From Agromyces albus (GTDB lineage Bacteria; Actinomycetota; Actinomycetes; Actinomycetales; Microbacteriaceae), in the NCBI RefSeq assembly GCF_030815405.1, contig NZ_JAUSWX010000001.1:3038001-3102000 (forward strand): DNA of 64,000 nucleotides, read 5' to 3'. The notes beneath the pieces are model-generated. The model saw nothing but the letters and a program-made list of their open reading frames with translations. It did not search any database and was not told the DNA's origin. Position numbers and translations under genes: made by a program. Of the stretch, positions 1 through 64,000 are shown one piece after another. Positions within the stretch are counted from its first letter, which is position 1. Every line of letters begins with the position of its first letter.

Positions 1-721
1 GCGGGTACAGGTCGGGGTTGTTGAGGTAGATCAGGGCGTCGAAGAAGCCGTTCCAGTTCCAGATCAGGTGGATGACGATCATGAGCGCGATGAGCGGCTT
101 GGAGAGCGGCACCGCGATGCGGAAGAAGAACCGGAAGTCGCTCGCCCCGTCCATCTGTGCTGCCTCCCGGATCTCGTCGGGCAGGCTCGATTCGAAGAAC
201 GCCCGCGCGATGACGACGTTCCAGACGGCGACGGCACCCGGGAGGATCATGGCGCCGACGGTGTCGAGGAGGCCGAGGTCACCCACGACGAGGTATCTCG
301 GGATGATGCCGCCGTCGAAGAAGAGCGTGACGACGAGGAGGAAGGTGATCGTCTTCCGCCCCGGCAGGTCCCGACGCGAGAGCACGTAGCCGGCCGAGAC
401 CACGAGCGCGACGCTCAGTGCCGTCGCCAGCCCCGTGTAGAGCAGCGAGTTGCCGAGTCCGCGCCACACCGTGGCATCCGTCAGCAGGCGGGCATAGCCG
501 TCGAGCGTGAAGCCCACCGGCCAGAACCACACCTGCCCCTCGTAGACCCGGGCGGGCTCGCTCACCGACGCGATCACGATGAAGTAGATCGGGTAGATCA
601 CGGCGATGAGGGCGAAGCCGAGGATCGTCATCGCGAACGCGTTGAAGAGCGGATCGGCGAGGCGCCGCCGGAATGCCGTGCCGCGCGGGGTGACGGGCGG
701 ACGCATGAGCTGGGTCGTCAT
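1..721 (-). CDS. CUT1 carbohydrate ABC transporter permease, LplC/MalG type (3' end beyond window)
   Basis: Inner-membrane permease of a sugar ABC importer. The visible 240 residues carry several hydrophobic segments and the EAA-loop that contacts the ATPase, seen as EAAQMDGASDFRFFF near residue 190. The stretch FFDGGIIPRYLVV is typical of the LplC/YtcP subgroup, which imports complex oligosaccharides. The ATG at 721 has an AGGAG about seven bases upstream. It lies 8 bp after the stop of the partner permease, so the two are co-transcribed. The C-terminus runs off the left edge of the window. The matching substrate-binding protein is not visible and is probably further left. The substrate cannot be read from the permease. 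Confidence 0.93.
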   Translation of the reverse strand, partial: MTTQLMRPPVTPRGTAFRRRLADPLFNAFAMTILGFALIAVIYPIYFIVIASVSEPARVYEGQVWFWPVGFTLDGYARLLTDATVWRGLGNSLLYTGLATALSVALVVSAGYVLSRRDLPGRKTITFLLVVTLFFDGGIIPRYLVVGDLGLLDTVGAMILPGAVAVWNVVIARAFFESSLPDEIREAAQMDGASDFRFFFRIAVPLSKPLIALMIVIHLIWNWNGFFDALIYLNNPDLYP

Positions 722-729
722 CGGAACTC

Positions 730-1737
730 CTACCAGAGGCTGGATTGACGGGCCCGACGTGCGACCTGGTTGAAGGTCAGCAGGAGGGCGAGATTGAGAA
801 CGGAGTTGAACAGGCCGATGGCGGAGGCGTAACTGAACTGCGCCTGCTGAAGGCCGACCTCGTAGGTGTAGGTCTGGATGACCTGCGACGCGGCGACATT
901 GAGATCGGTCTGCATGAGCAGCGCCTTCTCGAAGCCGAGGTTCAGCAGGTTGCCGACGGCGAGGATGAAGAGCACCGAGATGACCGGTGCGATACCCGGC
1001 AGGTCGATGTGCCAGACCCTGCGCAGCTTGCTCGCGCCGTCGACCTTCGCCGCATCGTGCAGCGCGGGATCGATGCCCGCAAGGGCGGCGAGGTAGACGA
1101 CCATGTTGAAGCCCGCCTCCTGCCACACCGAGCTCGCGACGTAGACGGGCCGGAACCACTCGGCCGAGCCCATGAAGAAAATCGGTTCGCCGCCGAACAG
1201 CCCGATTGCGTTGTTGATCAGACCGGCTCTCGGCGACAGCAGGATGAAGAGGATGCCGACGACGACGACCGTCGAGATGAACGTCGGCGCGTAGAGCACG
1301 TTCTGCACGAAGCGGCGGAACCTGCCCTGTGCGAGTTGATTCACGAGCAGCGCGAGGAGGATCGGGATCGGGAACACGAACGCGAGGTTCATGATCGCGA
1401 GCAACAACGTGTTCGAGACGACCGTGCCGAACTGGTACGACGAGAAGAACCGCACGAAGTGGTCGACGCCGGCCCATGGGCTCTCGGTGAAGCCGCCCGC
1501 CGGCGTGTAGTCGCGGAAGGCGATCTGGACGCCGTACATCGGCCAGTACTTGAAGACCAGGAAGTAGACCAGTGTCGGAGCTAGTAGTACGTATAACTGC
1601 CACGCGCGGAGCACACGGATCGTGCGCGATTTCCGCCGAGCCGGCGCGGATCGACGCTGCTGCGGGTCGGATGACGACCCCTGATGCGGCGAGTCCGCGG
1701 CCGTCACCGGCTGCGCCTGAACGACGGTGTCAGCCAC
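730..1737 (-). CDS. CUT1 carbohydrate ABC transporter permease, LplB/YteP type
   Basis: First permease of the same sugar importer, 335 residues. About 60 N-terminal residues are polar, then come the first membrane helix (LYVLLAPTLVYFLVF) and the LplB-type stretch MYGVQIAFRDYTPAGG. The EAA loop reads DAAKVDGASKLRRVWHIDLP. The open frame continues upstream through the lacI gene, but the GTG at 1737 is preferred. It has GAGAGGAG just upstream and overlaps the lacI stop by eight bases, which implies translational coupling. Codons around residues 48-52 are unusually A+T-rich and coincide with an operator-like sequence at 1584-1597. Confidence 0.9.
   Translation of the reverse strand: MADTVVQAQPVTAADSPHQGSSSDPQQRRSAPARRKSRTIRVLRAWQLYVLLAPTLVYFLVFKYWPMYGVQIAFRDYTPAGGFTESPWAGVDHFVRFFSSYQFGTVVSNTLLLAIMNLAFVFPIPILLALLVNQLAQGRFRRFVQNVLYAPTFISTVVVVGILFILLSPRAGLINNAIGLFGGEPIFFMGSAEWFRPVYVASSVWQEAGFNMVVYLAALAGIDPALHDAAKVDGASKLRRVWHIDLPGIAPVISVLFILAVGNLLNLGFEKALLMQTDLNVAASQVIQTYTYEVGLQQAQFSYASAIGLFNSVLNLALLLTFNQVARRARQSSLW
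1584..1597. promoter_or_regulatory. Candidate intragenic LacI operator
   Basis: On the minus strand this reads GTTATACGTACTAC and matches 12 of 14 bases of the perfect palindrome GTTATACGTATAAC in front of the upstream lacI gene. It lies about 140 bp into the permease gene and forces the rare codons TTA, GTA, CTA, CTA in an otherwise G/C-ending gene. It could be an auxiliary operator that loops to 2801-2814 or a roadblock to transcription. This is inference from the match and the codons. Confidence 0.5.
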
Positions 1738-2776
1738 GGTGCGCTCCTCTCGGTGCGGCGACTGAGTCGCGCGTGATGATCGGGCACCCGATGCGCTCGG
1801 GGCCGTCGGCCTGCACGACGTCGTCGAGCAGGATGTCGACGGCGCGGCGACCCATCGCGACGAACGGCAGCTCGAGGGTGGTGAGTGCGGGACGAAGGAA
1901 CGGTGCGAGCGTCTCCTGGTTGTCGAAGCCCACGATCGAGACATCGTCGGGCACCCGCAGCCCGAGGGATTCGAGCGCCTGATAAGCGCCCCAGGCGGTT
2001 CGGTCGTTGGCGCAGAAGATCGCGGTCGGCGGAGCGGCGAGCGACATCAGTGCAAGCGTGTGGTCGTAGCCGGCCTGCGGGTTGCCGTCGCTCTCGCGCA
2101 CCAGCTCGGGCTCGACGGCGGCTCCGGCATCCTCGAGTGCGCGCCGATACCCCTCGTATCGCTCGACCGCGGCGGGAAGCCCGGAGGCCAGCGTCTCGAT
2201 GTTGATCATGGCGATGCGTCGGTGCCCGGCGTCGAGGAGCGCCTCGGCCGCCTGGCGACCACCGCCGCGTTCGTCGGGCACGACCGCTCGAGCCCGTCCG
2301 CTCGCATCCTCGGAGTTCAGCACGACCGTGGGCACATCTGCGAGCGACTCGGGGACGTGCAGCTTGCGGTGGTACATCGACGCGTAGACGATGCCCGCGA
2401 CGCGATGCGAGAGGAGCGAGTCGATCGCTGCCGCCTCGATGCGCGGGTCTCCGCCGGTGTTCACCGTGAGCAGCAGCATGCCGTCGTCCCAGGCGCGAGC
2501 TTGCGCACCCTCGACGATGCGGCCGGCGAACGGCGAGCTCGCCACGACGTCGCCGACGAAGCCGATGAGGCCGGCGGTTCCGTCGCGGAGCGTCTTGGCT
2601 GCAGCATTGGGCCGGTAGCCGAGCTCATCGACGGCGTCGAGCACCCGGCGGCGCGTCGACTCCGCGACTCGCGAGCCGCCTGACCGGTTCAGCACGAGCG
2701 ACACGGTCGCCTGCGAGACACCGGCAGCGGCCGCGACCTGATGCATCGTGACGGTGGGGGGGCGACGCTGGACCAT
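1730..2776 (-). CDS. LacI-family transcriptional regulator
   Basis: 348-residue repressor-type regulator. The N-terminal helix-turn-helix covers about residues 9-34 (TMHQVAAAAGVSQATVSLVL), followed by the hinge GYRPNAAAKTLRDG and a periplasmic-binding-protein-like ligand domain (FCANDRTAWGAYQAL, VSIVGFDNQE). It is the first gene of an operon with the two CUT1 permeases downstream and overlaps the first by eight bases. It therefore probably senses the sugar they import and controls its own operon through the palindrome at 2801-2814. The ligand is unknown. The start ATG at 2776 leaves the normal N-terminus of the family. Confidence 0.93.
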   Translation of the reverse strand: MVQRRPPTVTMHQVAAAAGVSQATVSLVLNRSGGSRVAESTRRRVLDAVDELGYRPNAAAKTLRDGTAGLIGFVGDVVASSPFAGRIVEGAQARAWDDGMLLLTVNTGGDPRIEAAAIDSLLSHRVAGIVYASMYHRKLHVPESLADVPTVVLNSEDASGRARAVVPDERGGGRQAAEALLDAGHRRIAMINIETLASGLPAAVERYEGYRRALEDAGAAVEPELVRESDGNPQAGYDHTLALMSLAAPPTAIFCANDRTAWGAYQALESLGLRVPDDVSIVGFDNQETLAPFLRPALTTLELPFVAMGRRAVDILLDDVVQADGPERIGCPIITRDSVAAPRGAHRG

Positions 2777-2800
2777 GGCTCTCCATCGAGGTGATCGGAA

Positions 2801-2858
2801 GTTATACGTATAACATCGTGCGGGATCGACGATACCTCATCCGGTGACGCGATCGCAA
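2801..2858 (-). promoter_or_regulatory. Promoter and palindromic operator of the first lacI operon
   Basis: On the minus strand a -35 like TTGCGA (2853-2858) and a -10 TATCGT (2829-2834) are separated by 18 bases. Directly downstream, over the expected start of transcription, lies GTTATACGTATAAC (2801-2814), a perfect 14-base palindrome with a central CG, as usual for LacI-family sites. The arrangement fits autorepression of lacI and the permease genes. The palindrome is seen directly. The promoter assignment is by eye. Confidence 0.6.
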
Positions 2859-2889
2859 CACACTGTGACACGGCAATCGCCGCGCATCC

Positions 2890-3762
2890 TCAGATCCCTC
2901 CCGACCCGATTCGCTGCGCGGCGTCCGTGACCTCGGTGACGATCGCGGCGAGGGCGTCAGCAGCATCCTCCTGCACGTTGTGGCCCGTTGGCAGCCTGCG
3001 CACAACGACGGTCGGTGCCCGGTGCGCAAGCTCGCGGAGGAGGGCGGGCGTGATGAGCCCATGCTCCCCTGCCACTAGCGTGACCGGCACCGTCACCTGC
3101 TCGAGCGCACCCCAGAGGTCGCGGTAGTCGCCGCGGAACACCGCAGTGGGATCCACCTTCGCCCAGTGGTACTTCCACTCCACGCGGCCGTCGTCGCGGA
3201 CGCGGATGTTCGATTCGACCGACCGCCTGATGGCCTCCCGCGACGGCCCGAACCCGAACGCGATCGCGCGATCCACAATCGCCTCGAGCGACGGGTAGTC
3301 GGCGGGGCCGTCCATGAAGTCCCGGGCCTGTACCGGGATCCCGGCGAAGTCGTCTGGTCCGAAGGGGAGCGCCTCGACGAGCACGAGGGCGTTCACGAGG
3401 TCGGGTCGGAGCCGCTGCAGTACGATGGCGGTCAGCCCGCCCAGTGAGTGGCCGACGAGTACCGCTGGGGCGCTGAGCAGTGTGTCGAGCGCAGCAGCGA
3501 TCGCGATCGCGTTCGTCGCAGGCGAGTAGTCGACGTCGTCGCGCCACGACGAGTCCCCGTGGCCCGGAAGGTCGAGGGCGATCGCCGCGCCGGCGAAGTG
3601 CTCGAGGAGCGGATCCCACGTGTGGGCGTTGAGTCCGGCACCGTGGAGGAACACCGCGGTCGGCCCGGCGGTCGGCCCGGCGCGCCGGAACCCGGCGATC
3701 TCCCCCGCGGGAATTCCGACCCGCAGCGGCTGCTCGCCGTCTTGGTCGAGCTCGATTCCCAT
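2890..3762 (-). CDS. Alpha/beta-fold hydrolase
   Basis: 290-residue cytoplasmic alpha/beta hydrolase without a signal peptide. The oxyanion segment FLHGAGLNAHTWDPL, the strand LDLPGHGDS and the nucleophile elbow GHSLGG are present, and a C-terminal histidine is in LPTGHNVQ. The serine, the late acid and this histidine give a full catalytic triad. Substrate is unknown: the family includes esterases, lactonases and haloalkane-type enzymes. It follows the GH32 gene by 86 bp but has its own promoter-like sequence (3790-3818), so membership in the fructan operon is doubtful. The ATG at 3762 has a GGGGGG stretch just upstream. Confidence 0.85.
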   Translation of the reverse strand: MGIELDQDGEQPLRVGIPAGEIAGFRRAGPTAGPTAVFLHGAGLNAHTWDPLLEHFAGAAIALDLPGHGDSSWRDDVDYSPATNAIAIAAALDTLLSAPAVLVGHSLGGLTAIVLQRLRPDLVNALVLVEALPFGPDDFAGIPVQARDFMDGPADYPSLEAIVDRAIAFGFGPSREAIRRSVESNIRVRDDGRVEWKYHWAKVDPTAVFRGDYRDLWGALEQVTVPVTLVAGEHGLITPALLRELAHRAPTVVVRRLPTGHNVQEDAADALAAIVTEVTDAAQRIGSGGI

Positions 3763-3789
3763 GCCATCCCCCCGGTCGCGTTGTGAGCG

Positions 3790-3818
3790 ACGTTACGAGG
3801 CGACGGATTCCGCGACAA
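3790..3818 (-). promoter_or_regulatory. Candidate sigma-70-type promoter of the alpha/beta hydrolase
   Basis: Minus-strand TTGTCG (3813-3818), 17 bases, TAACGT (3790-3795). The same arrangement with closely similar spacer sequence stands before the hemerythrin gene at 30859-30887, which strengthens both calls. Confidence 0.45.
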
Positions 3819-3848
3819 GGCCTGAGCGCACGGAGGATGCGACGCCGC

Positions 3849-5363
3849 TCACGGGCGCAGCGGCCTCGGGCCGTGCCAGACGGAGGCCATCGCCCACACC
3901 TCGAACCGCTCGAGTCGCACCGCACCGGCCAATGACGAGAACGACAGCCCGGTCGCATCGGCCCGAGTCGGGTAGATCCGCGCCGTGAGCGACCGGCCGT
4001 TGGCGAACACCTCGATCGCCGACCGATCGAGCACCACCCTGAGCTCGACACGTCCGTCGTCGCCGATCGGCACCGGGCCACCGAGCGGCACGGTGTCGAG
4101 TCCTTCCGCGACGCTCGATGACGACCGGTCGAGTTCGAGGCGGCCGGTTGCGGCGTCGATGCGCACGACCGTGCGCTCCACACGGTCGGCGGTCGCCCGC
4201 ACGGTGAGCTCGACGACCGCGTCGGCTCCGAGGATGAGGCTCGCCTCGAGATCGAGCTGGTCGCCCGCGAAGGAGCCGCCCGAGGCATCCGTCGGCAATG
4301 GAACCAGCTGGCCCGGTTGCAGCGAGGCCGGTTCGAGTGCGCGCCGCTCGCCGCGCAGTGACGCGACCTCGTCGACCGGCGCCTGCACGAGCTGCCCTTC
4401 GGCACCGAGCCGGAGCTCTCGTGGCAACGACATGACCCCCGACCAGCCCGCGGCATCGCTCTGCTCAGCGGGCCGTGCCTCCTGCAGCCATCCGAACATC
4501 ACCCGGCGACCCGACTCGTCGCGGAACGACTGCGGCGCATAGAAATGGCGGAGCCCGTAGTCGAGATGGTGCAGTGAGCGCGGGGTGAAGATGCCGTCGC
4601 GGTAGTCGCCGACGTAGTAGAGCGGGTGGAGCGTGTCGCCCGCGTGCCAAGCCGAGAAGACGAGGATCCACACGCCGTCGAGCTCGAACAGTTCGACGCA
4701 CTCCCACGTCGTGCCGGTCCAGATCGGCTCGCGATCGGATGCATCGCCGATGACGATCGGGCCCTGGTACTCCCAGTTGCGCAGGTCTCGCGACGTGTAT
4801 CGCACCGCCGTGCCGCCTTGCCCGACGATGCCCGCGCCGATGAGCTGCTGCCACTCCCCGCCCTCGCGCCAGACGCTGTGGTCGCGGAACTCGGTGATGT
4901 CGAGGGCCGGGGGTCGCGTCGCGATCACCGGGTTGCCCGGGTCCTTCGTCCACGTCGTGAGCGTGGGATCACCGGTTGCGACGCACGGCAACTGCAGCAT
5001 GCCGTGAGGTCCGGAGTGATTCCCCGAGTACACGAGCGTCGGCACGCCGTCGTCGTTCACGAGCACACCCGACCAGCAGCCGTCCTCATCGGGCCCGGGC
5101 GTCGGCTCGAGCGCGATCGGCTCGTCGACCCAGTGCACGAGGTCGGCGCTGGTCGCGTGTCCCCAGTGGATCTGCCCATGCCGCGGGGCATCGGGGTTGT
5201 ACTGGTAGAAGAGGTGGTAGATGCCGTCCCACTGGCCGACCCCGTTGGGGTCGTTCAGCCAGCCGCCGGGTGAGACGAAGTGGAAGCGGCTGCGCTGCGG
5301 GTCGTTCCATGCCGCCACCGGCATGGAATCGGCGGCGAGACCGGTCTCGCGGTCGGTCGTCAT
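3849..5363 (-). CDS. Glycoside hydrolase family 32 (beta-fructofuranosidase / exo-fructosidase), intracellular
   Basis: 504-residue GH32 enzyme that removes fructose from sucrose, inulobiose or other beta-fructans. The five-bladed propeller motifs are visible: WLNDPNG with nucleophile Asp38, the transition-state Asp161 in FRDHSVW (His replaces the usual Pro after RD) and the acid/base Glu221 in the EC motif WECVELF. A C-terminal beta-sandwich follows (VELRVVLDRSAIEVFANG). There is no signal peptide, so it acts on imported substrate. Its ATG overlaps the stop of the upstream double ABC ATPase (ATGA), so it is translated with the importer. This ties the Opp-type transporter to fructose-containing oligosaccharides. 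Levanase and sucrase cannot be told apart from the sequence. Confidence 0.92.
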   Translation of the reverse strand: MTTDRETGLAADSMPVAAWNDPQRSRFHFVSPGGWLNDPNGVGQWDGIYHLFYQYNPDAPRHGQIHWGHATSADLVHWVDEPIALEPTPGPDEDGCWSGVLVNDDGVPTLVYSGNHSGPHGMLQLPCVATGDPTLTTWTKDPGNPVIATRPPALDITEFRDHSVWREGGEWQQLIGAGIVGQGGTAVRYTSRDLRNWEYQGPIVIGDASDREPIWTGTTWECVELFELDGVWILVFSAWHAGDTLHPLYYVGDYRDGIFTPRSLHHLDYGLRHFYAPQSFRDESGRRVMFGWLQEARPAEQSDAAGWSGVMSLPRELRLGAEGQLVQAPVDEVASLRGERRALEPASLQPGQLVPLPTDASGGSFAGDQLDLEASLILGADAVVELTVRATADRVERTVVRIDAATGRLELDRSSSSVAEGLDTVPLGGPVPIGDDGRVELRVVLDRSAIEVFANGRSLTARIYPTRADATGLSFSSLAGAVRLERFEVWAMASVWHGPRPLRP

Positions 5364-7132
5364 CGGGCCCCCGTCGTGATGGCTGCGGCTGCGAGGTCAC
5401 CCTCGAGCCGCGACTGGTCGATCTGGGCGCGCAATTCGGCGCGCGCCGCGCGATTCGGCCGCTCCACGCGAAGCGGATCGGGCACCGCCGAGATGAGCAG
5501 CCGGGTGTACGGATGCTCCGGCGCCGCCATGAGCTCGACGCTCGGCCCGCGCTCGACGATGCGTCCCCGGTACATGACCATCGTCGTGTCGGCGATCACG
5601 CGCGCGGACGTGAGGTCGTGCGTGATGTACAGGATGGAGATCCCGCGGTCGCGGCGGAGCCCGTCGAGGAGCTTCAGCACCCCGAGGCGTACCGAGACGT
5701 CGAGCATCGATGTCGGTTCGTCAGCGAGGATGACCTGCGGCTCGACCGCGAGCGCGCGGGCGATCGCGATGCGCTGGCGCTGGCCGCCCGAGAGCTGATG
5801 CGGATAGCTCCAGAGCAGCTGCTCACTGAGGCCGACGGAGTGCATGAGTTCGCGCATCGCGTCGAGCCGCGCTCGCTTGCCGGTCGCCTTGCCGTGGATC
5901 GACAGCGGCCTGGCGAGGAAGTGCGCGACCGGATGCACCGGGTTCAGCGACCCGAACGGATCCTGGAACACCATCTGGACGTCGCTGCGATACGCGGCTG
6001 AGGCGCGGCGCTTCTCGGTGCGCAGCACATCGATGCCGTTCAGCTCGACGGAGCCGGCATCGGCCGACTCGAGGCGCGCGATCACGCGCGCGATCGTCGA
6101 CTTGCCGCTGCCCGACTCGCCGACGAGCGCCGCGATCTCACCACGGTGGATGTCGAACGTCACCTCGTCGACGGCTCGCACCGTCGTGCGGCGGAAGGCC
6201 CCGCCCTGGTGGAACTCCTTCGTGAGCCCGCGAACCGCGAGCACGACGTCGTTCGTGGTCGCCTGGGCAGCGCCCACGATGCCCGCGTCATCGGCCGGCC
6301 GGGCCAGCACCGACGCCCGCCCGCTCGAGATCGGCGGGAACGCCTCGATGAGCTCGAGCGTGTACGCGTGCTCGGGCTGCTCGTAGAGTCGTCGCGCCGC
6401 GCCCTGCTCCACGATGCGCCCGTGCCGCATGACGGCCATGCGGTGCGCGAGCTCGACCATGAGCGCGATGTCGTGCGTGATGAAGAGCACCGAGAACCCG
6501 AGCTCCGCCTGGAGCTCCACGATGCGTTCCATGATGTCGCGCTGCACGACGACGTCGAGCGCGGTCGTGGGCTCGTCCATGATGAGCAGCGACGGTCGCA
6601 GTGCCAGGGCGGTCGCGATGACCGCCCGCTGGCGCATGCCGCCGGACAACTGGTGCGGGAAGTTCGAGATCCGATCGCCAGGGATGCCGACGAGCTCGAG
6701 CAGCTCGAGGGCCTTCGCCCGGGCGGCCTTCTGCGGCATCCGTTCATGCGTCGTGAAGACGTCGATGATCTGGTCGCCGATCGTCATCACGGGGTTCAGC
6801 GAGTTCATCGCGCTCTGGAACACCATCGCGATCTCGCGCCAGCGGAAGGTGCGCAGGGCCTCGCCCTCGAGCGCGAGCACGTCACGCCCCTTGAAGGTGA
6901 TGCTGCCGGCCGTCACGGAGCCGGCATCGCCGAGCAGGCCGAGGATCGCGTTCGCGATCGTCGACTTGCCAGAGCCCGACTCCCCCGCGAGTCCGAAGAT
7001 CTCGCCCTCGTGAATGGTGAAGGTCACGTCGTCGGCGGCGACGAACGGCGCTGCATCCGTCTGGTATTCGATTCGCACGCCCGAGATCTCGAGCAGCGGT
7101 GCGCCGGTCGGCTGTGTCGTCGAGGTGTTCAT
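5360..7132 (-). CDS. Opp/Dpp-type ABC transporter, fused double ATP-binding protein (DppD-DppF)
   Basis: 590-residue protein with two complete ABC ATPase domains in one chain. The first has GESGSGKST at about residues 50-58, signature LSGGMRQRA and Walker B LLIMDEPTTALD. The second repeats GESGSGKST, LSGGQRQRIAIARAL and VILADEPTSMLD. Each domain ends with the Opp-type C-terminal extension. Fusion of the two ATPases is common in actinobacterial Opp systems. The frame runs on upstream to 9277 over the permease genes, but the ATG at 7132 overlaps the stop of the upstream permease and gives the normal N-terminus. It is coupled to the GH32 gene downstream, so sugar rather than peptide import is likely. 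Confidence 0.95.
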   Translation of the reverse strand: MNTSTTQPTGAPLLEISGVRIEYQTDAAPFVAADDVTFTIHEGEIFGLAGESGSGKSTIANAILGLLGDAGSVTAGSITFKGRDVLALEGEALRTFRWREIAMVFQSAMNSLNPVMTIGDQIIDVFTTHERMPQKAARAKALELLELVGIPGDRISNFPHQLSGGMRQRAVIATALALRPSLLIMDEPTTALDVVVQRDIMERIVELQAELGFSVLFITHDIALMVELAHRMAVMRHGRIVEQGAARRLYEQPEHAYTLELIEAFPPISSGRASVLARPADDAGIVGAAQATTNDVVLAVRGLTKEFHQGGAFRRTTVRAVDEVTFDIHRGEIAALVGESGSGKSTIARVIARLESADAGSVELNGIDVLRTEKRRASAAYRSDVQMVFQDPFGSLNPVHPVAHFLARPLSIHGKATGKRARLDAMRELMHSVGLSEQLLWSYPHQLSGGQRQRIAIARALAVEPQVILADEPTSMLDVSVRLGVLKLLDGLRRDRGISILYITHDLTSARVIADTTMVMYRGRIVERGPSVELMAAPEHPYTRLLISAVPDPLRVERPNRAARAELRAQIDQSRLEGDLAAAAITTGAR

Positions 7133-8088
7133 CGCCCGGCCTGCTTCCTGCGGGTTCGCAGCCGCGGGTTGGTGACCTCGTCGACCGCATAGTTGATCAT
7201 GGCGAGCGCGAAGGCGACGAGCGCGATGCAGACACCCGACGGCACGAACGTCCACCATGCGCCGGTCAGCAGCGCGCCGTCGCTCGACGCCCAGAAGAGG
7301 TTCGTCCCCCACGACACCGAGCTCGGGTCGCCGAGGCCGAGGAACTCGAGACCGGCCTGGGCACCGATGCCGAAGATGACGCACGCGAGCAGCGTGCTCA
7401 TGACGATCGATGCCATGTTCGGCAGGATCTCGCGGAACATGATGCGCGCGGGCCGTTCGCCGGTGACGACGGATGCCGCGACGAAGTCCTTCGCCCGGAT
7501 CGACATCGCCTGCGACCGCACGACGCGGGCCGAGCCCGCCCATCCCGTGATGACGAGCACGATGATGATCGTGCCCGGGCCCGATGGCAGGAATGCCGCG
7601 AGCACGACGAGCAGCGGGAGCCCCGGGAGAAGCAGGAAGATGTTCGTCAGCACCGACAGGACCTCGTCGACGACCTTGCCGAAGTACGCTGCGGCGAGGC
7701 CGACGAGCACCCCGACGAGCGTGGCGACGAGCCCGACGGTGAGGCCGACGAAGAGCGACGAGCGCGAGCCCCAGACGGTGAGCGCGAAGACGTCCTGCCC
7801 CTTCGCCGTGGTGCCGAGCCAATGCTCGGCGGAGGGTTCGAGCCAGGGGTCGCCGATGAACGCCTTCGGGTCGCCTGGCGCGATCACGGGGGCGAGCACG
7901 GCGATGAGGATGAAGACGACGAGCAGCACGAGGCCGGCGACCGCCTTGCCGTTGCGCAGCAGGGTCGCCCCGAAGCGGCGCGGCCGACGCGTGCTCGGCG
8001 GCGTCGCGGGCGGCACGGGCAGAGCGCCGGTGAGCATGCCGGCCTCGGGCTGCTCGCCGGCCGCGATGGTGGAAGGGATGATCGTCAT
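7129..8088 (-). CDS. Opp/Dpp-type ABC transporter permease (DppC-like)
   Basis: 319-residue inner-membrane permease. After a polar N-terminus it has a first helix (GKAVAGLVLLVVFILIAVLAPVIA), the DppC stretch HWLGTTAKGQDVFALTVWG and the EAA-type loop in VVTGERPARIMFREILPN, plus about five further hydrophobic segments. It forms the channel with the DppB-like partner. Its stop overlaps the start of the double ATPase and it begins 9 bp after the partner's stop, so the genes form one tight operon. Confidence 0.94.
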   Translation of the reverse strand: MTIIPSTIAAGEQPEAGMLTGALPVPPATPPSTRRPRRFGATLLRNGKAVAGLVLLVVFILIAVLAPVIAPGDPKAFIGDPWLEPSAEHWLGTTAKGQDVFALTVWGSRSSLFVGLTVGLVATLVGVLVGLAAAYFGKVVDEVLSVLTNIFLLLPGLPLLVVLAAFLPSGPGTIIIVLVITGWAGSARVVRSQAMSIRAKDFVAASVVTGERPARIMFREILPNMASIVMSTLLACVIFGIGAQAGLEFLGLGDPSSVSWGTNLFWASSDGALLTGAWWTFVPSGVCIALVAFALAMINYAVDEVTNPRLRTRRKQAGR

Positions 8089-8097
8089 GGTCGTCTC

Positions 8098-9075
8098 CTA
8101 GTGCACTCTCACGCGCGGATCCAGCCGCACGTAGACGATGTCGACGAAGAAGTTCGCGAGCAGCACCGTCGCGCTGATCGTCAGGAAGATCCCCTGCATG
8201 AGCGGATAGTCGAGCGCCTGGACAGCGGTGAGCAGCTGGTAGCCGACGCCGGGGTAGGCGAAGACCACCTCGGTGAGCAGTGCTCCACCGACCACGAAGC
8301 CGAGCGACATGCCGAACGCCGTGACCGAGGGCAGCATCGCGTTCCTGGCGGCGTAGCGGTACATGATCCGCCCGGGCCGCAGGCCCTTCGCGGTGGCCAT
8401 CGTGATGTAGTCCTCGGCGTTCGTCGCGATCATCGTGTTGCGCATGCCGATGAGCCATCCGCCGATCGAGACGAGCACGATCGTGAGCGCGGGCAGCACG
8501 AGGTGGGTCGCGACGTTCGCGATGAAGTCCCATGAGAAGGAGGGGACGAGACCGGCATCGTAGGCGTGGCGCAGCGGGAACCAGCCGAGGGTGACCCCGA
8601 ACAGGTAGAGGGCCGCCATCGCGAGCCAGAAGTAGGGGAACGACCCGACGAACACGAGCAGCGGCGGGAAGACGGTGTCGACGAGCCCGCCTCGCCGCCA
8701 GGCAGCAAGGATGCCGAGCAGGTTGCCGAGCAACGCGGCGATGATGAGCGCGGTGGCGCTGAGCAGCAGGGTCCACCCGATCTGCGAGGCGATGACGTCG
8801 GTGACCGGCGTCGGGAACCGCGAGATCGAGATGCCGAGGTTGCCGCTGAACACCGATCCGAGGTAGTCGAGGTACTGCTGCCAGACGGGGACGTCGCCGA
8901 GGCCGAAGAGCCGTTTGAGCTGCAGCAGTTCTTCCGACGTCATCTGCCCCTGCACCTGGGCGAACATGCGGCTGATCGGATCGCCCGGCATGAGGCGTGG
9001 CAGGAGGAAGTTGATCGTGAGCGACGCCCAGAAGGCGATGAGGTAGAAGCCGAGTCGACGGAGCACGAAGGCCAT
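8098..9075 (-). CDS. Opp/Dpp-type ABC transporter permease (DppB-like)
   Basis: 325-residue permease with six predicted membrane segments. The N-terminus FVLRRLGFYLIAFWASLTI is followed by LPRLMPGDPI, the hallmark of DppB/OppB proteins, and the EAA-type loop appears as TAKGLRPGRIMYRYAARNA. The ATG at 9075 has an excellent AAAGGAGG seven bases upstream, so the longer open frame to 9168 is not used. A stem-loop and a tandem repeat lie between this gene and the upstream binding-protein gene. Confidence 0.95.
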   Translation of the reverse strand: MAFVLRRLGFYLIAFWASLTINFLLPRLMPGDPISRMFAQVQGQMTSEELLQLKRLFGLGDVPVWQQYLDYLGSVFSGNLGISISRFPTPVTDVIASQIGWTLLLSATALIIAALLGNLLGILAAWRRGGLVDTVFPPLLVFVGSFPYFWLAMAALYLFGVTLGWFPLRHAYDAGLVPSFSWDFIANVATHLVLPALTIVLVSIGGWLIGMRNTMIATNAEDYITMATAKGLRPGRIMYRYAARNAMLPSVTAFGMSLGFVVGGALLTEVVFAYPGVGYQLLTAVQALDYPLMQGIFLTISATVLLANFFVDIVYVRLDPRVRVH

Positions 9076-9090
9076 GTCGGCACCTCCTTT

Positions 9091-9133
9091 CTGTACTGGT
9101 TGGAGCGGGAGTCTGTACTGGGTGGAACGGGAG
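9091..9133. repeat. Tandem 21-22 bp direct repeat, two copies
   Basis: CTGTACTGGTTGGAGCGGGA (from 9091) is repeated from 9113 with two changes (GGTGG and AACGG). It lies in the intergenic space just upstream of the DppB-like gene. No known function; a recent slippage duplication or a binding site is possible. Confidence 0.75.
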
Positions 9134-9135
9134 GG

Positions 9136-9176
9136 GCGAGCGGATGCCGCAGACGGATGCCGCGGCATCCGCTCGC
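9136..9176 (-). terminator. Stem-loop between substrate-binding protein and permease genes
   Basis: Two 14-base arms (9136-9149 and 9163-9176) are perfectly complementary. The inner part overlaps the genus-typical palindrome CGGATGCCGCGGCATCCG at 9154-9171. It sits 8 bases after the stop of the binding-protein gene. Such hairpins commonly reduce readthrough or protect the 5' message, so that the binding protein is made in excess over the membrane parts. No U-tract is present. Confidence 0.6.
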
Positions 9177-9183
9177 CGTGGTG

Positions 9184-10848
9184 CTACTTCGCGACGGGCT
9201 CGAGCGTGGTCAGCACGAGGACCGTCGTCGGTGAACGCACCGAGAGGGTCGCGTACGGGTCGTCCTCCGTCGGCCACCCCGTGAAGCGCGTGTCAGTGAA
9301 CGCGCCCCACTCGGGGCCGGGGAAGAGCGGCACGACGGGCGCCAGCTCGGAGTAGAGCGTCTGGAGCTCGTTCGCCGCAGCCTGCTGCGCAGCCTCGTCG
9401 CCCGCCGCTGCGAGCTGCGCGAGGAGCTCGTCGGCGCGGGGGTCGGCGAACCGGTGGTAGTTGTCGAAGGCCTGCTCGCCGACGGGCTTCAGCGTGGTGC
9501 TGCTCATCGCGGTGCGGTAGTAGCTCCACGGCGTCGGGCCGTTGCCGCTCCACGCGATGCCGGTGTCGAAGGTGCCCTGCTCGTACCCCTCGACGACCTG
9601 GCCCCAGTCGGGCGAGTCCACCGTCGCGGCGACGCCGATCGCCTTCATGTTCTCGGCGATGATCTGCGCGACGGAGAGCCAGTCGCTCGACGAGGCTCCC
9701 ACCGAGATCTTGAAGGCGAACGGGCTGCCGTCCTTCTTGGTGCGGATTCCGTCGGAACCACGGGCATAGCCGGCCTCATCGAGCAGGGCGTTCGCCGCGT
9801 CGACATCGAGCGTCGTCCAGTCGCACGCCTCGAGGACGGCTTCATCCTTCCAGCCGTCGAGGTTGTCGGAGAGCCCCGTGCAGTCGGCGGGATGGGCGTA
9901 GCCCATCATGCCGATCTCGGTGACCTGTTCGCGGTCGACGGCCATGCTGAGCGCCTTGCGCACGGCGACGTCGTCGAACGGCGCCTTCGTGGTGTTGAGC
10001 GTCCACTGGATCATGGAGCCGGTGCCGGGGAACCAGTAGTGTCGGTGCTCGGGATCCTTGTCCACGAATGCCTTCTGGATGTTCGGAATGAACTGCGGAG
10101 CCCAGTCAACCTCGCCGTTCGCAGCGGCGAGGTTGGCACCGTCGTTCCCGGCGAACGCGAGCACGCGGATGCCGGGGATCTTCTGCTTGTCAGGCTGCCA
10201 GTAGTTCGGGTTCGGCAGCAGGTCGAACGACTGCGCCCCGAAGTTCGCCAGCTCGGTGTACGGCCCCGTGCCGACGGGCTCGGGATTGGTCTCGGTAGCG
10301 GGATCGTCGAACGTCTCCCACTCGTGCTTGGGCACGATCGACTCCTGGCCGACATCGAACACCGCGGGCGAGTTCGGCGCGTCGAAGGTGAACTCCACGG
10401 TCGTGTCGTCGGGGGCCGAGACCTCGGTGACGTAGGCGTAGCCGCCGAGCACCTCCTGCTGGAGCTCGAACGTGTACACGACATCCTCGGCGGTGAACGG
10501 CTCGCCGTCCGACCACTGCACGTCATCGCGCAAGTGGAACGTCACGCCGGTGCCGTCGGCCGTCGCCTCCCAGCTCTCGGCGAGCCACGGCGTGGTCTGA
10601 CCGTCGGCCGGGTTGTAGATGAACATGCCCTCGAAGATCGCCTGCTCGGTGAACGGTGACGCATCGGGGGTGAACGGATTGAAGTTCGGGGTGAACGACG
10701 CCGTGTCCTCGCGGGGGACGGTGAGCAGTGCACCCTCGGATGCTCCGCCTCCGCCTCCGCTCGCCGTGCAGCCGCTGAGCGCGACGACGGCGGCGACTCC
10801 CGCGGCGATGACGGTGGCCGTGCGGCCCCGCCGAGGTGTGATGTGCAT
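9184..10848 (-). CDS. Opp/Dpp-type ABC transporter substrate-binding lipoprotein (SBP_bac_5)
   Basis: 554-residue extracytoplasmic binding protein. A basic N-terminus, a hydrophobic stretch and the lipobox ALSGC (Cys27) show export and lipid anchoring; a Gly/Ser linker follows. The mature part has family-5 features: WLAESWEATADGTGVTFHLR, VQWSDGEPFTAEDVVYTFE and the pattern ALSMAVDREQV. Family 5 proteins bind peptides but also oligosaccharides. The downstream transporter genes are coupled to a GH32 fructosidase, so a fructo-oligosaccharide or difructose anhydride is a plausible ligand. RBS GAGAGG lies upstream of ATG 10848. The gene follows a lacI gene by 58 bp, so it is probably in the same transcript. 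Confidence 0.93.
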   Translation of the reverse strand: MHITPRRGRTATVIAAGVAAVVALSGCTASGGGGGASEGALLTVPREDTASFTPNFNPFTPDASPFTEQAIFEGMFIYNPADGQTTPWLAESWEATADGTGVTFHLRDDVQWSDGEPFTAEDVVYTFELQQEVLGGYAYVTEVSAPDDTTVEFTFDAPNSPAVFDVGQESIVPKHEWETFDDPATETNPEPVGTGPYTELANFGAQSFDLLPNPNYWQPDKQKIPGIRVLAFAGNDGANLAAANGEVDWAPQFIPNIQKAFVDKDPEHRHYWFPGTGSMIQWTLNTTKAPFDDVAVRKALSMAVDREQVTEIGMMGYAHPADCTGLSDNLDGWKDEAVLEACDWTTLDVDAANALLDEAGYARGSDGIRTKKDGSPFAFKISVGASSSDWLSVAQIIAENMKAIGVAATVDSPDWGQVVEGYEQGTFDTGIAWSGNGPTPWSYYRTAMSSTTLKPVGEQAFDNYHRFADPRADELLAQLAAAGDEAAQQAAANELQTLYSELAPVVPLFPGPEWGAFTDTRFTGWPTEDDPYATLSVRSPTTVLVLTTLEPVAK

Positions 10849-10906
10849 GAGTTACCTCTCTTCGACTTTGAAGGCACCCGATGACGCAGTCGCGCCGCCG
10901 GGGTGA

Positions 10907-11923
10907 TCAGACGGAGTGCCGCTCGACGAGCGGGCATTCCGCGGTCACACGGACAGGCCGTGCGACCTCGCTCGCCGAAGCCTCGGCGAGCAGGTGCACC
11001 CCGCGCGCGCCCATCGATTCGAAGGGCAGCGCGACCGTGGTGAGACTGGGCCGCAGGTACGCGGCGATGAGCTCTTGGTTGTCGAATCCGACGACGGCGA
11101 CATCCTGGGGGATACGCAGGCCGCGTTCCTTGATCGCGTCGTACGCGCCCATCGCGATGCGGTCGTTTCCGCAGAACAGCGCGGTCGGGGGATTCGGCAG
11201 GTCGAGCAGCGCGGACACGGCATCGTAGCCGCGATCTGCCGTGGCGTGGCCGCTGACGATGAGCGACTCGTCGAGCGGGATGCCCGCCTCTGCCAGTGCC
11301 TGTTCGTAGCCCGCCCGCCGGCCGATGGCGGCCGGAATGTCGGGATAGAGGTTCACGAAGCCGATGCGCCGGTGGCCGGCACTGATGAGTCGGTTCGTGG
11401 CCGTGCGACCGCCACCGATCTCGTCGGGCACGATCGACGGGAAGCGGCCGTCGGGATCGAAGCAGTTGACCAAGACCACGGGAACGGATGCCGCGGCGTC
11501 GGGAACTCGCACCGCCCGGTGCCACGTGGTGGCGAACACGAGCCCCTCGACACGGTGCTCGAGCATCGTCTCGACCGCGGCCTCCTGCACGGACGGATCA
11601 TCCTCGGAGGAGCTGATGAGGAGCAGGCGGTCGTCGAGCTTTGCCTGATCTTGTGCGCCCTTGATGATGTCGACCGCGAACGGCGCCGTGACGATCTCGG
11701 TGATGAGTCCGACGAGGTGGGTCTTCTGCGAGGCGAGCGCGCGGGCGCCGGCGTTCGGCCGGTAGTTGAGCTCTGCCGCAACCGCGAGGATTCGTGACCT
11801 CGTCTCGTGCGGGATGCTGATCGTGTCGCGCCCGTTGAGCACGAACGACACGGTGGTGCGTGAGACTCCAGCGCGGGCGGCGACGTCGCTCATCGTCACG
11901 GAGCGGCTGGGAACCGGAGTCAT
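10907..11923 (-). CDS. LacI-family transcriptional regulator of the Opp-type operon
   Basis: 338 residues: N-terminal HTH at about residues 9-34 (TMSDVAARAGVSRTTVSFVL), hinge NYRPNAGARALAS, then a sugar-sensing domain (FCGNDRIAMGAYDAI, VAVVGFDNQELI). It heads the Opp-type importer operon, and its own promoter (11995-12024) overlaps operator-like palindromes. One of these recurs at the promoter of the CUT1/GH91 operon. It is therefore a good candidate for the regulator joining both fructan modules, although the neighbouring LacI at 12056 is an equal candidate for part of these sites. Confidence 0.94.
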   Translation of the reverse strand: MTPVPSRSVTMSDVAARAGVSRTTVSFVLNGRDTISIPHETRSRILAVAAELNYRPNAGARALASQKTHLVGLITEIVTAPFAVDIIKGAQDQAKLDDRLLLISSSEDDPSVQEAAVETMLEHRVEGLVFATTWHRAVRVPDAAASVPVVLVNCFDPDGRFPSIVPDEIGGGRTATNRLISAGHRRIGFVNLYPDIPAAIGRRAGYEQALAEAGIPLDESLIVSGHATADRGYDAVSALLDLPNPPTALFCGNDRIAMGAYDAIKERGLRIPQDVAVVGFDNQELIAAYLRPSLTTVALPFESMGARGVHLLAEASASEVARPVRVTAECPLVERHSV

Positions 11924-11953
11924 CTTCGACCGACCTTCACGAATTCGTTGTCA

Positions 11954-12024
11954 CCAAAACGATTTAGTAACGCGCGTTAGTTGCGATGAGATCGAAGATA
12001 CAACAGCCCTGACAACGATGTCAA
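11954..12024 (-). promoter_or_regulatory. Promoter of the second lacI operon with three operator-like sites
   Basis: Minus strand: consensus -35 TTGACA (12019-12024), 18 bases, -10 TATCTT (11995-12000). The -35 is embedded in the palindrome TGACATCGTTGTCA (12010-12023). Just downstream of the start of transcription lie TAACGCGCGTTA (11968-11979), a perfect 12-base palindrome, and CCAAAACGATTTAGTAA (plus strand 11954-11970). The first and last are also found at the promoter of the CUT1 lipoprotein gene near 17.9 kb. Confidence 0.7.
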
Positions 12025-12055
12025 GCGTGCCCAGGCGGCCCTGCGCCGACCGACC

Positions 12056-13111
12056 TCAGTCGCCCTTTGGCGGTGCCACCGACGCGCGCTCCACGATCGG
12101 GCACTCGAGGAGCACCGGATGCGCCCCCAAGAGGGCCGCCTCGTCGCGCCGCTCGATGAGCGAGTTGAGCGTCTCGACAGCCCACGCGCCCATCTCGTAG
12201 TGCGGCAGCGCCACAGTGGTGAGGGCTGGGTAGAGGCTCGCGGCGATCGGGTCCTGGTCGTCGAACCCCACGACCGACACGTCGCGCGGCACGGTCAGCC
12301 CGAGCTCGGCCACTGCCCGGTAGGCGCCCATCGCCATGCGGTCGTTGTAGCAGAACACGGCGGTCGGGCGCGTGGCCGGGTCGCGCCCATGGTCGAGCAG
12401 CCCCATCGTCGCCTCGTACCCGCCGCTCGCTTCGGAGATCGCCTCGACGATGAACTCGTCGGGGTCGAGGTTCGCGGCGAGCATGCCGTCGCGATAGCCC
12501 CGCAGTCGGCCGCGCGTCGCCGGCACGTCGACCGAGCTCGCGGCGAACGCGATGCGCCGGTGCCCCTGCCGAACGAGCAGGTCGACGACGGATGCCGCGC
12601 CGCGGCGCTCATCCGGCACCACCGACGGGATCTCGCCGTCGCGGTCGCGCGCGCCGATCAGCACCGCCGGCACCGCGTGCAGCTCGTCGGGCGGCACGAC
12701 CTCGTCGTGCCAGACGGTCGCGTAGATGACGCCGTCGGCCTGTCGGTCGAGGAACGCCTGCACCTGGACGCCCTCGACCTCGGGGTCGGTGTTCAGGCGC
12801 GAGTTGATGATCGCGAGCGTGAGGTTGTGCTTGTTCGCCTCCTCCTGCGCGCCGAGGATGATGCGGCCGGCGTGCGGAGTGGTCGCGATCTCCTCGGTGA
12901 GGAGTCCGACCATCCCCGACGCCTGGGTGCGGAGGCCACGGGCGAGCCGGTTCGGATGGTAGCCGAGCTGGGCCGCGGCCTCGCGCACGCGCGCCTTCGT
13001 CTCGTCGCTCGTGCGAGTGTGGGGCGTGTCGTTGAGCACGTGCGAGACGGTCGTCACCGACACGCCGGCCGCCGCCGCGACGTCGCGTATGCCGACCTGC
13101 TTGCGAGGCAT
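12056..13111 (-). CDS. LacI-family transcriptional regulator, linked to the GH91 operon
   Basis: 351-residue regulator with HTH at about residues 7-32 (GIRDVAAAAGVSVTTVSHVL), hinge GYHPNRLARGLRTQASG and ligand domain (FCYNDRMAMGAYRAV, VSVVGFDDQDPIA). ATG 13111 has GGGAGA nine bases upstream; an in-frame ATG at 13129 would add six residues. It lies 79 bp after the GH91 gene on the same strand, and I see no clear separate promoter, so it may be the last gene of that operon. Likely inducer: the imported fructose-containing sugar or its breakdown product. Confidence 0.92.
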   Translation of the reverse strand: MPRKQVGIRDVAAAAGVSVTTVSHVLNDTPHTRTSDETKARVREAAAQLGYHPNRLARGLRTQASGMVGLLTEEIATTPHAGRIILGAQEEANKHNLTLAIINSRLNTDPEVEGVQVQAFLDRQADGVIYATVWHDEVVPPDELHAVPAVLIGARDRDGEIPSVVPDERRGAASVVDLLVRQGHRRIAFAASSVDVPATRGRLRGYRDGMLAANLDPDEFIVEAISEASGGYEATMGLLDHGRDPATRPTAVFCYNDRMAMGAYRAVAELGLTVPRDVSVVGFDDQDPIAASLYPALTTVALPHYEMGAWAVETLNSLIERRDEAALLGAHPVLLECPIVERASVAPPKGD

Positions 13112-13190
13112 CCGTCTCCCGTTTCTCATCTCACCGTCTCACCTTCGTACCACTCCGTACCCGACCCCGCGCCCGGCGCGTCGCGATTGC

Positions 13191-14534
13191 CTACGCGGCG
13201 GGGATCGCCGGGGTGGCCCTGAACGCGTTCGCGGCCCGGTCGACGACGACTTGGGCGTCGGTTCCGGAATCCAGGATTGTGTTCCGCGCCGAATCGGAGT
13301 CGACTCGCACGGCCGTGACGGCGAGGCTGGCCGAAGCCTCGGTCGTCAGCAAGGCGTCCACCTGGGCCGAGAAGCAGGAGTCGCTCGACGCGGTACGCAC
13401 GTCCATCGCGACGACGTGATTGCTGGAGATGTAGTTGCCGCTTCCCGCCACGAGTCGGATGATGACGGGGGTCGCACCGGTCGGACGGATGGTCTCCGCG
13501 TCGACCACCTCGGAGAAGTGGTTGCCGATCACGGAATTGTTGCTGCCGTCGATGCGGAGGAGTCCGAAGAGGTCGTCGAGTCCATTCCCGACGCCCAGGA
13601 ACGGGGTCCACGGCTCTTGGTCGCGCAGGAAGTGGTTCGTGGCCACAAGGTTCTCCGAGCTGTTCGCCGCGAGGACCACCATGCCCGGGTAGAACGAGTG
13701 CAGGCGGTTGTTGGTGATGCTCGAACGCGTGACGCCGTTGAGATGGACGCTGCTCGCGCCACGTGGGAAGACGTTGTTGGCGGTGATCAGTAGCCCGCCG
13801 TGGTTCTCGGCGTAGATCGAGTGTCCCTTGAAGCCGGCTCCGATCAGGTTGTCGGTGATCTTCGAGGCCTGGCCCCACCCGCGCAGCTCGATGCAGCTCC
13901 CGCATTCGGCGATGAAGTTGTCGTGGACGGAGAGCGCGTCGGCGTTGAAGATCGTCAGCGCGTGCTCGAGGAACACGAACCCCATGCCGGTGATGCGGAA
14001 CGAGTCGTTGGCGCTGCCGACGTAGATGCCCGTCTTGCCGTTGACGTAGGTGTTCGCCGGGTGGAGCTCCGAGCCGTCCCCGTCGAAGTGCATCCCGTCG
14101 ATGCAGAAGTTCGCGAATTCGACCGAGCTGATCCGGGGGCTCCCCCTTCGCTCGATGGCGAAGGCGGCGCCCTTGGACTCTTCAACCTCTCCCGCGATGG
14201 GAAGGTCCACGACGACACGGCTGCCCCCGGGCCACAGCTCGTGCAGATCGGGCCACTCGTCTTCAGGGACGTTGAACCGGATGCTCGACGAGGCGAAGCC
14301 GTGTCCCGAGCCCTCGATCCTGAGGAAGCTGACGTCGATCACCACCTGCGTACGAAGGTGGTAGTCGCCTGGCGGTACGTAGATCACCGCGCCGGGCTTG
14401 CCGCCGTGGTGCTCATCGGTGGCCGTCTGTCGCGCCTTGATGTCGGCGATGATGCTGTTGATGACCTCGCCGATGTCCTCGGCCGCATTGCCGACGGGCC
14501 ACGTCGTCACGTCGTAGGAGTTGACGCTTGGCAT
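13191..14534 (-). CDS. GH91 parallel beta-helix enzyme: difructose-dianhydride hydrolase or inulin fructotransferase
   Basis: 447 residues. The sequence closely follows the inulin fructotransferase / DFA-IIIase family: start SYDVTTWPVG, then GGKPGAVIYVPPGDYHLRTQ, GKTGIYVGSANDSFRITGMG and the long run of beta-helix turns. The two acids used by this family are conserved as Asp205 (VHDN) and Glu216 (CIEL), eleven residues apart as in characterised members (recalled as 207/218 in an Arthrobacter DFA-IIIase). Inulin fructotransferases are normally secreted. This protein has no signal peptide even if extended to the upstream ATG at 14606. With a sugar importer directly upstream, an intracellular hydrolase that opens difructose dianhydride to inulobiose is the better guess. 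DFA I versus DFA III cannot be decided. Confidence 0.88.
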   Translation of the reverse strand: MPSVNSYDVTTWPVGNAAEDIGEVINSIIADIKARQTATDEHHGGKPGAVIYVPPGDYHLRTQVVIDVSFLRIEGSGHGFASSSIRFNVPEDEWPDLHELWPGGSRVVVDLPIAGEVEESKGAAFAIERRGSPRISSVEFANFCIDGMHFDGDGSELHPANTYVNGKTGIYVGSANDSFRITGMGFVFLEHALTIFNADALSVHDNFIAECGSCIELRGWGQASKITDNLIGAGFKGHSIYAENHGGLLITANNVFPRGASSVHLNGVTRSSITNNRLHSFYPGMVVLAANSSENLVATNHFLRDQEPWTPFLGVGNGLDDLFGLLRIDGSNNSVIGNHFSEVVDAETIRPTGATPVIIRLVAGSGNYISSNHVVAMDVRTASSDSCFSAQVDALLTTEASASLAVTAVRVDSDSARNTILDSGTDAQVVVDRAANAFRATPAIPAA

Positions 14535-14616
14535 GGCGTGATCGCCCTTCGTGTCGTGATCTCTTCGGCCTTGACCGCGCAGGTGCGTTGTGTTCGCGCC
14601 GATCATGTGCCGTCGC

Positions 14617-15453
14617 TCATCCCTTGACAGCGCCGAGCGTGAGCCCGGCGACGATGTGGCGCTGCAGGAAGAGGGTGAGCAGGATGACGGGGATCGAGTA
14701 CACCGCGGCGAGCGCCGTCATGCCGCCCCAATCGAGGCCGAACTGGCTCTGGAAGTTCGCGATGACGATCGGCGTCGTCTGCGCGCGCACCGAGGTGAGC
14801 AGCAGCGCGAAGAGGAACTCGTTCCACGACGCGAGGAAGGCGAAGATCGCCGTGACGGCGACGCCCCCGGTGACCACGGGGATCACGACTCGCCAGAGTG
14901 CCTGGAGCCTGGAGCATCCGTCGACCTTCGCTGCTTCGTCGAGCTCGTCGGGCACCGCTTCGAAGAAGCTCGCCATGAGCCAGATCGACAACGGCAGCGA
15001 GATCGTGGTGTGTGCGAGGGCGAGGCCGAACGACGTGTCGGTGATGCCGAGGTTCCGCATGATCTCGACGAGCGGGGCGCCGACGGCGATCGTGGGCACC
15101 ATGCGGGTGACGAGTGCGGCGACGATGAAGACGCGACCGCTCGGGGTGCGGAACCTCGTGATGGCGTAGGCGGCCGGCACGGCGAGCACGAGCGAGAGCG
15201 CCGTGCTGATGACCGCCGTGACGACGCTGTTGACGAGCGCCGCGGGCACGCCCTCGCGGCTGAGCGCCGAGACGTAGTTCTCGAGCGTCCACTGCGTCGG
15301 GAACACTTCGGGCGGAACCGAGATCGCCTCGAGCGGCGTCTTGAACGACGTGAGCAGGAGGTAGATGAAGGGGAAGCCGTAGAGGATGAGTGCCGCGGCG
15401 AGCAGCGCCCACAGCACGATGCGACTCTTGCCGCGGGTTTCGAGACCGTTCAT
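14617..15453 (-). CDS. CUT1 carbohydrate ABC transporter permease (MalG-like)
   Basis: 278-residue permease with six hydrophobic segments. The EAA loop reads LDEAAKVDGCSRLQALWRVV and the C-terminus is the typical RHIVAGLTLGAVKG. Its ATG overlaps the stop of the MalF-like partner (ATGA). It lies between that partner and the GH91 gene, 82 bp before the latter. No ATPase is encoded nearby, so it probably borrows a shared MsiK-type ATPase, as usual for CUT1 systems in actinobacteria. Confidence 0.95.
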   Translation of the reverse strand: MNGLETRGKSRIVLWALLAAALILYGFPFIYLLLTSFKTPLEAISVPPEVFPTQWTLENYVSALSREGVPAALVNSVVTAVISTALSLVLAVPAAYAITRFRTPSGRVFIVAALVTRMVPTIAVGAPLVEIMRNLGITDTSFGLALAHTTISLPLSIWLMASFFEAVPDELDEAAKVDGCSRLQALWRVVIPVVTGGVAVTAIFAFLASWNEFLFALLLTSVRAQTTPIVIANFQSQFGLDWGGMTALAAVYSIPVILLTLFLQRHIVAGLTLGAVKG

Positions 15454-16457
15454 CGTGCCGAACCTCCCGGGCGCCAGATGAGCGCGATCGCGGCGATGGC
15501 GACGGCGAGCATGACGATGAGGTAGACCGTACCCATCGCGCTCGCGAGGCCGGGCTCGCCGAAGCGGGTCATGGTGCGGTAGATCAAGAGGCTCAATGTG
15601 GTGGTGCTCCCCTGTGGGCCGCCATCCGTCTGGATGAGGATGATGTCGAACGCTCGTGCCGCGTCGATGCCGCGCACGATGAGGGCGACGGCGATGACCG
15701 GCCGAAGCAGCGGGATGATGACGCTGAAGAGCAATCGCGGATACCGCGCCCCGTCGATGCGGGCCGCCTCGATCACGTCGCCCGGGATGTTCTGCAGGCC
15801 CGCGAACAGCACGAGCGTGATGAACGAGGTCGTGAGCCAGATGTCGGGAATCGCGACCGAGAACAGGGCGATGTTCGGATCGGAGAGCCAGTGGATCTGG
15901 TCTGGGCTCTGCAGGAGGCCGGCGCGGAACAGCAACTCGTTCACGATGCCGAAGTTGTCGATGAGCAGGAACCGCCAGAGCAGGCCCGCGACGATCGGCG
16001 CGATCATGAGCGGGTACATGAAGATCGTGCGGAACACGCTCGACCGGCTCCCGAGGGCGGAGAAGAGCAGTGCCACCGCGAGCCCGAGCGTGAACTCGAG
16101 GGCGACGACGATGAGCGTGTAGACGACGGTGCGCACCGACGCGTTCTGGAACGCTTCCGACGCGAACGCCGTCGCGTAGTTCGCAAACCCGACGAACGTG
16201 CGGGGGCCACCCGCGATCGGCGAGATCTCGAAGAAGCTGTCGGCGATGAAGCGCACGAGCGGCCACAGCACGAAGCCGGCGAGGAACAGGCCGGCCGGCG
16301 CCATGAGCAACAGGGCGAAGGCCCGGTCGCTGAGGTGGCGGCGAGTGCGTGGCCGGCCGGGGCCTCGAGCGGATGCCGCGAGCCGCCGCTCGCCCGGCCC
16401 GCCCGGGGCGGTCTGGTCGACCGCCCCGGTCAGGGACTGCTGGGTGGTGCTTTCCAC
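15450..16457 (-). CDS. CUT1 carbohydrate ABC transporter permease (MalF-like)
   Basis: 335 residues: a polar N-terminus of about 45 residues, first helix AFALLLMAPAGLFLAGFVLW, five further membrane segments and the EAA loop VIEAARIDGARYPRLLFSVI. The frame extends upstream into the lipoprotein gene. GTG 16457 is preferred because AAGGACG stands just upstream and it clears the previous stop at 16504. It transports the ligand of the lipoprotein encoded upstream. Confidence 0.93.
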   Translation of the reverse strand: MESTTQQSLTGAVDQTAPGGPGERRLAASARGPGRPRTRRHLSDRAFALLLMAPAGLFLAGFVLWPLVRFIADSFFEISPIAGGPRTFVGFANYATAFASEAFQNASVRTVVYTLIVVALEFTLGLAVALLFSALGSRSSVFRTIFMYPLMIAPIVAGLLWRFLLIDNFGIVNELLFRAGLLQSPDQIHWLSDPNIALFSVAIPDIWLTTSFITLVLFAGLQNIPGDVIEAARIDGARYPRLLFSVIIPLLRPVIAVALIVRGIDAARAFDIILIQTDGGPQGSTTTLSLLIYRTMTRFGEPGLASAMGTVYLIVMLAVAIAAIALIWRPGGSAR

Positions 16458-16503
16458 GTTGACGTCCTTGCCAGTGGTTGGAAATGCCGGTGGTTCGATC
16501 GGA

Positions 16504-17829
16504 CTACTGGATGATTGCTTCGATCTGCGACTTGGCCTCTTCGAGCAGGGCGGCATTGTCTGCCCCCGGTTCGACGGCCTTCTGGAGCATCGGCACGAGT
16601 ACCGAATCGACGATCTCCTGCCACTCGGGAGTGGCCGGGCGCGGCAGGGTCTGCGGCGCGTTCAGGGTGTCGAGCAGTGCCGGGTAGTTCTCGAAGCCGG
16701 CCTCGCCGCTCTTCGCCTCGAACGCGGACTTGCGTGCCACGAGACCGAGCGAGGTGTCGGCCGAGAGGTCGTTGTGCTCGTAGGCGAACTGCACGAACTC
16801 CTTCGCCGCCTCCTGCTTCGCGCCGGCGGTCGGCACCGAGAGGTACCACGCACCGGGAACTCCGCCGATGCCGGCGGGGCCGGCGATCATCGGTGCGACG
16901 CCGATCGAGTCCTTCACGACCGAGTCGTCGGGCGTCGCGCGGTAGGCATGGCCCCAGAAGCGCATCATGGCGAGGTTGCCCTGGTAGAACAGGTTCTGCG
17001 AACCCGCCCAGTCGAGCTGCGAGGCTCCGGATGGCGCGTACGGGAGCAGGCTCGTGTAGAAGTCGAGCGCCTCGAGGTGCTCCGCACTCGCGATCGTCAC
17101 GTCGCCGCTCTCGGCATCGAGCACCATGTGCTCTTCACCGGCTTGCGACACGGTGGCGAGCCATTCGGTCTCGACGGCACCCTTGACATCCGTGCCGTAC
17201 AGATCGGTCTGGCCGTCGCCGTCGGTGTCGCGAGTGAAGAACTCGGCGACGTCGCGGTACTGCTCCCAGTCGGTGGGGGCGGCCAGCGGGTAGCCGAACT
17301 TCGCCTCGAAGTCGGCCTTGTTCGTGGGGTCTTCGAAGAGGTCGGTGCGGTAGAAGAGGATCTCGGAGTTCGTCCACACGGGCATGCCGACGAAGCTGTC
17401 GTTCACCTTGGCCTCGGTGACGAGGCCGCCGAAGAGGTCGTCTTTCACGTCGTCGGTGTAGAGGTCGTCGAGCGGGGCGAGCCCGTCGGCGAAGGCGCTC
17501 AGCCAGATCGCGTCGAGTGCGGCGACGTCGAAGGTGGGGCTGCCGCTCGAGAGCTCGGTCGAGATGCGGTCGTAGAGGCCGGCATACGGAAGCTCGACGA
17601 GCTTGACCGTGGTGCCGGTCTCCTCCTTGTAGAGGTCGGCGATGGGCTCGAGTTCGGCCTTGCCGCCGCCTTCGACGACGACCGTGAGGGTGTCGGCATC
17701 GGCGGATGCGTCTCCGCCACCGCCGACGCCGCACCCGGTGAGGGCGATGGCGGTGATGAGCGTGGTCGCGGCGGCGATGCCGACGCGTGCGCGCCGGCCG
17801 GGGAACCGGGTGCGAGTGCGAAGCTTCAT
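16504..17829 (-). CDS. CUT1 sugar ABC transporter substrate-binding lipoprotein
   Basis: 441 residues. Basic N-terminus, hydrophobic core and lipobox ALTGC (Cys33), then a family-1 binding protein: TLTVVVEGGGKAELEPIADLY, the tyrosine/tryptophan-rich pocket region and MPVWTNSEILFYRTDLF. ATG 17829 with GGAG upstream is chosen over the open frame to 17916. First gene of the operon lipoprotein - permease - permease - GH91 - lacI. Its promoter near 17.9 kb carries LacI-type operators shared with the Opp-type operon, so the two importers are probably induced together. The ligand is inferred to be a difructose anhydride or short inulin oligomer. Confidence 0.93.
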   Translation of the reverse strand: MKLRTRTRFPGRRARVGIAAATTLITAIALTGCGVGGGGDASADADTLTVVVEGGGKAELEPIADLYKEETGTTVKLVELPYAGLYDRISTELSSGSPTFDVAALDAIWLSAFADGLAPLDDLYTDDVKDDLFGGLVTEAKVNDSFVGMPVWTNSEILFYRTDLFEDPTNKADFEAKFGYPLAAPTDWEQYRDVAEFFTRDTDGDGQTDLYGTDVKGAVETEWLATVSQAGEEHMVLDAESGDVTIASAEHLEALDFYTSLLPYAPSGASQLDWAGSQNLFYQGNLAMMRFWGHAYRATPDDSVVKDSIGVAPMIAGPAGIGGVPGAWYLSVPTAGAKQEAAKEFVQFAYEHNDLSADTSLGLVARKSAFEAKSGEAGFENYPALLDTLNAPQTLPRPATPEWQEIVDSVLVPMLQKAVEPGADNAALLEEAKSQIEAIIQ

Positions 17830-17845
17830 TACTTCACTCCGTTCG

Positions 17846-17871
17846 AGTTGTCTGTGCAAGTTGTCTGTGCA
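17846..17871. repeat. Tandem 13 bp repeat, two exact copies
   Basis: AGTTGTCTGTGCA occurs at 17846-17858 and again at 17859-17871, in the untranslated leader just upstream of the lipoprotein gene. Slippage duplication is the simplest origin; it changes the leader length between operator and RBS. Confidence 0.8.
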
Positions 17872-17882
17872 GGATCTGAGGT

Positions 17883-17943
17883 GCCAAGACGATTTGGCAA
17901 AACGTCTTGGCGACAAGCTATGACATCGTTGTCAGCGAGTCAA
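17883..17943 (-). promoter_or_regulatory. Promoter of the CUT1/GH91 operon with LacI-type operators
   Basis: Minus strand -35 TTGACT (17938-17943), exactly 17 bases, -10 TAGCTT (17915-17920). The spacer contains the palindrome TGACAACGATGTCA (17921-17934), identical to the one at 12010-12023. Over and just after the start of transcription lies a large inverted repeat with arms GCCAAGACG and CGTCTTGGC (17883-17911) containing CCAAGACGATTTGGCAA, which matches 14 of 17 bases of the site at 11954. Occupation would block RNA polymerase. Confidence 0.72.
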
Positions 17944-17954
17944 GACTCTGGCGT

Positions 17955-17985
17955 TGCCAAAATCTCCGGGGACGCCGTTTTGGCA
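17955..17985. promoter_or_regulatory. Inverted repeat TGCCAAAA / TTTTGGCA between the lipoprotein and ZIP genes
   Basis: Eight-base arms at 17955-17962 and 17978-17985 with a 15-base loop. Minus strand starts TGCCAAAACG, the same half-site as in the neighbouring operator. It may be an auxiliary operator upstream of the promoter, or the terminator of the ZIP gene, which ends at 18022 on the same strand. Confidence 0.45.
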
Positions 17986-18021
17986 CGATGCCGGCCCGCG
18001 CCGGCCACCGCGTGCCCAGCC

Positions 18022-18813
18022 TCAGGCCAACGAGAGCGTGAACGACAGCACGAACCCGGCCGCCGTGCTGAGCGCCACGGCCGGACCCCCGTGTTCGTAG
18101 GCCTCCGGCATCAGCGTGTCGGCGAGCGACGCGATCACGGCGCCGGAGGCGAACGCCAGCGGCAGGGACACGATCTCGGGGTCGCTGCCAGAGAGCGGGC
18201 CGGCACCGATGACCGCCGCGGCGGTGACCAGCACCGCGGACGCGCTCCAGAGACCGAGGACCTGAACCCGTGGCCGGCCCTGCTCGCGCATGGACGCCGC
18301 GCCCACCAATGCTTCCGGCAGGTTGGAGGCGAAGATGGCGGCGAGCAGCGCGACGCCGCCGGTCCCCTCCTGCACGGAGATGCCCAACGCGAGATTCTCG
18401 GGTACGCCGTCGAGGGTGACCGCCGCCAGCAGCGCCACGCCGGCTGCACCCCGAACGGATGCCGCGGTCGCGGGTCGCTCGGCCGCGGCGGCATCCGTGT
18501 CGAGCTTGACACTCCCGCGATACTCATCGGCGGACTTCGGGCGAGATCGACGTTGCGCCCACCGGTCGAGGAACGCGCTGAGCAAGGTGAACACCAGGGC
18601 GCCGACGAACAGGCCGATCCCGGCGCGCCAGATCCCGCCGCGCTCATACGAGTCCTCGAAGAGCTCGAAGGTCAGCGCGGTGATCAGCGCGCCGGCCGCG
18701 AAGGCGAGGAGCATCGCCAACAGCCGCTTCGGGAGCTCGAACCGCACCCCGATGGCCGCCCCGATGATGAGGGCGCTCGACGCCACGGCGCCGAAGAGCA
18801 GGACCGTCCCCAT
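18022..18813 (-). CDS. ZIP-family divalent metal transporter
   Basis: 263-residue membrane protein. Two metal-site helices are seen: LDGVPENLALG at about residue 134 and ASNLPEALVGA at about residue 163, the HxxPEG-like positions of ZIP proteins. About seven to eight hydrophobic segments are present, with a polar loop (RRSRPKSADEYRGS) in the middle. It would import or release Zn2+ or Fe2+/Mn2+. Its closest relatives form the actinobacterial ZIP group rather than ZupT. It stands alone between the fructan locus and the S8 peptidase. The ATG at 18813 is used directly. Confidence 0.87.
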   Translation of the reverse strand: MGTVLLFGAVASSALIIGAAIGVRFELPKRLLAMLLAFAAGALITALTFELFEDSYERGGIWRAGIGLFVGALVFTLLSAFLDRWAQRRSRPKSADEYRGSVKLDTDAAAAERPATAASVRGAAGVALLAAVTLDGVPENLALGISVQEGTGGVALLAAIFASNLPEALVGAASMREQGRPRVQVLGLWSASAVLVTAAAVIGAGPLSGSDPEIVSLPLAFASGAVIASLADTLMPEAYEHGGPAVALSTAAGFVLSFTLSLA

Positions 18814-18896
18814 CCGGCATTCCCCTCAGATGTGCGATGACGCACCCATGCTGGCATTCGCCCGGTGGGGCGGCAAGGGGGTGGCGCTTCGCCCGT

Positions 18897-20447
18897 TCAG
18901 CGAAGCGCGAGCTCCTCTGAGCGCGTGGCGAGCTCCCCCACCATTGCGGCCAGTGCAGCACTCGTCGCCTTCTCGAGCTGCTCCGCGCCGATGAGCACGC
19001 CCTGTTGCGACAACTCCCGGGCGAGCTCCTTCGCGAGCGCGCGCTGGTGACGGGCACCGATCGTGCGCCAGTCGGGATCGACCGGGACCGGGCCCCTTCC
19101 GGGCACCCAGATCACGCCTGGTGCGTCGTCGAGGATGCCGAACAGGATGTAGCCCCACTCCAGGTACTCATCCTGGAACGGGCGGAACCGGTCGGTGCGC
19201 TCGATCGCGGCGAAGATCTCCTGGAGGTTCGGCATAACGCCGATGCGGTCGACGGCGGGGTCGGCGCTCGGGGTGTTGAAGTTCGCGCTCAGCCACGAGC
19301 GCACGGTGCCGGGCCACATCGTCGTGCCCGTCGCCGCTCGCCGCCAGCTCTGGAGCAGCAGCGCCGCACCCGCGACGATGGGGCTCGCGCCCGAGGTGCC
19401 GCCGAACCAGCTCGTGTACTCGGTCGTCGACGTGCCGGTCCACCCGTCGCCGGTGGTGTCGATTCCTTCCCCCCAGCCGTAGCAGTCGATGCGGCTTCCG
19501 TGGTTCGAGAAGCCGAGTCGAGAGTGCGGCGCCCACGAGCTGCCCGCGCCGACCATGATCGCGCCGGAGTCGCGGAAGTCGGGATCGTCGCGGTTGAGGA
19601 TGTGCCGGCCCGCGGCATCCGTGTAGGCATCGAGGTCGTTCCCGCCGTTGCCGCCCGCCTCGACCACGACGATCCCGGCGTCGACCGCGTCGCGGATGGC
19701 GTCGAACACGGCGTCCTCCACCTCGACGGGCAGGTAGCCGCTCCAGTGCGACATCGTGGTCTGCGCCTCGAGCAGCAACACGTCGCCGGGCGACATGGCA
19801 TCCGTCGCCGAGACGATCGCCGCTGCGGTGCTGTACGACGTCGAGGTACGCCACTGCGAAACGACTCGAGCGGATGCCTCGGGCGCACTGCCCAGCCCGC
19901 CCCGGGCGTTGTCCACCGCGACCACTTCGCCGAGCACCGCGGTGCCATGGCCCGTGTAGGCGTTGCTCACGCCGGAGATGATCGTGATCCCTGCGGCGGC
20001 CAGGTCCTCGTGGTTCAGGGTCCAGCCCTGCTCGAGGTCGACGAAACCGACACCCGACCCGTCGGTGCGAGTCCAGGCCCACCGTGCGCCGATTCCCTCA
20101 GGCGCTGCGTCGAGGTACCCCTGGTCGCCGCTGCGCGGGTCGTCGCCGGGGTTCACCGGTGGCGGCGTGGGGCCGCCCTCGACGTAGGCCGACCTGATGC
20201 CGTCACGAGCGCCGAGGTCCTTCGCGACCTGCGCCGCGGCATCCGGATCCTTCACCTTGATCGCGACCCACGGTGCGAACCGGGCGCGCCGCCCCCGACC
20301 GAGCGGTTCGTCGTCGCCGACGAGGGACTCGAGATGCGCTTCTTTCGCGATGGCGTCCTGCCGCTCGGCGAGCAGGCCGGCGACGTAGGCGAGGTTGTCG
20401 AGCACCATGTCGCCGTGGTCGAAGCGCGCGCTCTCGTCGACTTTCAC
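18897..20447 (-). CDS. S8 family serine peptidase (subtilase), start uncertain
   Basis: Subtilisin-like peptidase, about 516 residues from GTG 20447. Catalytic triad: Asp137 (GFVDLEQGW), His167 (YTGHGTA) and Ser352 (GGTSGASP), with oxyanion Asn in GGNGGN. The C-terminal 100 residues are outside the peptidase fold. No signal peptide or lipobox is visible, so it is cytoplasmic or exported another way. The start is a problem: the frame stays open far upstream without a good RBS, while a short frame MGIINGAQN starting at an ATG near 20514 ends at a TGA just where this frame seems to begin. A one-base shift would join them. Either a frameshift or a rare start is possible. Confidence 0.8.
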   Translation of the reverse strand: MKVDESARFDHGDMVLDNLAYVAGLLAERQDAIAKEAHLESLVGDDEPLGRGRRARFAPWVAIKVKDPDAAAQVAKDLGARDGIRSAYVEGGPTPPPVNPGDDPRSGDQGYLDAAPEGIGARWAWTRTDGSGVGFVDLEQGWTLNHEDLAAAGITIISGVSNAYTGHGTAVLGEVVAVDNARGGLGSAPEASARVVSQWRTSTSYSTAAAIVSATDAMSPGDVLLLEAQTTMSHWSGYLPVEVEDAVFDAIRDAVDAGIVVVEAGGNGGNDLDAYTDAAGRHILNRDDPDFRDSGAIMVGAGSSWAPHSRLGFSNHGSRIDCYGWGEGIDTTGDGWTGTSTTEYTSWFGGTSGASPIVAGAALLLQSWRRAATGTTMWPGTVRSWLSANFNTPSADPAVDRIGVMPNLQEIFAAIERTDRFRPFQDEYLEWGYILFGILDDAPGVIWVPGRGPVPVDPDWRTIGARHQRALAKELARELSQQGVLIGAEQLEKATSAALAAMVGELATRSEELALR

Positions 20448-20694
20448 GAGGACGCGAGGTGCGATGCCCGGCGTCTGGCTGGGCTTCAGTTCTGCGCGCC
20501 GTTGATGATTCCCATGAGATTGCCCGCTTTCGATGCGCGAGGCGGTCGTCGGCGCGTTCGGGTCGAGTCGTGCGGCTGCCGGTGAGAGCGGCGAGCGGAT
20601 GCCGCCGCCACGCGGCATTCTTCGCTCAACAGCGGTCGTCGGCCTCAGGGCAGGCACCGAGTTCACCGGCGAGGGTTCGCGACGAACGGGCAGC

Positions 20695-21405
20695 CTACGC
20701 CCGCTCGGCGATCGCCTCCCACGTGTCGCCCGACACCACGAGGTCGGCGCGCTCGCGCGCGGGCGCGATGCGCCGCGCGTTCGCCCCGTCGACCTCGATC
20801 GCCCACTCGCGCGCCGCCTCGGGCGAGCGGCCGTGCTCGGTGTGCCGGCGCACGAGGCGATGCATCCGCTCGTCGTCGTGCGTGTCGCAGAACCACGACT
20901 CGTCGAGCAGCTCGCGCACACGCGACCACGGTTCGACGTCACTCAGGAGATAGTTGCCCTCGACGACCACGATGCGTGCCGACGGCTCGATCGCGATCTC
21001 CCCCGCGACGGGCTCGTCGACGTGACGCTCGAAGGCGGGCGCGTAGACGGTGTGATCGGTGTCGCGGCGCACGCGTTCGAGCAACTCGACGAAGCCCCAT
21101 CCGTCGAACGTCTCGATCGCTCCCTTGCGATGCCGCAGGTCGAGCCGGTCGAGGGTCGCGTTCGCGAGGTGGAACCCGTCCATCGGCAGGAACACCGCCG
21201 GCGGCTCGGCCGCGCCGCCGTTCAGCTGGGCCACGAGCGCGTGCGCCAGCGTGGTCTTGCCCGCACCGGGGCTGCCGGTGATGCCGATGAGTATGCGAGC
21301 GCCTGAGGCCTCGCGGCTCAGTCGCCTGGCCCGGCGGGCGAGCACCTCGAGCGCGTCAGGGGTCGGGGTCGGGGCGCTCGCTGGCATACCACCAGCATCT
21401 CGCAC
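20695..21405 (-). CDS. P-loop nucleoside/pantothenate-kinase-like protein (PRK/URK superfamily)
   Basis: 236 residues. Walker A GSPGAGKTTL at about residue 44, then MDGFHLANATLD and RKGAIETFDGWGF, the substrate region of uridine kinase / pantothenate kinase relatives, and VVVEGNYLL as Walker B. Relatives are annotated as nucleoside/nucleotide kinases or as the FrcK kinase of fructose import systems. In this window a fructose link is tempting but the gene is 3 kb away and separated by unrelated genes. Start 21405 or the in-frame ATG 21387; neither has a strong RBS. Confidence 0.78.
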   Translation of the reverse strand: MRDAGGMPASAPTPTPDALEVLARRARRLSREASGARILIGITGSPGAGKTTLAHALVAQLNGGAAEPPAVFLPMDGFHLANATLDRLDLRHRKGAIETFDGWGFVELLERVRRDTDHTVYAPAFERHVDEPVAGEIAIEPSARIVVVEGNYLLSDVEPWSRVRELLDESWFCDTHDDERMHRLVRRHTEHGRSPEAAREWAIEVDGANARRIAPARERADLVVSGDTWEAIAERA

Positions 21406-21434
21406 ACCAAGGGTTCGCCGCGGGAGCCGCGGCG

Positions 21435-21782
21435 CTACTGCTCGGCCCAGACACCGAGCTCGTTGCCGCTCGGGTCGACGAAGTGGAAGCGGCGACCGCC
21501 AGGGAACTCATAGGGGCCGTCCACGATCTCGCCGCCGGCATCCGTGACCGCAGCGGCCGTGGCGTTGAGGTCGTCGCTGTAGAGCAGCACGAAGGGGCCC
21601 CCGCGCGTCACTTCGTCGGCGAGGACGAGCCCGCCCGCCTCGGCGGCTCCCTCTTCAGCCGCGGTGCGGATGCCCGAGTACCCGTCGCCGTAAGAGTTGA
21701 ACTCCCACCCGAACGCGGCGCCGTAGAACTCGCGTGCGGCCGCCATATCGGTGACGGAGATCTCGACGTAGTCGATGCTCAT
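21435..21782 (-). CDS. VOC-family (glyoxalase/bleomycin-resistance fold) protein
   Basis: 115 residues forming two beta-alpha-beta-beta-beta units: YVEISVTDMAAAREFYGAAFGWEF and GRRFHFVDPSGNELGVWAE, the usual edges of a VOC domain. One metal ligand Glu may be in NELGVW; the metal site as a whole is not clear, so a catalytic role is unproven. ATG 21782 is preferred; an ATG at 21812 would add ten residues. Single gene, divergent from the GH53 gene. Confidence 0.83.
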   Translation of the reverse strand: MSIDYVEISVTDMAAAREFYGAAFGWEFNSYGDGYSGIRTAAEEGAAEAGGLVLADEVTRGGPFVLLYSDDLNATAAAVTDAGGEIVDGPYEFPGGRRFHFVDPSGNELGVWAEQ

Positions 21783-21953
21783 CGGAATGCCGTGTTGGTG
21801 GTGTCTGGCCATGGCTTCACGCTTCCACGCCCCCTGACACGGCGAGTGGCACCGCAACCACGGATGGTCCGGCGCGGCCGACGAAGCCATCCCACTGGGA
21901 TCGCTCCGAGTTTCCAAGCCGCCCACTGCCCTCTTGATGAGCGCATCAACACT

Positions 21954-21996
21954 GTCACAACCTAGATCGCATGTGGTAATACTGGGAGCGCACACA
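21954..21996 (+). promoter_or_regulatory. Promoter and CebR-like operator of the GH53 gene
   Basis: -35 like GTCACA (21954-21959), 17 bases, -10 TAATAC (21977-21982) preceded by TGTGG. Immediately downstream is TGGGAGCGCACACA (21983-21996), 12 of 14 bases of TGGGAGCGCTCCCA, the known operator of actinobacterial CebR-type LacI regulators. No cognate regulator is adjacent. The rest of 21783-22096 shows nothing else clear. Confidence 0.55.
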
Positions 21997-22096
21997 GTCT
22001 CGACAGAGAACTGCTCGTCACCGCAGCGCCGCGGACGCCCTCGCCTCTCCGGTGGGCGACCCGGAAGGGCTGCCGAATGAAGAGGGAGCAAGAAAC

Positions 22097-24313
22097 TTGC
22101 GGAATCGCAATAGAGCAAGAGCGGGCAGAGCAAGAACAGGCAGGTCAACCGGCAGAGCAAGAACAGGTGTCGTCGCCATCGCGGTCGCGCTCGCCGCCCT
22201 GGTCGCAGTGCCCGCGGGTGCGTCGGCGGCTTGGTCGGAGGAGACCGACGGCCCCGTCGAGGCGGGCATCTTCGTCGAGAAGGTCGATGGGCTCGCGTCC
22301 GACTTCGTGAACGGCGTCGACGCGTCGACGGTGCTCTCGCTCGAGGAGAGCGGCGTAGTCTTCCGCGATGCCGCCGGGCAGCCGGCCGACCTCTTCGACG
22401 TGCTCGCCGACAGCGGCGTGAACAGCGTGCGGGTGCGCGTGTGGAACGACCCGTTCGATGCCGAAGGACGCGGCTATGGCGGCGGCACCGTCGACGTTGC
22501 ACGTGCCGTGGAGATCGGCGAACGTGCCACGGCGGCGGGCCTCAGCGTGCTCGTCGATTTCCACTACTCCGACTTCTGGGCCGATCCGGCCCGCCAGCTC
22601 GTGCCGAAGGCGTGGGCGGGGCTCTCCCCCGCCGAGACGGTCACGGCGCTGCACGACTTCACGGCCGACGCGTTGCAGTCCTTCGAAGACGCGGGCGTCG
22701 ATGTGAGCATGGTGCAGGTCGGCAACGAGACGAACAACGCGATCGCCGGATACACCCGCGAGGGCCGGGCGATCGACGCGCAGTTCGCGGCGCTGGTCTC
22801 CGCGGGCACTGCCGCCGTGCGCGAGGTGCTGCCCGACTCGCTCGTGGCGGTGCACTTCACGAACCCCGAGACATCCGGCCGCTATGCGACCTATGCCGCC
22901 GGCCTCGCGCAGTTCGGCGTCGACTACGACGTGTTCGCAAGCTCGTACTACCCGTACTGGCACGGCTCGACCGAGAACCTCACGATCGTGCTCAGCGACA
23001 TCGCGACGACCTACGGCAAGCAGGTCATGGTCGCCGAGACCTCGTGGGCGCACACGCTCGAAGACGGCGACGGGCACCCCAACGTCATCGGCGCTGGCAC
23101 GATCACCGACGACTACCCGGCGAGCGTGCAGGGGCAGGCGACGCAGCTGCGCGACGTCATCGCCGCGGTCGCGGCCGTGGGCGACGCGGGCATCGGCGTG
23201 TTCTATTGGGAGCCCGCGTGGCTGCCGGTCGGGCCGCCGAGCGAGCTCGACGCGAACCGGGCGCTGTGGGAGCGCGACGGCTCGGGCTGGGCGACGAGCT
23301 TCGCGAACGAGTACGACCCGGTGCACGTCGGCGAATGGTTCGGCGGCTCGGCGTGGGAGAACCAGGCCCTCTTCGCATGGGACGGCACTCCGCTGGAATC
23401 GCTGCGAACGTTCGAATACGTGCGCACCGGTGCGGTCGCACCGCGCGAGGTGGTGTCGGTCGAGAAGGTGGCATTGACGGTGACGGATGCCGCGCCGGTG
23501 TCGCTGCCCACGACGATCACGGTCACCTACAACGACGGCAGCACGGAGCATCCGTCGGTCACCTGGAGCCGTGCGGTCGACTGGATTCGCGGACCGGGCG
23601 TGTACGAGATCCCGGGGCAGACCTCGACCGGTCTCGACGTCGTCGCGGCGGTAACGGTGCTGGCGGCGAACCTCGTGCGCAACCACAGCTTCGAGAGCGC
23701 CGACCTGAGCGCGTGGTTGCTGACCGGACCCGCGGCTCGAACGCAGACCGCCGACGGGTCGGACGGCGACTTCGCGGTGACGTTCTGGAGCGGGCAGGCA
23801 TACACGACGTCGGTGTCGCAGACCCTCGCGGGCGTACCCGCCGGCACCTACACGCTGCAGGCCACGACGCAGGGCACGGGCAGCCCCGCTGGTGACCAGC
23901 GCACGCTGTCGGCGGCGACGTCGGAGGGCAGCTGGAGCGCACCGCTGCAGTTCTCGGCGTGGAACGAGTTCCACACCGCGACCGTGCCCACCGTGGTCGT
24001 CGGCGGCGACGGCGTCGTCGGGGTGCACGCCGACTTCGCGCTCTCGGCGGGAGCGTGGGGCGTGTTCGACGACGTGCGTCTCGTCGCGGCTTCCGCGGCC
24101 GATCCGGTCGATACGTCGGCGCTCGAGTCGGCGCTCGCCGTTTCGGCATCCGTCGACAGAACCAAGTGGACGGATGCCTCGCTCGCCAGGCTCGACGAAG
24201 CGGTTGCGATCGGCGAGGTCGTGCTTGCCGGCTCGCGGGCGACGCAAAGCGATGCGGATGCCGCGAAGAAGCTCGTGAAGAAGGCGGTGAAGAACCTCAA
24301 GCCGCTGAGGTGA
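22097..24313 (+). CDS. Secreted GH53 endo-beta-1,4-galactanase with Ig-like, carbohydrate-binding and FIVAR domains
   Basis: 738 residues from TTG 22097, which has AGAGGGAGC eight bases upstream (a GTG at 22052 would add 15). A long basic signal peptide ends at about GASA/AWSEE. The GH53 barrel has acid/base Glu211 (VGNETNN) and nucleophile Glu314 (VMVAETSW), with WNDPFD and VDFHYSDFWADP typical of arabinogalactan galactanases. Then follow a bacterial Ig-like domain (VTYNDGSTEHPSVTW), a beta-sandwich carbohydrate-binding module (LVRNHSFESADLSAW) and a C-terminal FIVAR-type helical segment (KLVKKAVKNLK). It degrades type I arabinogalactan or pectic galactan outside the cell. No transporter for the products is adjacent. 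Confidence 0.93.
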   Translation: MRNRNRARAGRARTGRSTGRARTGVVAIAVALAALVAVPAGASAAWSEETDGPVEAGIFVEKVDGLASDFVNGVDASTVLSLEESGVVFRDAAGQPADLFDVLADSGVNSVRVRVWNDPFDAEGRGYGGGTVDVARAVEIGERATAAGLSVLVDFHYSDFWADPARQLVPKAWAGLSPAETVTALHDFTADALQSFEDAGVDVSMVQVGNETNNAIAGYTREGRAIDAQFAALVSAGTAAVREVLPDSLVAVHFTNPETSGRYATYAAGLAQFGVDYDVFASSYYPYWHGSTENLTIVLSDIATTYGKQVMVAETSWAHTLEDGDGHPNVIGAGTITDDYPASVQGQATQLRDVIAAVAAVGDAGIGVFYWEPAWLPVGPPSELDANRALWERDGSGWATSFANEYDPVHVGEWFGGSAWENQALFAWDGTPLESLRTFEYVRTGAVAPREVVSVEKVALTVTDAAPVSLPTTITVTYNDGSTEHPSVTWSRAVDWIRGPGVYEIPGQTSTGLDVVAAVTVLAANLVRNHSFESADLSAWLLTGPAARTQTADGSDGDFAVTFWSGQAYTTSVSQTLAGVPAGTYTLQATTQGTGSPAGDQRTLSAATSEGSWSAPLQFSAWNEFHTATVPTVVVGGDGVVGVHADFALSAGAWGVFDDVRLVAASAADPVDTSALESALAVSASVDRTKWTDASLARLDEAVAIGEVVLAGSRATQSDADAAKKLVKKAVKNLKPLR
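22124..22167 (+). repeat. 17 bp direct repeat inside the signal peptide of the GH53 protein
   Basis: GGCAGAGCAAGAACAGG occurs at 22124-22140 and 22151-22167, a 27-base period that keeps frame and duplicates GRARTGRST in the positively charged n-region. This explains the unusually long basic stretch. The region is also A-rich for this genome. Confidence 0.8.
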
Positions 24314-24447
24314 AGTGAGCTGACGTCGCGCGCGCCGGCCGTGCGGGCGGAGTACTGATGGGCGGTGGCCTGATGGGCGATGGCCGGGAGCACGCGCAGC
24401 TTCCGGCCATCGCTGCGAAACGGTTTTGTTCGAAGCGGGCCGACCGC

Positions 24448-24600
24448 TTCGATACGCATCGGGCTTCGCCCGACGCTACTCCACCACCGGGGTGTGGTTT
24501 CGATACGCGTCGGGCTGCGCCCAGCGCTACTCCACCACCGGGGTGTGGTTTCGATACGCGTCGGGCTACGCCCGGCGCTACTCAACCACCGGGGTCGTCC
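24448..24600. repeat. Three tandem 51 bp repeats
   Basis: Units start at 24448, 24499 and 24550, each with TTCGATACGC, the small hairpin TCGGGCT..CGCCCGRCG and CTACTCMACCACCGGGGT. They fill the space between the convergent GH53 and HNH genes. Similar dispersed elements are known to me from Microbacteriaceae intergenic regions. They may act as bidirectional terminators. A 51 bp period keeps frames open, which creates false proteins. Confidence 0.85.
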
Positions 24601-24604
24601 GTGC

Positions 24605-26011
24605 TCACGCGGCCGGCTTTCTGCCGCGCTGGTCGCGTTGGTCGGCGAGCCGGGTCGGGGATTTCGTGAGGGCGCGCCAGCCGCCGCCCGGGTCGAGCCA
24701 CGCCGGTGGGCGGATCTGCGGCACGCCGCGGAGCATCCTGATGCCCCAGCCCGACGTGTCGATGGTGCGGTGATGGAACCAGCAGAGGAGCACGCCGTTG
24801 TCGGGATGGGTGGGGCCGCCGTCGACGTCGGGGATGACGTGGTGGATCTCGCACCACGAGGATGGGACCGAACATCCGGGGATGAGGCATCCGCCGTCGC
24901 GCAGGATGATCGCGCGACGCTGGTGCGGGGTGAAGCAACGCTCGGGCGAGCCGAGGGTGATGATGCGGCCGTTGTCGTCGAAGACCACCTTCTGGATGCC
25001 ACCGGTGCACATCATGTGCCGAGCCGCCCGGAGCGAGATCGGAACCTCGACGCCGTCGGCGTGCGCGACACCACGACCGGACTCGACGTCGGAAGCCCTG
25101 ACACTGACGAGAACGGTCGGCGCGGCGCCCCCGATCATCGGATGCTCGCCTGAACGCGCCGCCGTGTCGATCACCGCGGCGAGCACGTCGTGACGTTGCT
25201 GATCGGTGCTGCGGGTCTCACCTGACTCGGCAGCCGCCGCCCGCTCCTCATCGGTCATGAATCCGGTGCCGGAGCGCGGCGACAAATGCGCATCGAAGAG
25301 CCGCGTCAGTTTCGCCGCGACCTCGGGCATCAGCTCACCCGCCACCGGGATCAATCCGTCGCGTGCCCGCCCCAACCGGAACCCTCGGCGCCGCATCGCC
25401 CGCTCATCTTCAGGTTCGCGGCCGTCTTGGTCGAGGAACGTCGACCACGCCTGCGCCTGCACACGCAACTCATCGGCCGTGCACCGCACCGGCGCTCCGT
25501 CGCCGCCACCGGTCGCCTCGGCGACGAGTGCTTGCTCGGCCGCCGCGAGCGAGATCGGGTCGGCGACAGTACGAGTGCGGTCGAGCTCTCGGATGATCGT
25601 GCACGCCACATCCGCACCCAGATCGCCTGCGGCGAGCGCGGCAGCGACGATCGGGAACGCCGCCCCGATCGGCTCACCGGTGAAACCGGAACGCGAACGC
25701 GTCGCAGACCCTAGCGCGATACGCCGCCGCACCTCGAAGCCAGACACCTGCGTGACCCGCTCGACCAGCTCCACCGCGGAGCGACACGACTTGCGCGCCG
25801 AGAGCCGCTGCTCACCGAGCTCAACCTGGGACCGTTCGGCCACCTCACCGGCGAACGCGGCACGATGCGCATCGACCAGCCGACCCAGCGCCTCCAGCTC
25901 GCCCATCGTGACGAGCAACTCATCGTCAGAGTATCGGGAGGCGTCGTCGAACCTGAGCACGTCGGCGAGCATCGAGCGGAGCTGCTCGAGCGCTTCACGG
26001 GTGCCGGTCAT
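24605..26011 (-). CDS. DUF222 / HNH endonuclease protein, copy A
   Basis: 468 residues. The N-terminal DUF222 domain (about residues 20-330) includes ELEALGRLVDAHRAAFAGEV and the stretch TRLFDAHLSPRSG. The C-terminal HNH nuclease has zinc cysteines and the His-Asn-His core in CLIPGCSVP, CEIHHVIPDVDGG and PDNGVLLCWFHHRTID. These 13E12-type proteins are multi-copy in actinobacteria and are suspected mobile or homing elements, but their role is not established. A near-identical copy is at 33568-34974 and even the upstream leader is shared. Confidence 0.9.
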   Translation of the reverse strand: MTGTREALEQLRSMLADVLRFDDASRYSDDELLVTMGELEALGRLVDAHRAAFAGEVAERSQVELGEQRLSARKSCRSAVELVERVTQVSGFEVRRRIALGSATRSRSGFTGEPIGAAFPIVAAALAAGDLGADVACTIIRELDRTRTVADPISLAAAEQALVAEATGGGDGAPVRCTADELRVQAQAWSTFLDQDGREPEDERAMRRRGFRLGRARDGLIPVAGELMPEVAAKLTRLFDAHLSPRSGTGFMTDEERAAAAESGETRSTDQQRHDVLAAVIDTAARSGEHPMIGGAAPTVLVSVRASDVESGRGVAHADGVEVPISLRAARHMMCTGGIQKVVFDDNGRIITLGSPERCFTPHQRRAIILRDGGCLIPGCSVPSSWCEIHHVIPDVDGGPTHPDNGVLLCWFHHRTIDTSGWGIRMLRGVPQIRPPAWLDPGGGWRALTKSPTRLADQRDQRGRKPAA

Positions 26012-26109
26012 GGGTCTATTCTTCCCGGCACCACTGACATTCGGATCGCTATAAATGCCTGATCAGGCTGTGGAAAAGTGCGCTTTCGCGGCGCCTGTTG
26101 AGGACAAGT
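26012..26109 (-). repeat. Leader sequence shared with HNH copy B
   Basis: The roughly 98 bases upstream of this HNH gene match those upstream of copy B (34975-35073): TATTCTTCC near the start codon, ACTGACATTCG, CTGATCAGGCTGTG and, at distance 89 versus 90 bases, GAGGACAAGT. The duplication thus included the promoter region. The remaining 26110-26273 shows no gene. Confidence 0.7.
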
Positions 26110-26273
26110 CGCGCCCACGGCGATCTCGCAGCGCCCGCTACGCGGGCGAAACCACCTCAGCCGACTCGGAATCGGTCAGCGCAACCGGCGGCGCCATCCG
26201 ACGCTCGGACGATGCCGAGGTGCATTCTGGGAATGCCAGCTCATCGAGCCGGCCGCGGCCGCCGGATCGACGG

Positions 26274-26726
26274 TCAGCGGATGCCGCGCGCGAACAGCAG
26301 CAGCGGCGTGCGCTCGGCATAGTCGCGATACGCGTCGCCGAACGCGTCGATGAGGCGCCGCTGCTCGACGTGCGCCTTCACGACGAGCACCGCGGCGAGC
26401 AGCACCCACACCACGATGAGCTCGATGCGCCCACGCCACAACACCCACGCGGCCGTCGCGATGAGGAGCCCGAGGTACATCGGATTGCGCGTGAATCGGA
26501 ACACGCCATGGGTGCGCAGCGGCGCACCGGGATGCGGCGCGACCCACGGCACGAGGTCGCGGCCGAGCACCGTGGCGCTGGCGATCACGAGGGCGGCTCC
26601 GACGAGCCCGAGCACGACCGCGAGCACGGTGATCCACGTCTCGCTCCAGAGCGGATCGCCCGGCAAGAGCAACAGCGCGAGGAGCAGGAACTGCGCCACC
26701 ACGAGCCAGTTCGCGCGATCCGTCAT
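26274..26726 (-). CDS. Isoprenylcysteine methyltransferase-like integral membrane protein
   Basis: 150 residues with four to five membrane segments. The motif GVFRFTRNPMYLGLL and the C-terminal EQRRLIDAFGDAYRDYAERTP are the SAM-binding signature of the ICMT/PEMT (phospholipid methyltransferase) superfamily. It probably methylates a lipid or small hydrophobic compound at the membrane. ATG 26726 is chosen for its GAGGAGG; the open frame starts seven residues earlier. It follows a small membrane protein gene on the same strand. Confidence 0.85.
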   Translation of the reverse strand: MTDRANWLVVAQFLLLALLLLPGDPLWSETWITVLAVVLGLVGAALVIASATVLGRDLVPWVAPHPGAPLRTHGVFRFTRNPMYLGLLIATAAWVLWRGRIELIVVWVLLAAVLVVKAHVEQRRLIDAFGDAYRDYAERTPLLLFARGIR

Positions 26727-26792
26727 CGTCGCCTCCTCGTGACCCATCTTCCTCCCGGCAGGGCGCCAGTCACGCGCGGAAGAGGCCGAGTT

Positions 26793-27002
26793 TCAGGAGC
26801 GCCCCGGCTCCGCCTCAGCCTCGCTGACCTGCGCAAGACGCAGCGGCACTGCGGACACGATCGACACGCCCGTCGTGCTCGACACCGTGTGGGCACGCAA
26901 CGCATGCAGCACCCCGTACCGGATCACGAGGTACTGCAATCCGAAGAAGACGGCCGCAATGATGATCCCGATGAACACGACCATGAAGTTCCAAGTTGCC
27001 AT
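26793..27002 (-). CDS. Small single-span membrane protein, unknown
   Basis: 69 residues: N-terminal helix FMVVFIGIIIAAVFFGLQYLVI, then a polar C-terminus ending SEAEAEPGRS. I do not recognise it. Start ATG 27002; an alternative TTG at 27041 would nearly abut the ogt stop. Likely co-transcribed with ogt, 39 bp upstream. Confidence 0.55.
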   Translation of the reverse strand: MATWNFMVVFIGIIIAAVFFGLQYLVIRYGVLHALRAHTVSSTTGVSIVSAVPLRLAQVSEAEAEPGRS

Positions 27003-27041
27003 GCTGCCGAGCGTATCGGCCCGGTTCGGGATGGACGCCAA

Positions 27042-27554
27042 CTAGAACAACCGCCGCTGCGCCACGACCTCCGCACCCTCGAGCTCGAGGAGCAATTGCT
27101 TGCGCTCGAGGCCGCCCGCGTACCCCGTGAGCGAGCCGCTCGCGCCCACGACGCGGTGGCACGGCACGAGGATGCTCAGCGGGTTGTGGCCCACCGCATA
27201 CCCGACCCGCCGCGCCAGATTGCGATCGCCGAGCCGCATGGCCAACTCGCCGTAGGTGGTCGTCGCGCCGAACGGGATCTCGCGGAGCATCCTCCACACC
27301 GCCTCCTCGAACGCGTCACCGGCGGCGGCGGTCGGCAGGTCGAAGGCGGTGCGGCGGCCGTCGAGGTACTCGGCAAGCTGCTCGCCCAGTTCCCTGAAGA
27401 GGTCATCGGATGCCGCGTCGACCTCGGCCCCGATCGAATCAGCGCTCGGCGGGTGCCAGTGCCCCGGAAAGTAGATCCCCGTCAGCCCGTCAGCGTCGGC
27501 GACCACGAGCAGGTCACCGAGCGAGGTCGGGAGCGTGGCGTGCCGGCGGGACAT
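27042..27554 (-). CDS. ogt: Methylated-DNA--protein-cysteine S-methyltransferase
   Basis: 170 residues. Suicide repair enzyme that moves the methyl group from O6-methylguanine to its own cysteine, here in the invariant PCHRV motif (ILVPCHRVVG). The helix-turn-helix with the arginine finger is FGATTTYGELAMRLGDRNLARRVGYAVGHN. ATG 27554 has GGAGG six bases upstream, so the frame to 27584 is not used. Length equals the family norm. No Ada domain is fused. Confidence 0.94.
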   Translation of the reverse strand: MSRRHATLPTSLGDLLVVADADGLTGIYFPGHWHPPSADSIGAEVDAASDDLFRELGEQLAEYLDGRRTAFDLPTAAAGDAFEEAVWRMLREIPFGATTTYGELAMRLGDRNLARRVGYAVGHNPLSILVPCHRVVGASGSLTGYAGGLERKQLLLELEGAEVVAQRRLF

Positions 27555-27644
27555 GCCTCCATCCTCGCCCCGTCGGGCCGCCATGGAAGCTCCAGGAGCA
27601 GCGGAATTCGGACTTCATGGGCGCCACGGCCGACGCGGGGTATA

Positions 27645-27686
27645 GCGGCCGCGGCCAGCAAGTGGGCGGCCGCGGCCGGCGAGTGG
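27645..27686. repeat. Tandem 21 bp repeat, two copies
   Basis: GCGGCCGCGGCCAGCAAGTG plus a final G (27645-27665) is followed at once by a copy with two changes (27666-27686). Intergenic, downstream of the PG-binding protein gene. No function seen. Confidence 0.7.
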
Positions 27687-27693
27687 ACAGCCA

Positions 27694-27731
27694 CGGGACG
27701 GCGGTGTCTCACGATTGGCGCCGCCGTCCCG
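27694..27731. terminator. Perfect 11 bp stem-loop after the secreted PG-binding protein gene
   Basis: Arms CGGGACGGCGG (27694-27704) and CCGCCGTCCCG (27721-27731), 16-base loop, eight bases after the stop of the gene ending at 27739. No U-tract. Confidence 0.6.
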
Positions 27732-27738
27732 GCTGATG

Positions 27739-28173
27739 CTAGATGTCGCAGCCGGCCGCGCGCGCAGCAGCGTACGGGAAGCCGGCGACCGGGCCCGGTC
27801 CCTGTTGCGGGGAGCAGATGATGTTCCAGGTCTTCGGGCCGACGTACCCGTCGTCCTTGAGGCCCCAGTAGCGCTGCGAGGCGAGGACGGCCTTCAGGGT
27901 GGCGGAGCCGAAGCTGTTGTCGACTGCGAGTGTCGGGTACGGCCCCGCGGGGTTGTGATACGTGCTCGAGAGCCCGATCCTCTGGAAGTTGAGGAGCTTC
28001 TGGATGTATCCGATGCACGTGGAGTAGCCGCCATAGCCGTAGACATTGTCGACACAGCGGGTGCTCGCCTCGGCGGGTGCTGCGGTGCCGGCGCTGCTGA
28101 CGGCGCCAGTCGCAACGAGCGACACTGCGGCGAGTGCGAGGGCGAACTTATGGCGGCGGGTGCGAAGAGTCAT
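27739..28173 (-). CDS. Secreted peptidoglycan-binding-like protein
   Basis: 144 residues. Signal peptide RRHKFALALAAVSLVATGAVSSAG, cleavage near APAEA/STR. The mature protein resembles a PG_binding_1 repeat: CIGYIQKLLNFQ, TLAVDNSFGSATLKAVLASQRYWGL and DGYVGPKTWNIIC. Four cysteines suggest two disulfides. No catalytic domain, so it likely binds the cell wall. ATG 28173 with GAAAGGA upstream; the frame further upstream to 28323 is not used. Confidence 0.82.
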   Translation of the reverse strand: MTLRTRRHKFALALAAVSLVATGAVSSAGTAAPAEASTRCVDNVYGYGGYSTCIGYIQKLLNFQRIGLSSTYHNPAGPYPTLAVDNSFGSATLKAVLASQRYWGLKDDGYVGPKTWNIICSPQQGPGPVAGFPYAAARAAGCDI

Positions 28174-28306
28174 ACGAAATGTGGTCCTTTCGTCGATGCC
28201 GGCGGTTGCCGACCGCGCCAGAATATGCGCGGTGCACACGGGCAGCGATGGGCATGGGTACCCGGCAACGAACCCGCACTCGCATCCGCCGAGTACGATC
28301 GCCGTC

Positions 28307-28594
28307 ATGCGCATCCGCTTCACCGCCGAGATCTACGAGTGGTCGGCCCGCAGGAACTGGTTCTTCGTCGACGTGCCGCCCGAGCCCAGCGCCGACATCG
28401 CCGATCGGCCACGGATGCCACGTGGCTTCGACTCCGTTCGCGTGACCGCGACGGTCGGCGGCACGACGTGGAACACCTCGATCTTCCCTTCGGCCGACAC
28501 CTATGCACTGCCGCTCAAGAAGGCGGTGCTGAAGGCGGAGGGCATCGGCCAGGGGGACGAGATCGCGGTCGAGCTCGACGTGCACGACGGGTGA
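28307..28594 (+). CDS. DUF1905 domain protein
   Basis: 95 residues, entirely a DUF1905 beta-barrel: FTAEIYEWSARRNWFFVDVP, GFDSVRVTATVGGTTWNTSIFP, YALPLKKAVLKAEGI and GDEIAVELDVHDG. Members occur as single proteins or fused to YdeI-type domains; function is not established. It starts at ATG 28307, probably with a short or absent leader, and is convergent with the NmrA-like gene. Confidence 0.85.
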   Translation: MRIRFTAEIYEWSARRNWFFVDVPPEPSADIADRPRMPRGFDSVRVTATVGGTTWNTSIFPSADTYALPLKKAVLKAEGIGQGDEIAVELDVHDG

Positions 28595-28618
28595 CCCCGC
28601 CGAGCCGACCCCGCCCTG

Positions 28619-29242
28619 TCAGGCGGCGACGGTGATAGTCGCGCCGACCGTCTCGCGGTCCTCGAGCACGTCGAGCACGGCGCGCGCGAGGTCGGCACGG
28701 CGGATCGAGACACCGAACGGAACACCCGCACCGTTCGCGCGCCGATAGCGTCCGCGGGCCGCGCCGTCCTTCAGTTGCGGCGGCCGCACGATGGTCCAGT
28801 CCAGCCGGCTCGAGCGCACCACCGGCTCGGTCGCAACGAAGTCGGAGAACGGCTCGCGCAGGATGCGCTGCACGATCGGCTTCGCCACGAACTTCAGGAA
28901 CGGGTCATCGCCCTGTGTGAACGGCCCACTCGCGCTCACGACCACGAGCCGGCGCACGCCGGCGATCCGCATCGCCTCGATGAGTGCCGGCATGCTTTCT
29001 CGCATCACCAAGTGATCGGCGCTCGTCCCCGACGGACCAATCGCGAACACCGCGGCGTCACAGCCGGCGAGCGCGGCCGCAAGTGCCGCGGCATCCCGAC
29101 CCTCGGCGATCCGCTCGGTCGTGCCATTGGGTGCGGACGCGGCACGCCGCACGACCGCGATCACCTCGTGTGCGCGGGCTCGCGCCTCCTCCGCAACCAA
29201 ACCGCCCGTTCGCCCCGACGCTCCCAGCACCGCAACTCGCAT
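28619..29242 (-). CDS. NAD(P)-binding NmrA/atypical SDR-family protein
   Basis: 207 residues. Rossmann motif VLGASGRTGGLV at residues 5-16, then AVFAIGPSG, VVVSASGPF and the late WTIVRPPQL typical of atypical short-chain dehydrogenases of the NmrA/HSCARG type. Such proteins sense or reduce with NADPH. It is transcribed divergently from a TetR gene with inverted repeats between them, so it is the likely target of that repressor. Confidence 0.88.
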   Translation of the reverse strand: MRVAVLGASGRTGGLVAEEARARAHEVIAVVRRAASAPNGTTERIAEGRDAAALAAALAGCDAAVFAIGPSGTSADHLVMRESMPALIEAMRIAGVRRLVVVSASGPFTQGDDPFLKFVAKPIVQRILREPFSDFVATEPVVRSSRLDWTIVRPPQLKDGAARGRYRRANGAGVPFGVSIRRADLARAVLDVLEDRETVGATITVAA

Positions 29243-29283
29243 AGTGTCTCCTTCTCCTCGTGGGGTAAGTATGCATTGGAGTT

Positions 29284-29330
29284 AGTAAGCACTTACTCAC
29301 CCATCGATGATACGGTGAGCGAACACTCAC
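29284..29330. promoter_or_regulatory. TetR-type operators in the divergent promoter
   Basis: Two inverted repeats: AGTAAGCACTTACT (29284-29297) and GTGAGCGAACACTCAC (29315-29330). The shared half-site GTRAG/CTYAC suggests the same protein binds both, repressing both the NmrA-like gene and tetR. Confidence 0.6.
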
Positions 29331-29350
29331 CTGTCAAGTGGAAGGACCGC

Positions 29351-29938
29351 ATGACTCCCGTCTCGTCGACCCGCGACCGCATCCTCGACGCGGCAGCCAC
29401 GGTGCTCGTCGAGCGCGGCCTCGTCGGCGCGACGACCCGCGAACTGGCCCGCGCCGCGGGCTGCTCCGAAGCGCTGCTCTACAAGCACTTCGCTGACAAG
29501 CAGGAGCTCTTCCTCGCCGTGCTCACCGAGCGGATGCCCGGCATCGAGCTGCCCGCCGCATCCGATCGCACCGACCTGCCGTCGTCGCTCGCCACGATCG
29601 TGACCGCGCTGCTCGCGTTCTTCACGCGCACGTTCCCCATGGCCGCGTCGATCTTCGGCGCGCCCGAACTGCTCGCCGAGCACCGCGACGGCGTCCGTGC
29701 CCGTGGCTACGGGCCCGAGAACACCGTGCCGTTGGTCGCCGGACTCCTCGCCGAGGAGCAAGCGGCCGGCCGCATCCGCCCTGACGCCGACCTCGAGGCC
29801 GCCGCGCGACTACTCGTCGGTCTTGCGTTTCACCGGGCGTTCCTCGCCGCCTACGAGGGGCGGGGCGAGGTGACGGATGCCGCGGAGTTCGCCCGCCGCG
29901 GGGTCGACCTGCTCGTGCCGGTGCTGGGCGCACGCTGA
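29351..29938 (+). CDS. TetR/AcrR-family transcriptional regulator
   Basis: 195 residues. HTH at about residues 8-53: RDRILDAAATVLVERGLVGATTRELA and AAGCSEALLYKHFADKQELF. The C-terminal ligand domain is helical with no recognised subfamily. ATG 29351 with AAGGA nine bases upstream. Divergent to the NmrA-like oxidoreductase; probable autorepressor acting at 29284-29330. The ligand may be an electrophile or quinone given the partner, but that is only inference. Confidence 0.92.
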   Translation: MTPVSSTRDRILDAAATVLVERGLVGATTRELARAAGCSEALLYKHFADKQELFLAVLTERMPGIELPAASDRTDLPSSLATIVTALLAFFTRTFPMAASIFGAPELLAEHRDGVRARGYGPENTVPLVAGLLAEEQAAGRIRPDADLEAAARLLVGLAFHRAFLAAYEGRGEVTDAAEFARRGVDLLVPVLGAR

Positions 29939-30107
29939 CCCGGCGGAGTGGCCCGCCCGCCCGAGCCGCCTGTCGCCCGCTCGCCGGAAGCGGCGCGGGG
30001 GTGGCGGCGACGAGCACGGCGGCGAGCTCGACGTGCACGACGGCTGAGACGTGCCGCCGGCAAGCTGAGCCCGGGTGCCCGCAAGCACGCCGACGGCGCC
30101 GACCCGC

Positions 30108-30818
30108 CTACCCTCGCCGGCCGGCGACCAGCTCCGCCCGATTCGCCTCGTACTTGCGCCTGCCGACGAGCCGCCAGATGAGTCGCACCGGCGGCGGCAA
30201 GTGCTCACGCTGCCACTCGTCGCCGCCGTCGGGTTGCGCGGCCAGGATGGCCCCGAGCTGCTGGAACATGTGGCCTTTCGGCGTCGCCTTGCGTCCGTGC
30301 TCGCTGAGGGCGTCGACCTCCTTCTGGGTGATGACCGTCTCCATGACCGGAACGATGTGCTGCTCCTCGTCGGGCAGGTGCACGGCGAGCGCGGCATTGA
30401 TGCCGTCGAGGGCAGTGAGCACGTCCGCGGCATCCGACGACCGACCGCTCGCCCGCCACGCGGGCAGCGCTGCATCGAGCTCGCCGAGGTGCACGAGCAT
30501 CACGGCGTGCTGATCCTTCATGCGCGCGACGTGCACGGCGCACGACGGCGCCCGGCTCTCGAGCGCGCCCCACAGCCCGGAGTCTTCGCCCTCGTGGTGG
30601 GCGTGCAGGCCGACCGAGAGCATGTCGAGGTGGTCGCCGACGACGTCGGCGTGCGCCGAGTCACCCTCGGTGACCCCGTTGACGAGCGTGGGCCCCTCGC
30701 TGAACCCGGCCCGGAACATCCGGTGGATCTCGGCCATGCCGCTCGCGTCGCAGGTCTTCGTCGCGCCGGCCGCCCGGCCGGGCTGGTCGCCGCTGGGGGG
30801 AAGCGCGGTTGCGGGCAT
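30108..30818 (-). CDS. Hemerythrin-like HHE domain protein
   Basis: 236 residues. The four-helix bundle carries the iron-ligand pattern: HLDMLSVGLHAHHEGEDSGLW, HVARMKDQHAVMLVHLGEL and AALAVHLPDEEQHIVPVMETV. It would bind a di-iron centre, O2 or NO. The C-terminal part is helical (VRLIWRLVGRRKY). ATG 30818 is chosen because CGGAG stands six bases before it; in-frame starts at 30833 and 30887 exist. A promoter-like sequence is at 30859-30887. Confidence 0.88.
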   Translation of the reverse strand: MPATALPPSGDQPGRAAGATKTCDASGMAEIHRMFRAGFSEGPTLVNGVTEGDSAHADVVGDHLDMLSVGLHAHHEGEDSGLWGALESRAPSCAVHVARMKDQHAVMLVHLGELDAALPAWRASGRSSDAADVLTALDGINAALAVHLPDEEQHIVPVMETVITQKEVDALSEHGRKATPKGHMFQQLGAILAAQPDGGDEWQREHLPPPVRLIWRLVGRRKYEANRAELVAGRRG

Positions 30819-30858
30819 GTCGGCTCCGATCATCGGTGATGGGACGCGGTCGTTCGCG

Positions 30859-30887
30859 ACGTTACGGGCTCGCGGATGCCGCGGCAA
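30859..30887 (-). promoter_or_regulatory. Candidate promoter of the hemerythrin gene
   Basis: TTGCCG (30882-30887), 17 bases, TAACGT (30859-30864). The -10, its flanks and part of the spacer match the promoter at 3790-3818. Confidence 0.45.
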
Positions 30888-30978
30888 GAGCCCGGCGACG
30901 ACAGGCGCACGCGTTCACCGGCCAGCCCGGACCGGACCTGTTCGGGGCACCAGCCTCAGACATCGCCGAACAGGTTCC

Positions 30979-31755
30979 CTAGGTTCCCAATCGGGCGCGC
31001 CGGATCGGGAGGAGGGTCTCGGGTGGCTCGGCACCCTCGAGGAAATCTTCGATGATCGCGGCCACGAGTTGCGGACGCTCGATGACGACGGTATGTGAGG
31101 CGCCGGGCAGGACGCAGAGTCGACCGGCCGGCAGCGCCTCATAGAGCGCGACCGTGTGGTCAAGACGCACGAGGTCGTCATCGCCGACGAGCACCAGGGT
31201 CGGATGCTCGAGTCGCATGAGATCGTCGGTCGTCAGCGTCGGCTCGGTGGTGATCATCGCCATGAACTTCTCCGCGACGACGGGGAAGTGGTCGGCACCG
31301 TCGGGTGAGCGCTCCGCGTAGCTTTCGAGCAGTCCCACGGGCGGTGCATCGTCGCCCAGATCCAGCTCGTGAATGCCCTCGAAATGGAAGTTGGTGCCGA
31401 TGAGCACGAGCCGGTCGACGAGGTCGGGCCGGCGAAGCGCGACCAGCATCGCCACGATACCGCCATCGCTCCATCCCACGAGGTGGACCTTCGATTCGCC
31501 GAGGTGCTCGAGCACCTTGATGGCGTGTGTGGCCATGTCGTCGTAGTGGAACGGCTCGTCGGTATCGGCGGTGTAGCCGTGGCCGCGACGGTCGAACCCG
31601 AAGACGCGGAAGTCCTGCTCGAAGCCCGATCCGATCAGGTCGAAGAGGACGTCGCTGTTGCTGAGTCCGCCATGAAGGAGTACGACGGTGTTCTCACCGC
31701 TTCCGCGCGTCTCGGTCCAGGTGTTCAGGCCGTCGATGTCGATGCGTGCCGCCAC
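30979..31755 (-). CDS. Alpha/beta-fold hydrolase
   Basis: 258 residues. Oxyanion strand [15 protein letters not shown], then [11 protein letters not shown], nucleophile elbow GWSDGG (Ser in a Trp-Ser-Asp elbow, as in the BphD/haloperoxidase-like groups) and C-terminal catalytic His in LPGASHTVV. No signal peptide. Substrate is not predictable. Single gene; ATG 31755. Confidence 0.87.
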
Positions 31756-31940
31756 GTCGTCTCCCTCGTTGGGTCGCTGTATCCGGTGGCGGGTGGGACC
31801 AGCCGTGGTCTGCTTGGCGCCACCTCGACGGATGAGGCCGCCTGAAACCCAGTGCTCCCGCTCTTATCTCACGACTTGGCCGGACCTCTCATGAGCTACG
31901 CCCGGCGTGACCGCCACGACGCGCTCCCAGCTCGTGGCGC

Positions 31941-32141
31941 TCAGTCGCGCGGGGTGCGGTGCCCGCCCCCGGTGTCGAGGTCATCGCCTGCCTCCAGGTA
32001 GGGGCCGTCACTCTCGGTGATGTTCGCACCCTCGAAGAACGGATCGACGCCCAGTTCGCGCTTGTGCTCGGCGTGCAGCCGCGCCTGTTCGTTCGCGTCG
32101 TCGGCGAAGTCCCGGTCGTCGCGGTCTGTGGTGTCGCTCAT
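31941..32141 (-). CDS. Small hydrophilic protein, unknown
   Basis: 66 residues, strongly acidic and basic ([20 protein letters not shown]), no hydrophobic segment, probably disordered. ATG 32141 has GAGGAGG seven bases upstream, which supports real translation. A shortened copy of the same gene, including the leader TCCTCGGTCGATGCGTTCAG, lies at 33424-33496. Confidence 0.65.
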
Positions 32142-32277
32142 ACTGACCTCCTCGGTCGATGCGTTCAGGCTAGTTCGTCGGATGCCGCGCCGCACAGGGT
32201 TGCAAAACGGATGGTCGGCGAAGTCATGGGCGGAACCATCTGCACCCCGCAACGCCGGCCCGTGAACGGGGCTTTGA

Positions 32278-33075
<798 letters not shown>

Positions 33076-33076
33076 G

Positions 33077-33094
33077 CGGATGCCGCGGCATCCG
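33077..33094. terminator. 18 bp palindrome CGGATGCCGCGGCATCCG
   Basis: Perfect palindrome two bases after the DUF1345 stop codon. The same core ends other genes at 9154-9171 and 37917-37932. Confidence 0.6.
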
Positions 33095-33218
33095 ATTCCG
33101 CACCGCTCGATGTCAACCCCTTCCGCGGCGTCGCGCACCGCGAAAGGCTGACACCCATTCCGACCATCCCGGTGGTCCGAAGTTCCAGCTGACCGTCGAC
33201 TCGATGAAGGAGCATCCG

Positions 33219-33422
33219 ATGACCGACTCGACCGCACCCGACGGAACCACCCAAGACCCCGACGCGCCCGAAGTGGCCGCTGAGACGAAGCCCGACGACG
33301 AGCGAACGGTCGACCCCACGAGGACCGGCGACGATATCCCCGGCTCGACGACGAGTGCTGCCCCACTCACCGATTCCACCGATGGCGGGTTGGACGGCGG
33401 CGACCCGGGCGTCGAGGAGTAG
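33219..33422 (+). CDS. Small acidic disordered protein, unknown
   Basis: 67 residues, rich in Asp, Thr, Pro and Gly (TQDPDAPEVAAETKPDDERT), no hydrophobic part. ATG 33219 has AAGGAG eight bases upstream. The stop abuts the remnant gene on the other strand. Function unknown; composition resembles stress-related hydrophilic proteins of the family, which is only a guess. Confidence 0.55.
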   Translation: MTDSTAPDGTTQDPDAPEVAAETKPDDERTVDPTRTGDDIPGSTTSAAPLTDSTDGGLDGGDPGVEE

Positions 33423-33423
33423 T

Positions 33424-33496
33424 CACCGGCCTCGAGATCGGGGCCGTTGCTCTCGGTGATGTTCGCGCGGTCGTCGCGGCCCCTGGTGTCGCTCAT
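33424..33496 (-). pseudogene. Truncated duplicate of the 66-residue hydrophilic protein gene
   Basis: Begins MSDTRGRDDR and continues ANITESNGPDLEAGD, matching the two ends of the protein at 31941-32141 but lacking the middle 27 residues, then loses the C-terminus. The upstream CCTCGGTCGATGCGTTCAGG is shared with the intact copy. It sits beside HNH copy B. Confidence 0.7.
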
Positions 33497-33567
33497 GCGA
33501 TCCTCCTCGGTCGATGCGTTCAGGGGTCGACGCTCCTGACGACGTGCTCGAGTAGCGCGCGGGCAGT

Positions 33568-34974
33568 TCACGCTGCCGGCGCCTCGGGTCTTCGGTCGCG
33601 TCGGTCGGCGAGCCTGGTCGGGGATTTCGTGACGGGGCGCCAGCGGCCGCCGGGGTCGAGCCACGCGGGCGGGCGGATCTGCGGCACGCCGCGGTGCATC
33701 CGGATGGCCCAGCCCGAGGTATCGATCGTGCGGTGGTGGAACCAGCACAGGAGCACGCCGTTGTCGGGATGAGTTGGCCCGCCATCGATGTCGGGGATGA
33801 CGTGGTGGATCTCGCACCACGCCGCGGGCACGGAGCATCCGGGGATGAGGCATCCGCCGTCACGCAGGGTGATCGCGCGGCGTTGGTGCGAGGTGAAGCA
33901 CCGCTCGGCCGAGCCGAGTGCCATGATCCGCCCGTGGTCGTCGAAGACGACCATCTGGGTGCCGCCGGTGCAGATCATGTGCTTCGCGGCACGGAGGGAG
34001 ATCGGGATTTCGGTGCCATCGGCGTGCGCGACCCCTCGCCCGGCAGCGAGGTCGGATGCCCGGACGCTGACGAGCACCGTCGGAGCAGCCCCGCCGATGG
34101 TCGGATGCTCGCCCGAGCGCGCCGCGGTGTCGATCGCGGCGGCGAGCACGTCGTGGCGTTGCTGGTCGGCGGTGCGGGTCTCGCCGAACTCGGCGATGCG
34201 TGCCCGCTCTTCGTCGGTCATGAACCCGCCGCCCGAGCGCGGTGCAAGGTGCGCGTCGAACAGCCGGGTGAGCTTCGCCGCGACCTCGGGCATGAGCTCG
34301 CCGGTGACCGGGACCAGTCCGTCGCGTGCCCGGCCGAGCCGGAACCCCCTGCGGCGCATCGCCCGCTCGTCGTCGGGCTCGGGGCCGTCTTGGTCGAGGA
34401 ACACCGACCACGCCTGCGCCTGCACCCGCAACTCATCGGCGCTGCACCGCACCGGCACACCCTCGCCCTGCCCGGTCGCCTCGGCGACAAGCGCCCGCTC
34501 CGCCACAGCGAACGCCGCGGGGTCGGCGACCGGGCGGGCGCGATCGAGTTCACGGATGATCGTGCCCGCGGCATCCGTGCCCAACTCGCCCCCGAAAAGC
34601 GCGGCCGCCACCTGAGGGAACTCCGCGTCGAGCGGCTCGCCCGTGAACCCGGTGCGCGCTCGCGTCGCGCCGCCCAGCCCGATGCGGCGGCGCGCCTCGA
34701 CGCCCGACACCTGCGTGACCCGTTCGATCAGCTCGGCGGCCGACCGGCACGAGGTGCGAGTGGACAGCCGCTGGTCGCCGAGCTCGACCCGGGACCGCTC
34801 GGCGACCTCACCCGCGAAGGCCACCCGATGGGCGTCGACCACCCGGCCCAGCGCCTCGAGCGCACTCATCGCCGCGAGCAAATCGTCGTCGCAGCAGCGG
34901 GATGCCGCCTCGAAACCGAGCACCCCCACCAGCGCCGTACGGAGCTGCTCGAACGCATCACGGGGGCTGGTCAT
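33568..34974 (-). CDS. DUF222 / HNH endonuclease protein, copy B
   Basis: 468 residues, the same length as copy A at 24605-26011 and identical over most of the chain, including the nuclease part CLIPGCSVP, CEIHHVIPDIDGG and WFHHRTID. Differences are mostly conservative and spread over the DUF222 domain, so both copies seem to be under selection. ATG 34974 corresponds to the start of copy A; the frame to 35046 is not used. Same strand as copy A. Gene conversion, transposition or segmental duplication could account for the pair. Confidence 0.9.
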   Translation of the reverse strand: MTSPRDAFEQLRTALVGVLGFEAASRCCDDDLLAAMSALEALGRVVDAHRVAFAGEVAERSRVELGDQRLSTRTSCRSAAELIERVTQVSGVEARRRIGLGGATRARTGFTGEPLDAEFPQVAAALFGGELGTDAAGTIIRELDRARPVADPAAFAVAERALVAEATGQGEGVPVRCSADELRVQAQAWSVFLDQDGPEPDDERAMRRRGFRLGRARDGLVPVTGELMPEVAAKLTRLFDAHLAPRSGGGFMTDEERARIAEFGETRTADQQRHDVLAAAIDTAARSGEHPTIGGAAPTVLVSVRASDLAAGRGVAHADGTEIPISLRAAKHMICTGGTQMVVFDDHGRIMALGSAERCFTSHQRRAITLRDGGCLIPGCSVPAAWCEIHHVIPDIDGGPTHPDNGVLLCWFHHRTIDTSGWAIRMHRGVPQIRPPAWLDPGGRWRPVTKSPTRLADRRDRRPEAPAA

Positions 34975-35276
34975 GGATCCATTCTTCCGGCATCCACCGA
35001 CATTCGAACCAACCCGAAATGGCTGATCAGCCTGTGAATAACTCACCCCACGAGAGGACTGTGGAGGACAAGTGAGGGTGGAAGCGAACGGCCGCTACAC
35101 AGCGAAGATGCCGCTGAATCAGGCGCAGCAGCGTGCCACATCTCCAGCAGCTGCGACGTGCCAGCCTGACGGCTGGGAGCCTTCTGAGCAGCCTCCGACC
35201 AGTTGCACTGCTGGGGCTTCATCCCCTGGGAACGCATCGCCGGAGCCGACTCTTTGTGCGTAACCAGCGGTTGTAG
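34975..35276 (-). repeat. Leader shared with HNH copy A (34975-35073), then empty spacer
   Basis: The first 99 bases mirror the leader of copy A, with CTGATCAGCCTGTG and GAGGACAAGT at the same distances. From 35074 to 35276 I see no supported gene; the short open frames there have no RBS or family resemblance. Confidence 0.65.
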
Positions 35277-35765
35277 CTAGGCCTGGTCGAACAGGCCGTC
35301 TTCATACGCCTGCAGCGTTCGGACGACGAGAGCGCGGTCCTCCGGTGTCAGCGGTGCGAGCGCGTGACGCCACGCGGTTGCACTGTCACCGAGCCATGCA
35401 TCGATGGCCGGGCGTGTTGCCGGAGCAATGGCGATGAGCTTGCGGCGGCGATCGCCGGGGTCTTCGGTCCGATCGAGGAGACGCTGATCGGCGAGGGCGC
35501 CGACCATCAGGCTCACCGTCGTCGGGGCCAGATTGAGTGCCGCAGCGAGCTCGTTGACGGTGAGCGGCCCGTCGAGGAGCATCGCGAAGAGGGCGAGATG
35601 CCGTGGCGTCAGGTCGTAGTCGGCGAGCTGGCTCGGCAGGGTGCGACGTTTCGCGCGCCCCACGATCCGGGGCATGAGCACCAAGAGGGAGCGCACGTCG
35701 GCGTCGATCGAATCGGCACGAGCAGGTTTCACGATGACCTCGGGTGGCTTGACAGTGCGAACCAT
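35277..35765 (-). CDS. MarR-family transcriptional regulator
   Basis: 162 residues. Winged helix: YDLTPRHLALFAMLLDGPLTVNELAAALNLAPTTVSLMV and the wing DRTEDPGDRRRKLIAI, the Asp-Arg-Arg-Arg signature of MarR. It is divergent from an F420-type reductase and DoxX gene pair with an inverted repeat between, which is its likely operator. Start ATG 35765; a TTG at 35786 would extend into the operator. Confidence 0.92.
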   Translation of the reverse strand: MVRTVKPPEVIVKPARADSIDADVRSLLVLMPRIVGRAKRRTLPSQLADYDLTPRHLALFAMLLDGPLTVNELAAALNLAPTTVSLMVGALADQRLLDRTEDPGDRRRKLIAIAPATRPAIDAWLGDSATAWRHALAPLTPEDRALVVRTLQAYEDGLFDQA

Positions 35766-35778
35766 CACACTTATCTTT

Positions 35779-35806
35779 GCTTTCAAAGTTAATTGCGTTT
35801 CAAAGC
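35779..35806. promoter_or_regulatory. MarR-type operator in the divergent promoter
   Basis: Imperfect inverted repeat with ten-base arms GCTTTCAAAG (35779-35788) and GTTTCAAAGC (35797-35806), eight of ten positions symmetric, around TTAATTGC. The A+T-rich spacer also contains promoter-like sequence. 63 bp separate the two divergent starts. Confidence 0.6.
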
Positions 35807-35828
35807 AATTCTGTCATGGAGGCGAACA

Positions 35829-36320
35829 ATGGGCCAAGGTTCGAACGGCACGGATGCACCGCGCACGAACGACGAGGTGATCGAGGCGTTTCGCGCGCAC
35901 AACGGGCAGGTCGGTGGAATCTTCACGGGCGCCGATCTCGTGCTGCTGACCACGCACGGGGCTCGCACCGGACGCCCCCGCACAACGCCGGTCGCGGCCA
36001 TGCATCAACCCGACGGAATCGTGGTGTTCGCCACGAACGCCGGTTCGCAGCGCGATCCTGCGTGGCTGTTCAATCTCAGGGCCCATCCGATCGTCGAACT
36101 CGAGGCGCCGGGAAGCGACGGCGTCGTCGAGCGTTTCGGGGCGCACGCCGTCGAGGTCGCATCCGCCGACGCCATCCGCCTGTTCGACCTGCAGGTGCGC
36201 GCCGATCCCGCATTCGCCGCCTATCGGGAACGCATTTCTCGACCCATTCCGGCCGTCATGCTGCGCCGCACGGAGGTTCCCACCGAACCGGCACTTCTCG
36301 ACGACAGCACGCGCTCGTGA
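35829..36320 (+). CDS. Deazaflavin (F420)-dependent nitroreductase/quinone-reductase family protein
   Basis: 163 residues of the DDN (DUF385) split-barrel family. The F420-binding strand is LLTTHGARTGRPRTTPV, then IVVFATNAGSQRDPAWLFNLRAHPIVELEA. Members reduce quinones or nitro compounds with F420H2. ATG 35829 with GGAGG seven bases upstream. The following DoxX gene overlaps by four bases (GTGA). MarR control suggests induction by a redox-active or aromatic compound. Confidence 0.9.
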   Translation: MGQGSNGTDAPRTNDEVIEAFRAHNGQVGGIFTGADLVLLTTHGARTGRPRTTPVAAMHQPDGIVVFATNAGSQRDPAWLFNLRAHPIVELEAPGSDGVVERFGAHAVEVASADAIRLFDLQVRADPAFAAYRERISRPIPAVMLRRTEVPTEPALLDDSTRS

Positions 36321-36739
36321 CCCGCACTCGGTTTCAGCGCCTCCTCGACCGGGTAACGCTCGGAGTGCGGGTACTGCTCTCGGTGGGCTTCGCCGCGAGT
36401 GGCGCGATGATGTTGGTCGAACCGGATGGCCTGGGCAAGCTGGTGGACGGCATCGGCGTGGGTTCGTGGCTGCGCTTCGCCACGGGCAGGCTGCAGATCG
36501 TCGGCGCGGTCGGACTCGTCGTGCCGGTACTGGCCGGAGCGGCAGCAGCGGCGTGGGCCGCGATGATGATCGGTGCCGTGATCGTCGAGATCGCATCAGG
36601 CACTCCACCGATCGCGGCGACGGTCGTGTTCGTCCTCCTTTCGTGGATCGCCGGGCGGCTCAGGCGCCGCACTCGTGTGCTGCTCGACATCGTGTTCACG
36701 AACCTGCCGCGGTGGACACTCCGAACCAGAGAACGCTAG
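36317..36739 (+). CDS. DoxX-like membrane protein
   Basis: 140 residues, four membrane segments: LLSVGFAASGAMMLVEP, GRLQIVGAVGLVVPVLAG, WAAMMIGAVIVEIASG and ATVVFVLLSWIAGRL, the layout of DoxX/DoxX-like proteins associated with redox stress. GTG 36317 overlaps the preceding stop, so translation is coupled. Function in the membrane is not established. Confidence 0.8.
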   Translation: MTRTRFQRLLDRVTLGVRVLLSVGFAASGAMMLVEPDGLGKLVDGIGVGSWLRFATGRLQIVGAVGLVVPVLAGAAAAAWAAMMIGAVIVEIASGTPPIAATVVFVLLSWIAGRLRRRTRVLLDIVFTNLPRWTLRTRER

Positions 36740-36869
36740 CGAGGTTGCGGGCGGCGAGGCCTTCGAGCACTGCATCGAGCGGATGCCGCAGACCGCCGAG
36801 TGGGCGACCCGGGCGGCGGGCACCGCCGCGAGCATTGACGGCCAGCCGGGCGACGTTCAGGCTGACCAT

Positions 36870-37544
36870 ATGGCAGATGCATCGCCCGAGAACTGGCGCC
36901 TCGTCGACGACTACTTCGAAACGACCCTGATCGACGACGACTCGGCACTGACCCAGGCACGGTCAGACTCCGTCGCCGCCGGACTTCCCGCCATCGAGGT
37001 CACCCCGCTCGCGGGCAAGCTCCTGCACCTCCTCGCCCGCATGTCGGGCGCGCGTCGCGTGCTCGAGATCGGCACGCTCGGCGGTTACTCGACGATCTGG
37101 CTCGCGCGCGGCATCCCCCACGACGGCCGAGTGGTGACCCTCGAGCTCGAGCAGCGGCATGCCGACGTCGCCCTCGCCAATCTCGAGCGGGCGGGCGTGT
37201 CGGAGAAGGTCGACATCGTCGTGGGGCGCGCGGCCGACACGTTGCCCCGCATCGCGGAGCGCATCGACGAGCCCTTCGACCTCGTGTTCATCGACGCCGA
37301 CAAGGAGTCGAACACCATCTACCTCGACTGGGCGATCCGGCTGGGGCATCCGGGAACCGTGATCGTCGTCGACAACGTCGGCCGCTCCGGCGAGGTCGCC
37401 GATCCCACCTCGACAGACCCGATGGTGCTCGGCACCCGGCGCGCTCTCGAGCTGCTCGGCAGCGATCCGCGGGTGGATGCCACGGCGCTGCAGACCGTGG
37501 GCGCGAAGGGATGGGACGGGTTCGCCGTCGCGATCGTCGTGTAG
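36870..37544 (+). CDS. SAM-dependent O-methyltransferase (catechol/CCoA-OMT type)
   Basis: 224 residues, methyltransferase family 3. Motifs: VLEIGTLGGYSTIWLAR (SAM site), VVTLELEQRHADVA and FDLVFIDADKESNTIYLDWA, with VIVVDNVGRSGEV for metal binding. It methylates hydroxyls of catechol-like small molecules with Mg2+. ATG 36870 lacks a clear RBS. The 130 bp upstream hold nothing I can name. Confidence 0.92.
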   Translation: MADASPENWRLVDDYFETTLIDDDSALTQARSDSVAAGLPAIEVTPLAGKLLHLLARMSGARRVLEIGTLGGYSTIWLARGIPHDGRVVTLELEQRHADVALANLERAGVSEKVDIVVGRAADTLPRIAERIDEPFDLVFIDADKESNTIYLDWAIRLGHPGTVIVVDNVGRSGEVADPTSTDPMVLGTRRALELLGSDPRVDATALQTVGAKGWDGFAVAIVV

Positions 37545-37639
37545 CTCGTCGTGAGCGGCCTCGCATCCTGACCCCTCGCCGCACGTGCGGCACCTCGGTA
37601 CGCTGAACGTGAAACCAGACCGGAGAGGGTGGTGAGTTC

Positions 37640-37909
37640 ATGGATGCGACGAAGCACTGGAGCGTCACCGTCGACATCGACGAAGAAGAGGGCACCACGC
37701 TGGCACACGCCAGCCTGCGCACGCCCGCGGGTCAGGATGTGACCGGCGTGGGCCAGGCACAGCGCAACCCGAACGATCCGAGCGTGCCCGAGATCGGCGA
37801 CGAGCTCGCGGTGGCGCGCGCGTTGCGCAACCTCGCCGAGCGACTGCTGCACACAACGGAGAGAGACATCAAGGGCGTCACCGGCGAGTCGGCGCACGTG
37901 CACCGGTAG
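37640..37909 (+). CDS. DUF1876 domain protein
   Basis: 89 residues: KHWSVTVDIDEEEGTTLAHA, GVGQAQRNPNDPSVPEIGDELAVARALRNLA. This is the actinobacterial DUF1876 family, with a dsRBD-like fold and unknown role. GGAGAGGG lies upstream of ATG 37640. Convergent with the DUF3482 gene. Confidence 0.87.
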   Translation: MDATKHWSVTVDIDEEEGTTLAHASLRTPAGQDVTGVGQAQRNPNDPSVPEIGDELAVARALRNLAERLLHTTERDIKGVTGESAHVHR

Positions 37910-37916
37910 TGCAACG

Positions 37917-37932
37917 GGATGCCGCGGCATCC
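37917..37932. terminator. Palindromic bidirectional terminator GGATGCCGCGGCATCC
   Basis: Perfect 16-base palindrome in the 33 bp between the convergent DUF1876 and DUF3482 genes. Symmetry suits both directions. Confidence 0.65.
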
Positions 37933-37942
37933 GCTGACCCGC

Positions 37943-39517
37943 TCAGCTCGTGCTCGTGGTGCTGACTGAGCCTCGACCGCCGTCGAGCGCGCCCGGGTAC
38001 AGCTCGTCGAGCAGCCCCAGCGCAACGTCCCGCAGCACCTCCTCGAGCGCCCGCCCCAAGAACTCCTCACCCTCGCCGCGCCGCGCCCAGATCGCCGCAA
38101 GCCGATCATGTGAAGCGACCACCGCCTCGATGACCATCGGTCGCCAGAACGGCGGATACTCCCCCTTTCGCCAAGCGCCGCGGCCGCGTCCGTAGTGCGC
38201 CACGGCCAGGTAGCGCAGCAGCGCCGAGGTCACGAGCCCGTCGAGGAACCCCTCTTCCCAGCGCAGGGTCGAGTCGCTCCGACCGCGCACCGCGTTGATG
38301 CCGCGTGCGATGCTCCCGCCGCCGAGCACACCGAGGATGGCGCCGGCGATCATTCCGGCCCCGAACGTGAGGCCACCCGCCGCGAGGTCGGCGCCGAGTC
38401 CGGTCAGCGCGCCCGACACGACGCCCGACAGCATGGCCGTGCGGGTCTCGTCGAGCGGAGCGTCGATGTGCAGGTCGTCGGCCACTCGCTCGAGCACCTC
38501 GTCGGCGGCTCGCCCTTCGAGCCGGTGGATCGCGATGAGCCGTTCCGTGCTCTGACGCAGGTCGGCCTGCAGTCGCCCAGCCATCTGCTCCGCGGCATCC
38601 GCTCGGGCCCGTGATCGCTCGGGGCTCGGCAGGCCGAGGGAGCCGCCGACCCGCTGCGCGAGCGGTTCCTCCGGCAGCGTCGTCTGATCGACGGCAGCAC
38701 GCGCGATCGGCCCGGCGAGCGCGGCCATCGCCGCGTCGAACTCGCCCATGCGGAGGTCGCGCCAGGCGGCCGACAAGCGGGCGAAGGCCGGCCGCGAGGC
38801 ATCCGGAACCAGCGGATCGATCGCCGCGAACAGCGTGAACTCCTGCACCCAGCAGCGCGCGAACGCATCGAGTGCGAGCACGCCCCGCACGTGCCCCGAG
38901 TCGCCGAGCGCGGCGCGCCATCGCGCGACATCCGCCTCTTCGGCAGAACGTTCGCGCGGCGGCCCGGTCTGGTTGAGCAGCACGAGCACCGGCTTGCCGA
39001 TCCACTCGAGCACCTCGAGCTCGGGGGCGAGGTAGCCGGCGTCGGCGGGCGCCTCGGCCGCGTTCACGAGGTAGAGCACCACGTCGGCCTGCTCGGCGAC
39101 GTTGCGCACCGCGAGCTGGCTGAGCCACAGCGAGCGGTCCTGGTAGCGGTCCCACACCTGCGAGAGGAACCAGCCGATCGGGTTGCGGTCCTGCCGCAGC
39201 CGGCGCACGAGCCGCACGCTGTCGCCGAAGCCGGGGGTGTCCCACAGCGTGAGCAGGTCGCCGTCAGACGTCTGCACGAGCGGGAACGGCGTCGCCTCGG
39301 CGGTGACGTGCGGGGCGTCGCGCACCTCGCCGACGTCGCGCCCGAGCAGCGTGCGTGCGAGCGTCGTCTTGCCCGCGTTCGTGTGCGAGATGAGCGAGAG
39401 CGAGACGGCGCCGGCGATGTCGGTTCGGGGTTGCCCCGGCGGTCGAGTAGGCAGCGAAGCAGCCGTATCGAGACCCTCGCGCGACCCGGGCCGGTCAGGC
39501 GCTGTGTGCTCGCTCAT
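37943..39517 (-). CDS. DUF3482-type GTPase
   Basis: 524 residues. G1 is HTNAGKTTLARTLLG at about residue 45, G3 is WDTPGFGDS and G4 is LNQTGPP (NQTG instead of NKxD). A C-terminal half with a Gly-rich membrane-like hairpin (ADLAAGGLTFGAGMIAGAILGVLGGG) is typical of DUF3482 proteins. It is always found with a DUF2868 partner, here directly upstream with overlapping ATGA. The pair's role is not known; a membrane-associated dynamin- or Era-like function has been assumed. Confidence 0.85.
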   Translation of the reverse strand: MSEHTAPDRPGSREGLDTAASLPTRPPGQPRTDIAGAVSLSLISHTNAGKTTLARTLLGRDVGEVRDAPHVTAEATPFPLVQTSDGDLLTLWDTPGFGDSVRLVRRLRQDRNPIGWFLSQVWDRYQDRSLWLSQLAVRNVAEQADVVLYLVNAAEAPADAGYLAPELEVLEWIGKPVLVLLNQTGPPRERSAEEADVARWRAALGDSGHVRGVLALDAFARCWVQEFTLFAAIDPLVPDASRPAFARLSAAWRDLRMGEFDAAMAALAGPIARAAVDQTTLPEEPLAQRVGGSLGLPSPERSRARADAAEQMAGRLQADLRQSTERLIAIHRLEGRAADEVLERVADDLHIDAPLDETRTAMLSGVVSGALTGLGADLAAGGLTFGAGMIAGAILGVLGGGSIARGINAVRGRSDSTLRWEEGFLDGLVTSALLRYLAVAHYGRGRGAWRKGEYPPFWRPMVIEAVVASHDRLAAIWARRGEGEEFLGRALEEVLRDVALGLLDELYPGALDGGRGSVSTTSTS

Positions 39518-41013
39518 GGCCGCCTCGCATCGGGGGTGGCGTCACCGTCGTGAGCGGATGCCGCGGCGGCGAGCTGCGCCTCGGCCGCGGCCAGATCCGG
39601 GTCGACGAGGTCGACGAACACCGGCACGCTCCCGTGCGCCTCGACCAGCTCGCGCCACACCGCGCGGCGCTCGTCGCGGCGCTGGGGGTCGTCGCCCCAT
39701 CGCGCGAGGAACGCCGACTCGTCGACGAGAGCGACGGTGGTTCCGGATGCCGCGGCACGGCCGCCCCCCGCACCGAGCTCCGCAAGGAACGCACCGTGCG
39801 CGTCGTCTTCTGGCGTGGCCGTGAGGCTGAACAGCGGCACGCGGATCTCGCCGGCGTCGTTGAAGCCCGTGCCCGCGGCATCCGTCACCTGGCTCTGCTC
39901 GAAGTCGTCGCCCCATGCGACGGGCGCGTCGATCGTCGCGGCGGCGTTGCCGTACGCCCGCGCGAGGATCGCGTCGAGCCCCGCCCGCACCTCGGGCGTG
40001 AGGGTGTAGCTGTAGGGGATGACGCGCACCCGCGCCGGCTCACCCACCCACGCGGCGACGAGCCGACGGTAGTACGGCTCGGTGAGCGGCAGCGCAACGT
40101 GCTTCGCGCGGCGCCGCTCGACGAGGCCCGCGACGAGTGCGAGCACGAGCCGCGGCACGATGACGACGGCGGCGACCGTGGCGGCCATGAGGTGCATCCA
40201 CAGCGCGGCGTTCTCGCTCGCGGGCGCCCGGATCGCCTCGATCGCGGCGATGTCGGGCACCGGGATGCCGGTGACCCACGATCCCGGCGCCAACGTCACG
40301 GCGAGCATGGCGTGCACCTGCTCGGCGCCGAGGAACGTGCTCTCCCACGACGCGCGGTACTCGAACGCGATGCCGCGCAGGTAGAGGCCGGCGATCACGC
40401 CGAGCGCGGTCGCCGCCGCCGCGAGGTGCAGGACGCGAGCGGCGCGCGCTCCGTAGAGCGGCCCGGCGACGCGTGCCCAGTCGCGGGGCAGCGCGGCGAG
40501 CGCCGTTCGCCGGGCGGCAGTCGCGGCATCCGCTCTGCTGAGCTCACCGGATGCACGCACCGACGCGACCCGGATCAACAACGACCGCACCGGGCCGGCT
40601 GCACCGTGCCCGAGCGCCAGCGGCCGCACGAGCAGCCAGAGGTAGATGAGCAGGTTCCACGCGACGAGCGCGAACACCGGCGGCGCGAGCAGGTTGATGC
40701 TCGACCCGCCGCCGATGCGATCGATGAGCAGGCCGAACAGGAACGCGGCGACCACCGTCATGACGCCCACCCACGGCCGCCACCGGATGCCGCGCACCGC
40801 ACGCCTAACGGCCGCCTGACGTGTGCCGATGCGCTCGAGCACGAGCTGCGCGCGCCGCGCGAGGAACTCCTCGGCGCTCGCCCGCTCCCCCACGATGGAC
40901 GCCGCCGCGCGGCTCGCCCACTCGCGGTCGGCATCGGACCACAGCACGCGATCGCGATCCGCCGTCTCAACGGCGCGCGCCGCGGTCGTGTCGAGAGCGG
41001 CCGACTCGTCCAT
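39514..41013 (-). CDS. DUF2868 membrane protein
   Basis: 499 residues. An N-terminal helical part (DREWASRAAASIVGERASAEEFLARRA) precedes four to five membrane segments (WVGVMTVVAAFLFGLLIDRIGGG, FALVAWNLLIYLWLLV) and a soluble C-terminus with PYYRRLVAAWVGEPARVRVIPYSY. It partners the DUF3482 GTPase through overlapping genes. ATG 41013 gives the expected N-terminus; the frame is open to 41304. It is the last gene before the defence island. Confidence 0.87.
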   Translation of the reverse strand: MDESAALDTTAARAVETADRDRVLWSDADREWASRAAASIVGERASAEEFLARRAQLVLERIGTRQAAVRRAVRGIRWRPWVGVMTVVAAFLFGLLIDRIGGGSSINLLAPPVFALVAWNLLIYLWLLVRPLALGHGAAGPVRSLLIRVASVRASGELSRADAATAARRTALAALPRDWARVAGPLYGARAARVLHLAAAATALGVIAGLYLRGIAFEYRASWESTFLGAEQVHAMLAVTLAPGSWVTGIPVPDIAAIEAIRAPASENAALWMHLMAATVAAVVIVPRLVLALVAGLVERRRAKHVALPLTEPYYRRLVAAWVGEPARVRVIPYSYTLTPEVRAGLDAILARAYGNAAATIDAPVAWGDDFEQSQVTDAAGTGFNDAGEIRVPLFSLTATPEDDAHGAFLAELGAGGGRAAASGTTVALVDESAFLARWGDDPQRRDERRAVWRELVEAHGSVPVFVDLVDPDLAAAEAQLAAAASAHDGDATPDARRP

Positions 41014-41230
41014 TTGTCCGCAGTCTATGCCGCGGCGGGGAGTTCGTCGCGGATCCGACGGCGGGCACGGGATCGCGCCTCGTTCACCCTCATGGTGAGG
41101 GCCGCCGTCGGACAGGACGGCACCATCGCGGCACACAGCCCGAAGAACTGGCTCGCGACCGACGGCAAGGGCATCGATCACGCGTTCGCCGCTTTCGGCA
41201 ACGCGATCTTCGGCAGCTACGCCGCGACGA
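41014..41230. other. Spacer at the left edge of the defence island with an unexplained short frame
   Basis: This holds the promoter region of the DUF2868 gene. On the plus strand a frame at about 41092-41250 reads GQDGTIAAHSPKNWLATDGK and on to a stop, without an RBS or a family I know. It overlaps the 3' end of the DUF2075 gene. It may be the remnant of a gene cut by island insertion, or chance. Confidence 0.3.
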
Positions 41231-43015
41231 CTACTTGCTGCGAGGGATGAAGTCCCGCAGGTACGCGCGAAGTGCCGGGTCGCAGACGTAGACGTAAGTT
41301 CCACGGATGCCGCGCGTGAGCAGAACGGTGTAGATGTTGCGAACGAATCTCAAGAGGTCGTCGTCGGTGTACGTCTTGCCGAGGACGGGATTGTTCTCCT
41401 TGCCCTTCTTGTCGAAATACGATCCCCGATCGACGACTACCCTGCCCGCTCGCGCGTCGTAGCGAAGGTCAGGACCGATGATGACGCCGGCGTAGTTGAG
41501 GTCGTAACCCTGGATGGTGTGGATCGAACCGACTTCGTCGACGGACTTCGGCGACGCGATCCAATCGGTCTGCGTGCTGTTCCAACGAAGCCGAGAGCCA
41601 TCGACCTCTATGTCATAGGCAGTCTTGTCGTTCTTGGTCTTCCACTCCCAGGCGTATCCGGCAAGCAAGCGCGAGAGGCCGGCCTCGGCATCCCTCTGGC
41701 GAATCTCGTCCCGCATCTCAGCGACGCTGTCGAACATCCGGAAGTCGTAGCCCTCGAAGGCCTCAGGGCGCGCCGGCTCTGGCAGGCCGGTGTTGGGCGC
41801 GGTACCGAGTATGCGTCTGACGTAGGCGACATAGTCGGAACCCGCCTGCACGCGCATCTGTGACGCGAGCGGATAGTGACGGTTCGCAGCTCTCGCCTCG
41901 CGCACAAGTTCGTCGAGGAGCTCCGCGGGCAGGTCAGCCGGTCGAACACTCTGGGCAGCATCCAGGAGGAAGATCTGGTGCTTGCTCTTCGCTCGGATCC
42001 AATCGAGTTGAGTCTTGGTCGTATCGTCACTGCCGAAGAGCTTCTCAGTGATGATGCGGAAGTTCTTGTTCTGGACGCCTGATGGCTGGTTGGCGCGTTG
42101 GTTGAGCCGGTGTGATTCGTCGACGATGAGCAGGTCGAAGTTCTGATCGGCGAACCCGACGTCGAAGGCCGTCATCACCATGTTCGGCCGCAAGCCGGGC
42201 GTCTTCCGGAACACCTTCTTGATCGACTCCCGCAGCGACTGCTGCGGCACGACAAGCCCGATCCGGAGGTCGGCGAGCAGTTCCCCGTAGCCTTCGACGA
42301 AGAACTCGGAGAAGAGGGAGTCGCTATCGAGATCCTCAGCGGGACTCGTGGTTGCAATGTCGACGAGCAGCTTGAGCATGTAGATAGCAACGACGGTCTT
42401 CCCAGTCCCCGGTTCGCCTTGGACGACGATTGTGCTCGTGGCTCCAGACTCCAGATCCTCAAATAGCCCTTCGAGGATGCCTTCGACGGCGACGGCCTGG
42501 TCCTGCGAGAGCGCCTTGAAGGGCGAGAGCTTGAACAGGTCGCTGTTCTCGATCTCGGGGATGCTACGAGTGAAGACGCCATCTCGCCTGAGCTGCTCGA
42601 ACACCTCGCGAAAGGTCTCGCGATACCGATCACGATCGAAGTAGTCCGCCTCGGTGATCCCGTCATTCCTGTTGAGAACACGGTACGAACCGTCTCCGGC
42701 GAGCATTCGGATCAGATACGACTCAAGGTCGAGGCAGACCGACTTGTTGAACGTATCGTCGACGATGACCCGGATGGTGTTCAGGTGCTGCTTTTCCGGT
42801 GAAGCAAAGTGCTGGCGCATTCGGGCAGCTGCGTTCAGGGATTCCCCGACATAGATGTCGTGGAGCCTCTCAATCGTCATGACCCGTGGGGTTGAACGTT
42901 TGGCATCATCCAGCACATAGACGACCGGCCAATTGCTGTTCCGGTGGTCAAGAGGCGCCCACCTGCCGACAGCCTCGGGAGTGAAGTCGAGGCGCGCAAT
43001 CTCAAAGGGCGTCAT
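41231..43015 (-). CDS. GIY-YIG nuclease domain fused to a DUF2075 ATPase/helicase-like protein
   Basis: 594 residues. N-terminal GIY-YIG fold: VVYVLDD near residue 32, IYVGES near 55, the Arg-containing helix AAARMRQHF and catalytic Glu in LDLESYLI. A P-loop ATPase of the DUF2075/COG3410 (Schlafen-like, SF1-helicase-related) group follows: QDQAVAVEGILEG, Walker A GEPGTGKT at about 200, Walker B FDLLIVDESHRL and the late SIHTIQGYDLNYAGV and VLLTRGIRGTYVYV motifs. It probably translocates or senses nucleic acid and cuts it. ATG 43015 overlaps the MazG-like gene. This pair recurs in defence contexts; its mechanism is not established to my knowledge. Confidence 0.85.
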   Translation of the reverse strand: MTPFEIARLDFTPEAVGRWAPLDHRNSNWPVVYVLDDAKRSTPRVMTIERLHDIYVGESLNAAARMRQHFASPEKQHLNTIRVIVDDTFNKSVCLDLESYLIRMLAGDGSYRVLNRNDGITEADYFDRDRYRETFREVFEQLRRDGVFTRSIPEIENSDLFKLSPFKALSQDQAVAVEGILEGLFEDLESGATSTIVVQGEPGTGKTVVAIYMLKLLVDIATTSPAEDLDSDSLFSEFFVEGYGELLADLRIGLVVPQQSLRESIKKVFRKTPGLRPNMVMTAFDVGFADQNFDLLIVDESHRLNQRANQPSGVQNKNFRIITEKLFGSDDTTKTQLDWIRAKSKHQIFLLDAAQSVRPADLPAELLDELVREARAANRHYPLASQMRVQAGSDYVAYVRRILGTAPNTGLPEPARPEAFEGYDFRMFDSVAEMRDEIRQRDAEAGLSRLLAGYAWEWKTKNDKTAYDIEVDGSRLRWNSTQTDWIASPKSVDEVGSIHTIQGYDLNYAGVIIGPDLRYDARAGRVVVDRGSYFDKKGKENNPVLGKTYTDDDLLRFVRNIYTVLLTRGIRGTYVYVCDPALRAYLRDFIPRSK

Positions 43016-43322
43016 ACTTCGCACTTCGCCCGCGAGCCCTATCGACGGGATACTTCTCGCCGGTCACCGCCAGCTTGTCTCGGATGATCTGGTTCGGATC
43101 AGCTCCGATGCGCTCGGCGAGCAATAGGCAATAGGTGAGCACGTCGGCGAGTTCTTCACGTACCTGATCAACCTCGGCGTCGGTGTCCCACTGGAAGCAC
43201 TCGAGCAATTCGCCTGCTTCGATGGCGATGCTCTTGGCGAGGTTCTCGGGCGTATGAAACTGTGCCCAATCTCGCTCGGCGACGAAGGCCGCAATCTCGT
43301 CGCTCACGGAGAGGTCGGCCAT
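43002..43322 (-). CDS. MazG-like nucleotide pyrophosphohydrolase
   Basis: 106 residues. All-alpha NTP-PPase with the metal-binding motif EAGELLECFQW and EELADVLTYCLLLAERIG, as in MazG and dCTP pyrophosphatase relatives. It would hydrolyse (d)NTPs or alarmones to monophosphate. Stop overlaps the start of the GIY-YIG/DUF2075 gene, so the two act together: depletion or cleansing of a nucleotide pool may be the signal or effector. Spaced 182 bp from vsr. Confidence 0.88.
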   Translation of the reverse strand: MADLSVSDEIAAFVAERDWAQFHTPENLAKSIAIEAGELLECFQWDTDAEVDQVREELADVLTYCLLLAERIGADPNQIIRDKLAVTGEKYPVDRARGRSAKYDAL

Positions 43323-43504
43323 GGCGTCAATGTAGCAGGGAAGGGATCCGCGACCTCTCGGTTCGGCGTGTTGATCTCGACATGGATCGCCGGGGCTTGA
43401 TCGCCCTCACGACCGGCGTCTACGTCGCCGTCACCAAACGTTGGAGTTGGGCGATGCTGCCTAAGTCACGACGCGTCGGAGCAGGATTCGCTGCAGGTGC
43501 CCTC

Positions 43505-43969
43505 TTAGCGCTTTCCTGTTCGACGAAGGTTGTCGAGATATGTGCGCCGAATGTCCATGGATAGGACGGCCGGATCCTCGTGCTCCCAATAACGAACTAC
43601 AGTCCAGCCAGCCTCCGCTAGGGCCTGATTGTTCCTCGCATCCCTGGCACGATTGAGTTCGATCTTTGGGTGCCAGTACTCGGGGTTCGTCGCTGGCGGC
43701 CGATAGTGCTCAGGACATCCATGCCAGAAGCATCCATCGATAAACACAGCCACCTTGGCCTTCGTGAAGACGATATCCGCTCGACAACGAAGGCCTCTCT
43801 CCGGTGCGTAGTCGACGCGAAATCGCATCCCAAGAGTGTGCAAGAGCCTTCTCACCCGCAGCTCGGGCGCGGTGTCTCGGCGTCGGTTGCCGAGCATGAT
43901 CCGTCGACGCGCCGGCGAACTCGCCCAACTAAGCCCGCTGGCGCCCGGCGAAGGAAGATCATTCATCAC
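43505..43969 (-). CDS. vsr: Very short patch repair (Vsr) mismatch endonuclease
   Basis: 154 residues. RRDTAPELRVRRLLHTLGMRFRVDY, catalytic Asp in RADIVFTKAKVAVFIDGCFWHGCP (with zinc Cys/His), then KIELNRARDARNNQALAEAGW and VVRYWEHE. Vsr nicks beside T in T:G mismatches that arise from deamination of 5-methylcytosine. It belongs with the cytosine methyltransferase at the head of this operon and indicates that the island's m5C mark is maintained. 46 bp after the HerA gene. Confidence 0.95.
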   Translation of the reverse strand: MMNDLPSPGASGLSWASSPARRRIMLGNRRRDTAPELRVRRLLHTLGMRFRVDYAPERGLRCRADIVFTKAKVAVFIDGCFWHGCPEHYRPPATNPEYWHPKIELNRARDARNNQALAEAGWTVVRYWEHEDPAVLSMDIRRTYLDNLRRTGKR

Positions 43970-44015
43970 CGCTTATCCCAGCCTGCGGCCTATTTCGAGC
44001 CGCCTAAGGATAAGG

Positions 44016-47000
44016 CTAGCCGACGACCTCGACGTCCGACGGGTCAGGTCCGTCATCAGCTACCGGAGGGACGAGTTGGTAGAACGGCGTCCCATGGATG
44101 AACGTTCCGTTGTAGCCGAACGAGGAGTAGAGCGCGTCATGAACTGGCAGCATCGCGATTCGGTCGTCAACTCCAGGAACAGCACCCTTTACTCCAAGCT
44201 GATTCAGCTCCTTTATCGACACTGACGGCACCTTGTGGATGAACCAGGTGAGAAGAGGTTGACCATAGTTCACGCTGCTCGTCCTGAAGTGGGAGAGGAA
44301 CTGGGAAGCCAGAATGATTCCAAAGCCGAACTCGCGCCCTTGCAACATCAACTGCATGAGCACGGGGAACTCGTACGCCATGATGTTTGTTGCCTCATCC
44401 ACGAGGAGGAACGAGTTAAGTCGCCGCAATTGCGGGTCCCCGTCAGTGAACTTCCACTTCGTCGATCGCAGCATGTAGTCGTAGTACATGTTGAGGAAGA
44501 ACGCGACGAGTGCGTTCTTCCCGCGTTGATCTACGCCCAGATCGCTCAGGGCGAGCACGAGCACAGTATCTTCGATCAGTACTTCGAACGGAAGCAGCTG
44601 CTCCTTATCCGAAGAGAAGATGTCCGCCAAGACGAAGTCTTGGAGGATGGCGCTGACTGCGTCAGGCTTGCCGGACAAATTGAGGTAGCCCTCCAAGACC
44701 TCCGGAAGCGTCGGGGCAACGTGATCTACACCTGAGTACCCATCGAATATCGCCTTCTTGAGATTCGATGCTTGAACTGGTCCCACGCCGCCATAGATCT
44801 TGGTCACGACGTCTGCGAACATTGCCGCACGCTGCAGCGCAGAGTGGGGAGTGAACCCTTCGCGTAGAGCGAAGATATTCAACGGGATCCGATATGGGCG
44901 CAGTACTACGCCACCGACCGCGTCCAAGAACTGCTCGTCCTGGTAGTCCCGCTTGTAGTCGAATATCAGAAACGACAGCGGATTCTCCTGACTTCGCTTT
45001 GCCCCCTGCCTGAGCTGGAAGACGAGAGACTTCAGCAGTTGGGTCTTCCCTGTGCCAAGGTCACCAACTACTCCAATATTCATCTGGTTGAGTTGGGTGT
45101 TGCTCGGCCAGAATTCAGCTGAGGCTGTGCCGATCGAGTCCACGAGGCGCCCTACCGGGAATCGGATACCTTCGAGATCCGCCGCTGGGGGCGTGGGAAG
45201 CGACACCGGGCCCGGCTCAGGCCGAAGCTCCGGTGCGGGACCCGGCTTCGCCTCCTGCGCAGGACCCGGCCTCACTTCCGGCGCCCGTAGGCGATCAGGC
45301 GCAGGGATTGGTTCCGGAATCGGAGCCGTGTGGATCGTGGGCTCTGAACGCACAACCGGTTGGGGTTCCGGGGCAAGCACCCGCCCTGGTTCTGGCACAG
45401 GTGCAGGGGCGGTCGCTTCGGACGCCCAATCAAGTAGCCCCTGCCACTCGCCGGCGAGCGCACTGTCGTCTTGGTCAAGCTGGAGGAGCGTCGTTGCCGA
45501 GTCGGCTACAAGTGCGCCAAACTCCGCGAGTGGTGCATCGTCGGCTAGGTGCTCGCGACGAAATGCCTCGTACCGGCGGCCGTCAGGGAAGGCCGCCCCA
45601 TGGTTGAAGTAGAGAACCAGCGGCTTGCCAACTCGGAAGCGCGAGCGCCCCATGATCACGGACGAGAGACGCTTCGGCCATGTGGCCGGGTTCACGCCTT
45701 TGTTGGAAAGCTTTGCCGCCGCCTCGACGAGTGAACCAAGTCCGTTCGACCAGAGCGCTTGCTCTTCTTCCGACCCATTTGAAGGCATCTCGCGTGCCTT
45801 GCGTTCGATCGCCTTCAGCAGCGCGGTCGTCGACGCAAGCTGCGCCAGAGGCTCGCCAAACGCTGCGCTTTCGGGGGTCGGCAAGCTTGCATTGCGTGCC
45901 TCCGTTCCCAGACCGTAGAACTTGATCTCGACGGGAGTGAAAGTCAAGTCTTCATCCGTGACGTCGATGATGAGGAGATCTGCGCGCTGCCGATCGCCAG
46001 CGTAGGCCCCTTCTGGTGCCAGAATCCGAAGGAACGCATCGGAGGCATCGATCGGGAGAACAAGCCGGTCTTTGCCGCTGGCCGGTGCCGCATCAACCAA
46101 GGCAAAGGCCAGGTAGAAGCCGAGGGCGCCTGATGCGTGAGTCCCACCCATCGCCAGAAGTGACGAAAGGCCCACTCCTCTCGATCCCAGTCGGGTGAGG
46201 AGGTCAGCTACCTGAGCCAGCGTTGCATCCTCACCCCGCGCTAGTGAGAGCATGCCTCGAAGTTGTTGTTGGAAGCTCTGAGGCACACGAGCGACAGACA
46301 CGTATGGCTTCCGCTCGATGGTGGAGCTGCCGAGGTTCCGCTCGAAGATTGGAGGACGCCACTCCCAGAGCATTCGCGCACCATCATCGTGCTGGAGGAG
46401 CGCGGAGATTGCGGCAGGTGTGAGCATCGATTCGCCGGAGACTGTCCAGTCCGCGCGATCATCCACGAGCAACGATCCGATCAATCTCGACGTAATTGAC
46501 GGTGAACCTTCGACCAGCCGCAAAGCTGTCGTAAGCGGTTCCCATCCAATTCCTGCTTCCAGACCCGGATTGGAAATGGTCGCACCGCCGTACCCGATCA
46601 GTCCCATGGATGCGTCAAACCTGCGAAGAGGGATGGCCCCCATCGTCCCGTTCTGCACCGAAGTAGTCGCAGTGACCTTGACCTGAACCCCAGCATCCTG
46701 CAAGATCCGGACGTTGCATCGCTCGGTCTTGCCGGGTATGGGTAGATATCGCGCCCAGGAAAGGGGCATGCCCGGATGGGCGCGCACTAAGGCGGTCAGA
46801 TCGTCGCGCGGGCCAGAGCCCGTGCGGTGAGCGGAGTCAAGCACACGTGCGCCGCCGGGTAGCCGCCCTCCGCTTTGCTTCGACCATGCATCGAGTACCG
46901 CGATAACTGCCTGATCAACCTCCGCGACGCGGGGAGCCGGGGAATCGGACCCGAGATCGAGGGTCAAGGTGGAAACGTGTGGATTCATGCGCCGATATGT

Positions 47001-49559
47001 CCGCAATGCCGCATCGACGGCCGCGCCATTCAGTCCACTCGCAGCAGTGCCCGGGGCGGGGTAGCCACCGATCCGGGCGGGCGCCTTAAGTGCCGACGGG
47101 CCCTCTGTCGATGCAGCAAGCAGAACCGCCCAACCGGCGAAGACCTGATCGGTTCCACCATCGGCCTGCACCGCAAGCATTCCACCTGACACGTACGGGT
47201 TCGGCCCCACCAACGGGTATCCGTGGCCCTGCACAGTTCCTGCAAGTTGGCGCGCATCGTCGGACTCCCAGAAGGTCGCCTCGACGGCTGCAAGCCATGC
47301 GAGTCGTAAGGGATGTAGTGGGCTCAGGAGTACAGACTCGCACCGGACATTCCCTGGCTCCAACGACCAAACGCTGGTCGAGAATGGGTACGTGGCCCAG
47401 AAGACGCCGGTCGGGTCATCGAGCTGCTTCGCGCGCTCAATGAGGCCGGAATACGCCGTGAGATAACCAACGAGCTTGTCCCGATTCTCACCCCACAGCC
47501 GGCGTCGAGGGTAACGGGATGGCCAGCGGGCAGCTTGCAAGAGTTCCTCGTCAGCCGCGAACCCGAACGGATCTAGCGCATCGAACGCGCTCATGAGTGC
47601 CTCCGCCTCCTCGCTTTCGAGGAGTTCTTTAGGCACGGAGAACGCTACGAGTGCTTTCCAGGCGGAAGACATGCCGTCTGGCACAAGCACGCCTGCTTCG
47701 ATGGACACACTGTCGATGGAACTTGGGTCAGTCGAGGACAAAACGACATGCCCGTGACAGCGACGCCAATCTGGATCTGACGCGAGGTTCAGGCTGGCGG
47801 ATTCGTACTTTCCGCGCACCGAGTCCGTATCGGCATTATCGAGCGGATCGCTGGACGGCTGTTCCTTCTCGATCGCCGCGAGCAGCGGAGAAGCATGTGG
47901 CCTGCTTGGCGTCGCAGCATGGAGCTCGAGCTCCTCGCCATCAATTTGCACGAGTGTGACGGGCTGAGGAGTGAAATCGGCGATGAAGAGCCACGGCCGT
48001 CCTTCGCAAGGCGCGACCGTGCGACCTTCCAGGACGACCTTGGACCCTTCGGATGCCCAGGCAATCAGACGGTGCTGAGCGGAGTAAGCGCCAAGCTCGG
48101 CGATCCACGGGCCATCGCCGTCGCCAACAACAAGGTTCGCCGCGACGCGACCGGGACGCTTTTTGGAATCGAGCTGCACCGCGAGTAGCCCTCGAGTCTC
48201 CGATGGAACGACGTACATGACTGCGTCGGTCGTCGGCGGAACCAGTCCTTCCAGGACATCTCCATGTGGGATCACGAGGCGGGCCCGTACGACAGTGATT
48301 TTGCCAGCGAGCTTCGACGGCAACACGAATCGCCCCCGGACTCTCAGCTGGTCACTGTCCCCACCCTGAGCAATTGCGCCGTCCCAGTGGGCACCCTTTG
48401 TTGAAACCGCAATCGATATCCCAGAAGCGGCCGCTGCACTCCCTGCAGGCGCGGCTGTAGGGATGCGAATTCTCAGCTCCTCCGTCTGATAGACGCCGCC
48501 GTTGTCGCTTGCCGCAACGATGAAAGGAGGTGACTCGCCGTTGTCCGTGCTGAGGGCCTGGCCATCGACAGTCTCGATGACCAAAGGATGCGCATCTTTT
48601 GCTGGAATGCCGGCGGGTGCAAGGAACTGCCGTTCAGAGAGCTGCGCGAGAGCCGTTATTGATGCCACGCTCGTCGCGACAGTGCGAAACCATGCCGAAA
48701 CCGCGTCGTCCAACGCCGCAACTCGTTCGTCCAGACCGACCCACTCGATCTCATTGACCGGGTGGGGAGCGCCCGCTTCGGCCTCCAAGTAGGCGAGCGA
48801 GCGGTCCACCTTCTCTTCACTGTCCCACCAATCCCGAAGTGCTTCGAGCACTCGGTCACCCGAGCCCCCAGCTATGTCGCGACCGTTCGCCGGAGTGGGC
48901 AAACCGAACGACGGGAAAGCGAACTGGGAAAGCACTAACGAGAGATCGCTTGAGGGAAGCTCCAGGAGGTGCCACCGTAGAACATCCGCAAGGTTCGACA
49001 ATCCTGCATCGACGTGTCGGAACCAACGTGCGTTCCAGCGCTGCGCACCGGCATCTCCTACCGCCGCATGAAGGGCGCGTAGTTGACGAAGCACCGCCGC
49101 CAAGATCGTGGCGCCCTCATCGAGGACGCTGGCAATCGGGTCTCGAGCGCCGGATTCTTGGATGACGGCTCGAAGCGCAGAATCCGCCACCTTCTCGAGG
49201 AGACTGCTTCCACCGCTCAAGTCCTCGTCAGGGAATGATTGAGCCAGTCCTTCGCTGAACGCTGTCGTGATGGAGGCTAGCTCGGGATGACGCCCGACCA
49301 CAATCGCGAGGCGATCATCAATTCTGTATTTCACGAGATCCTGCGACGTAACAACGACCACGTTGCCCGGCGCACCCGGAGAGGCCTCCGGCGCAACGAC
49401 TACCGCGAATGGTGGTGAGCTCGGCCGAATATCGTTTGCCGCTCTAGCGATGTAGCGCGCCTCATCAAGAGCAACTCCCTCCGGCAGGTACGCTGCGGTA
49501 AGGCCATCTCGATCGGACAAGACATCCGCTAGGGCCATTGCGAGTAGATTCTGCTCCAC
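44016..49559 (-). CDS. Giant HerA/FtsK-like ATPase, DptH-like, with candidate nuclease motif
   Basis: 1847 residues, GTG 49559 with AAAGG upstream. Residues 1-1180 are a large region without recognised domain. Around 1190-1215, LLIIDVTDEDLTFTPVEIKFYG has the spacing of a PD-(D/E)xK nuclease (Asp ... Glu-x-Lys). A Pro-rich linker (about 1380-1455) follows, then a HerA-type ATPase: GVVGDLGTGKTQLLKSLV near 1500, LSFLIFDYKRDY, Walker B FLLVDEATNIM near 1720 and the sensor GIILASQFLSHF. Size and layout match DptH/DndH of phosphorothioate restriction, where DptF, G and H form the cutting complex. Here it follows two genes in the same order. Mechanism is inferred. Confidence 0.82.
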   Translation of the reverse strand: MEQNLLAMALADVLSDRDGLTAAYLPEGVALDEARYIARAANDIRPSSPPFAVVVAPEASPGAPGNVVVVTSQDLVKYRIDDRLAIVVGRHPELASITTAFSEGLAQSFPDEDLSGGSSLLEKVADSALRAVIQESGARDPIASVLDEGATILAAVLRQLRALHAAVGDAGAQRWNARWFRHVDAGLSNLADVLRWHLLELPSSDLSLVLSQFAFPSFGLPTPANGRDIAGGSGDRVLEALRDWWDSEEKVDRSLAYLEAEAGAPHPVNEIEWVGLDERVAALDDAVSAWFRTVATSVASITALAQLSERQFLAPAGIPAKDAHPLVIETVDGQALSTDNGESPPFIVAASDNGGVYQTEELRIRIPTAAPAGSAAAASGISIAVSTKGAHWDGAIAQGGDSDQLRVRGRFVLPSKLAGKITVVRARLVIPHGDVLEGLVPPTTDAVMYVVPSETRGLLAVQLDSKKRPGRVAANLVVGDGDGPWIAELGAYSAQHRLIAWASEGSKVVLEGRTVAPCEGRPWLFIADFTPQPVTLVQIDGEELELHAATPSRPHASPLLAAIEKEQPSSDPLDNADTDSVRGKYESASLNLASDPDWRRCHGHVVLSSTDPSSIDSVSIEAGVLVPDGMSSAWKALVAFSVPKELLESEEAEALMSAFDALDPFGFAADEELLQAARWPSRYPRRRLWGENRDKLVGYLTAYSGLIERAKQLDDPTGVFWATYPFSTSVWSLEPGNVRCESVLLSPLHPLRLAWLAAVEATFWESDDARQLAGTVQGHGYPLVGPNPYVSGGMLAVQADGGTDQVFAGWAVLLAASTEGPSALKAPARIGGYPAPGTAASGLNGAAVDAALRTYRRMNPHVSTLTLDLGSDSPAPRVAEVDQAVIAVLDAWSKQSGGRLPGGARVLDSAHRTGSGPRDDLTALVRAHPGMPLSWARYLPIPGKTERCNVRILQDAGVQVKVTATTSVQNGTMGAIPLRRFDASMGLIGYGGATISNPGLEAGIGWEPLTTALRLVEGSPSITSRLIGSLLVDDRADWTVSGESMLTPAAISALLQHDDGARMLWEWRPPIFERNLGSSTIERKPYVSVARVPQSFQQQLRGMLSLARGEDATLAQVADLLTRLGSRGVGLSSLLAMGGTHASGALGFYLAFALVDAAPASGKDRLVLPIDASDAFLRILAPEGAYAGDRQRADLLIIDVTDEDLTFTPVEIKFYGLGTEARNASLPTPESAAFGEPLAQLASTTALLKAIERKAREMPSNGSEEEQALWSNGLGSLVEAAAKLSNKGVNPATWPKRLSSVIMGRSRFRVGKPLVLYFNHGAAFPDGRRYEAFRREHLADDAPLAEFGALVADSATTLLQLDQDDSALAGEWQGLLDWASEATAPAPVPEPGRVLAPEPQPVVRSEPTIHTAPIPEPIPAPDRLRAPEVRPGPAQEAKPGPAPELRPEPGPVSLPTPPAADLEGIRFPVGRLVDSIGTASAEFWPSNTQLNQMNIGVVGDLGTGKTQLLKSLVFQLRQGAKRSQENPLSFLIFDYKRDYQDEQFLDAVGGVVLRPYRIPLNIFALREGFTPHSALQRAAMFADVVTKIYGGVGPVQASNLKKAIFDGYSGVDHVAPTLPEVLEGYLNLSGKPDAVSAILQDFVLADIFSSDKEQLLPFEVLIEDTVLVLALSDLGVDQRGKNALVAFFLNMYYDYMLRSTKWKFTDGDPQLRRLNSFLLVDEATNIMAYEFPVLMQLMLQGREFGFGIILASQFLSHFRTSSVNYGQPLLTWFIHKVPSVSIKELNQLGVKGAVPGVDDRIAMLPVHDALYSSFGYNGTFIHGTPFYQLVPPVADDGPDPSDVEVVG

Positions 49560-49570
49560 GACGGGCCTTT

Positions 49571-51010
49571 CTAGTACGCAGCCTGAATGAGCACGGCTTG
49601 GTCAGCATCGGCGCTTCCGCGAGCAAGGCCGGCCCGCTCGAGCAGTTCGACGAGGTCAGAGAGTTCGGGGCGGACACCCATGGCGCTGAGCGTCCACAGC
49701 ATCTCCGCGACAGTTGCCATGCCGCCAGGCGAGCCACAAGTGAGGCTTGCCACGACTGCGACCCATTCAGTTCCTGGGTCTGGGACGAGGAATCGACCCC
49801 GACTGCGAAGCAGGCCGAAGTAGTCCGGCTGGCTGCCGTCCGTCGCACGCGTCATGAGCGCGTATCGCGATGCCTCCCAGAGGTTCTTGCCGGAAGACGG
49901 TCGCTCGTCCGTGCGTAGGACCGCCTTGAGCACTCGGCGTGTCTCGCCGTCGCCCTGAAGGCCGGACATCGTCAGATCAAACGATTCTCCGTCGAGACCG
50001 AGTGCAGTGATCCTCTCGCGGAGAGCCTGCCGAATTCGATCTGCGCGAAAGGACCGCTTCATCAGCAATGGAGCGACGTCCCGGTCCTTTACGCCGAGGC
50101 GAGAGGATCGCCACGGCACGACGTCGTCCATGTTCTCGATTACGCCCTGCGGAGTAATGGGCGAACCCTCCAGGAGGATGCGACGTGCGACCGACTCGTA
50201 CCAAGCAGACTCCCAGAGGTAGCCCAAGCCGTACGCGAGCCTCAGCACGGTCGTGGCCCAGTCTGCCCATGTTCGTGCTGGTAGTGCATCGACCCATTCA
50301 TCGCTGGTGAGAGTCTGCCACGCGCGTCGGAACCAACCGAATGGCGTCAATGCCCCGGGGCGCGACATGTCATCGGACGCGCCCAAATCAGTGCGCACGG
50401 GCAGGGGAGCTGGGCTTCGATCCCCCAAGGCCTTCCGAAGCAGCACACTCGACGTGGCCGCATCAATCGCGAAGAGCAGTGGGTCGATATCCATCCGCCG
50501 TTGGGTCGCAGCAATCCAGTCACCCGTCGCAGACCGGATCGACTCCGGCCCATCGACGTTGTCTTCCCGTCCCATCGCGTACATCTGCTCGATGATCTCA
50601 GCGATCCCAGGGGGATTCCGAACTCCCATGAGGCCTCTCGTGTTCTGGAGAAGCGCGAGCGCTGGCGTCAGCGGACTCACGGCTCGGGAGGACCCCTTGG
50701 AAGCGGCGAGGCCATCAACGCTCTCCGCAACCGCCTGACCGATGAGCTCCGACGATGCCTCTCCCTCGATCCCGTTATGAAGGATGGCCTCACCGAACCT
50801 TCCCACAAGCTCACCGGTAGGTGCAGTCTGACGGTATTCGAGGACCTTCGTCCCCGCATCATCGGTTCTGTACCTCAAGCCCACGGGTTTCTCGCTGTTC
50901 GTGGCGATGTCCAACGGAAATGCTCGCCACGCAAGATCGCTGATGAAAGCTTCAGGGAGCGCAACGTATTGCGGGCGACGGAGCCCGAGGACCACGAAGT
51001 GAGAGGTCAT
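49571..51010 (-). CDS. Conserved defence-operon protein, DptG-position, unknown fold
   Basis: 479 residues, no recognised motif. Mostly helical, Trp-rich centre (ALPARTWADWATTVLRLAYGLGYLWESAWYESV) and no P-loop or catalytic signature. It lies between the P-loop protein (1 bp gap) and the HerA ATPase (11 bp gap), so the three are made together. This is the position and size class of DptG in dptFGH operons, which also has no enzymatic motif. I cannot show sequence relation by eye. ATG 51010 with AGGAG upstream. Confidence 0.7.
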   Translation of the reverse strand: MTSHFVVLGLRRPQYVALPEAFISDLAWRAFPLDIATNSEKPVGLRYRTDDAGTKVLEYRQTAPTGELVGRFGEAILHNGIEGEASSELIGQAVAESVDGLAASKGSSRAVSPLTPALALLQNTRGLMGVRNPPGIAEIIEQMYAMGREDNVDGPESIRSATGDWIAATQRRMDIDPLLFAIDAATSSVLLRKALGDRSPAPLPVRTDLGASDDMSRPGALTPFGWFRRAWQTLTSDEWVDALPARTWADWATTVLRLAYGLGYLWESAWYESVARRILLEGSPITPQGVIENMDDVVPWRSSRLGVKDRDVAPLLMKRSFRADRIRQALRERITALGLDGESFDLTMSGLQGDGETRRVLKAVLRTDERPSSGKNLWEASRYALMTRATDGSQPDYFGLLRSRGRFLVPDPGTEWVAVVASLTCGSPGGMATVAEMLWTLSAMGVRPELSDLVELLERAGLARGSADADQAVLIQAAY

Positions 51011-51011
51011 A

Positions 51012-53483
51012 TCAAGCTCCTGCCTGGATCTTGTACTCGGCCGAACCCGCGACCACAACGAAGTTCTCGCGGAACGGCCCGCGCTCGCCGACGAGTTGAG
51101 TGGATCGGAATCTTTCGAGCCTTGGTGACGTGGCATCCGCTACCTCTGTCACGCCGATCCAACCACCTGTGCAGCTCTGCGCTTGCCTTACGAGTGCGAA
51201 GTCCAGCCGTATGCGAGGGGAACTCGTGGCCCCTTCGACCACGCAGAAGTAGAGCTCTTCTCCCTCCCTACTTGATCTCAAGTCGAAGGGTCCACTGGCG
51301 AGCGCCAGCTTGGCGCCCACGACGTCACCGATGATCGGCTCCGCCCGACTACCGAGGAGGGGAATGAGCGGGTTGCTTCCCTGACCGTCGCGGGGCGGCC
51401 TTACGAGAGTCTTGAGTTGGTTCTCAAGAAGCGTCGGAAGCTCGGAAGCCGTAGCAAGCTCAGAAGCCATCGTCCATGCGAGCGTCCACATGGCGATCTC
51501 CCGCCTGAAGGCCGAGATCCCGTGAGCAACCGCATATAGGCGCGTTATGTAGCGCCCATACCAAGCGACCAATCCTTCCCGCACTGGATCCGAGAGGCGC
51601 GGAACGCTGACGGCCTCGACGAATGCTTGGTCCAGCCGGCGGTCGAAGTCAGTTACGACTCCGACGAATGAATCATTGTCATCGAGGAGTCGAACGAGTG
51701 AATCCAAGGGCGAGCCACTCGTCAGCGGCCCCGAGAATGCGTCAACAATCGGCGTCGCCCAACCCGCGTTGGGCTCTTCGACGGAGAACTCTCCCGGCAC
51801 GGTGTCGATGACGGGATCCACGGCACTTGTACGGCGTGTGACCGGATTGTTCCGAGGGTCACTGGGTTTCTCGGGAAGGTCCATCCCAACGCCGAAGAGG
51901 GCCTGCGAGAAGCGGTATTGCGCCAGTCTTCGAATCTCCTCGAACCGCTTCACGGGTTCCGCTGACGCCGGTTGGAGGTCATCTATAAGACTTCGGGCGC
52001 TGACGGGACTGTACTCGCTTGTTGCTGCTCCAACGATGCAGCGCGAAAGTGCTCCCCAGAGATCCCGGAACGTATAGGTAGATCCCGACACGATCTCGGA
52101 GGCACGAAGCAGCGTCAAGACGCCGGACTGAGTCGGGCGCGACGCCATCGACTGAATATTGGCATCGAATGGGTCGAAATAGCCCTCAGGCACAACATCG
52201 CTCGACGCATCCATGAGCGCAGCGACAACGACCTCGAAGAGCTGGCCCCCCGATGTTCCGTCGGCATGCAGGCGATCCCTTTTGATGGTCTTCGCGATGC
52301 GGTAACTATCGGGCACAAGCGTTTGCACGCCGCCCGGACCTGATTCCACCGACACCCTTGGCGTTGCTTCAAGGAGCGAGCACGAGTCCACGTTGACCAC
52401 CACGATGTCAGCGATGACGTCGTCTTGAAAGTGAACGGTGGCGGTGCGAAGGTATGAGGTCTCCTGACCAGATATCACGACGGGGCCATCCACCTCGTCG
52501 ATGTCTTCTAGAGCCTCTGCATAGGACTCGCTCGATTGCAACCAACGCACGACATCGGAGCCGACCGTCGCGTTCGATGACGAAAGTGCTGCTGCTTCCT
52601 CGACGAGAACGCCACGATTGATGCATGCCATCAGAAGCGAACCTGATTCGATGATGCTGGCGATCTCACGAGAGAGGGGAGCCCGACGGTAACGGTCGCT
52701 CGTGATCGTCGCATCGTTGATCAGGAGGAATTCGCGCTCCCCCCACGAATAGCGATATGCCCGCTGGGCTAGTCCGTCGTCCTGAGCGTCAACCCGTGGG
52801 AGATCCATGACGGCTTCGGCCGCAGCATGGGACTTGCCCGCCCCAGGACCTCCAACCAAGAAGAGAAGTCGCGCTGTACCGAGTGCTCGCGGGGTAGAGC
52901 GCAACCAATCAATGCCCTCGGCCACACCAGCCGGGCGACGAGCGGCCGGAAACGCGTCGTTGGCGTTGGCGGGCGTGGCCGCGACGTCTCGCCCGCCTGT
53001 CGATCGCTCCCACAGGCGTGCGAGCAGGCCCCAGCGTCCCGCGCCATCAGTGTCAGCATCGCCCGCAACACCATCATCCAAATCGATCATGACTCCCCTT
53101 GAGATGTTGAAGATGCGGAGTTCACCAGCGACGTTCACGAGCCCGACCTTCTCGCCAGGCGCACAGTAATCCTTGAGTCCGGGGAACCAGATACGCGGGT
53201 CACCTTTCCCACTCCTCGGGCGAACGACGCTCGCATGAGTCGGGGACGCCGTTTTGTCCTTGCGGATGAATACCGCTGGCAGTTGTCGCTTGAACTCAGT
53301 TCCCTGCTTCTGGCCCGAGTAGTCGTGTAGGCCCTGACGCGCCAAGAAGGCGCGAACTGGTTTGGTGGCATCAAGAGTTGACTTACGCAGTCCCGTTGAA
53401 GTGGGTTCGAGGATGGCGTAGTCAATCCCATGGGCCTCGAGTGAATCGACGATGCCCTGCTCAGTTTCGGTCAGTGGTGACAT
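51012..53483 (-). CDS. P-loop NTPase with N-terminal candidate recognition domain, DptF-position
   Basis: 823 residues. The N-terminal about 120 residues contain GLRKSTLDATKPVRAFL, LHDYSGQKQG and VVRPRSGKGDPRIWFPGL, a pattern I associate weakly with EcoRII-N/B3-like DNA-sensing domains of restriction proteins. A P-loop FLVGGPGAGKSH is near residue 209, followed by FLLINDATIT. The rest is helical. In dptFGH operons the first gene, DptF, is also a P-loop ATPase but shorter (about 500-550). Here the extra N-terminus could read the unmethylated site. Starts 17 bp after the methyltransferase stop. Confidence 0.72.
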   Translation of the reverse strand: MSPLTETEQGIVDSLEAHGIDYAILEPTSTGLRKSTLDATKPVRAFLARQGLHDYSGQKQGTEFKRQLPAVFIRKDKTASPTHASVVRPRSGKGDPRIWFPGLKDYCAPGEKVGLVNVAGELRIFNISRGVMIDLDDGVAGDADTDGAGRWGLLARLWERSTGGRDVAATPANANDAFPAARRPAGVAEGIDWLRSTPRALGTARLLFLVGGPGAGKSHAAAEAVMDLPRVDAQDDGLAQRAYRYSWGEREFLLINDATITSDRYRRAPLSREIASIIESGSLLMACINRGVLVEEAAALSSSNATVGSDVVRWLQSSESYAEALEDIDEVDGPVVISGQETSYLRTATVHFQDDVIADIVVVNVDSCSLLEATPRVSVESGPGGVQTLVPDSYRIAKTIKRDRLHADGTSGGQLFEVVVAALMDASSDVVPEGYFDPFDANIQSMASRPTQSGVLTLLRASEIVSGSTYTFRDLWGALSRCIVGAATSEYSPVSARSLIDDLQPASAEPVKRFEEIRRLAQYRFSQALFGVGMDLPEKPSDPRNNPVTRRTSAVDPVIDTVPGEFSVEEPNAGWATPIVDAFSGPLTSGSPLDSLVRLLDDNDSFVGVVTDFDRRLDQAFVEAVSVPRLSDPVREGLVAWYGRYITRLYAVAHGISAFRREIAMWTLAWTMASELATASELPTLLENQLKTLVRPPRDGQGSNPLIPLLGSRAEPIIGDVVGAKLALASGPFDLRSSREGEELYFCVVEGATSSPRIRLDFALVRQAQSCTGGWIGVTEVADATSPRLERFRSTQLVGERGPFRENFVVVAGSAEYKIQAGA

Positions 53484-53500
53484 GCGCGTCGCCCATTCCC

Positions 53501-55072
53501 CTACTCGCTTGACTCTGGCTCGCTGCCCCCGCGTGAGTCGTCGACCAGCCTATCGATCAGCCTGCCGATGGCCAGCCCCAAGAATGGCGACACTGCATTA
53601 CCCACCTGTGAGTATTGAGGCACTTCGAACCGGCGGCGATGCGCCCCAGTTGTCTCCCTACCCATGAACACAAAGTCATCAGGGAACCCTTGAAACCGGG
53701 CGAGTTCACGAACCGTCAGGATTCGAGGTTCACTTGGGTGGACATAGTCGTCTGGCAGGGTGACGACGGTCTTCGCGGGTTCATCCCAGCGGAGGGCCTT
53801 CTGAGAGTGCTTTCGGGTAGCAAACGACCGGATCACCGATTGCATCTCTTCCGCGTCCGCTGCCAGGACGGTGCCGTCGGGTGCAACGGCGGGATAGGCC
53901 GCTCCTCGCAACTGCGTTACCGCTGCGGCGCTCGCTTCACTGGTCCCGTAGTTGAGAGTGCCAACGACCCGGTGCGAGATCCCCTCCCGCGAGAGCCATT
54001 GGTATAGGCGAAACCGACCGATGACTTGCGTTGTGTGCTTCCGAGGAACATGGTTTGCGATCCCGTCGGATCTGGTCGATCCGCTAGCGGGAACAAGAAG
54101 CTCAGCGAGGGCGTCCCGATAGGACGAGTTCCCTCCAAGTTGTTCCTGCTGGAGGAGCAAATCACCGACTGCATCGCCGACGGTGCGCTCATCTTCACTC
54201 CGGAGGGTGGGCATCGGCGAGAGAGCAATCGGCTCCACTTCGTCGATGTAACCCGACACCCATGCGCGCTCAGACGCGCTGACCCCCAATGCCTCTGCTA
54301 GGTCCTTCCGAACACCCAGAATCATCAGGCGAGGCCTGTGCTGCGGTGCACCGAAGTGCTTGGCATTAACCGAAAGCCCTTGGACGACGTACCCCGGCTC
54401 AGTGTCCCGCAGCGCCATCTGGACTTGCTGGAACGTTGATACAGCGGAGCCTGCGAACGACCGCGACATTCCAACGACATTCTCGATCACCACGACCCTC
54501 GGTCTGGTTCTCTCGACGAACTCGAGGAATTCCCACGGGAGCTTGTTGCGCATGTCTGATGGGTTTCGGCGGCCGGCTAGAGAGAAGCCCTGGCACGGCG
54601 GCCCCCCCACGACGACGTCGATCTCGAGATCTGACAGCTCGAACCCTCGCCCGTCGAGGACATTCCGTAGCTCGCTCACCACTAGCCCAGAGCGAACCTG
54701 CTTTGCCAAGGATTGCTCGAGGTAACGACACCAGTCGTCAGCATCGACATCCGCGTCGATAAAGTTCCGGTAGTAGGTCTGCGCCGCCATGTCTGACTTC
54801 TCGACGGCGAGGACCGATTTCCCGCCAGCGTTCTCGAGCCCGAGCGAAAGCCCGCCGCACCCCGCGAACAAGTCGACATACCGAAACAACTGCACTCCAC
54901 TCATTTGGGCGGATCTCTCGCGCCAATTGCATGAGTCGGCGGCCCAGCTCATTATGACGCCACCGCCGGACACTGGACCGTCGTCGGGGAGCGAGTCGTG
55001 CGGCATGGCTAGCAAACGCGCGTGGTCTAGCCCGCGGCGATCGAGTACCTCCCGCACCAGTTCGGGCACCAA
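53501..55072 (-). CDS. DNA (cytosine-5-)-methyltransferase
   Basis: 523 residues if read from 55072. Motif I DLFAGCGGLSLGLE, motif IV GGPPCQGFSLAG with catalytic Cys, motif VI VIENV, motif VIII QHRPRL, target recognition in the 300-400 region and motif X QVGNAVSPFLG. It transfers methyl from SAM to C5 of cytosine in a specific site. First gene of the operon with the three DptFGH-like genes and vsr, and so the self-marking enzyme. The N-terminal 56 residues before MSGVQLFRYVDLF match nothing known; an alternative start is ATG 54904. Confidence 0.93.
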   Translation of the reverse strand: MVPELVREVLDRRGLDHARLLAMPHDSLPDDGPVSGGGVIMSWAADSCNWRERSAQMSGVQLFRYVDLFAGCGGLSLGLENAGGKSVLAVEKSDMAAQTYYRNFIDADVDADDWCRYLEQSLAKQVRSGLVVSELRNVLDGRGFELSDLEIDVVVGGPPCQGFSLAGRRNPSDMRNKLPWEFLEFVERTRPRVVVIENVVGMSRSFAGSAVSTFQQVQMALRDTEPGYVVQGLSVNAKHFGAPQHRPRLMILGVRKDLAEALGVSASERAWVSGYIDEVEPIALSPMPTLRSEDERTVGDAVGDLLLQQEQLGGNSSYRDALAELLVPASGSTRSDGIANHVPRKHTTQVIGRFRLYQWLSREGISHRVVGTLNYGTSEASAAAVTQLRGAAYPAVAPDGTVLAADAEEMQSVIRSFATRKHSQKALRWDEPAKTVVTLPDDYVHPSEPRILTVRELARFQGFPDDFVFMGRETTGAHRRRFEVPQYSQVGNAVSPFLGLAIGRLIDRLVDDSRGGSEPESSE

Positions 55073-55112
55073 TATCCGTCTCTCAGCGAGGTCGTGACCT
55101 TACTGTTAGCCC

Positions 55113-55343
55113 ATGGCACGCATTCGTTCCCTCTCCCAGACCACCGGCGCATCAAAGGCACATCCAACCGAGGTTGACGCGGAATGGAGCGTTGTCGAAC
55201 TTGTTCCTGGCCGCCTCCTTCAGATTTCCACTTACGGCTCGGACGAGCGAAAAGAATCCGGCGTCTCTCAGACGCTGCAGTTCGATGAGCAACAGGCGCG
55301 CGCGCTCGTCCGTGCGATCGAGCAAGTGTTTCCGTCGACATAA
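55113..55343 (+). CDS. Small conserved protein divergent to the methyltransferase
   Basis: 76 residues ending in GRLLQISTYGSDERKESGVS and FDEQQARALVRAIEQVF. Similar short proteins occur in actinobacteria and are sometimes misnamed methionyl-tRNA formyltransferase-like; they appear near restriction genes. No RBS precedes ATG 55113, so a leaderless message is likely. Only 40 bp separate it from the earliest methyltransferase start. A regulatory or inhibitory role is possible but not shown. Confidence 0.65.
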   Translation: MARIRSLSQTTGASKAHPTEVDAEWSVVELVPGRLLQISTYGSDERKESGVSQTLQFDEQQARALVRAIEQVFPST

Positions 55344-55525
55344 ACACGACAGTCAGTGCAGGTGAGGCGCAAGTTGCCCTCGCAAGCATGCGCTGGCCGA
55401 CTGATTCAGGCCGTAGCCGGCACGCGAGGCAGCCGCTTGCCGACCCACCGCCGGTGTCCCTGCGCCAGAGCCGGACGAGACTAGAGCGCCCTAGCCTTGG
55501 GCGCCGTGCGCACGGCAACGCGTTT

Positions 55526-58500
55526 CTATGGATCAAGCACATGCAATGTTGCCGGGCTCGTGTCCGCGTGGGAAGTGCTCGGCATCGACGATTGAATTCG
55601 CTGAACTTCGTAGAGTGGGACTAATCGCAGGGCTGAGAGTGGAACCCTAGTGGCGAGCCAGGTCGATACCGCCGCCTGCTGTATGTTCTGCAACTGAGTT
55701 GCGTCGACCCCGAACACCGCAACCTGCTGTTTCTTACGCCCCGCCGCTGAAGTTGCTACTCGGATATCTTCCGTTAAGTGAACGAACTGCCTACCGCCAG
55801 GACGCAACCCGTCCTTTGCTTCGACGATTGAAGCAAGGTTGGACATCGGTGTCGCATGGTAAAGCTCACGCGAAGGCAATCCCGTCGCGTACCCCATTCT
55901 CGTGCGTCGAGAGTGACCATAGCGAGCACGGATTTCTGAGCCATTCAATTCAAATCGCGGCTCACCGAGGGCACCTGCAATAAGCACAACGTCATCCGCA
56001 CTCACTCGATGGCCTTCTGCCACCAACGCGGCGCGCAGAGCGTCGACGTGCATCCACCCCTCCCGGTCGACTTCGGCGAGTGCGTTGTGGCGCAGATGGA
56101 ACGACATTGCCCTGCTGATGCGGCGGCGCGTTCCCAGCGACCTTCGCTCGAAAGCGCTACTAGGAACTGCCCCAATCTTCTTCGACCATTCGACGGATAC
56201 CGAGGCTGACGCGCGACCGAGCGCAGTTCCGCGCCAACGTTCAGCAATTAGCCCGACCATCTCCCCCGCTCGCTTCTTGTCGGGTGCGGATGCGCGTTCG
56301 GCGCTAAACGTCCGAACTGCTCGCGCGAGCCTACCCGCGTCGAGTAGGGACTTCAGGTCATGATTCTCGGGAACACTCTGCGGTGCATAGTTGTAAAGGG
56401 CGGCGACGTAACGATCCCAGACTTGATATGCGGCGGCGTCGTCCGCATCGAACACCGGCTCATCTTCCAACAGCTGAGCCAGCTCGTAACCCAAAGGCCT
56501 CCACCCGATGGACTCAAGATCGACCGCAAGAATTCTGCTCTTGTCATCAACGATCCAGTTAAGCGCATGCGCATCCCGTCTGGGAAGCATCGGGGCGTCT
56601 TGGACACAACTCCACCACTGCTCGAACACGTTGCGTCGACTTCCGTCACTGGGAAAGAGATACCTAAGCCAGCGCCCAAACTCTCTTTCCCACAGATCGC
56701 GTCGCACCCCAGCTGGAACATCATCACTTCTCAAGCGCGCGTGGATTAGCCCGAGGAACTCCGCGGTGTCTCCCACCACTGCGACCCGCGAACCAGCCTC
56801 GCTAATCCGAAGTGTTGTGGCGAGGGTTCGGCCGCTCATGAAACGTCGAACGGAGACGCATTTTGCTTCCGACTCCGGCCCTGTAGGCTCGAGCGCCATA
56901 TCAAGGCTGGCAAGGTGCTCAATAACGCCGAACCGATCGCCTAGACCAGCTTCGCTGACTATGGAGCGGACTTGATCGGAACTCTTGCTATCTCGTTCGT
57001 GCGCCACGTGTGAGGTCTCCTTGAAGACGAATGTCTCACCAGTCAGCCCGGCGTAGTCGCGAGCGATCACACACCCGCCACGCCCGCCAAGCGATTCTCG
57101 TTGCGTGTCGTGGCTCAAGAGGGCTCGACGTGCAGCCATCTCGAATAGAACCCGCGCGTCGCCGCTTCTCACCGCGATCGCAATTGCTTCATCGCAATTC
57201 AACAACGGCCCCAATAGCGCACCGTTTGATTCGATTTCGACCGCTAAGACCGTAATCGCTGTTGGATCAAGCTTGTTACGCCCTACGAGTTCACAAAGAC
57301 CACGGAGACCCTCGCGCCGGAGGCGCGAATCGGCTGTTGCCACCGCCAAGAGGAGCTGATCTTGCGCTTGGTCGAGAGCCGAAGTGTCACGCGGCAGCGC
57401 GGCTTGATAGGCCTCACCGGCACGAAACTTGATTGCACGTTTGAGGTAGTAGACGCGGTCGTCCGACTGCGAGACGTGACGAGCGAGATACGCGCACAGC
57501 TCCGCCGCAATGTCTCGAAAGAAGAAGTGACCAGCGTCGGCGTGACTCTCTAAGCGGTCCAATATCTCGTCACCAGCGTCAACGAACGCCTGCGGCATGA
57601 TTACGGTGCGCGACCTTAGTCCGAAGGGAAAGCGAACCCCTTGTAGACCGGTTTGATCGAGCGAATTGTTCTCCACGACCGAATAAAGGAATGCCCCGAG
57701 CATCAACATGCGCGCTTGGTCGACGATAGTCGACTCATCGGCGTGTATTTCAGCTCTATGCAGATAGGACTGAGCCTGTGTCAAGAACCCGTCGCGCGCA
57801 CCTGGGCTTGCGACACCCGCTAGCTTCATCCAAATCTCGCTGCAAGCGAGGTTCCATCCGACGTCCCTCTCAGCCGCGCGTTCGACCTGATCTTGTGTGA
57901 ACCGCGCGCCTATCCGTAGAGCCTCCAAGTCGCCGGTGTAGTCATAGATTTGCGTATACCCCTCGACAAGGTATGTCGAGGCGGATTCATGCTCCCGAGC
58001 GTGAGCTCGACGTAGAGCGTCGCATGCCCGATTTAGCTTGGCCGCATCAACGATTGAGAAACGGGCCGCTGAGACTGTGGCAATTCCAAGTCGAGCTTCA
58101 ATCGCGAAATCAGCCTCGACATCGGAGACGCCAACGCCAAGAAGCGAATCCAAGTAGGTTCGAGCGAGCTCGAGCGTACGGACGAATACGACCGGCCTAG
58201 CCCAGCCTTTGTTCAGCGCTCGGTGAAACGCAGCGTTGGCCAACCGTCGGCGTTGCCTCACGAGCGCGGCCTCAGCCGATGTGCCATGCAGTCGGAGGTA
58301 CGGCCCAATCACGGAAATTCTTGTGCATAGGACTGCTTCTTCGATCAGACACTGGAACAGGGTCGGATATCCAGAGCTGGTCTGGGACTCACGCAGTCGT
58401 AGAGCCAGCTGGCCACCAGATGTATGGGGGCTAAGCCAGTCGCTGACTGCCGCCTCTCCGGCGGTACCGATCCAATCGCCAAATTCTTTTGTGGTGTCCA

Positions 58501-58645
58501 GTCCAAGTTGCCGTGCAAGGTGCATCGCTAGCGGATACTGCAGCTCAATATCGGCGTGCTCGATTACCGGCGACGCGCGATGGCCTCCAGACCTTGCGGC
58601 CAAATCCGCAGGTGACGGTGGACGAGGAGGCGATGGAAACGGCAT
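55526..58645 (-). CDS. Fusion of helical-repeat region, kinase-like domain and Tpt1/KptA RNA 2'-phosphotransferase
   Basis: 1039 residues. Residues 1 to about 500 are helical and repeat-like. About 520-770 is an aminoglycoside-phosphotransferase/protein-kinase-like fold: FVFKETSH (ATP lysine near 540), catalytic loop RRDAHALNWIV (near 689) and the metal aspartate in LAVDLESIG (near 708). About 840-1039 is Tpt1/KptA: SRAMSFHLRHNA, EGWMHVDALRAAL, IRARYGHS, ELYHATPMSNL and GGRQFVHLTEDI, so the Arg-His-Arg-Arg set seems retained. KptA uses NAD+ to remove an internal RNA 2'-phosphate or to ADP-ribosylate ends. ATG 58645 chosen; GTG 58666 possible. The 3' half of the gene is A+T-richer than the flanks. 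Confidence 0.85.
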   Translation of the reverse strand: MPFPSPPRPPSPADLAARSGGHRASPVIEHADIELQYPLAMHLARQLGLDTTKEFGDWIGTAGEAAVSDWLSPHTSGGQLALRLRESQTSSGYPTLFQCLIEEAVLCTRISVIGPYLRLHGTSAEAALVRQRRRLANAAFHRALNKGWARPVVFVRTLELARTYLDSLLGVGVSDVEADFAIEARLGIATVSAARFSIVDAAKLNRACDALRRAHAREHESASTYLVEGYTQIYDYTGDLEALRIGARFTQDQVERAAERDVGWNLACSEIWMKLAGVASPGARDGFLTQAQSYLHRAEIHADESTIVDQARMLMLGAFLYSVVENNSLDQTGLQGVRFPFGLRSRTVIMPQAFVDAGDEILDRLESHADAGHFFFRDIAAELCAYLARHVSQSDDRVYYLKRAIKFRAGEAYQAALPRDTSALDQAQDQLLLAVATADSRLRREGLRGLCELVGRNKLDPTAITVLAVEIESNGALLGPLLNCDEAIAIAVRSGDARVLFEMAARRALLSHDTQRESLGGRGGCVIARDYAGLTGETFVFKETSHVAHERDSKSSDQVRSIVSEAGLGDRFGVIEHLASLDMALEPTGPESEAKCVSVRRFMSGRTLATTLRISEAGSRVAVVGDTAEFLGLIHARLRSDDVPAGVRRDLWEREFGRWLRYLFPSDGSRRNVFEQWWSCVQDAPMLPRRDAHALNWIVDDKSRILAVDLESIGWRPLGYELAQLLEDEPVFDADDAAAYQVWDRYVAALYNYAPQSVPENHDLKSLLDAGRLARAVRTFSAERASAPDKKRAGEMVGLIAERWRGTALGRASASVSVEWSKKIGAVPSSAFERRSLGTRRRISRAMSFHLRHNALAEVDREGWMHVDALRAALVAEGHRVSADDVVLIAGALGEPRFELNGSEIRARYGHSRRTRMGYATGLPSRELYHATPMSNLASIVEAKDGLRPGGRQFVHLTEDIRVATSAAGRKKQQVAVFGVDATQLQNIQQAAVSTWLATRVPLSALRLVPLYEVQRIQSSMPSTSHADTSPATLHVLDP

Positions 58646-58736
58646 GTGAACCGAATAGAACCACACCTACGAGTGATCGCACCACCCCGCTTTCGGGATT
58701 CGCGCAGTCGTCAAGATGCGTCGGCGTTAGGAGAAC

Positions 58737-58781
58737 AACCGGGCGCGGCACGCTGATTGCCGCCGGTCCGGGCGCCCGGTT
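58737..58781. repeat. 10 bp perfect inverted repeat at the right edge of the island
   Basis: AACCGGGCGC (58737-58746) and GCGCCCGGTT (58772-58781) with a 25-base loop. Lies between the kinase-KptA gene and the decayed gene. It may be a terminator, a recombination scar or part of an end sequence. No second copy was seen at the left edge. Confidence 0.5.
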
Positions 58782-58839
58782 GATCCTGAACGATGGCCTT
58801 GTAGTGCAGATTCGGTACGCCACCGGGAGATTGAGGAAA

Positions 58840-59027
58840 GCAGGCCGATCGGGTCCACTCCTCCACCGCACAAGGGGACGACGTCGGGATCGGCGATGCG
58901 CAGTACCCGGAGTCGCCGCCACGCGCGCGTCCGTCGCGGTCAGCAGCTCGGTGCCGACCATCTGCTGCTGCACCTGCGACAGCCGCAGGGTGCCGTAGCT
59001 GAAGAGGCGTTCGGTCGTGGTGATGGT
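58840..59027 (-). pseudogene. Decayed gamma-glutamylcyclotransferase-like gene
   Basis: Directly after the stop of the coiled-coil gene one frame reads TERLFSYGTLRLSQVQQQMV, the usual N-terminus of AIG2/GGCT-like proteins. About 35 residues later the match moves to another frame (LRVLRIADPDVVPLCG) and then stops. No start codon precedes it. A lost start plus frameshift and truncation point to a dead gene at the island border. The rest of 58646-59027 has no supported gene. Confidence 0.45.
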
Positions 59028-60374
59028 TCAGTCGAAGATGCCGTCGAGGACGCTGCCGATGACCAGGCCGCCGAGGATTCCGCCCATCATGTCGCCCCCG
59101 CCGCCGCGGCGACCGCCGCCCCAGCCTGGGCCACCCCACTGCCCCGGGTCCTGCGGTCGTGACGCGTCGATGTCGCGCTGTGCGAGGCGCAGCGCCTCGC
59201 CCGCGAGGTAGGCGACACGTCGGGCCATCGACATCGCCTGTTCTCGGTGGTCCTCATCGATGACGGTGACGGCCGCCGCGGGCGTGCCGAGGTAGCGGTC
59301 GAGGTCGATCCGGATGCGCTCCGATTCGGCCAGCCGGGTGCGAGCATCGGCGCCGATCCAGCCGCGGTGGCCGGCGATGACGTCGCCAGCAACCGCGAGC
59401 TGCCGGTCGGCGTCGTCGATGGCATGGTGCACGTGCTCCTGGGGCGGAATCGGACGTGCCGCGCGCTCGCGGGCCGCCGCGATCGCGGCATCCAGCCCCG
59501 CGTTCGCCTCGCGCAGGGTACTCAGCTGGGTGAACGGGTCGGTGTTGACGCCGGCCCGCGGAAGGGCGGCGAGTGCAGCCTGCAGCTTCGCGATCGCGGT
59601 CGTGACACCGGCGTTCTGGGGCTCCTTGCGCGCGACGATGAGGTCGCCGCGGGAATCCTCGACGATCGCCGCCAACGTGGCCTCAGCCCGCAGCGCCTCG
59701 ACCTCGAACGTCTCCACGGCATCGAGGAGCGTCGCCGCTCGGCGCACCGATTCCGTCGATGCCTCGAGCGCGAGATTGGCCTGCTCACGCTGCCCCGCCT
59801 CCCGCCGGCGCTCGGCCACGCTCCCGCTGTGCTCGGCGAATCCGAGGAGCTGCTCAGCCTCGGCTGGGTTGACCTCCACCTGGGCGAGCGTCTCCCGGGC
59901 ATAGCGAGTGGCGAGACGTTCAATGGTGTCGCGGGCGTGGGGGATGCGGGCGCGGAGGCGCGCGGCATCCGCTCGCACTCCGGCGATGATCTCTGGAGCC
60001 CGGCGCGCGACCGCGATCTTCTCGGCGAGGGCCGAGGTGCGGTCATCGAGCACGTCTTCCGCCCACTCGCACAGCTGCACGATGCGTGCGTTGCGCGTGC
60101 GCAGCTCTTCAGCCGTGTCGGGAATCTCGTCGTGATTCAGCTGGTTCAACCGGAACGCCTCGCCCAGGTGCTGCCGAACCGCGGCGAGCGCCTCGCTCAA
60201 CTCCGTGGTCGCGCCGTGCCCGAGCTCGGCCTCGGCGAAGACGAGCTCGTCGGCGGTGACGCGGATGCGTTCGTCGGCGGCGACCAAGGCCGTTCCCGCC
60301 CGCTTCGCCAAGTCGGCATCCTGGGCTTCGAGCTCATGATCGTCGCGCTTTCGCCTGCCCCAGAATCCGGCCAT
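59028..60374 (-). CDS. Coiled-coil protein related to the C-terminal part of TPM-domain proteins
   Basis: 448 residues, almost entirely helical and Ala/Glu/Arg-rich (LVFAEAELGHGATTELSEAL, AEQLLGFAEHSGSVAERR). It ends in a Gly-rich tail GGGRRGGGGDMMGGILGG and a short hydrophobic end. The helical part follows the C-terminal two-thirds of actinobacterial TPM-domain (YgcG-like) membrane proteins, but the N-terminal TPM domain and membrane helix are missing. Here the N-terminus is the basic GFWGRRKRDD. It may be an independent scaffold protein. ATG 60374. Confidence 0.7.
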   Translation of the reverse strand: MAGFWGRRKRDDHELEAQDADLAKRAGTALVAADERIRVTADELVFAEAELGHGATTELSEALAAVRQHLGEAFRLNQLNHDEIPDTAEELRTRNARIVQLCEWAEDVLDDRTSALAEKIAVARRAPEIIAGVRADAARLRARIPHARDTIERLATRYARETLAQVEVNPAEAEQLLGFAEHSGSVAERRREAGQREQANLALEASTESVRRAATLLDAVETFEVEALRAEATLAAIVEDSRGDLIVARKEPQNAGVTTAIAKLQAALAALPRAGVNTDPFTQLSTLREANAGLDAAIAAARERAARPIPPQEHVHHAIDDADRQLAVAGDVIAGHRGWIGADARTRLAESERIRIDLDRYLGTPAAAVTVIDEDHREQAMSMARRVAYLAGEALRLAQRDIDASRPQDPGQWGGPGWGGGRRGGGGDMMGGILGGLVIGSVLDGIFD

Positions 60375-60432
60375 GCCTTTGATCCTATGTGCGCCGCTGG
60401 GAGGCCGCTGATTGGGGCGTGCGCCCGGAACG

Positions 60433-62157
60433 TCATCGCGTGAGGCAGGCCACCGGTAGATCGAACCAGCGCAGGTGCTCGAAGTCGTCGGAGAGCCCGG
60501 TCAGGTTTCCATCCCTGTCCGCCGCGTCGGCCGGCACTGCGACGGCGAACCGCGCCTCGGCCTCCGCCAGGTAGCCCTGCAGCGCCGACTCCGGCGCGCG
60601 GTCGTCGTGGTGCGGGTAGGTGAGGTGACCGTTGGCGTCGTAGGCCAGCTGGCTCAGCCGCAGCGGCGGTTCAGCGGGCCCGCCACGGTGCCGCCAGAGG
60701 CCGGTCGTCGGCTCGAACACGTAGTCAGGAAGCATCCGCCAGCCGTCGCGAGCGACCAGTCGCACAGCCGCCACGAGGTAGTCGAAGACGGTTGGCGAGA
60801 TGAAGTAGTTGAAGTTGATGCGCACCCAGCCGGGCTTGATGCCCTCGCAGCCGCGCGCCACCTCTCGCTCGAACTCGTGGGAGCGCTCGATATCGATGCC
60901 GAGCAGCTGGTGGCCGTACGGTCCTGCGCACGAACAGCCTCCGCGCGACTGGATGCCGAACAGGTCGTTGAGCAGGGCGACCACGAAGTTGTGGTGCAGG
61001 TAGCGGCCACTCGGTGCCCGCACCACGAATGACACGATCGACAGCCGCTCGGCGTCGAGGTTGCCGAGCACCTCGATCGCGGGCTCGTCGTGCCACGCGG
61101 CGACGGCGCGACGCAGGAAGTCGTCTTCGAGGGCCCGGATGGTCTCGACGCCGACCGCGTTCTTCAGCCCGAAGACGAGGCCGGCACGGATCGCCTCGAC
61201 GATCGCCGGGGTGCCGCCCTCCTCTCGCTGGGCTACGTCGTCGAGGTAGCGGTGCTCGAGGGGGTTGACGTACACGACCGTGCCACCGCCAGGAACGTCG
61301 GGCACGCGGTTGCGAGCGAGCTCACGTCGCATGACGAGCACACCAGGCGTGCTCGGCCCGCCGATGAACTTGTGCGGGCTGAGAAAGATCGCATCCTTGT
61401 ACTCCCCCGACGCGAGCGCCGCCGAGGGATCGCCGTGGTACATCTCGATGTCGACATACGGCGCGGCGGCCGCGAAGTCCCAAAATGACAGGGCACCATG
61501 CTCGTGCAACAGCGCCGAGATGCGCGGAGTGTCACTCACGATGCCGGTGACGTTGCTCGCCGCCGAGAACGAGCCGATCTTCAACGGTCGCTCTTCGTAC
61601 CGGACGAGCTCGGTCTCGAGGATGTCGCAGTCGATGTGGCCATCGAGGTCCTGCGGGATGACGACCACGTCGGCGAACGACTCGCGCCATGGCAGCTCGT
61701 TCGAGTGGTGCTCGAACGGGCCGATGAAGACGACAGGACGCTCGGCCGCGGGGATCGCATCAACGAGGTGATACCGATCGCCGAGCTCAGCCGGGAGGCG
61801 AAGCCCCAGCATCCCCACCAACTTGTCGATCGCACCAGTGCTGCCCGAGCCGGTGAAGATGACGACCGTGTCGTCGTCGCCGCCGACCGCATCGCGGATG
61901 ATCGCCCGCGCATCCTCGCGCAACCGCGTCGTCTGGAGCCCGGTTCCGCTCGACTCGGTGTGCGTGTTCGCGTAGCGGGGCAGTACCTCGCCGCGGATGA
62001 AGTCCTCGATGAAGCTCAGCGCGCGACCCGATGCCGTGTAGTCGGCATAGGTGACCCGGCGCGGGCCGTACGGCCCTGGCATGACCTGGTCGTCTCCGAT
62101 CACCGACTCGCGGATGCGTCGGATCAGCGGCAAGCTGCGCACCTGGTGGATGTCCAC
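60433..62157 (-). CDS. Class V aminotransferase-fold PLP enzyme (cysteine-desulfurase-like)
   Basis: 574 residues, longer than SufS/IscS (about 400). PLP-binding lysine in LSPHKFIGG; NTHTESSGTGLQTTRLREDAR and FTGSGSTGAIDKLV form the cofactor pocket; FEHHSNELPWRE and SNVTGIVSDTPRI are typical of the group. A Cys in GGCSCAGPYGH could take sulfur. The C-terminal 130 residues extend the fold. Related proteins are annotated simply as aminotransferase class V-fold enzymes. Substrate unknown. Divergent to the toxin-antitoxin pair. Confidence 0.87.
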   Translation of the reverse strand: MDIHQVRSLPLIRRIRESVIGDDQVMPGPYGPRRVTYADYTASGRALSFIEDFIRGEVLPRYANTHTESSGTGLQTTRLREDARAIIRDAVGGDDDTVVIFTGSGSTGAIDKLVGMLGLRLPAELGDRYHLVDAIPAAERPVVFIGPFEHHSNELPWRESFADVVVIPQDLDGHIDCDILETELVRYEERPLKIGSFSAASNVTGIVSDTPRISALLHEHGALSFWDFAAAAPYVDIEMYHGDPSAALASGEYKDAIFLSPHKFIGGPSTPGVLVMRRELARNRVPDVPGGGTVVYVNPLEHRYLDDVAQREEGGTPAIVEAIRAGLVFGLKNAVGVETIRALEDDFLRRAVAAWHDEPAIEVLGNLDAERLSIVSFVVRAPSGRYLHHNFVVALLNDLFGIQSRGGCSCAGPYGHQLLGIDIERSHEFEREVARGCEGIKPGWVRINFNYFISPTVFDYLVAAVRLVARDGWRMLPDYVFEPTTGLWRHRGGPAEPPLRLSQLAYDANGHLTYPHHDDRAPESALQGYLAEAEARFAVAVPADAADRDGNLTGLSDDFEHLRWFDLPVACLTR

Positions 62158-62347
62158 AGGGCGGACGATACCCCTTTCGCCGCCGCGCGGCCACGGCTCA
62201 GAGCCGGGTGGATGGCGCGAGGATCAGCGGCGCCACCGATGAGGACGCCGATCAGACCCGGCGCGAGCGCATCCCGAGCAACAACCCGATCGTCGCCAGC
62301 CCGCGCCATCGCCCCCACCAGCAGGCGCCAGGCCAGTTACGATCCGC

Positions 62348-62353
62348 TATAGT
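62348..62353 (+). promoter_or_regulatory. -10 element TATAGT of a leaderless promoter
   Basis: TATAGT ends seven bases before GTG 62361. Transcription would start at or next to the start codon, giving a leaderless message for the antitoxin gene. No good -35 is visible. Confidence 0.5.
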
Positions 62354-62360
62354 TGCGATT

Positions 62361-62855
62361 GTGACTAGTGCAGCCGACGTGATCCGCAAGGCCCGCGAAC
62401 GAGCCGGCCTCACGCAGCAAGCTCTCGCCGAACGGGCTGGAGTGACTCAGAGCGTGATCAGCGCCTACGAGTCGGGGCGGCGCGAGCCGTCGTACGCGAC
62501 GCTCACCCGGCTGGTGAACTCGGCCGGGTTCACGCTCGAGCCACACCTTGAACCCCTGCCCGCCACGAGTGCCCTCACTGTCGTGCGCGCTCATGCCGAC
62601 GAGCTCCGAACTGTGCTCGGTGCGCTCGGTGCCGTCGACATCCGCGTCTTCGGCAGTGTCGCGCGCGGTGATGAGACCGAGGCGAGCGACGTCGACCTGC
62701 TGGTCGATCTCGAGACTGATGCCGGTCTCTTCGCCCTGCTTCGCATGCAGAGTGCCGCCGAGGCGATCCTCGGGCGATCGGTCGACGTCGCGCCGGTGTC
62801 GGGGTTGAAACCCGACGTCGCCGAACGAGTACTCCGTGAAGCGGTGTCGCTGTGA
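62361..62855 (+). CDS. mntA: MntA-type nucleotidyltransferase antitoxin fused to an XRE HTH domain
   Basis: 164 residues. Residues 5-60 are an XRE HTH: VIRKARERAGLTQQALAERA, GVTQSVISAYESGRREPSYAT. Residues 75-164 are a minimal nucleotidyltransferase with GSVARGDETEASDVDLLVDL (GSxARG ... DxD). MntA antitoxins silence HepT by adding AMP to a tyrosine near its HEPN motif. The fused HTH probably gives autoregulation. GTG 62361; the following hepT starts at an overlapping GTGA. Confidence 0.9.
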   Translation: MTSAADVIRKARERAGLTQQALAERAGVTQSVISAYESGRREPSYATLTRLVNSAGFTLEPHLEPLPATSALTVVRAHADELRTVLGALGAVDIRVFGSVARGDETEASDVDLLVDLETDAGLFALLRMQSAAEAILGRSVDVAPVSGLKPDVAERVLREAVSL

Positions 62856-63175
62856 GTCGGAATCCTGCCGACCGCCTCATCGACATCGCCTTCGCGTGCG
62901 AGCGAATCGCCGAGTACGCGGAGCGCTCCGAGGCATCCGACGACCTCGTGTTCGACGCGATCCGAATGAGACTTGTCGAGATCGGAGAAGCGGTGAGAGA
63001 CCTCGACGACGCAACGCGAAGCCTCGCCCCCGAGTTGCCCTGGGCTGAGATGGCGCGCATGCGCGACATGCTCGCCCATCGATACTTCGACACGACGCAC
63101 GCCATTGTCATGGCGACAGCCCGCGACGATATTCCGCGCCTCGCCGAAGCTGTTCGGCGCATGCTCAGCCGCTGA
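62852..63175 (+). CDS. hepT: HepT-like HEPN RNase toxin
   Basis: 107 residues, all helical DUF86/HepT family. The RNase motif is RDMLAHRYFD: Arg, four residues, His, followed by Tyr, the known site of AMPylation by MntA. Start GTG 62852 overlaps the mntA stop by four bases, so the toxin is made only after the antitoxin. Toxin acts on RNA or tRNA to stop growth, often in phage defence or plasmid stability. Confidence 0.9.
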   Translation: MSRNPADRLIDIAFACERIAEYAERSEASDDLVFDAIRMRLVEIGEAVRDLDDATRSLAPELPWAEMARMRDMLAHRYFDTTHAIVMATARDDIPRLAEAVRRMLSR

Positions 63176-63322
63176 GCGCGGCCAGCTGACTCACCGGCGC
63201 GCGGCGAGTTCATGTGCCACCGGCACATCGCGGTACTTCGGTACTTCGGTACCGACTTCACGGACAAAAGCATCCGCTGGGCCAGCTACATCGCCGCTGA
63301 CCCAGCGGTGCGATCGCGAGGG

Positions 63323-64000
63323 TCAGGCGGCGGATGCCACGAGCTCACGGGCCGACGAGCGCGAGTGCTCCGCGACATCCGACTCGGCTGAGAACGAATC
63401 GACGAGCTCCGCGACATCCGTCGCCTCCTCGCTTGTGTCGAGCGGGTGCGCGATCTCGTCCCGCGTCATCCGTGCCGCGATGATCGCGACGACCCCGATC
63501 ACGAGCGGCGCCACCCCGGCGATCAGGAACACCACCGGCAGCCCCAGCGACTCCCCCGCAGGTCCGGCGAACGCCATCGACACGGGCATGAACGCGAGCG
63601 AGACGAAGAAGTCGAGGCTCGAGACCCGGCCGAGCATCTCCGGCGGAACCCGGCGCTGCAGCAGCGTGCCCCAGATCACGACGCCGCCGTTGAACGCCGC
63701 GCCGACCAGGAAGGCAGCGAGGGCCATCACCCAGATCTGGTCGGTCAGTCCGAACACCGCGAGCGGGAGGCATCCGAGAGCCCACAGCAGGTTCATCACG
63801 GTCAGGTAGCGCCGCGGCAGGCGAAGCGACGCCACGACCATCGACCCGACCGCACCGCCGATGCCGAACGCCGCCAGGATCAGCGCGTGGTCGGCCGGGC
63901 CGCCGCCGTCGACGTCCTTGATCACGAACGGCACGAGCACCTCGAACGGCCCCATCATGAGCAGGATCAGCAGCGACGCGAACACCAGGGTGCCGAGCAG
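63323..64000 (-). CDS. MFS transporter, C-terminal part (start beyond window)
   Basis: About 226 residues visible, open at the right edge. Six hydrophobic segments (ALILAAFGIGGAVGSMVVASL, YLTVMNLLWALGCLPLAVFG, VVIWGTLLQRRVPPEMLGRVSS, VVFLIAGVAPLVIGVVAIIAA). LLQRRVPPEMLGRVSS is the typical loop of DHA3-type exporters of the enterobactin-exporter (EntS)-like class. A polar tail of about 45 residues (TSEEATDVAELVDS) follows. Probably a drug or siderophore exporter. Confidence 0.87.
   Translation of the reverse strand: MLGTLVFASLLILLMMGPFEVLVPFVIKDVDGGGPADHALILAAFGIGGAVGSMVVASLRLPRRYLTVMNLLWALGCLPLAVFGLTDQIWVMALAAFLVGAAFNGGVVIWGTLLQRRVPPEMLGRVSSLDFFVSLAFMPVSMAFAGPAGESLGLPVVFLIAGVAPLVIGVVAIIAARMTRDEIAHPLDTSEEATDVAELVDSFSAESDVAEHSRSSARELVASAA

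Follow-up and report, generated by a model that had tools for sequence, protein, structure and literature searches.

The closest described relatives of the locus reported here are the DndFGH/DptFGH restriction systems, in which phosphorothioate (PT) marks restrain FGH, according to the introduction of PMC10853773. When dptFGH is kept and the marking genes are deleted the SOS response is induced, so that loss of the writer is harmful, in the account given in the text of PMC12707154. DndFGH is treated in PMC10853773 as puzzling, being often found apart from the PT genes and having an unclear discrimination of self from foreign; the same text lists HEPN, NERD, kinase, GNAT, wHTH, and Zn-ribbon domains at the N-terminal place of F. 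SspABCD-SspFGH, mentioned in PMC12707154, joins an FGH effector to a non-Dnd writer module, and in the CxC ABC-ATPase/DndE systems described in PMC10853773 a cytosine methylase replaces the PT writers in a Dnd-related locus.

Here we describe an operon of Agromyces albus in which an FGH trio is accompanied by a C5-cytosine methyltransferase (M) and a Vsr endonuclease. The window – the whole 64,000-nucleotide stretch of DNA that was analysed, positions 3,038,001 to 3,102,000 of contig NZ_JAUSWX010000001.1 – carries the five genes on its minus strand as one operon, M-F-G-H-Vsr, from 54904 down to 43505 (Table 1). An earlier note on this DNA had placed five minus-strand genes here with gaps of 1-46 bp and had likened their sizes and order to those of DptFGH. 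The gaps were re-derived as 17 (M/F), 1 (F/G), 11 (G/H), and 46 bp (H/Vsr), and the likeness extends to each subunit, with G similar to DndG by structure, H carrying a DptH HerA domain, and F aligning with DptF above decoys; the structural relation, singled out beforehand as the point on which the proposal could fall, was upheld by the DndG fold of G. The parts are known, but a DndFGH-type effector combined with a dedicated m5C writer and Vsr is undescribed as far as the literature was searched (mainly open-access main texts, including the comparative papers PMC10853773 and PMC12839542), and no named system with the same five-gene set was found there, as the note had supposed.

Table 1. Features of the M-F-G-H-Vsr operon, in window coordinates.
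Feature	Coordinates	Strand	Basis
M, C5-cytosine DNA methyltransferase	53501..54904	-	PF00145 E 1.4e-52; TIGR00675 over cut-off; catalytic motifs
F, DndF/DptF-like subunit, 823 aa, P-loop kinase-like core (predicted)	51012..53483	-	hhalign to DptF; conserved motifs
F N-terminal domain, ~residues 1-140	53064..53483	-	homologous to the region ahead of the catalytic domain in MvaI/BcnI-family restriction enzymes
G, DndG/DptG-like subunit, 479 aa (predicted)	49571..51010	-	DndG match of predicted structure
H, DndH/DptH-like subunit, 1847 aa	44016..49559	-	PADLOC DndH; PDB DptH 7es4
H HerA/FtsK ATPase domain, residues 1484-1830	44070..45110	-	DndH and DptH matches; profile-profile
H PD-(D/E)XK nuclease domain, ~residues 1090-1360; D1194, E1211, K1213	45480..46292	-	conserved columns
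Vsr, very-short-patch mismatch endonuclease	43505..43969	-	PF03852 E 2.3e-19; TIGR00632 E 4.2e-39, over cut-off

The operon resembles DndFGH/DptFGH in its F-G-H order, in the DndG fold of G, in an H with a nuclease domain followed by a terminal DptH-type HerA domain, and in an F that aligns with DptF and has both a Walker A motif and an Asn at Walker B. It differs in its partner, which is a C5 methyltransferase, mostly with Vsr, rather than DndBCDE; in the exchangeable N-terminal domains of F, of which the MvaI/BcnI and LpnPI/AspBHI types lie outside the list in PMC10853773 (the words MvaI, AspBHI, and Vsr are absent from its main text); and in the sequences of G and most of H, which have diverged too far to be recognised from sequence. 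In the CxC systems, as presented in PMC10853773, the methylase is found with DndE, a CxC ABC ATPase, and an HKD nuclease-helicase, whereas here it is found with FGH, and the operon has neither DndE nor an ABC ATPase. The mark of SspABCD-SspFGH, as mentioned in PMC12707154, is a phosphorothioate, whereas the operon most likely relies on base methylation. Type II restriction enzymes of the MvaI/BcnI family have the N-terminal domain of F in common with the operon, and in three plasmid loci (L012-L014) a C5 methyltransferase stands beside the enzyme; however, no MvaI/BcnI catalytic domain was found in the five operon proteins, and the nuclease here is H, with its motor domain. BREX, DISARM, and MADS are alike as a class in joining a methyltransferase to ATPase machinery, and the HerA domain of H is weakly similar to mad8 of MADS (E 5.8e-12). 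PADLOC lists no PglZ, BrxL, DrmA, DrmB, or DndB-E among 20 window proteins (the operon and its neighbours; for M, the best 25 of 63 matching families), and of the Drm models only DrmMII, a methyltransferase family, finds a match among them, in M; for these proteins, this bears out the claim that Dnd-writer, BREX, and DISARM genes are lacking.

The search for PT writers was extended to the genome, which is 99.94% complete and has no match to the DndC model TIGR03183. The same model matched in 5 of 14 control genomes, none over the cut-off, showing that the search reaches distant relatives. Neither DndC nor DndD has a match near the 11 other trio loci screened (L055, L057, and L058 lie outside this screen). 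A 574-aa class-V aminotransferase/cysteine-desulfurase-like protein is encoded at 60433-62157 of the window (minus strand; PF00266, E 4.8e-33); its matches to the SufS model (E 5e-28) and to DndA TIGR03235 (E 8.5e-8) both fall far below cut-off, and in PADLOC it matches SspA at 6e-7 and DndA at 4e-6.

M has the catalytic motifs PCQ, ENV, QxRxR, and QVGNAV. Its identity as an m5C methyltransferase and its end at 53501 are as the earlier note had given them, but the start is revised: the open frame reaches upstream to a TTG at 55072 (523 aa), the start given there, and ATG 54904 (467 aa) is probably the true one because relatives begin near the motif-I strand. Palindromes and a selection of 5-mers, counted over 400 kb of genomic sequence (L032-L051), indicate no target motif for M, with observed/expected ratios of 0.81 for GGSCC, 0.86 for GGWCC, 0.93 for CCWGG, and 1.03 for CCSGG. 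CTAG is strongly rare in the same stretches (0.27 of expected); its scarcity is common among bacteria, and nothing is inferred from it. The Vsr call of the note holds: the protein exceeds the TIGR00632 cut-off, and Vsr of E. coli (1cw0) aligns to it at E 2.5e-15.

In Pfam, NCBIfam, and PADLOC, F reaches the cut-off of no family. With hhalign F matches DptF at 81%, and at 88% with a wider alignment, against 3% or less for five decoys. The motifs of F are GGPGAGKS (Walker A), NDATI, and CINRG, with the Asn at Walker B; Walker A and NDATI are conserved in 109/109 and the Walker B Asn in 106/109 F proteins, the window's included. These counts and the F tree use 109 of 111 F proteins (110 found and that of the window), leaving out P0115, which is 1179 aa and not an F, and P0006, a 96% copy of the window F. 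A protein of Agromyces sp. Root1464 shares 96% identity with the window F. We assign F, from alignment and motifs, as a DndF/DptF-like P-loop kinase-like subunit; the note's description of an 823-aa P-loop protein is thereby made more specific, and the reader-like N-terminal domain of F is absent from it.

This N-terminal domain matches seven plasmid records annotated as MvaI/BcnI family in tblastn (best E 2e-19, 42% identity), and in two MvaI/BcnI enzymes the Pfam catalytic domain starts past the shared part, at residue 165 of 393 and residue 249 of 478. P0115 resembles F in its MvaI/BcnI-type N-terminal domain only (44% identical across 14% of F) and is a further host of this domain. The N-terminal regions of the 109 F proteins fall into class a (MvaI/BcnI-type, 21), class b (37), class c (3), none (47, including eleven short F rows so classed under a wider Walker pattern), and other (1). 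The class b domain is found in 1190 plasmid records, with a DUF3883 protein in 10 of 12 among the matches listed, and could be the wHTH of the list in the text of PMC10853773. Four F proteins of 914-962 aa (P0064, P0088, P0089, and P0091) have an extra stretch ahead of it. The three class c proteins (P0108, P0110, and P0111, on contigs of 3-5 kb) carry PF18062, the N-terminal domain of LpnPI and AspBHI, enzymes that cut at modified cytosine; the domain of P0108 matches LpnPI 4rzl at E 6.8e-46 and AspBHI 4oc8 at E 1.4e-40. On an F-core tree the domain labels cluster (shuffled mean of 50 changes), yet at least 18 changes are needed, a count from a quick tree that fragments or wrong gene starts would inflate. 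The class a domain accompanies one methyltransferase in the window and a very dissimilar one in L055, where the N-terminal domain resembles class a weakly (best E 1e-8) and matches MvaI/BcnI enzymes no better than E 0.2; among the few loci with both, no one-to-one match between F domain class and methyltransferase target domain is seen. We propose that the N-terminal domain of F reads DNA or its marks.

G likewise has no Pfam, NCBIfam, or PADLOC family above cut-off, and its 521-aa frame is an upstream extension of the 479-aa gene. Comparison with DptG by sequence alone gives nothing usable (0.5% and 1.5%), and structure was needed: the predicted structure has the triple winged-helix fold of DndG, and on this model G is structurally DndG, in line with the DptG-like role proposed for the 479-aa protein. 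The G alignment comprises 75 of 120 relatives listed (220 found) and the window G; one scan of viral contigs with it gave 117 pattern matches and no relative.

The proposal of a HerA-type ATPase with a DptH-like C-terminus is borne out by residues 1484-1828 of H, which match PADLOC DndH at E 5.3e-56, and by matches of H to the solved DptH 7es4 (E 1.7e-40) and, in profile-profile comparison, to DptH (E 5e-39); PF10412 is just over cut-off in the C-terminal region. Outside the last 360 residues no Pfam, NCBIfam, or PADLOC family is above cut-off. The part upstream of HerA matches DptH at 21%, and in Foldseek a modelled fragment (residues 221-1402) has no match below 1e-3, the list being filled by beta-sandwich and Ig-like chains; ahead of the nuclease, two beta-sandwiches and an inactive methyltransferase-like domain would be expected of an H from a DndFGH module. 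In a 64-row alignment (63 of 120 relatives listed, from 124 found, and the window H) the nuclease-site columns E1211 and K1213 are invariant and D1194 is at least 90% conserved, and 124 of 132 H rows, a set that includes duplicates, show the ExK pattern.

Loci were found by searches with H or G only, never with M. All 15 clade loci, the window among them, have M next to the trio, and Vsr is present in 12 of 15 (it was not found in L002, L011, and L055). The coupling of M to FGH is conserved, which is the outcome of the neighbourhood search that the earlier note had called for. Contiguous F-G-H order is seen in the window, L002-L011, L020, L055, L057, and L058; two groups are closely related internally (L003-L008 with L057, and L009 with L010 and L020), so the loci represent about seven independent lineages. 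Seven loci came from genome contigs searched with H, with M in 7/7 and Vsr in 6/7; L055, L057, and L058, in each of which M adjoins the trio, came from the genome searches with G. The plasmid H search gave 16 records, of which five at 43% identity or more correspond to four distinct loci (one Sinorhizobium plasmid appears twice), with M in 4/4; the Sinorhizobium, Rhizobium, and Shinella plasmids have the window order and the Pseudoalteromonas plasmid has F-G-H-M. In the Pseudoalteromonas locus (L011, 7743-13116) a 164-aa frame lies ahead of a shorter H of 1623 aa, as if H were split.

Gene orders thus vary among M-F-G-H-Vsr, F-G-H-M-Vsr, and F-G-H-M, with M always kept; L058 has M-F-G-H with Vsr convergent, and in L002 M is on the opposite strand 1.4 kb beyond H, whereas in all other loci it adjoins the trio. 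In the window, L009, L010, and L020, FGH lies between the methyltransferase and its linked Vsr. M itself is variable: the rhizobial and Pseudoalteromonas enzymes are 34-35% identical to that of the window, and those of L055 (307 aa, with a short target region) and L058 only about 30%, despite which F, G, and H of these two loci are still recognisable. The pairing in the operon is not attributable to chance, because the set recurs in other genera and classes and M is the sole C5 methyltransferase found genome-wide (the only PF00145 match in 4.27 Mb, a single contig); the rough odds of a single such gene landing randomly within 5 kb of an 11-kb trio are about 0.5%. Because the pairing of FGH with a C5 methyltransferase recurs in distant bacteria, the DndFGH cutting machine can probably run with a different self-mark.

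Ten of the other 11 plasmid records were examined. L015, L017, and L019 have F-G-H with DndC and DndD, L016 and L021 have F-G-H with no DndC or DndD match nearby, and L022 has DndC and DndD and no trio was found. No M match is present in the stretches examined of L018, L024, L025, and L026; L018 and L024 are Vibrio plasmids with DndH-type HerA domains in ~1000-aa proteins; conjugation genes lie alongside, and the annotation shows neither dptF nor dptG in the vicinity. Among the DptFGH comparators L015, L016, L017, L019, and L021, M was found in 0/5 and DndC in 3/5 (tblastn, E 1e-5, ~19 kb each); this is a small set of four or five, assigned by annotation or, for the unannotated L017, by size and order, and in L019 dptG is split and H was unused. 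A HerA tree of 12 rows (without L004, L006, L008, L019, and L022, and without L021, whose Walker motif escaped the pattern used) places nine trios with M on one side of a branch and three without M on the other (100/100); in view of a long-branch warning, we take this as no more than agreement.

A G match was found in 3 of 150 genomes of the family (that of the window, that of L055, and a stretch in genome G101) and in 3 of 396 genomes of the order (that of the window and those of L057 and L058), in searches that scored a few first-look candidates per genome and may miss distant copies; ten other Agromyces genomes among those listed in the order search are all without a match. The G101 stretch (L031/L056) is an 80-residue G-like segment with a stop (E 5e-5) and was not counted as a locus; a search of 20 kb there gave no match to F, G, H, or M at 1e-4. 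Together with the plasmid copies, these counts fit a mobile defence system.

We think it likely that the operon encodes a restriction-modification system whose effector is of the DndFGH type and whose self-mark is m5C instead of phosphorothioate. M would methylate a short motif in the host chromosome; F, G, and H would form one complex, as judged from their family, in which G would bind DNA through its winged-helix array, F would bind nucleotide and use its N-terminal domain to sense DNA sequence or modification, and H would translocate DNA by its HerA motor and nick or cut it by the PD-(D/E)XK domain. Methylation at the sites would hold FGH inactive, and unmarked incoming DNA would trigger it, a behaviour carried over by analogy from the PT systems, where SOS induction on writer loss predicts an obligate mark-writer, matching M here. 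Vsr would start T:G mismatch repair after deamination of m5C so that marked sites are kept, by analogy with Dcm and Vsr as treated in the text of PMC12907096. If this is right, the operon encodes a motor-nuclease restriction complex with an ordinary m5C self-mark, readable by bisulfite or nanopore sequencing, and a clade with a base-methylation writer at each of 15 loci offers a genetically simple test of self-recognition.

A broader reading, which we hold only tentatively, is that DndFGH is a mark-agnostic restriction engine, self being set jointly by the partner writer and a swappable reader domain of F. The writer would then be either the PT enzymes or one of various C5 methyltransferases, and the readers the MvaI/BcnI-type, DUF3883-associated, and LpnPI/AspBHI modified-cytosine-type domains, which F shares with restriction enzymes. 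There are hints that the reader is exchangeable, and evolution would reprogram such a system by swapping its writer and reader around a constant F-G-H core.

Other readings give M a lesser part. FGH could be a standalone sensor of invaders, through nucleotide sensing by F and interception by HerA, with M only shielding the host from FGH side cuts or other nucleases and not defining self; PMC10853773 makes the case for a DndFGH that works with no modification module of its own, and the kinase-like motifs of F are conserved, but M is kept in 15 of 15 loci through changes of gene order, with a very different C5 enzyme in two of them, and a merely helpful enzyme should be missing at times, so we regard this as unlikely. 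That M and Vsr are an orphan Dcm-Vsr type cassette, travelling with FGH and functionally separate, would accord with their adjacency at one end of the trio in seven Arthrobacter-group loci and with the co-transcription of E. coli Dcm and Vsr and the prevalence of solitary C5 methyltransferases noted in PMC12907096. Against a cassette, the two genes stand at opposite ends with FGH between them in the window and three rhizobial plasmids, and at opposite ends in L058, and M occurs without a detected Vsr in three loci; we give the idea little credence.

It is very improbable that the logic is reversed, as in type IV systems, with modified cytosine in foreign DNA recruiting or activating FGH and M acting as decoy, regulator, or immunity factor. 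The three F relatives with PF18062 point that way, but they lie on short contigs, and a methyltransferase in the operon would expose host DNA to attack if the two recognised the same motif. A PT system with its writer genes elsewhere in the genome, for which the cysteine-desulfurase-like gene at 60433-62157 might speak, is hardly credible given the genome-wide lack of a DndC match and the result of the DndC/DndD screen of 11 other trio loci.

The neighbourhood of the operon looks like a defence island. Just upstream of M, at 55526-58666 on the minus strand, a gene encodes a 1046-aa protein with a C-terminal RNA 2'-phosphotransferase domain (KptA/Tpt1, E 8.8e-17) preceded by a stretch that is kinase-like by eye, and a 171-aa gene lies at 55027-55542. 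A defence-like row of minus-strand genes at 37943-43322 comprises a DUF3482 GTPase with weak LeoA/LeoBC similarity, a DUF2868 protein, a Schlafen-group-3 helicase, and a MazG-like protein.
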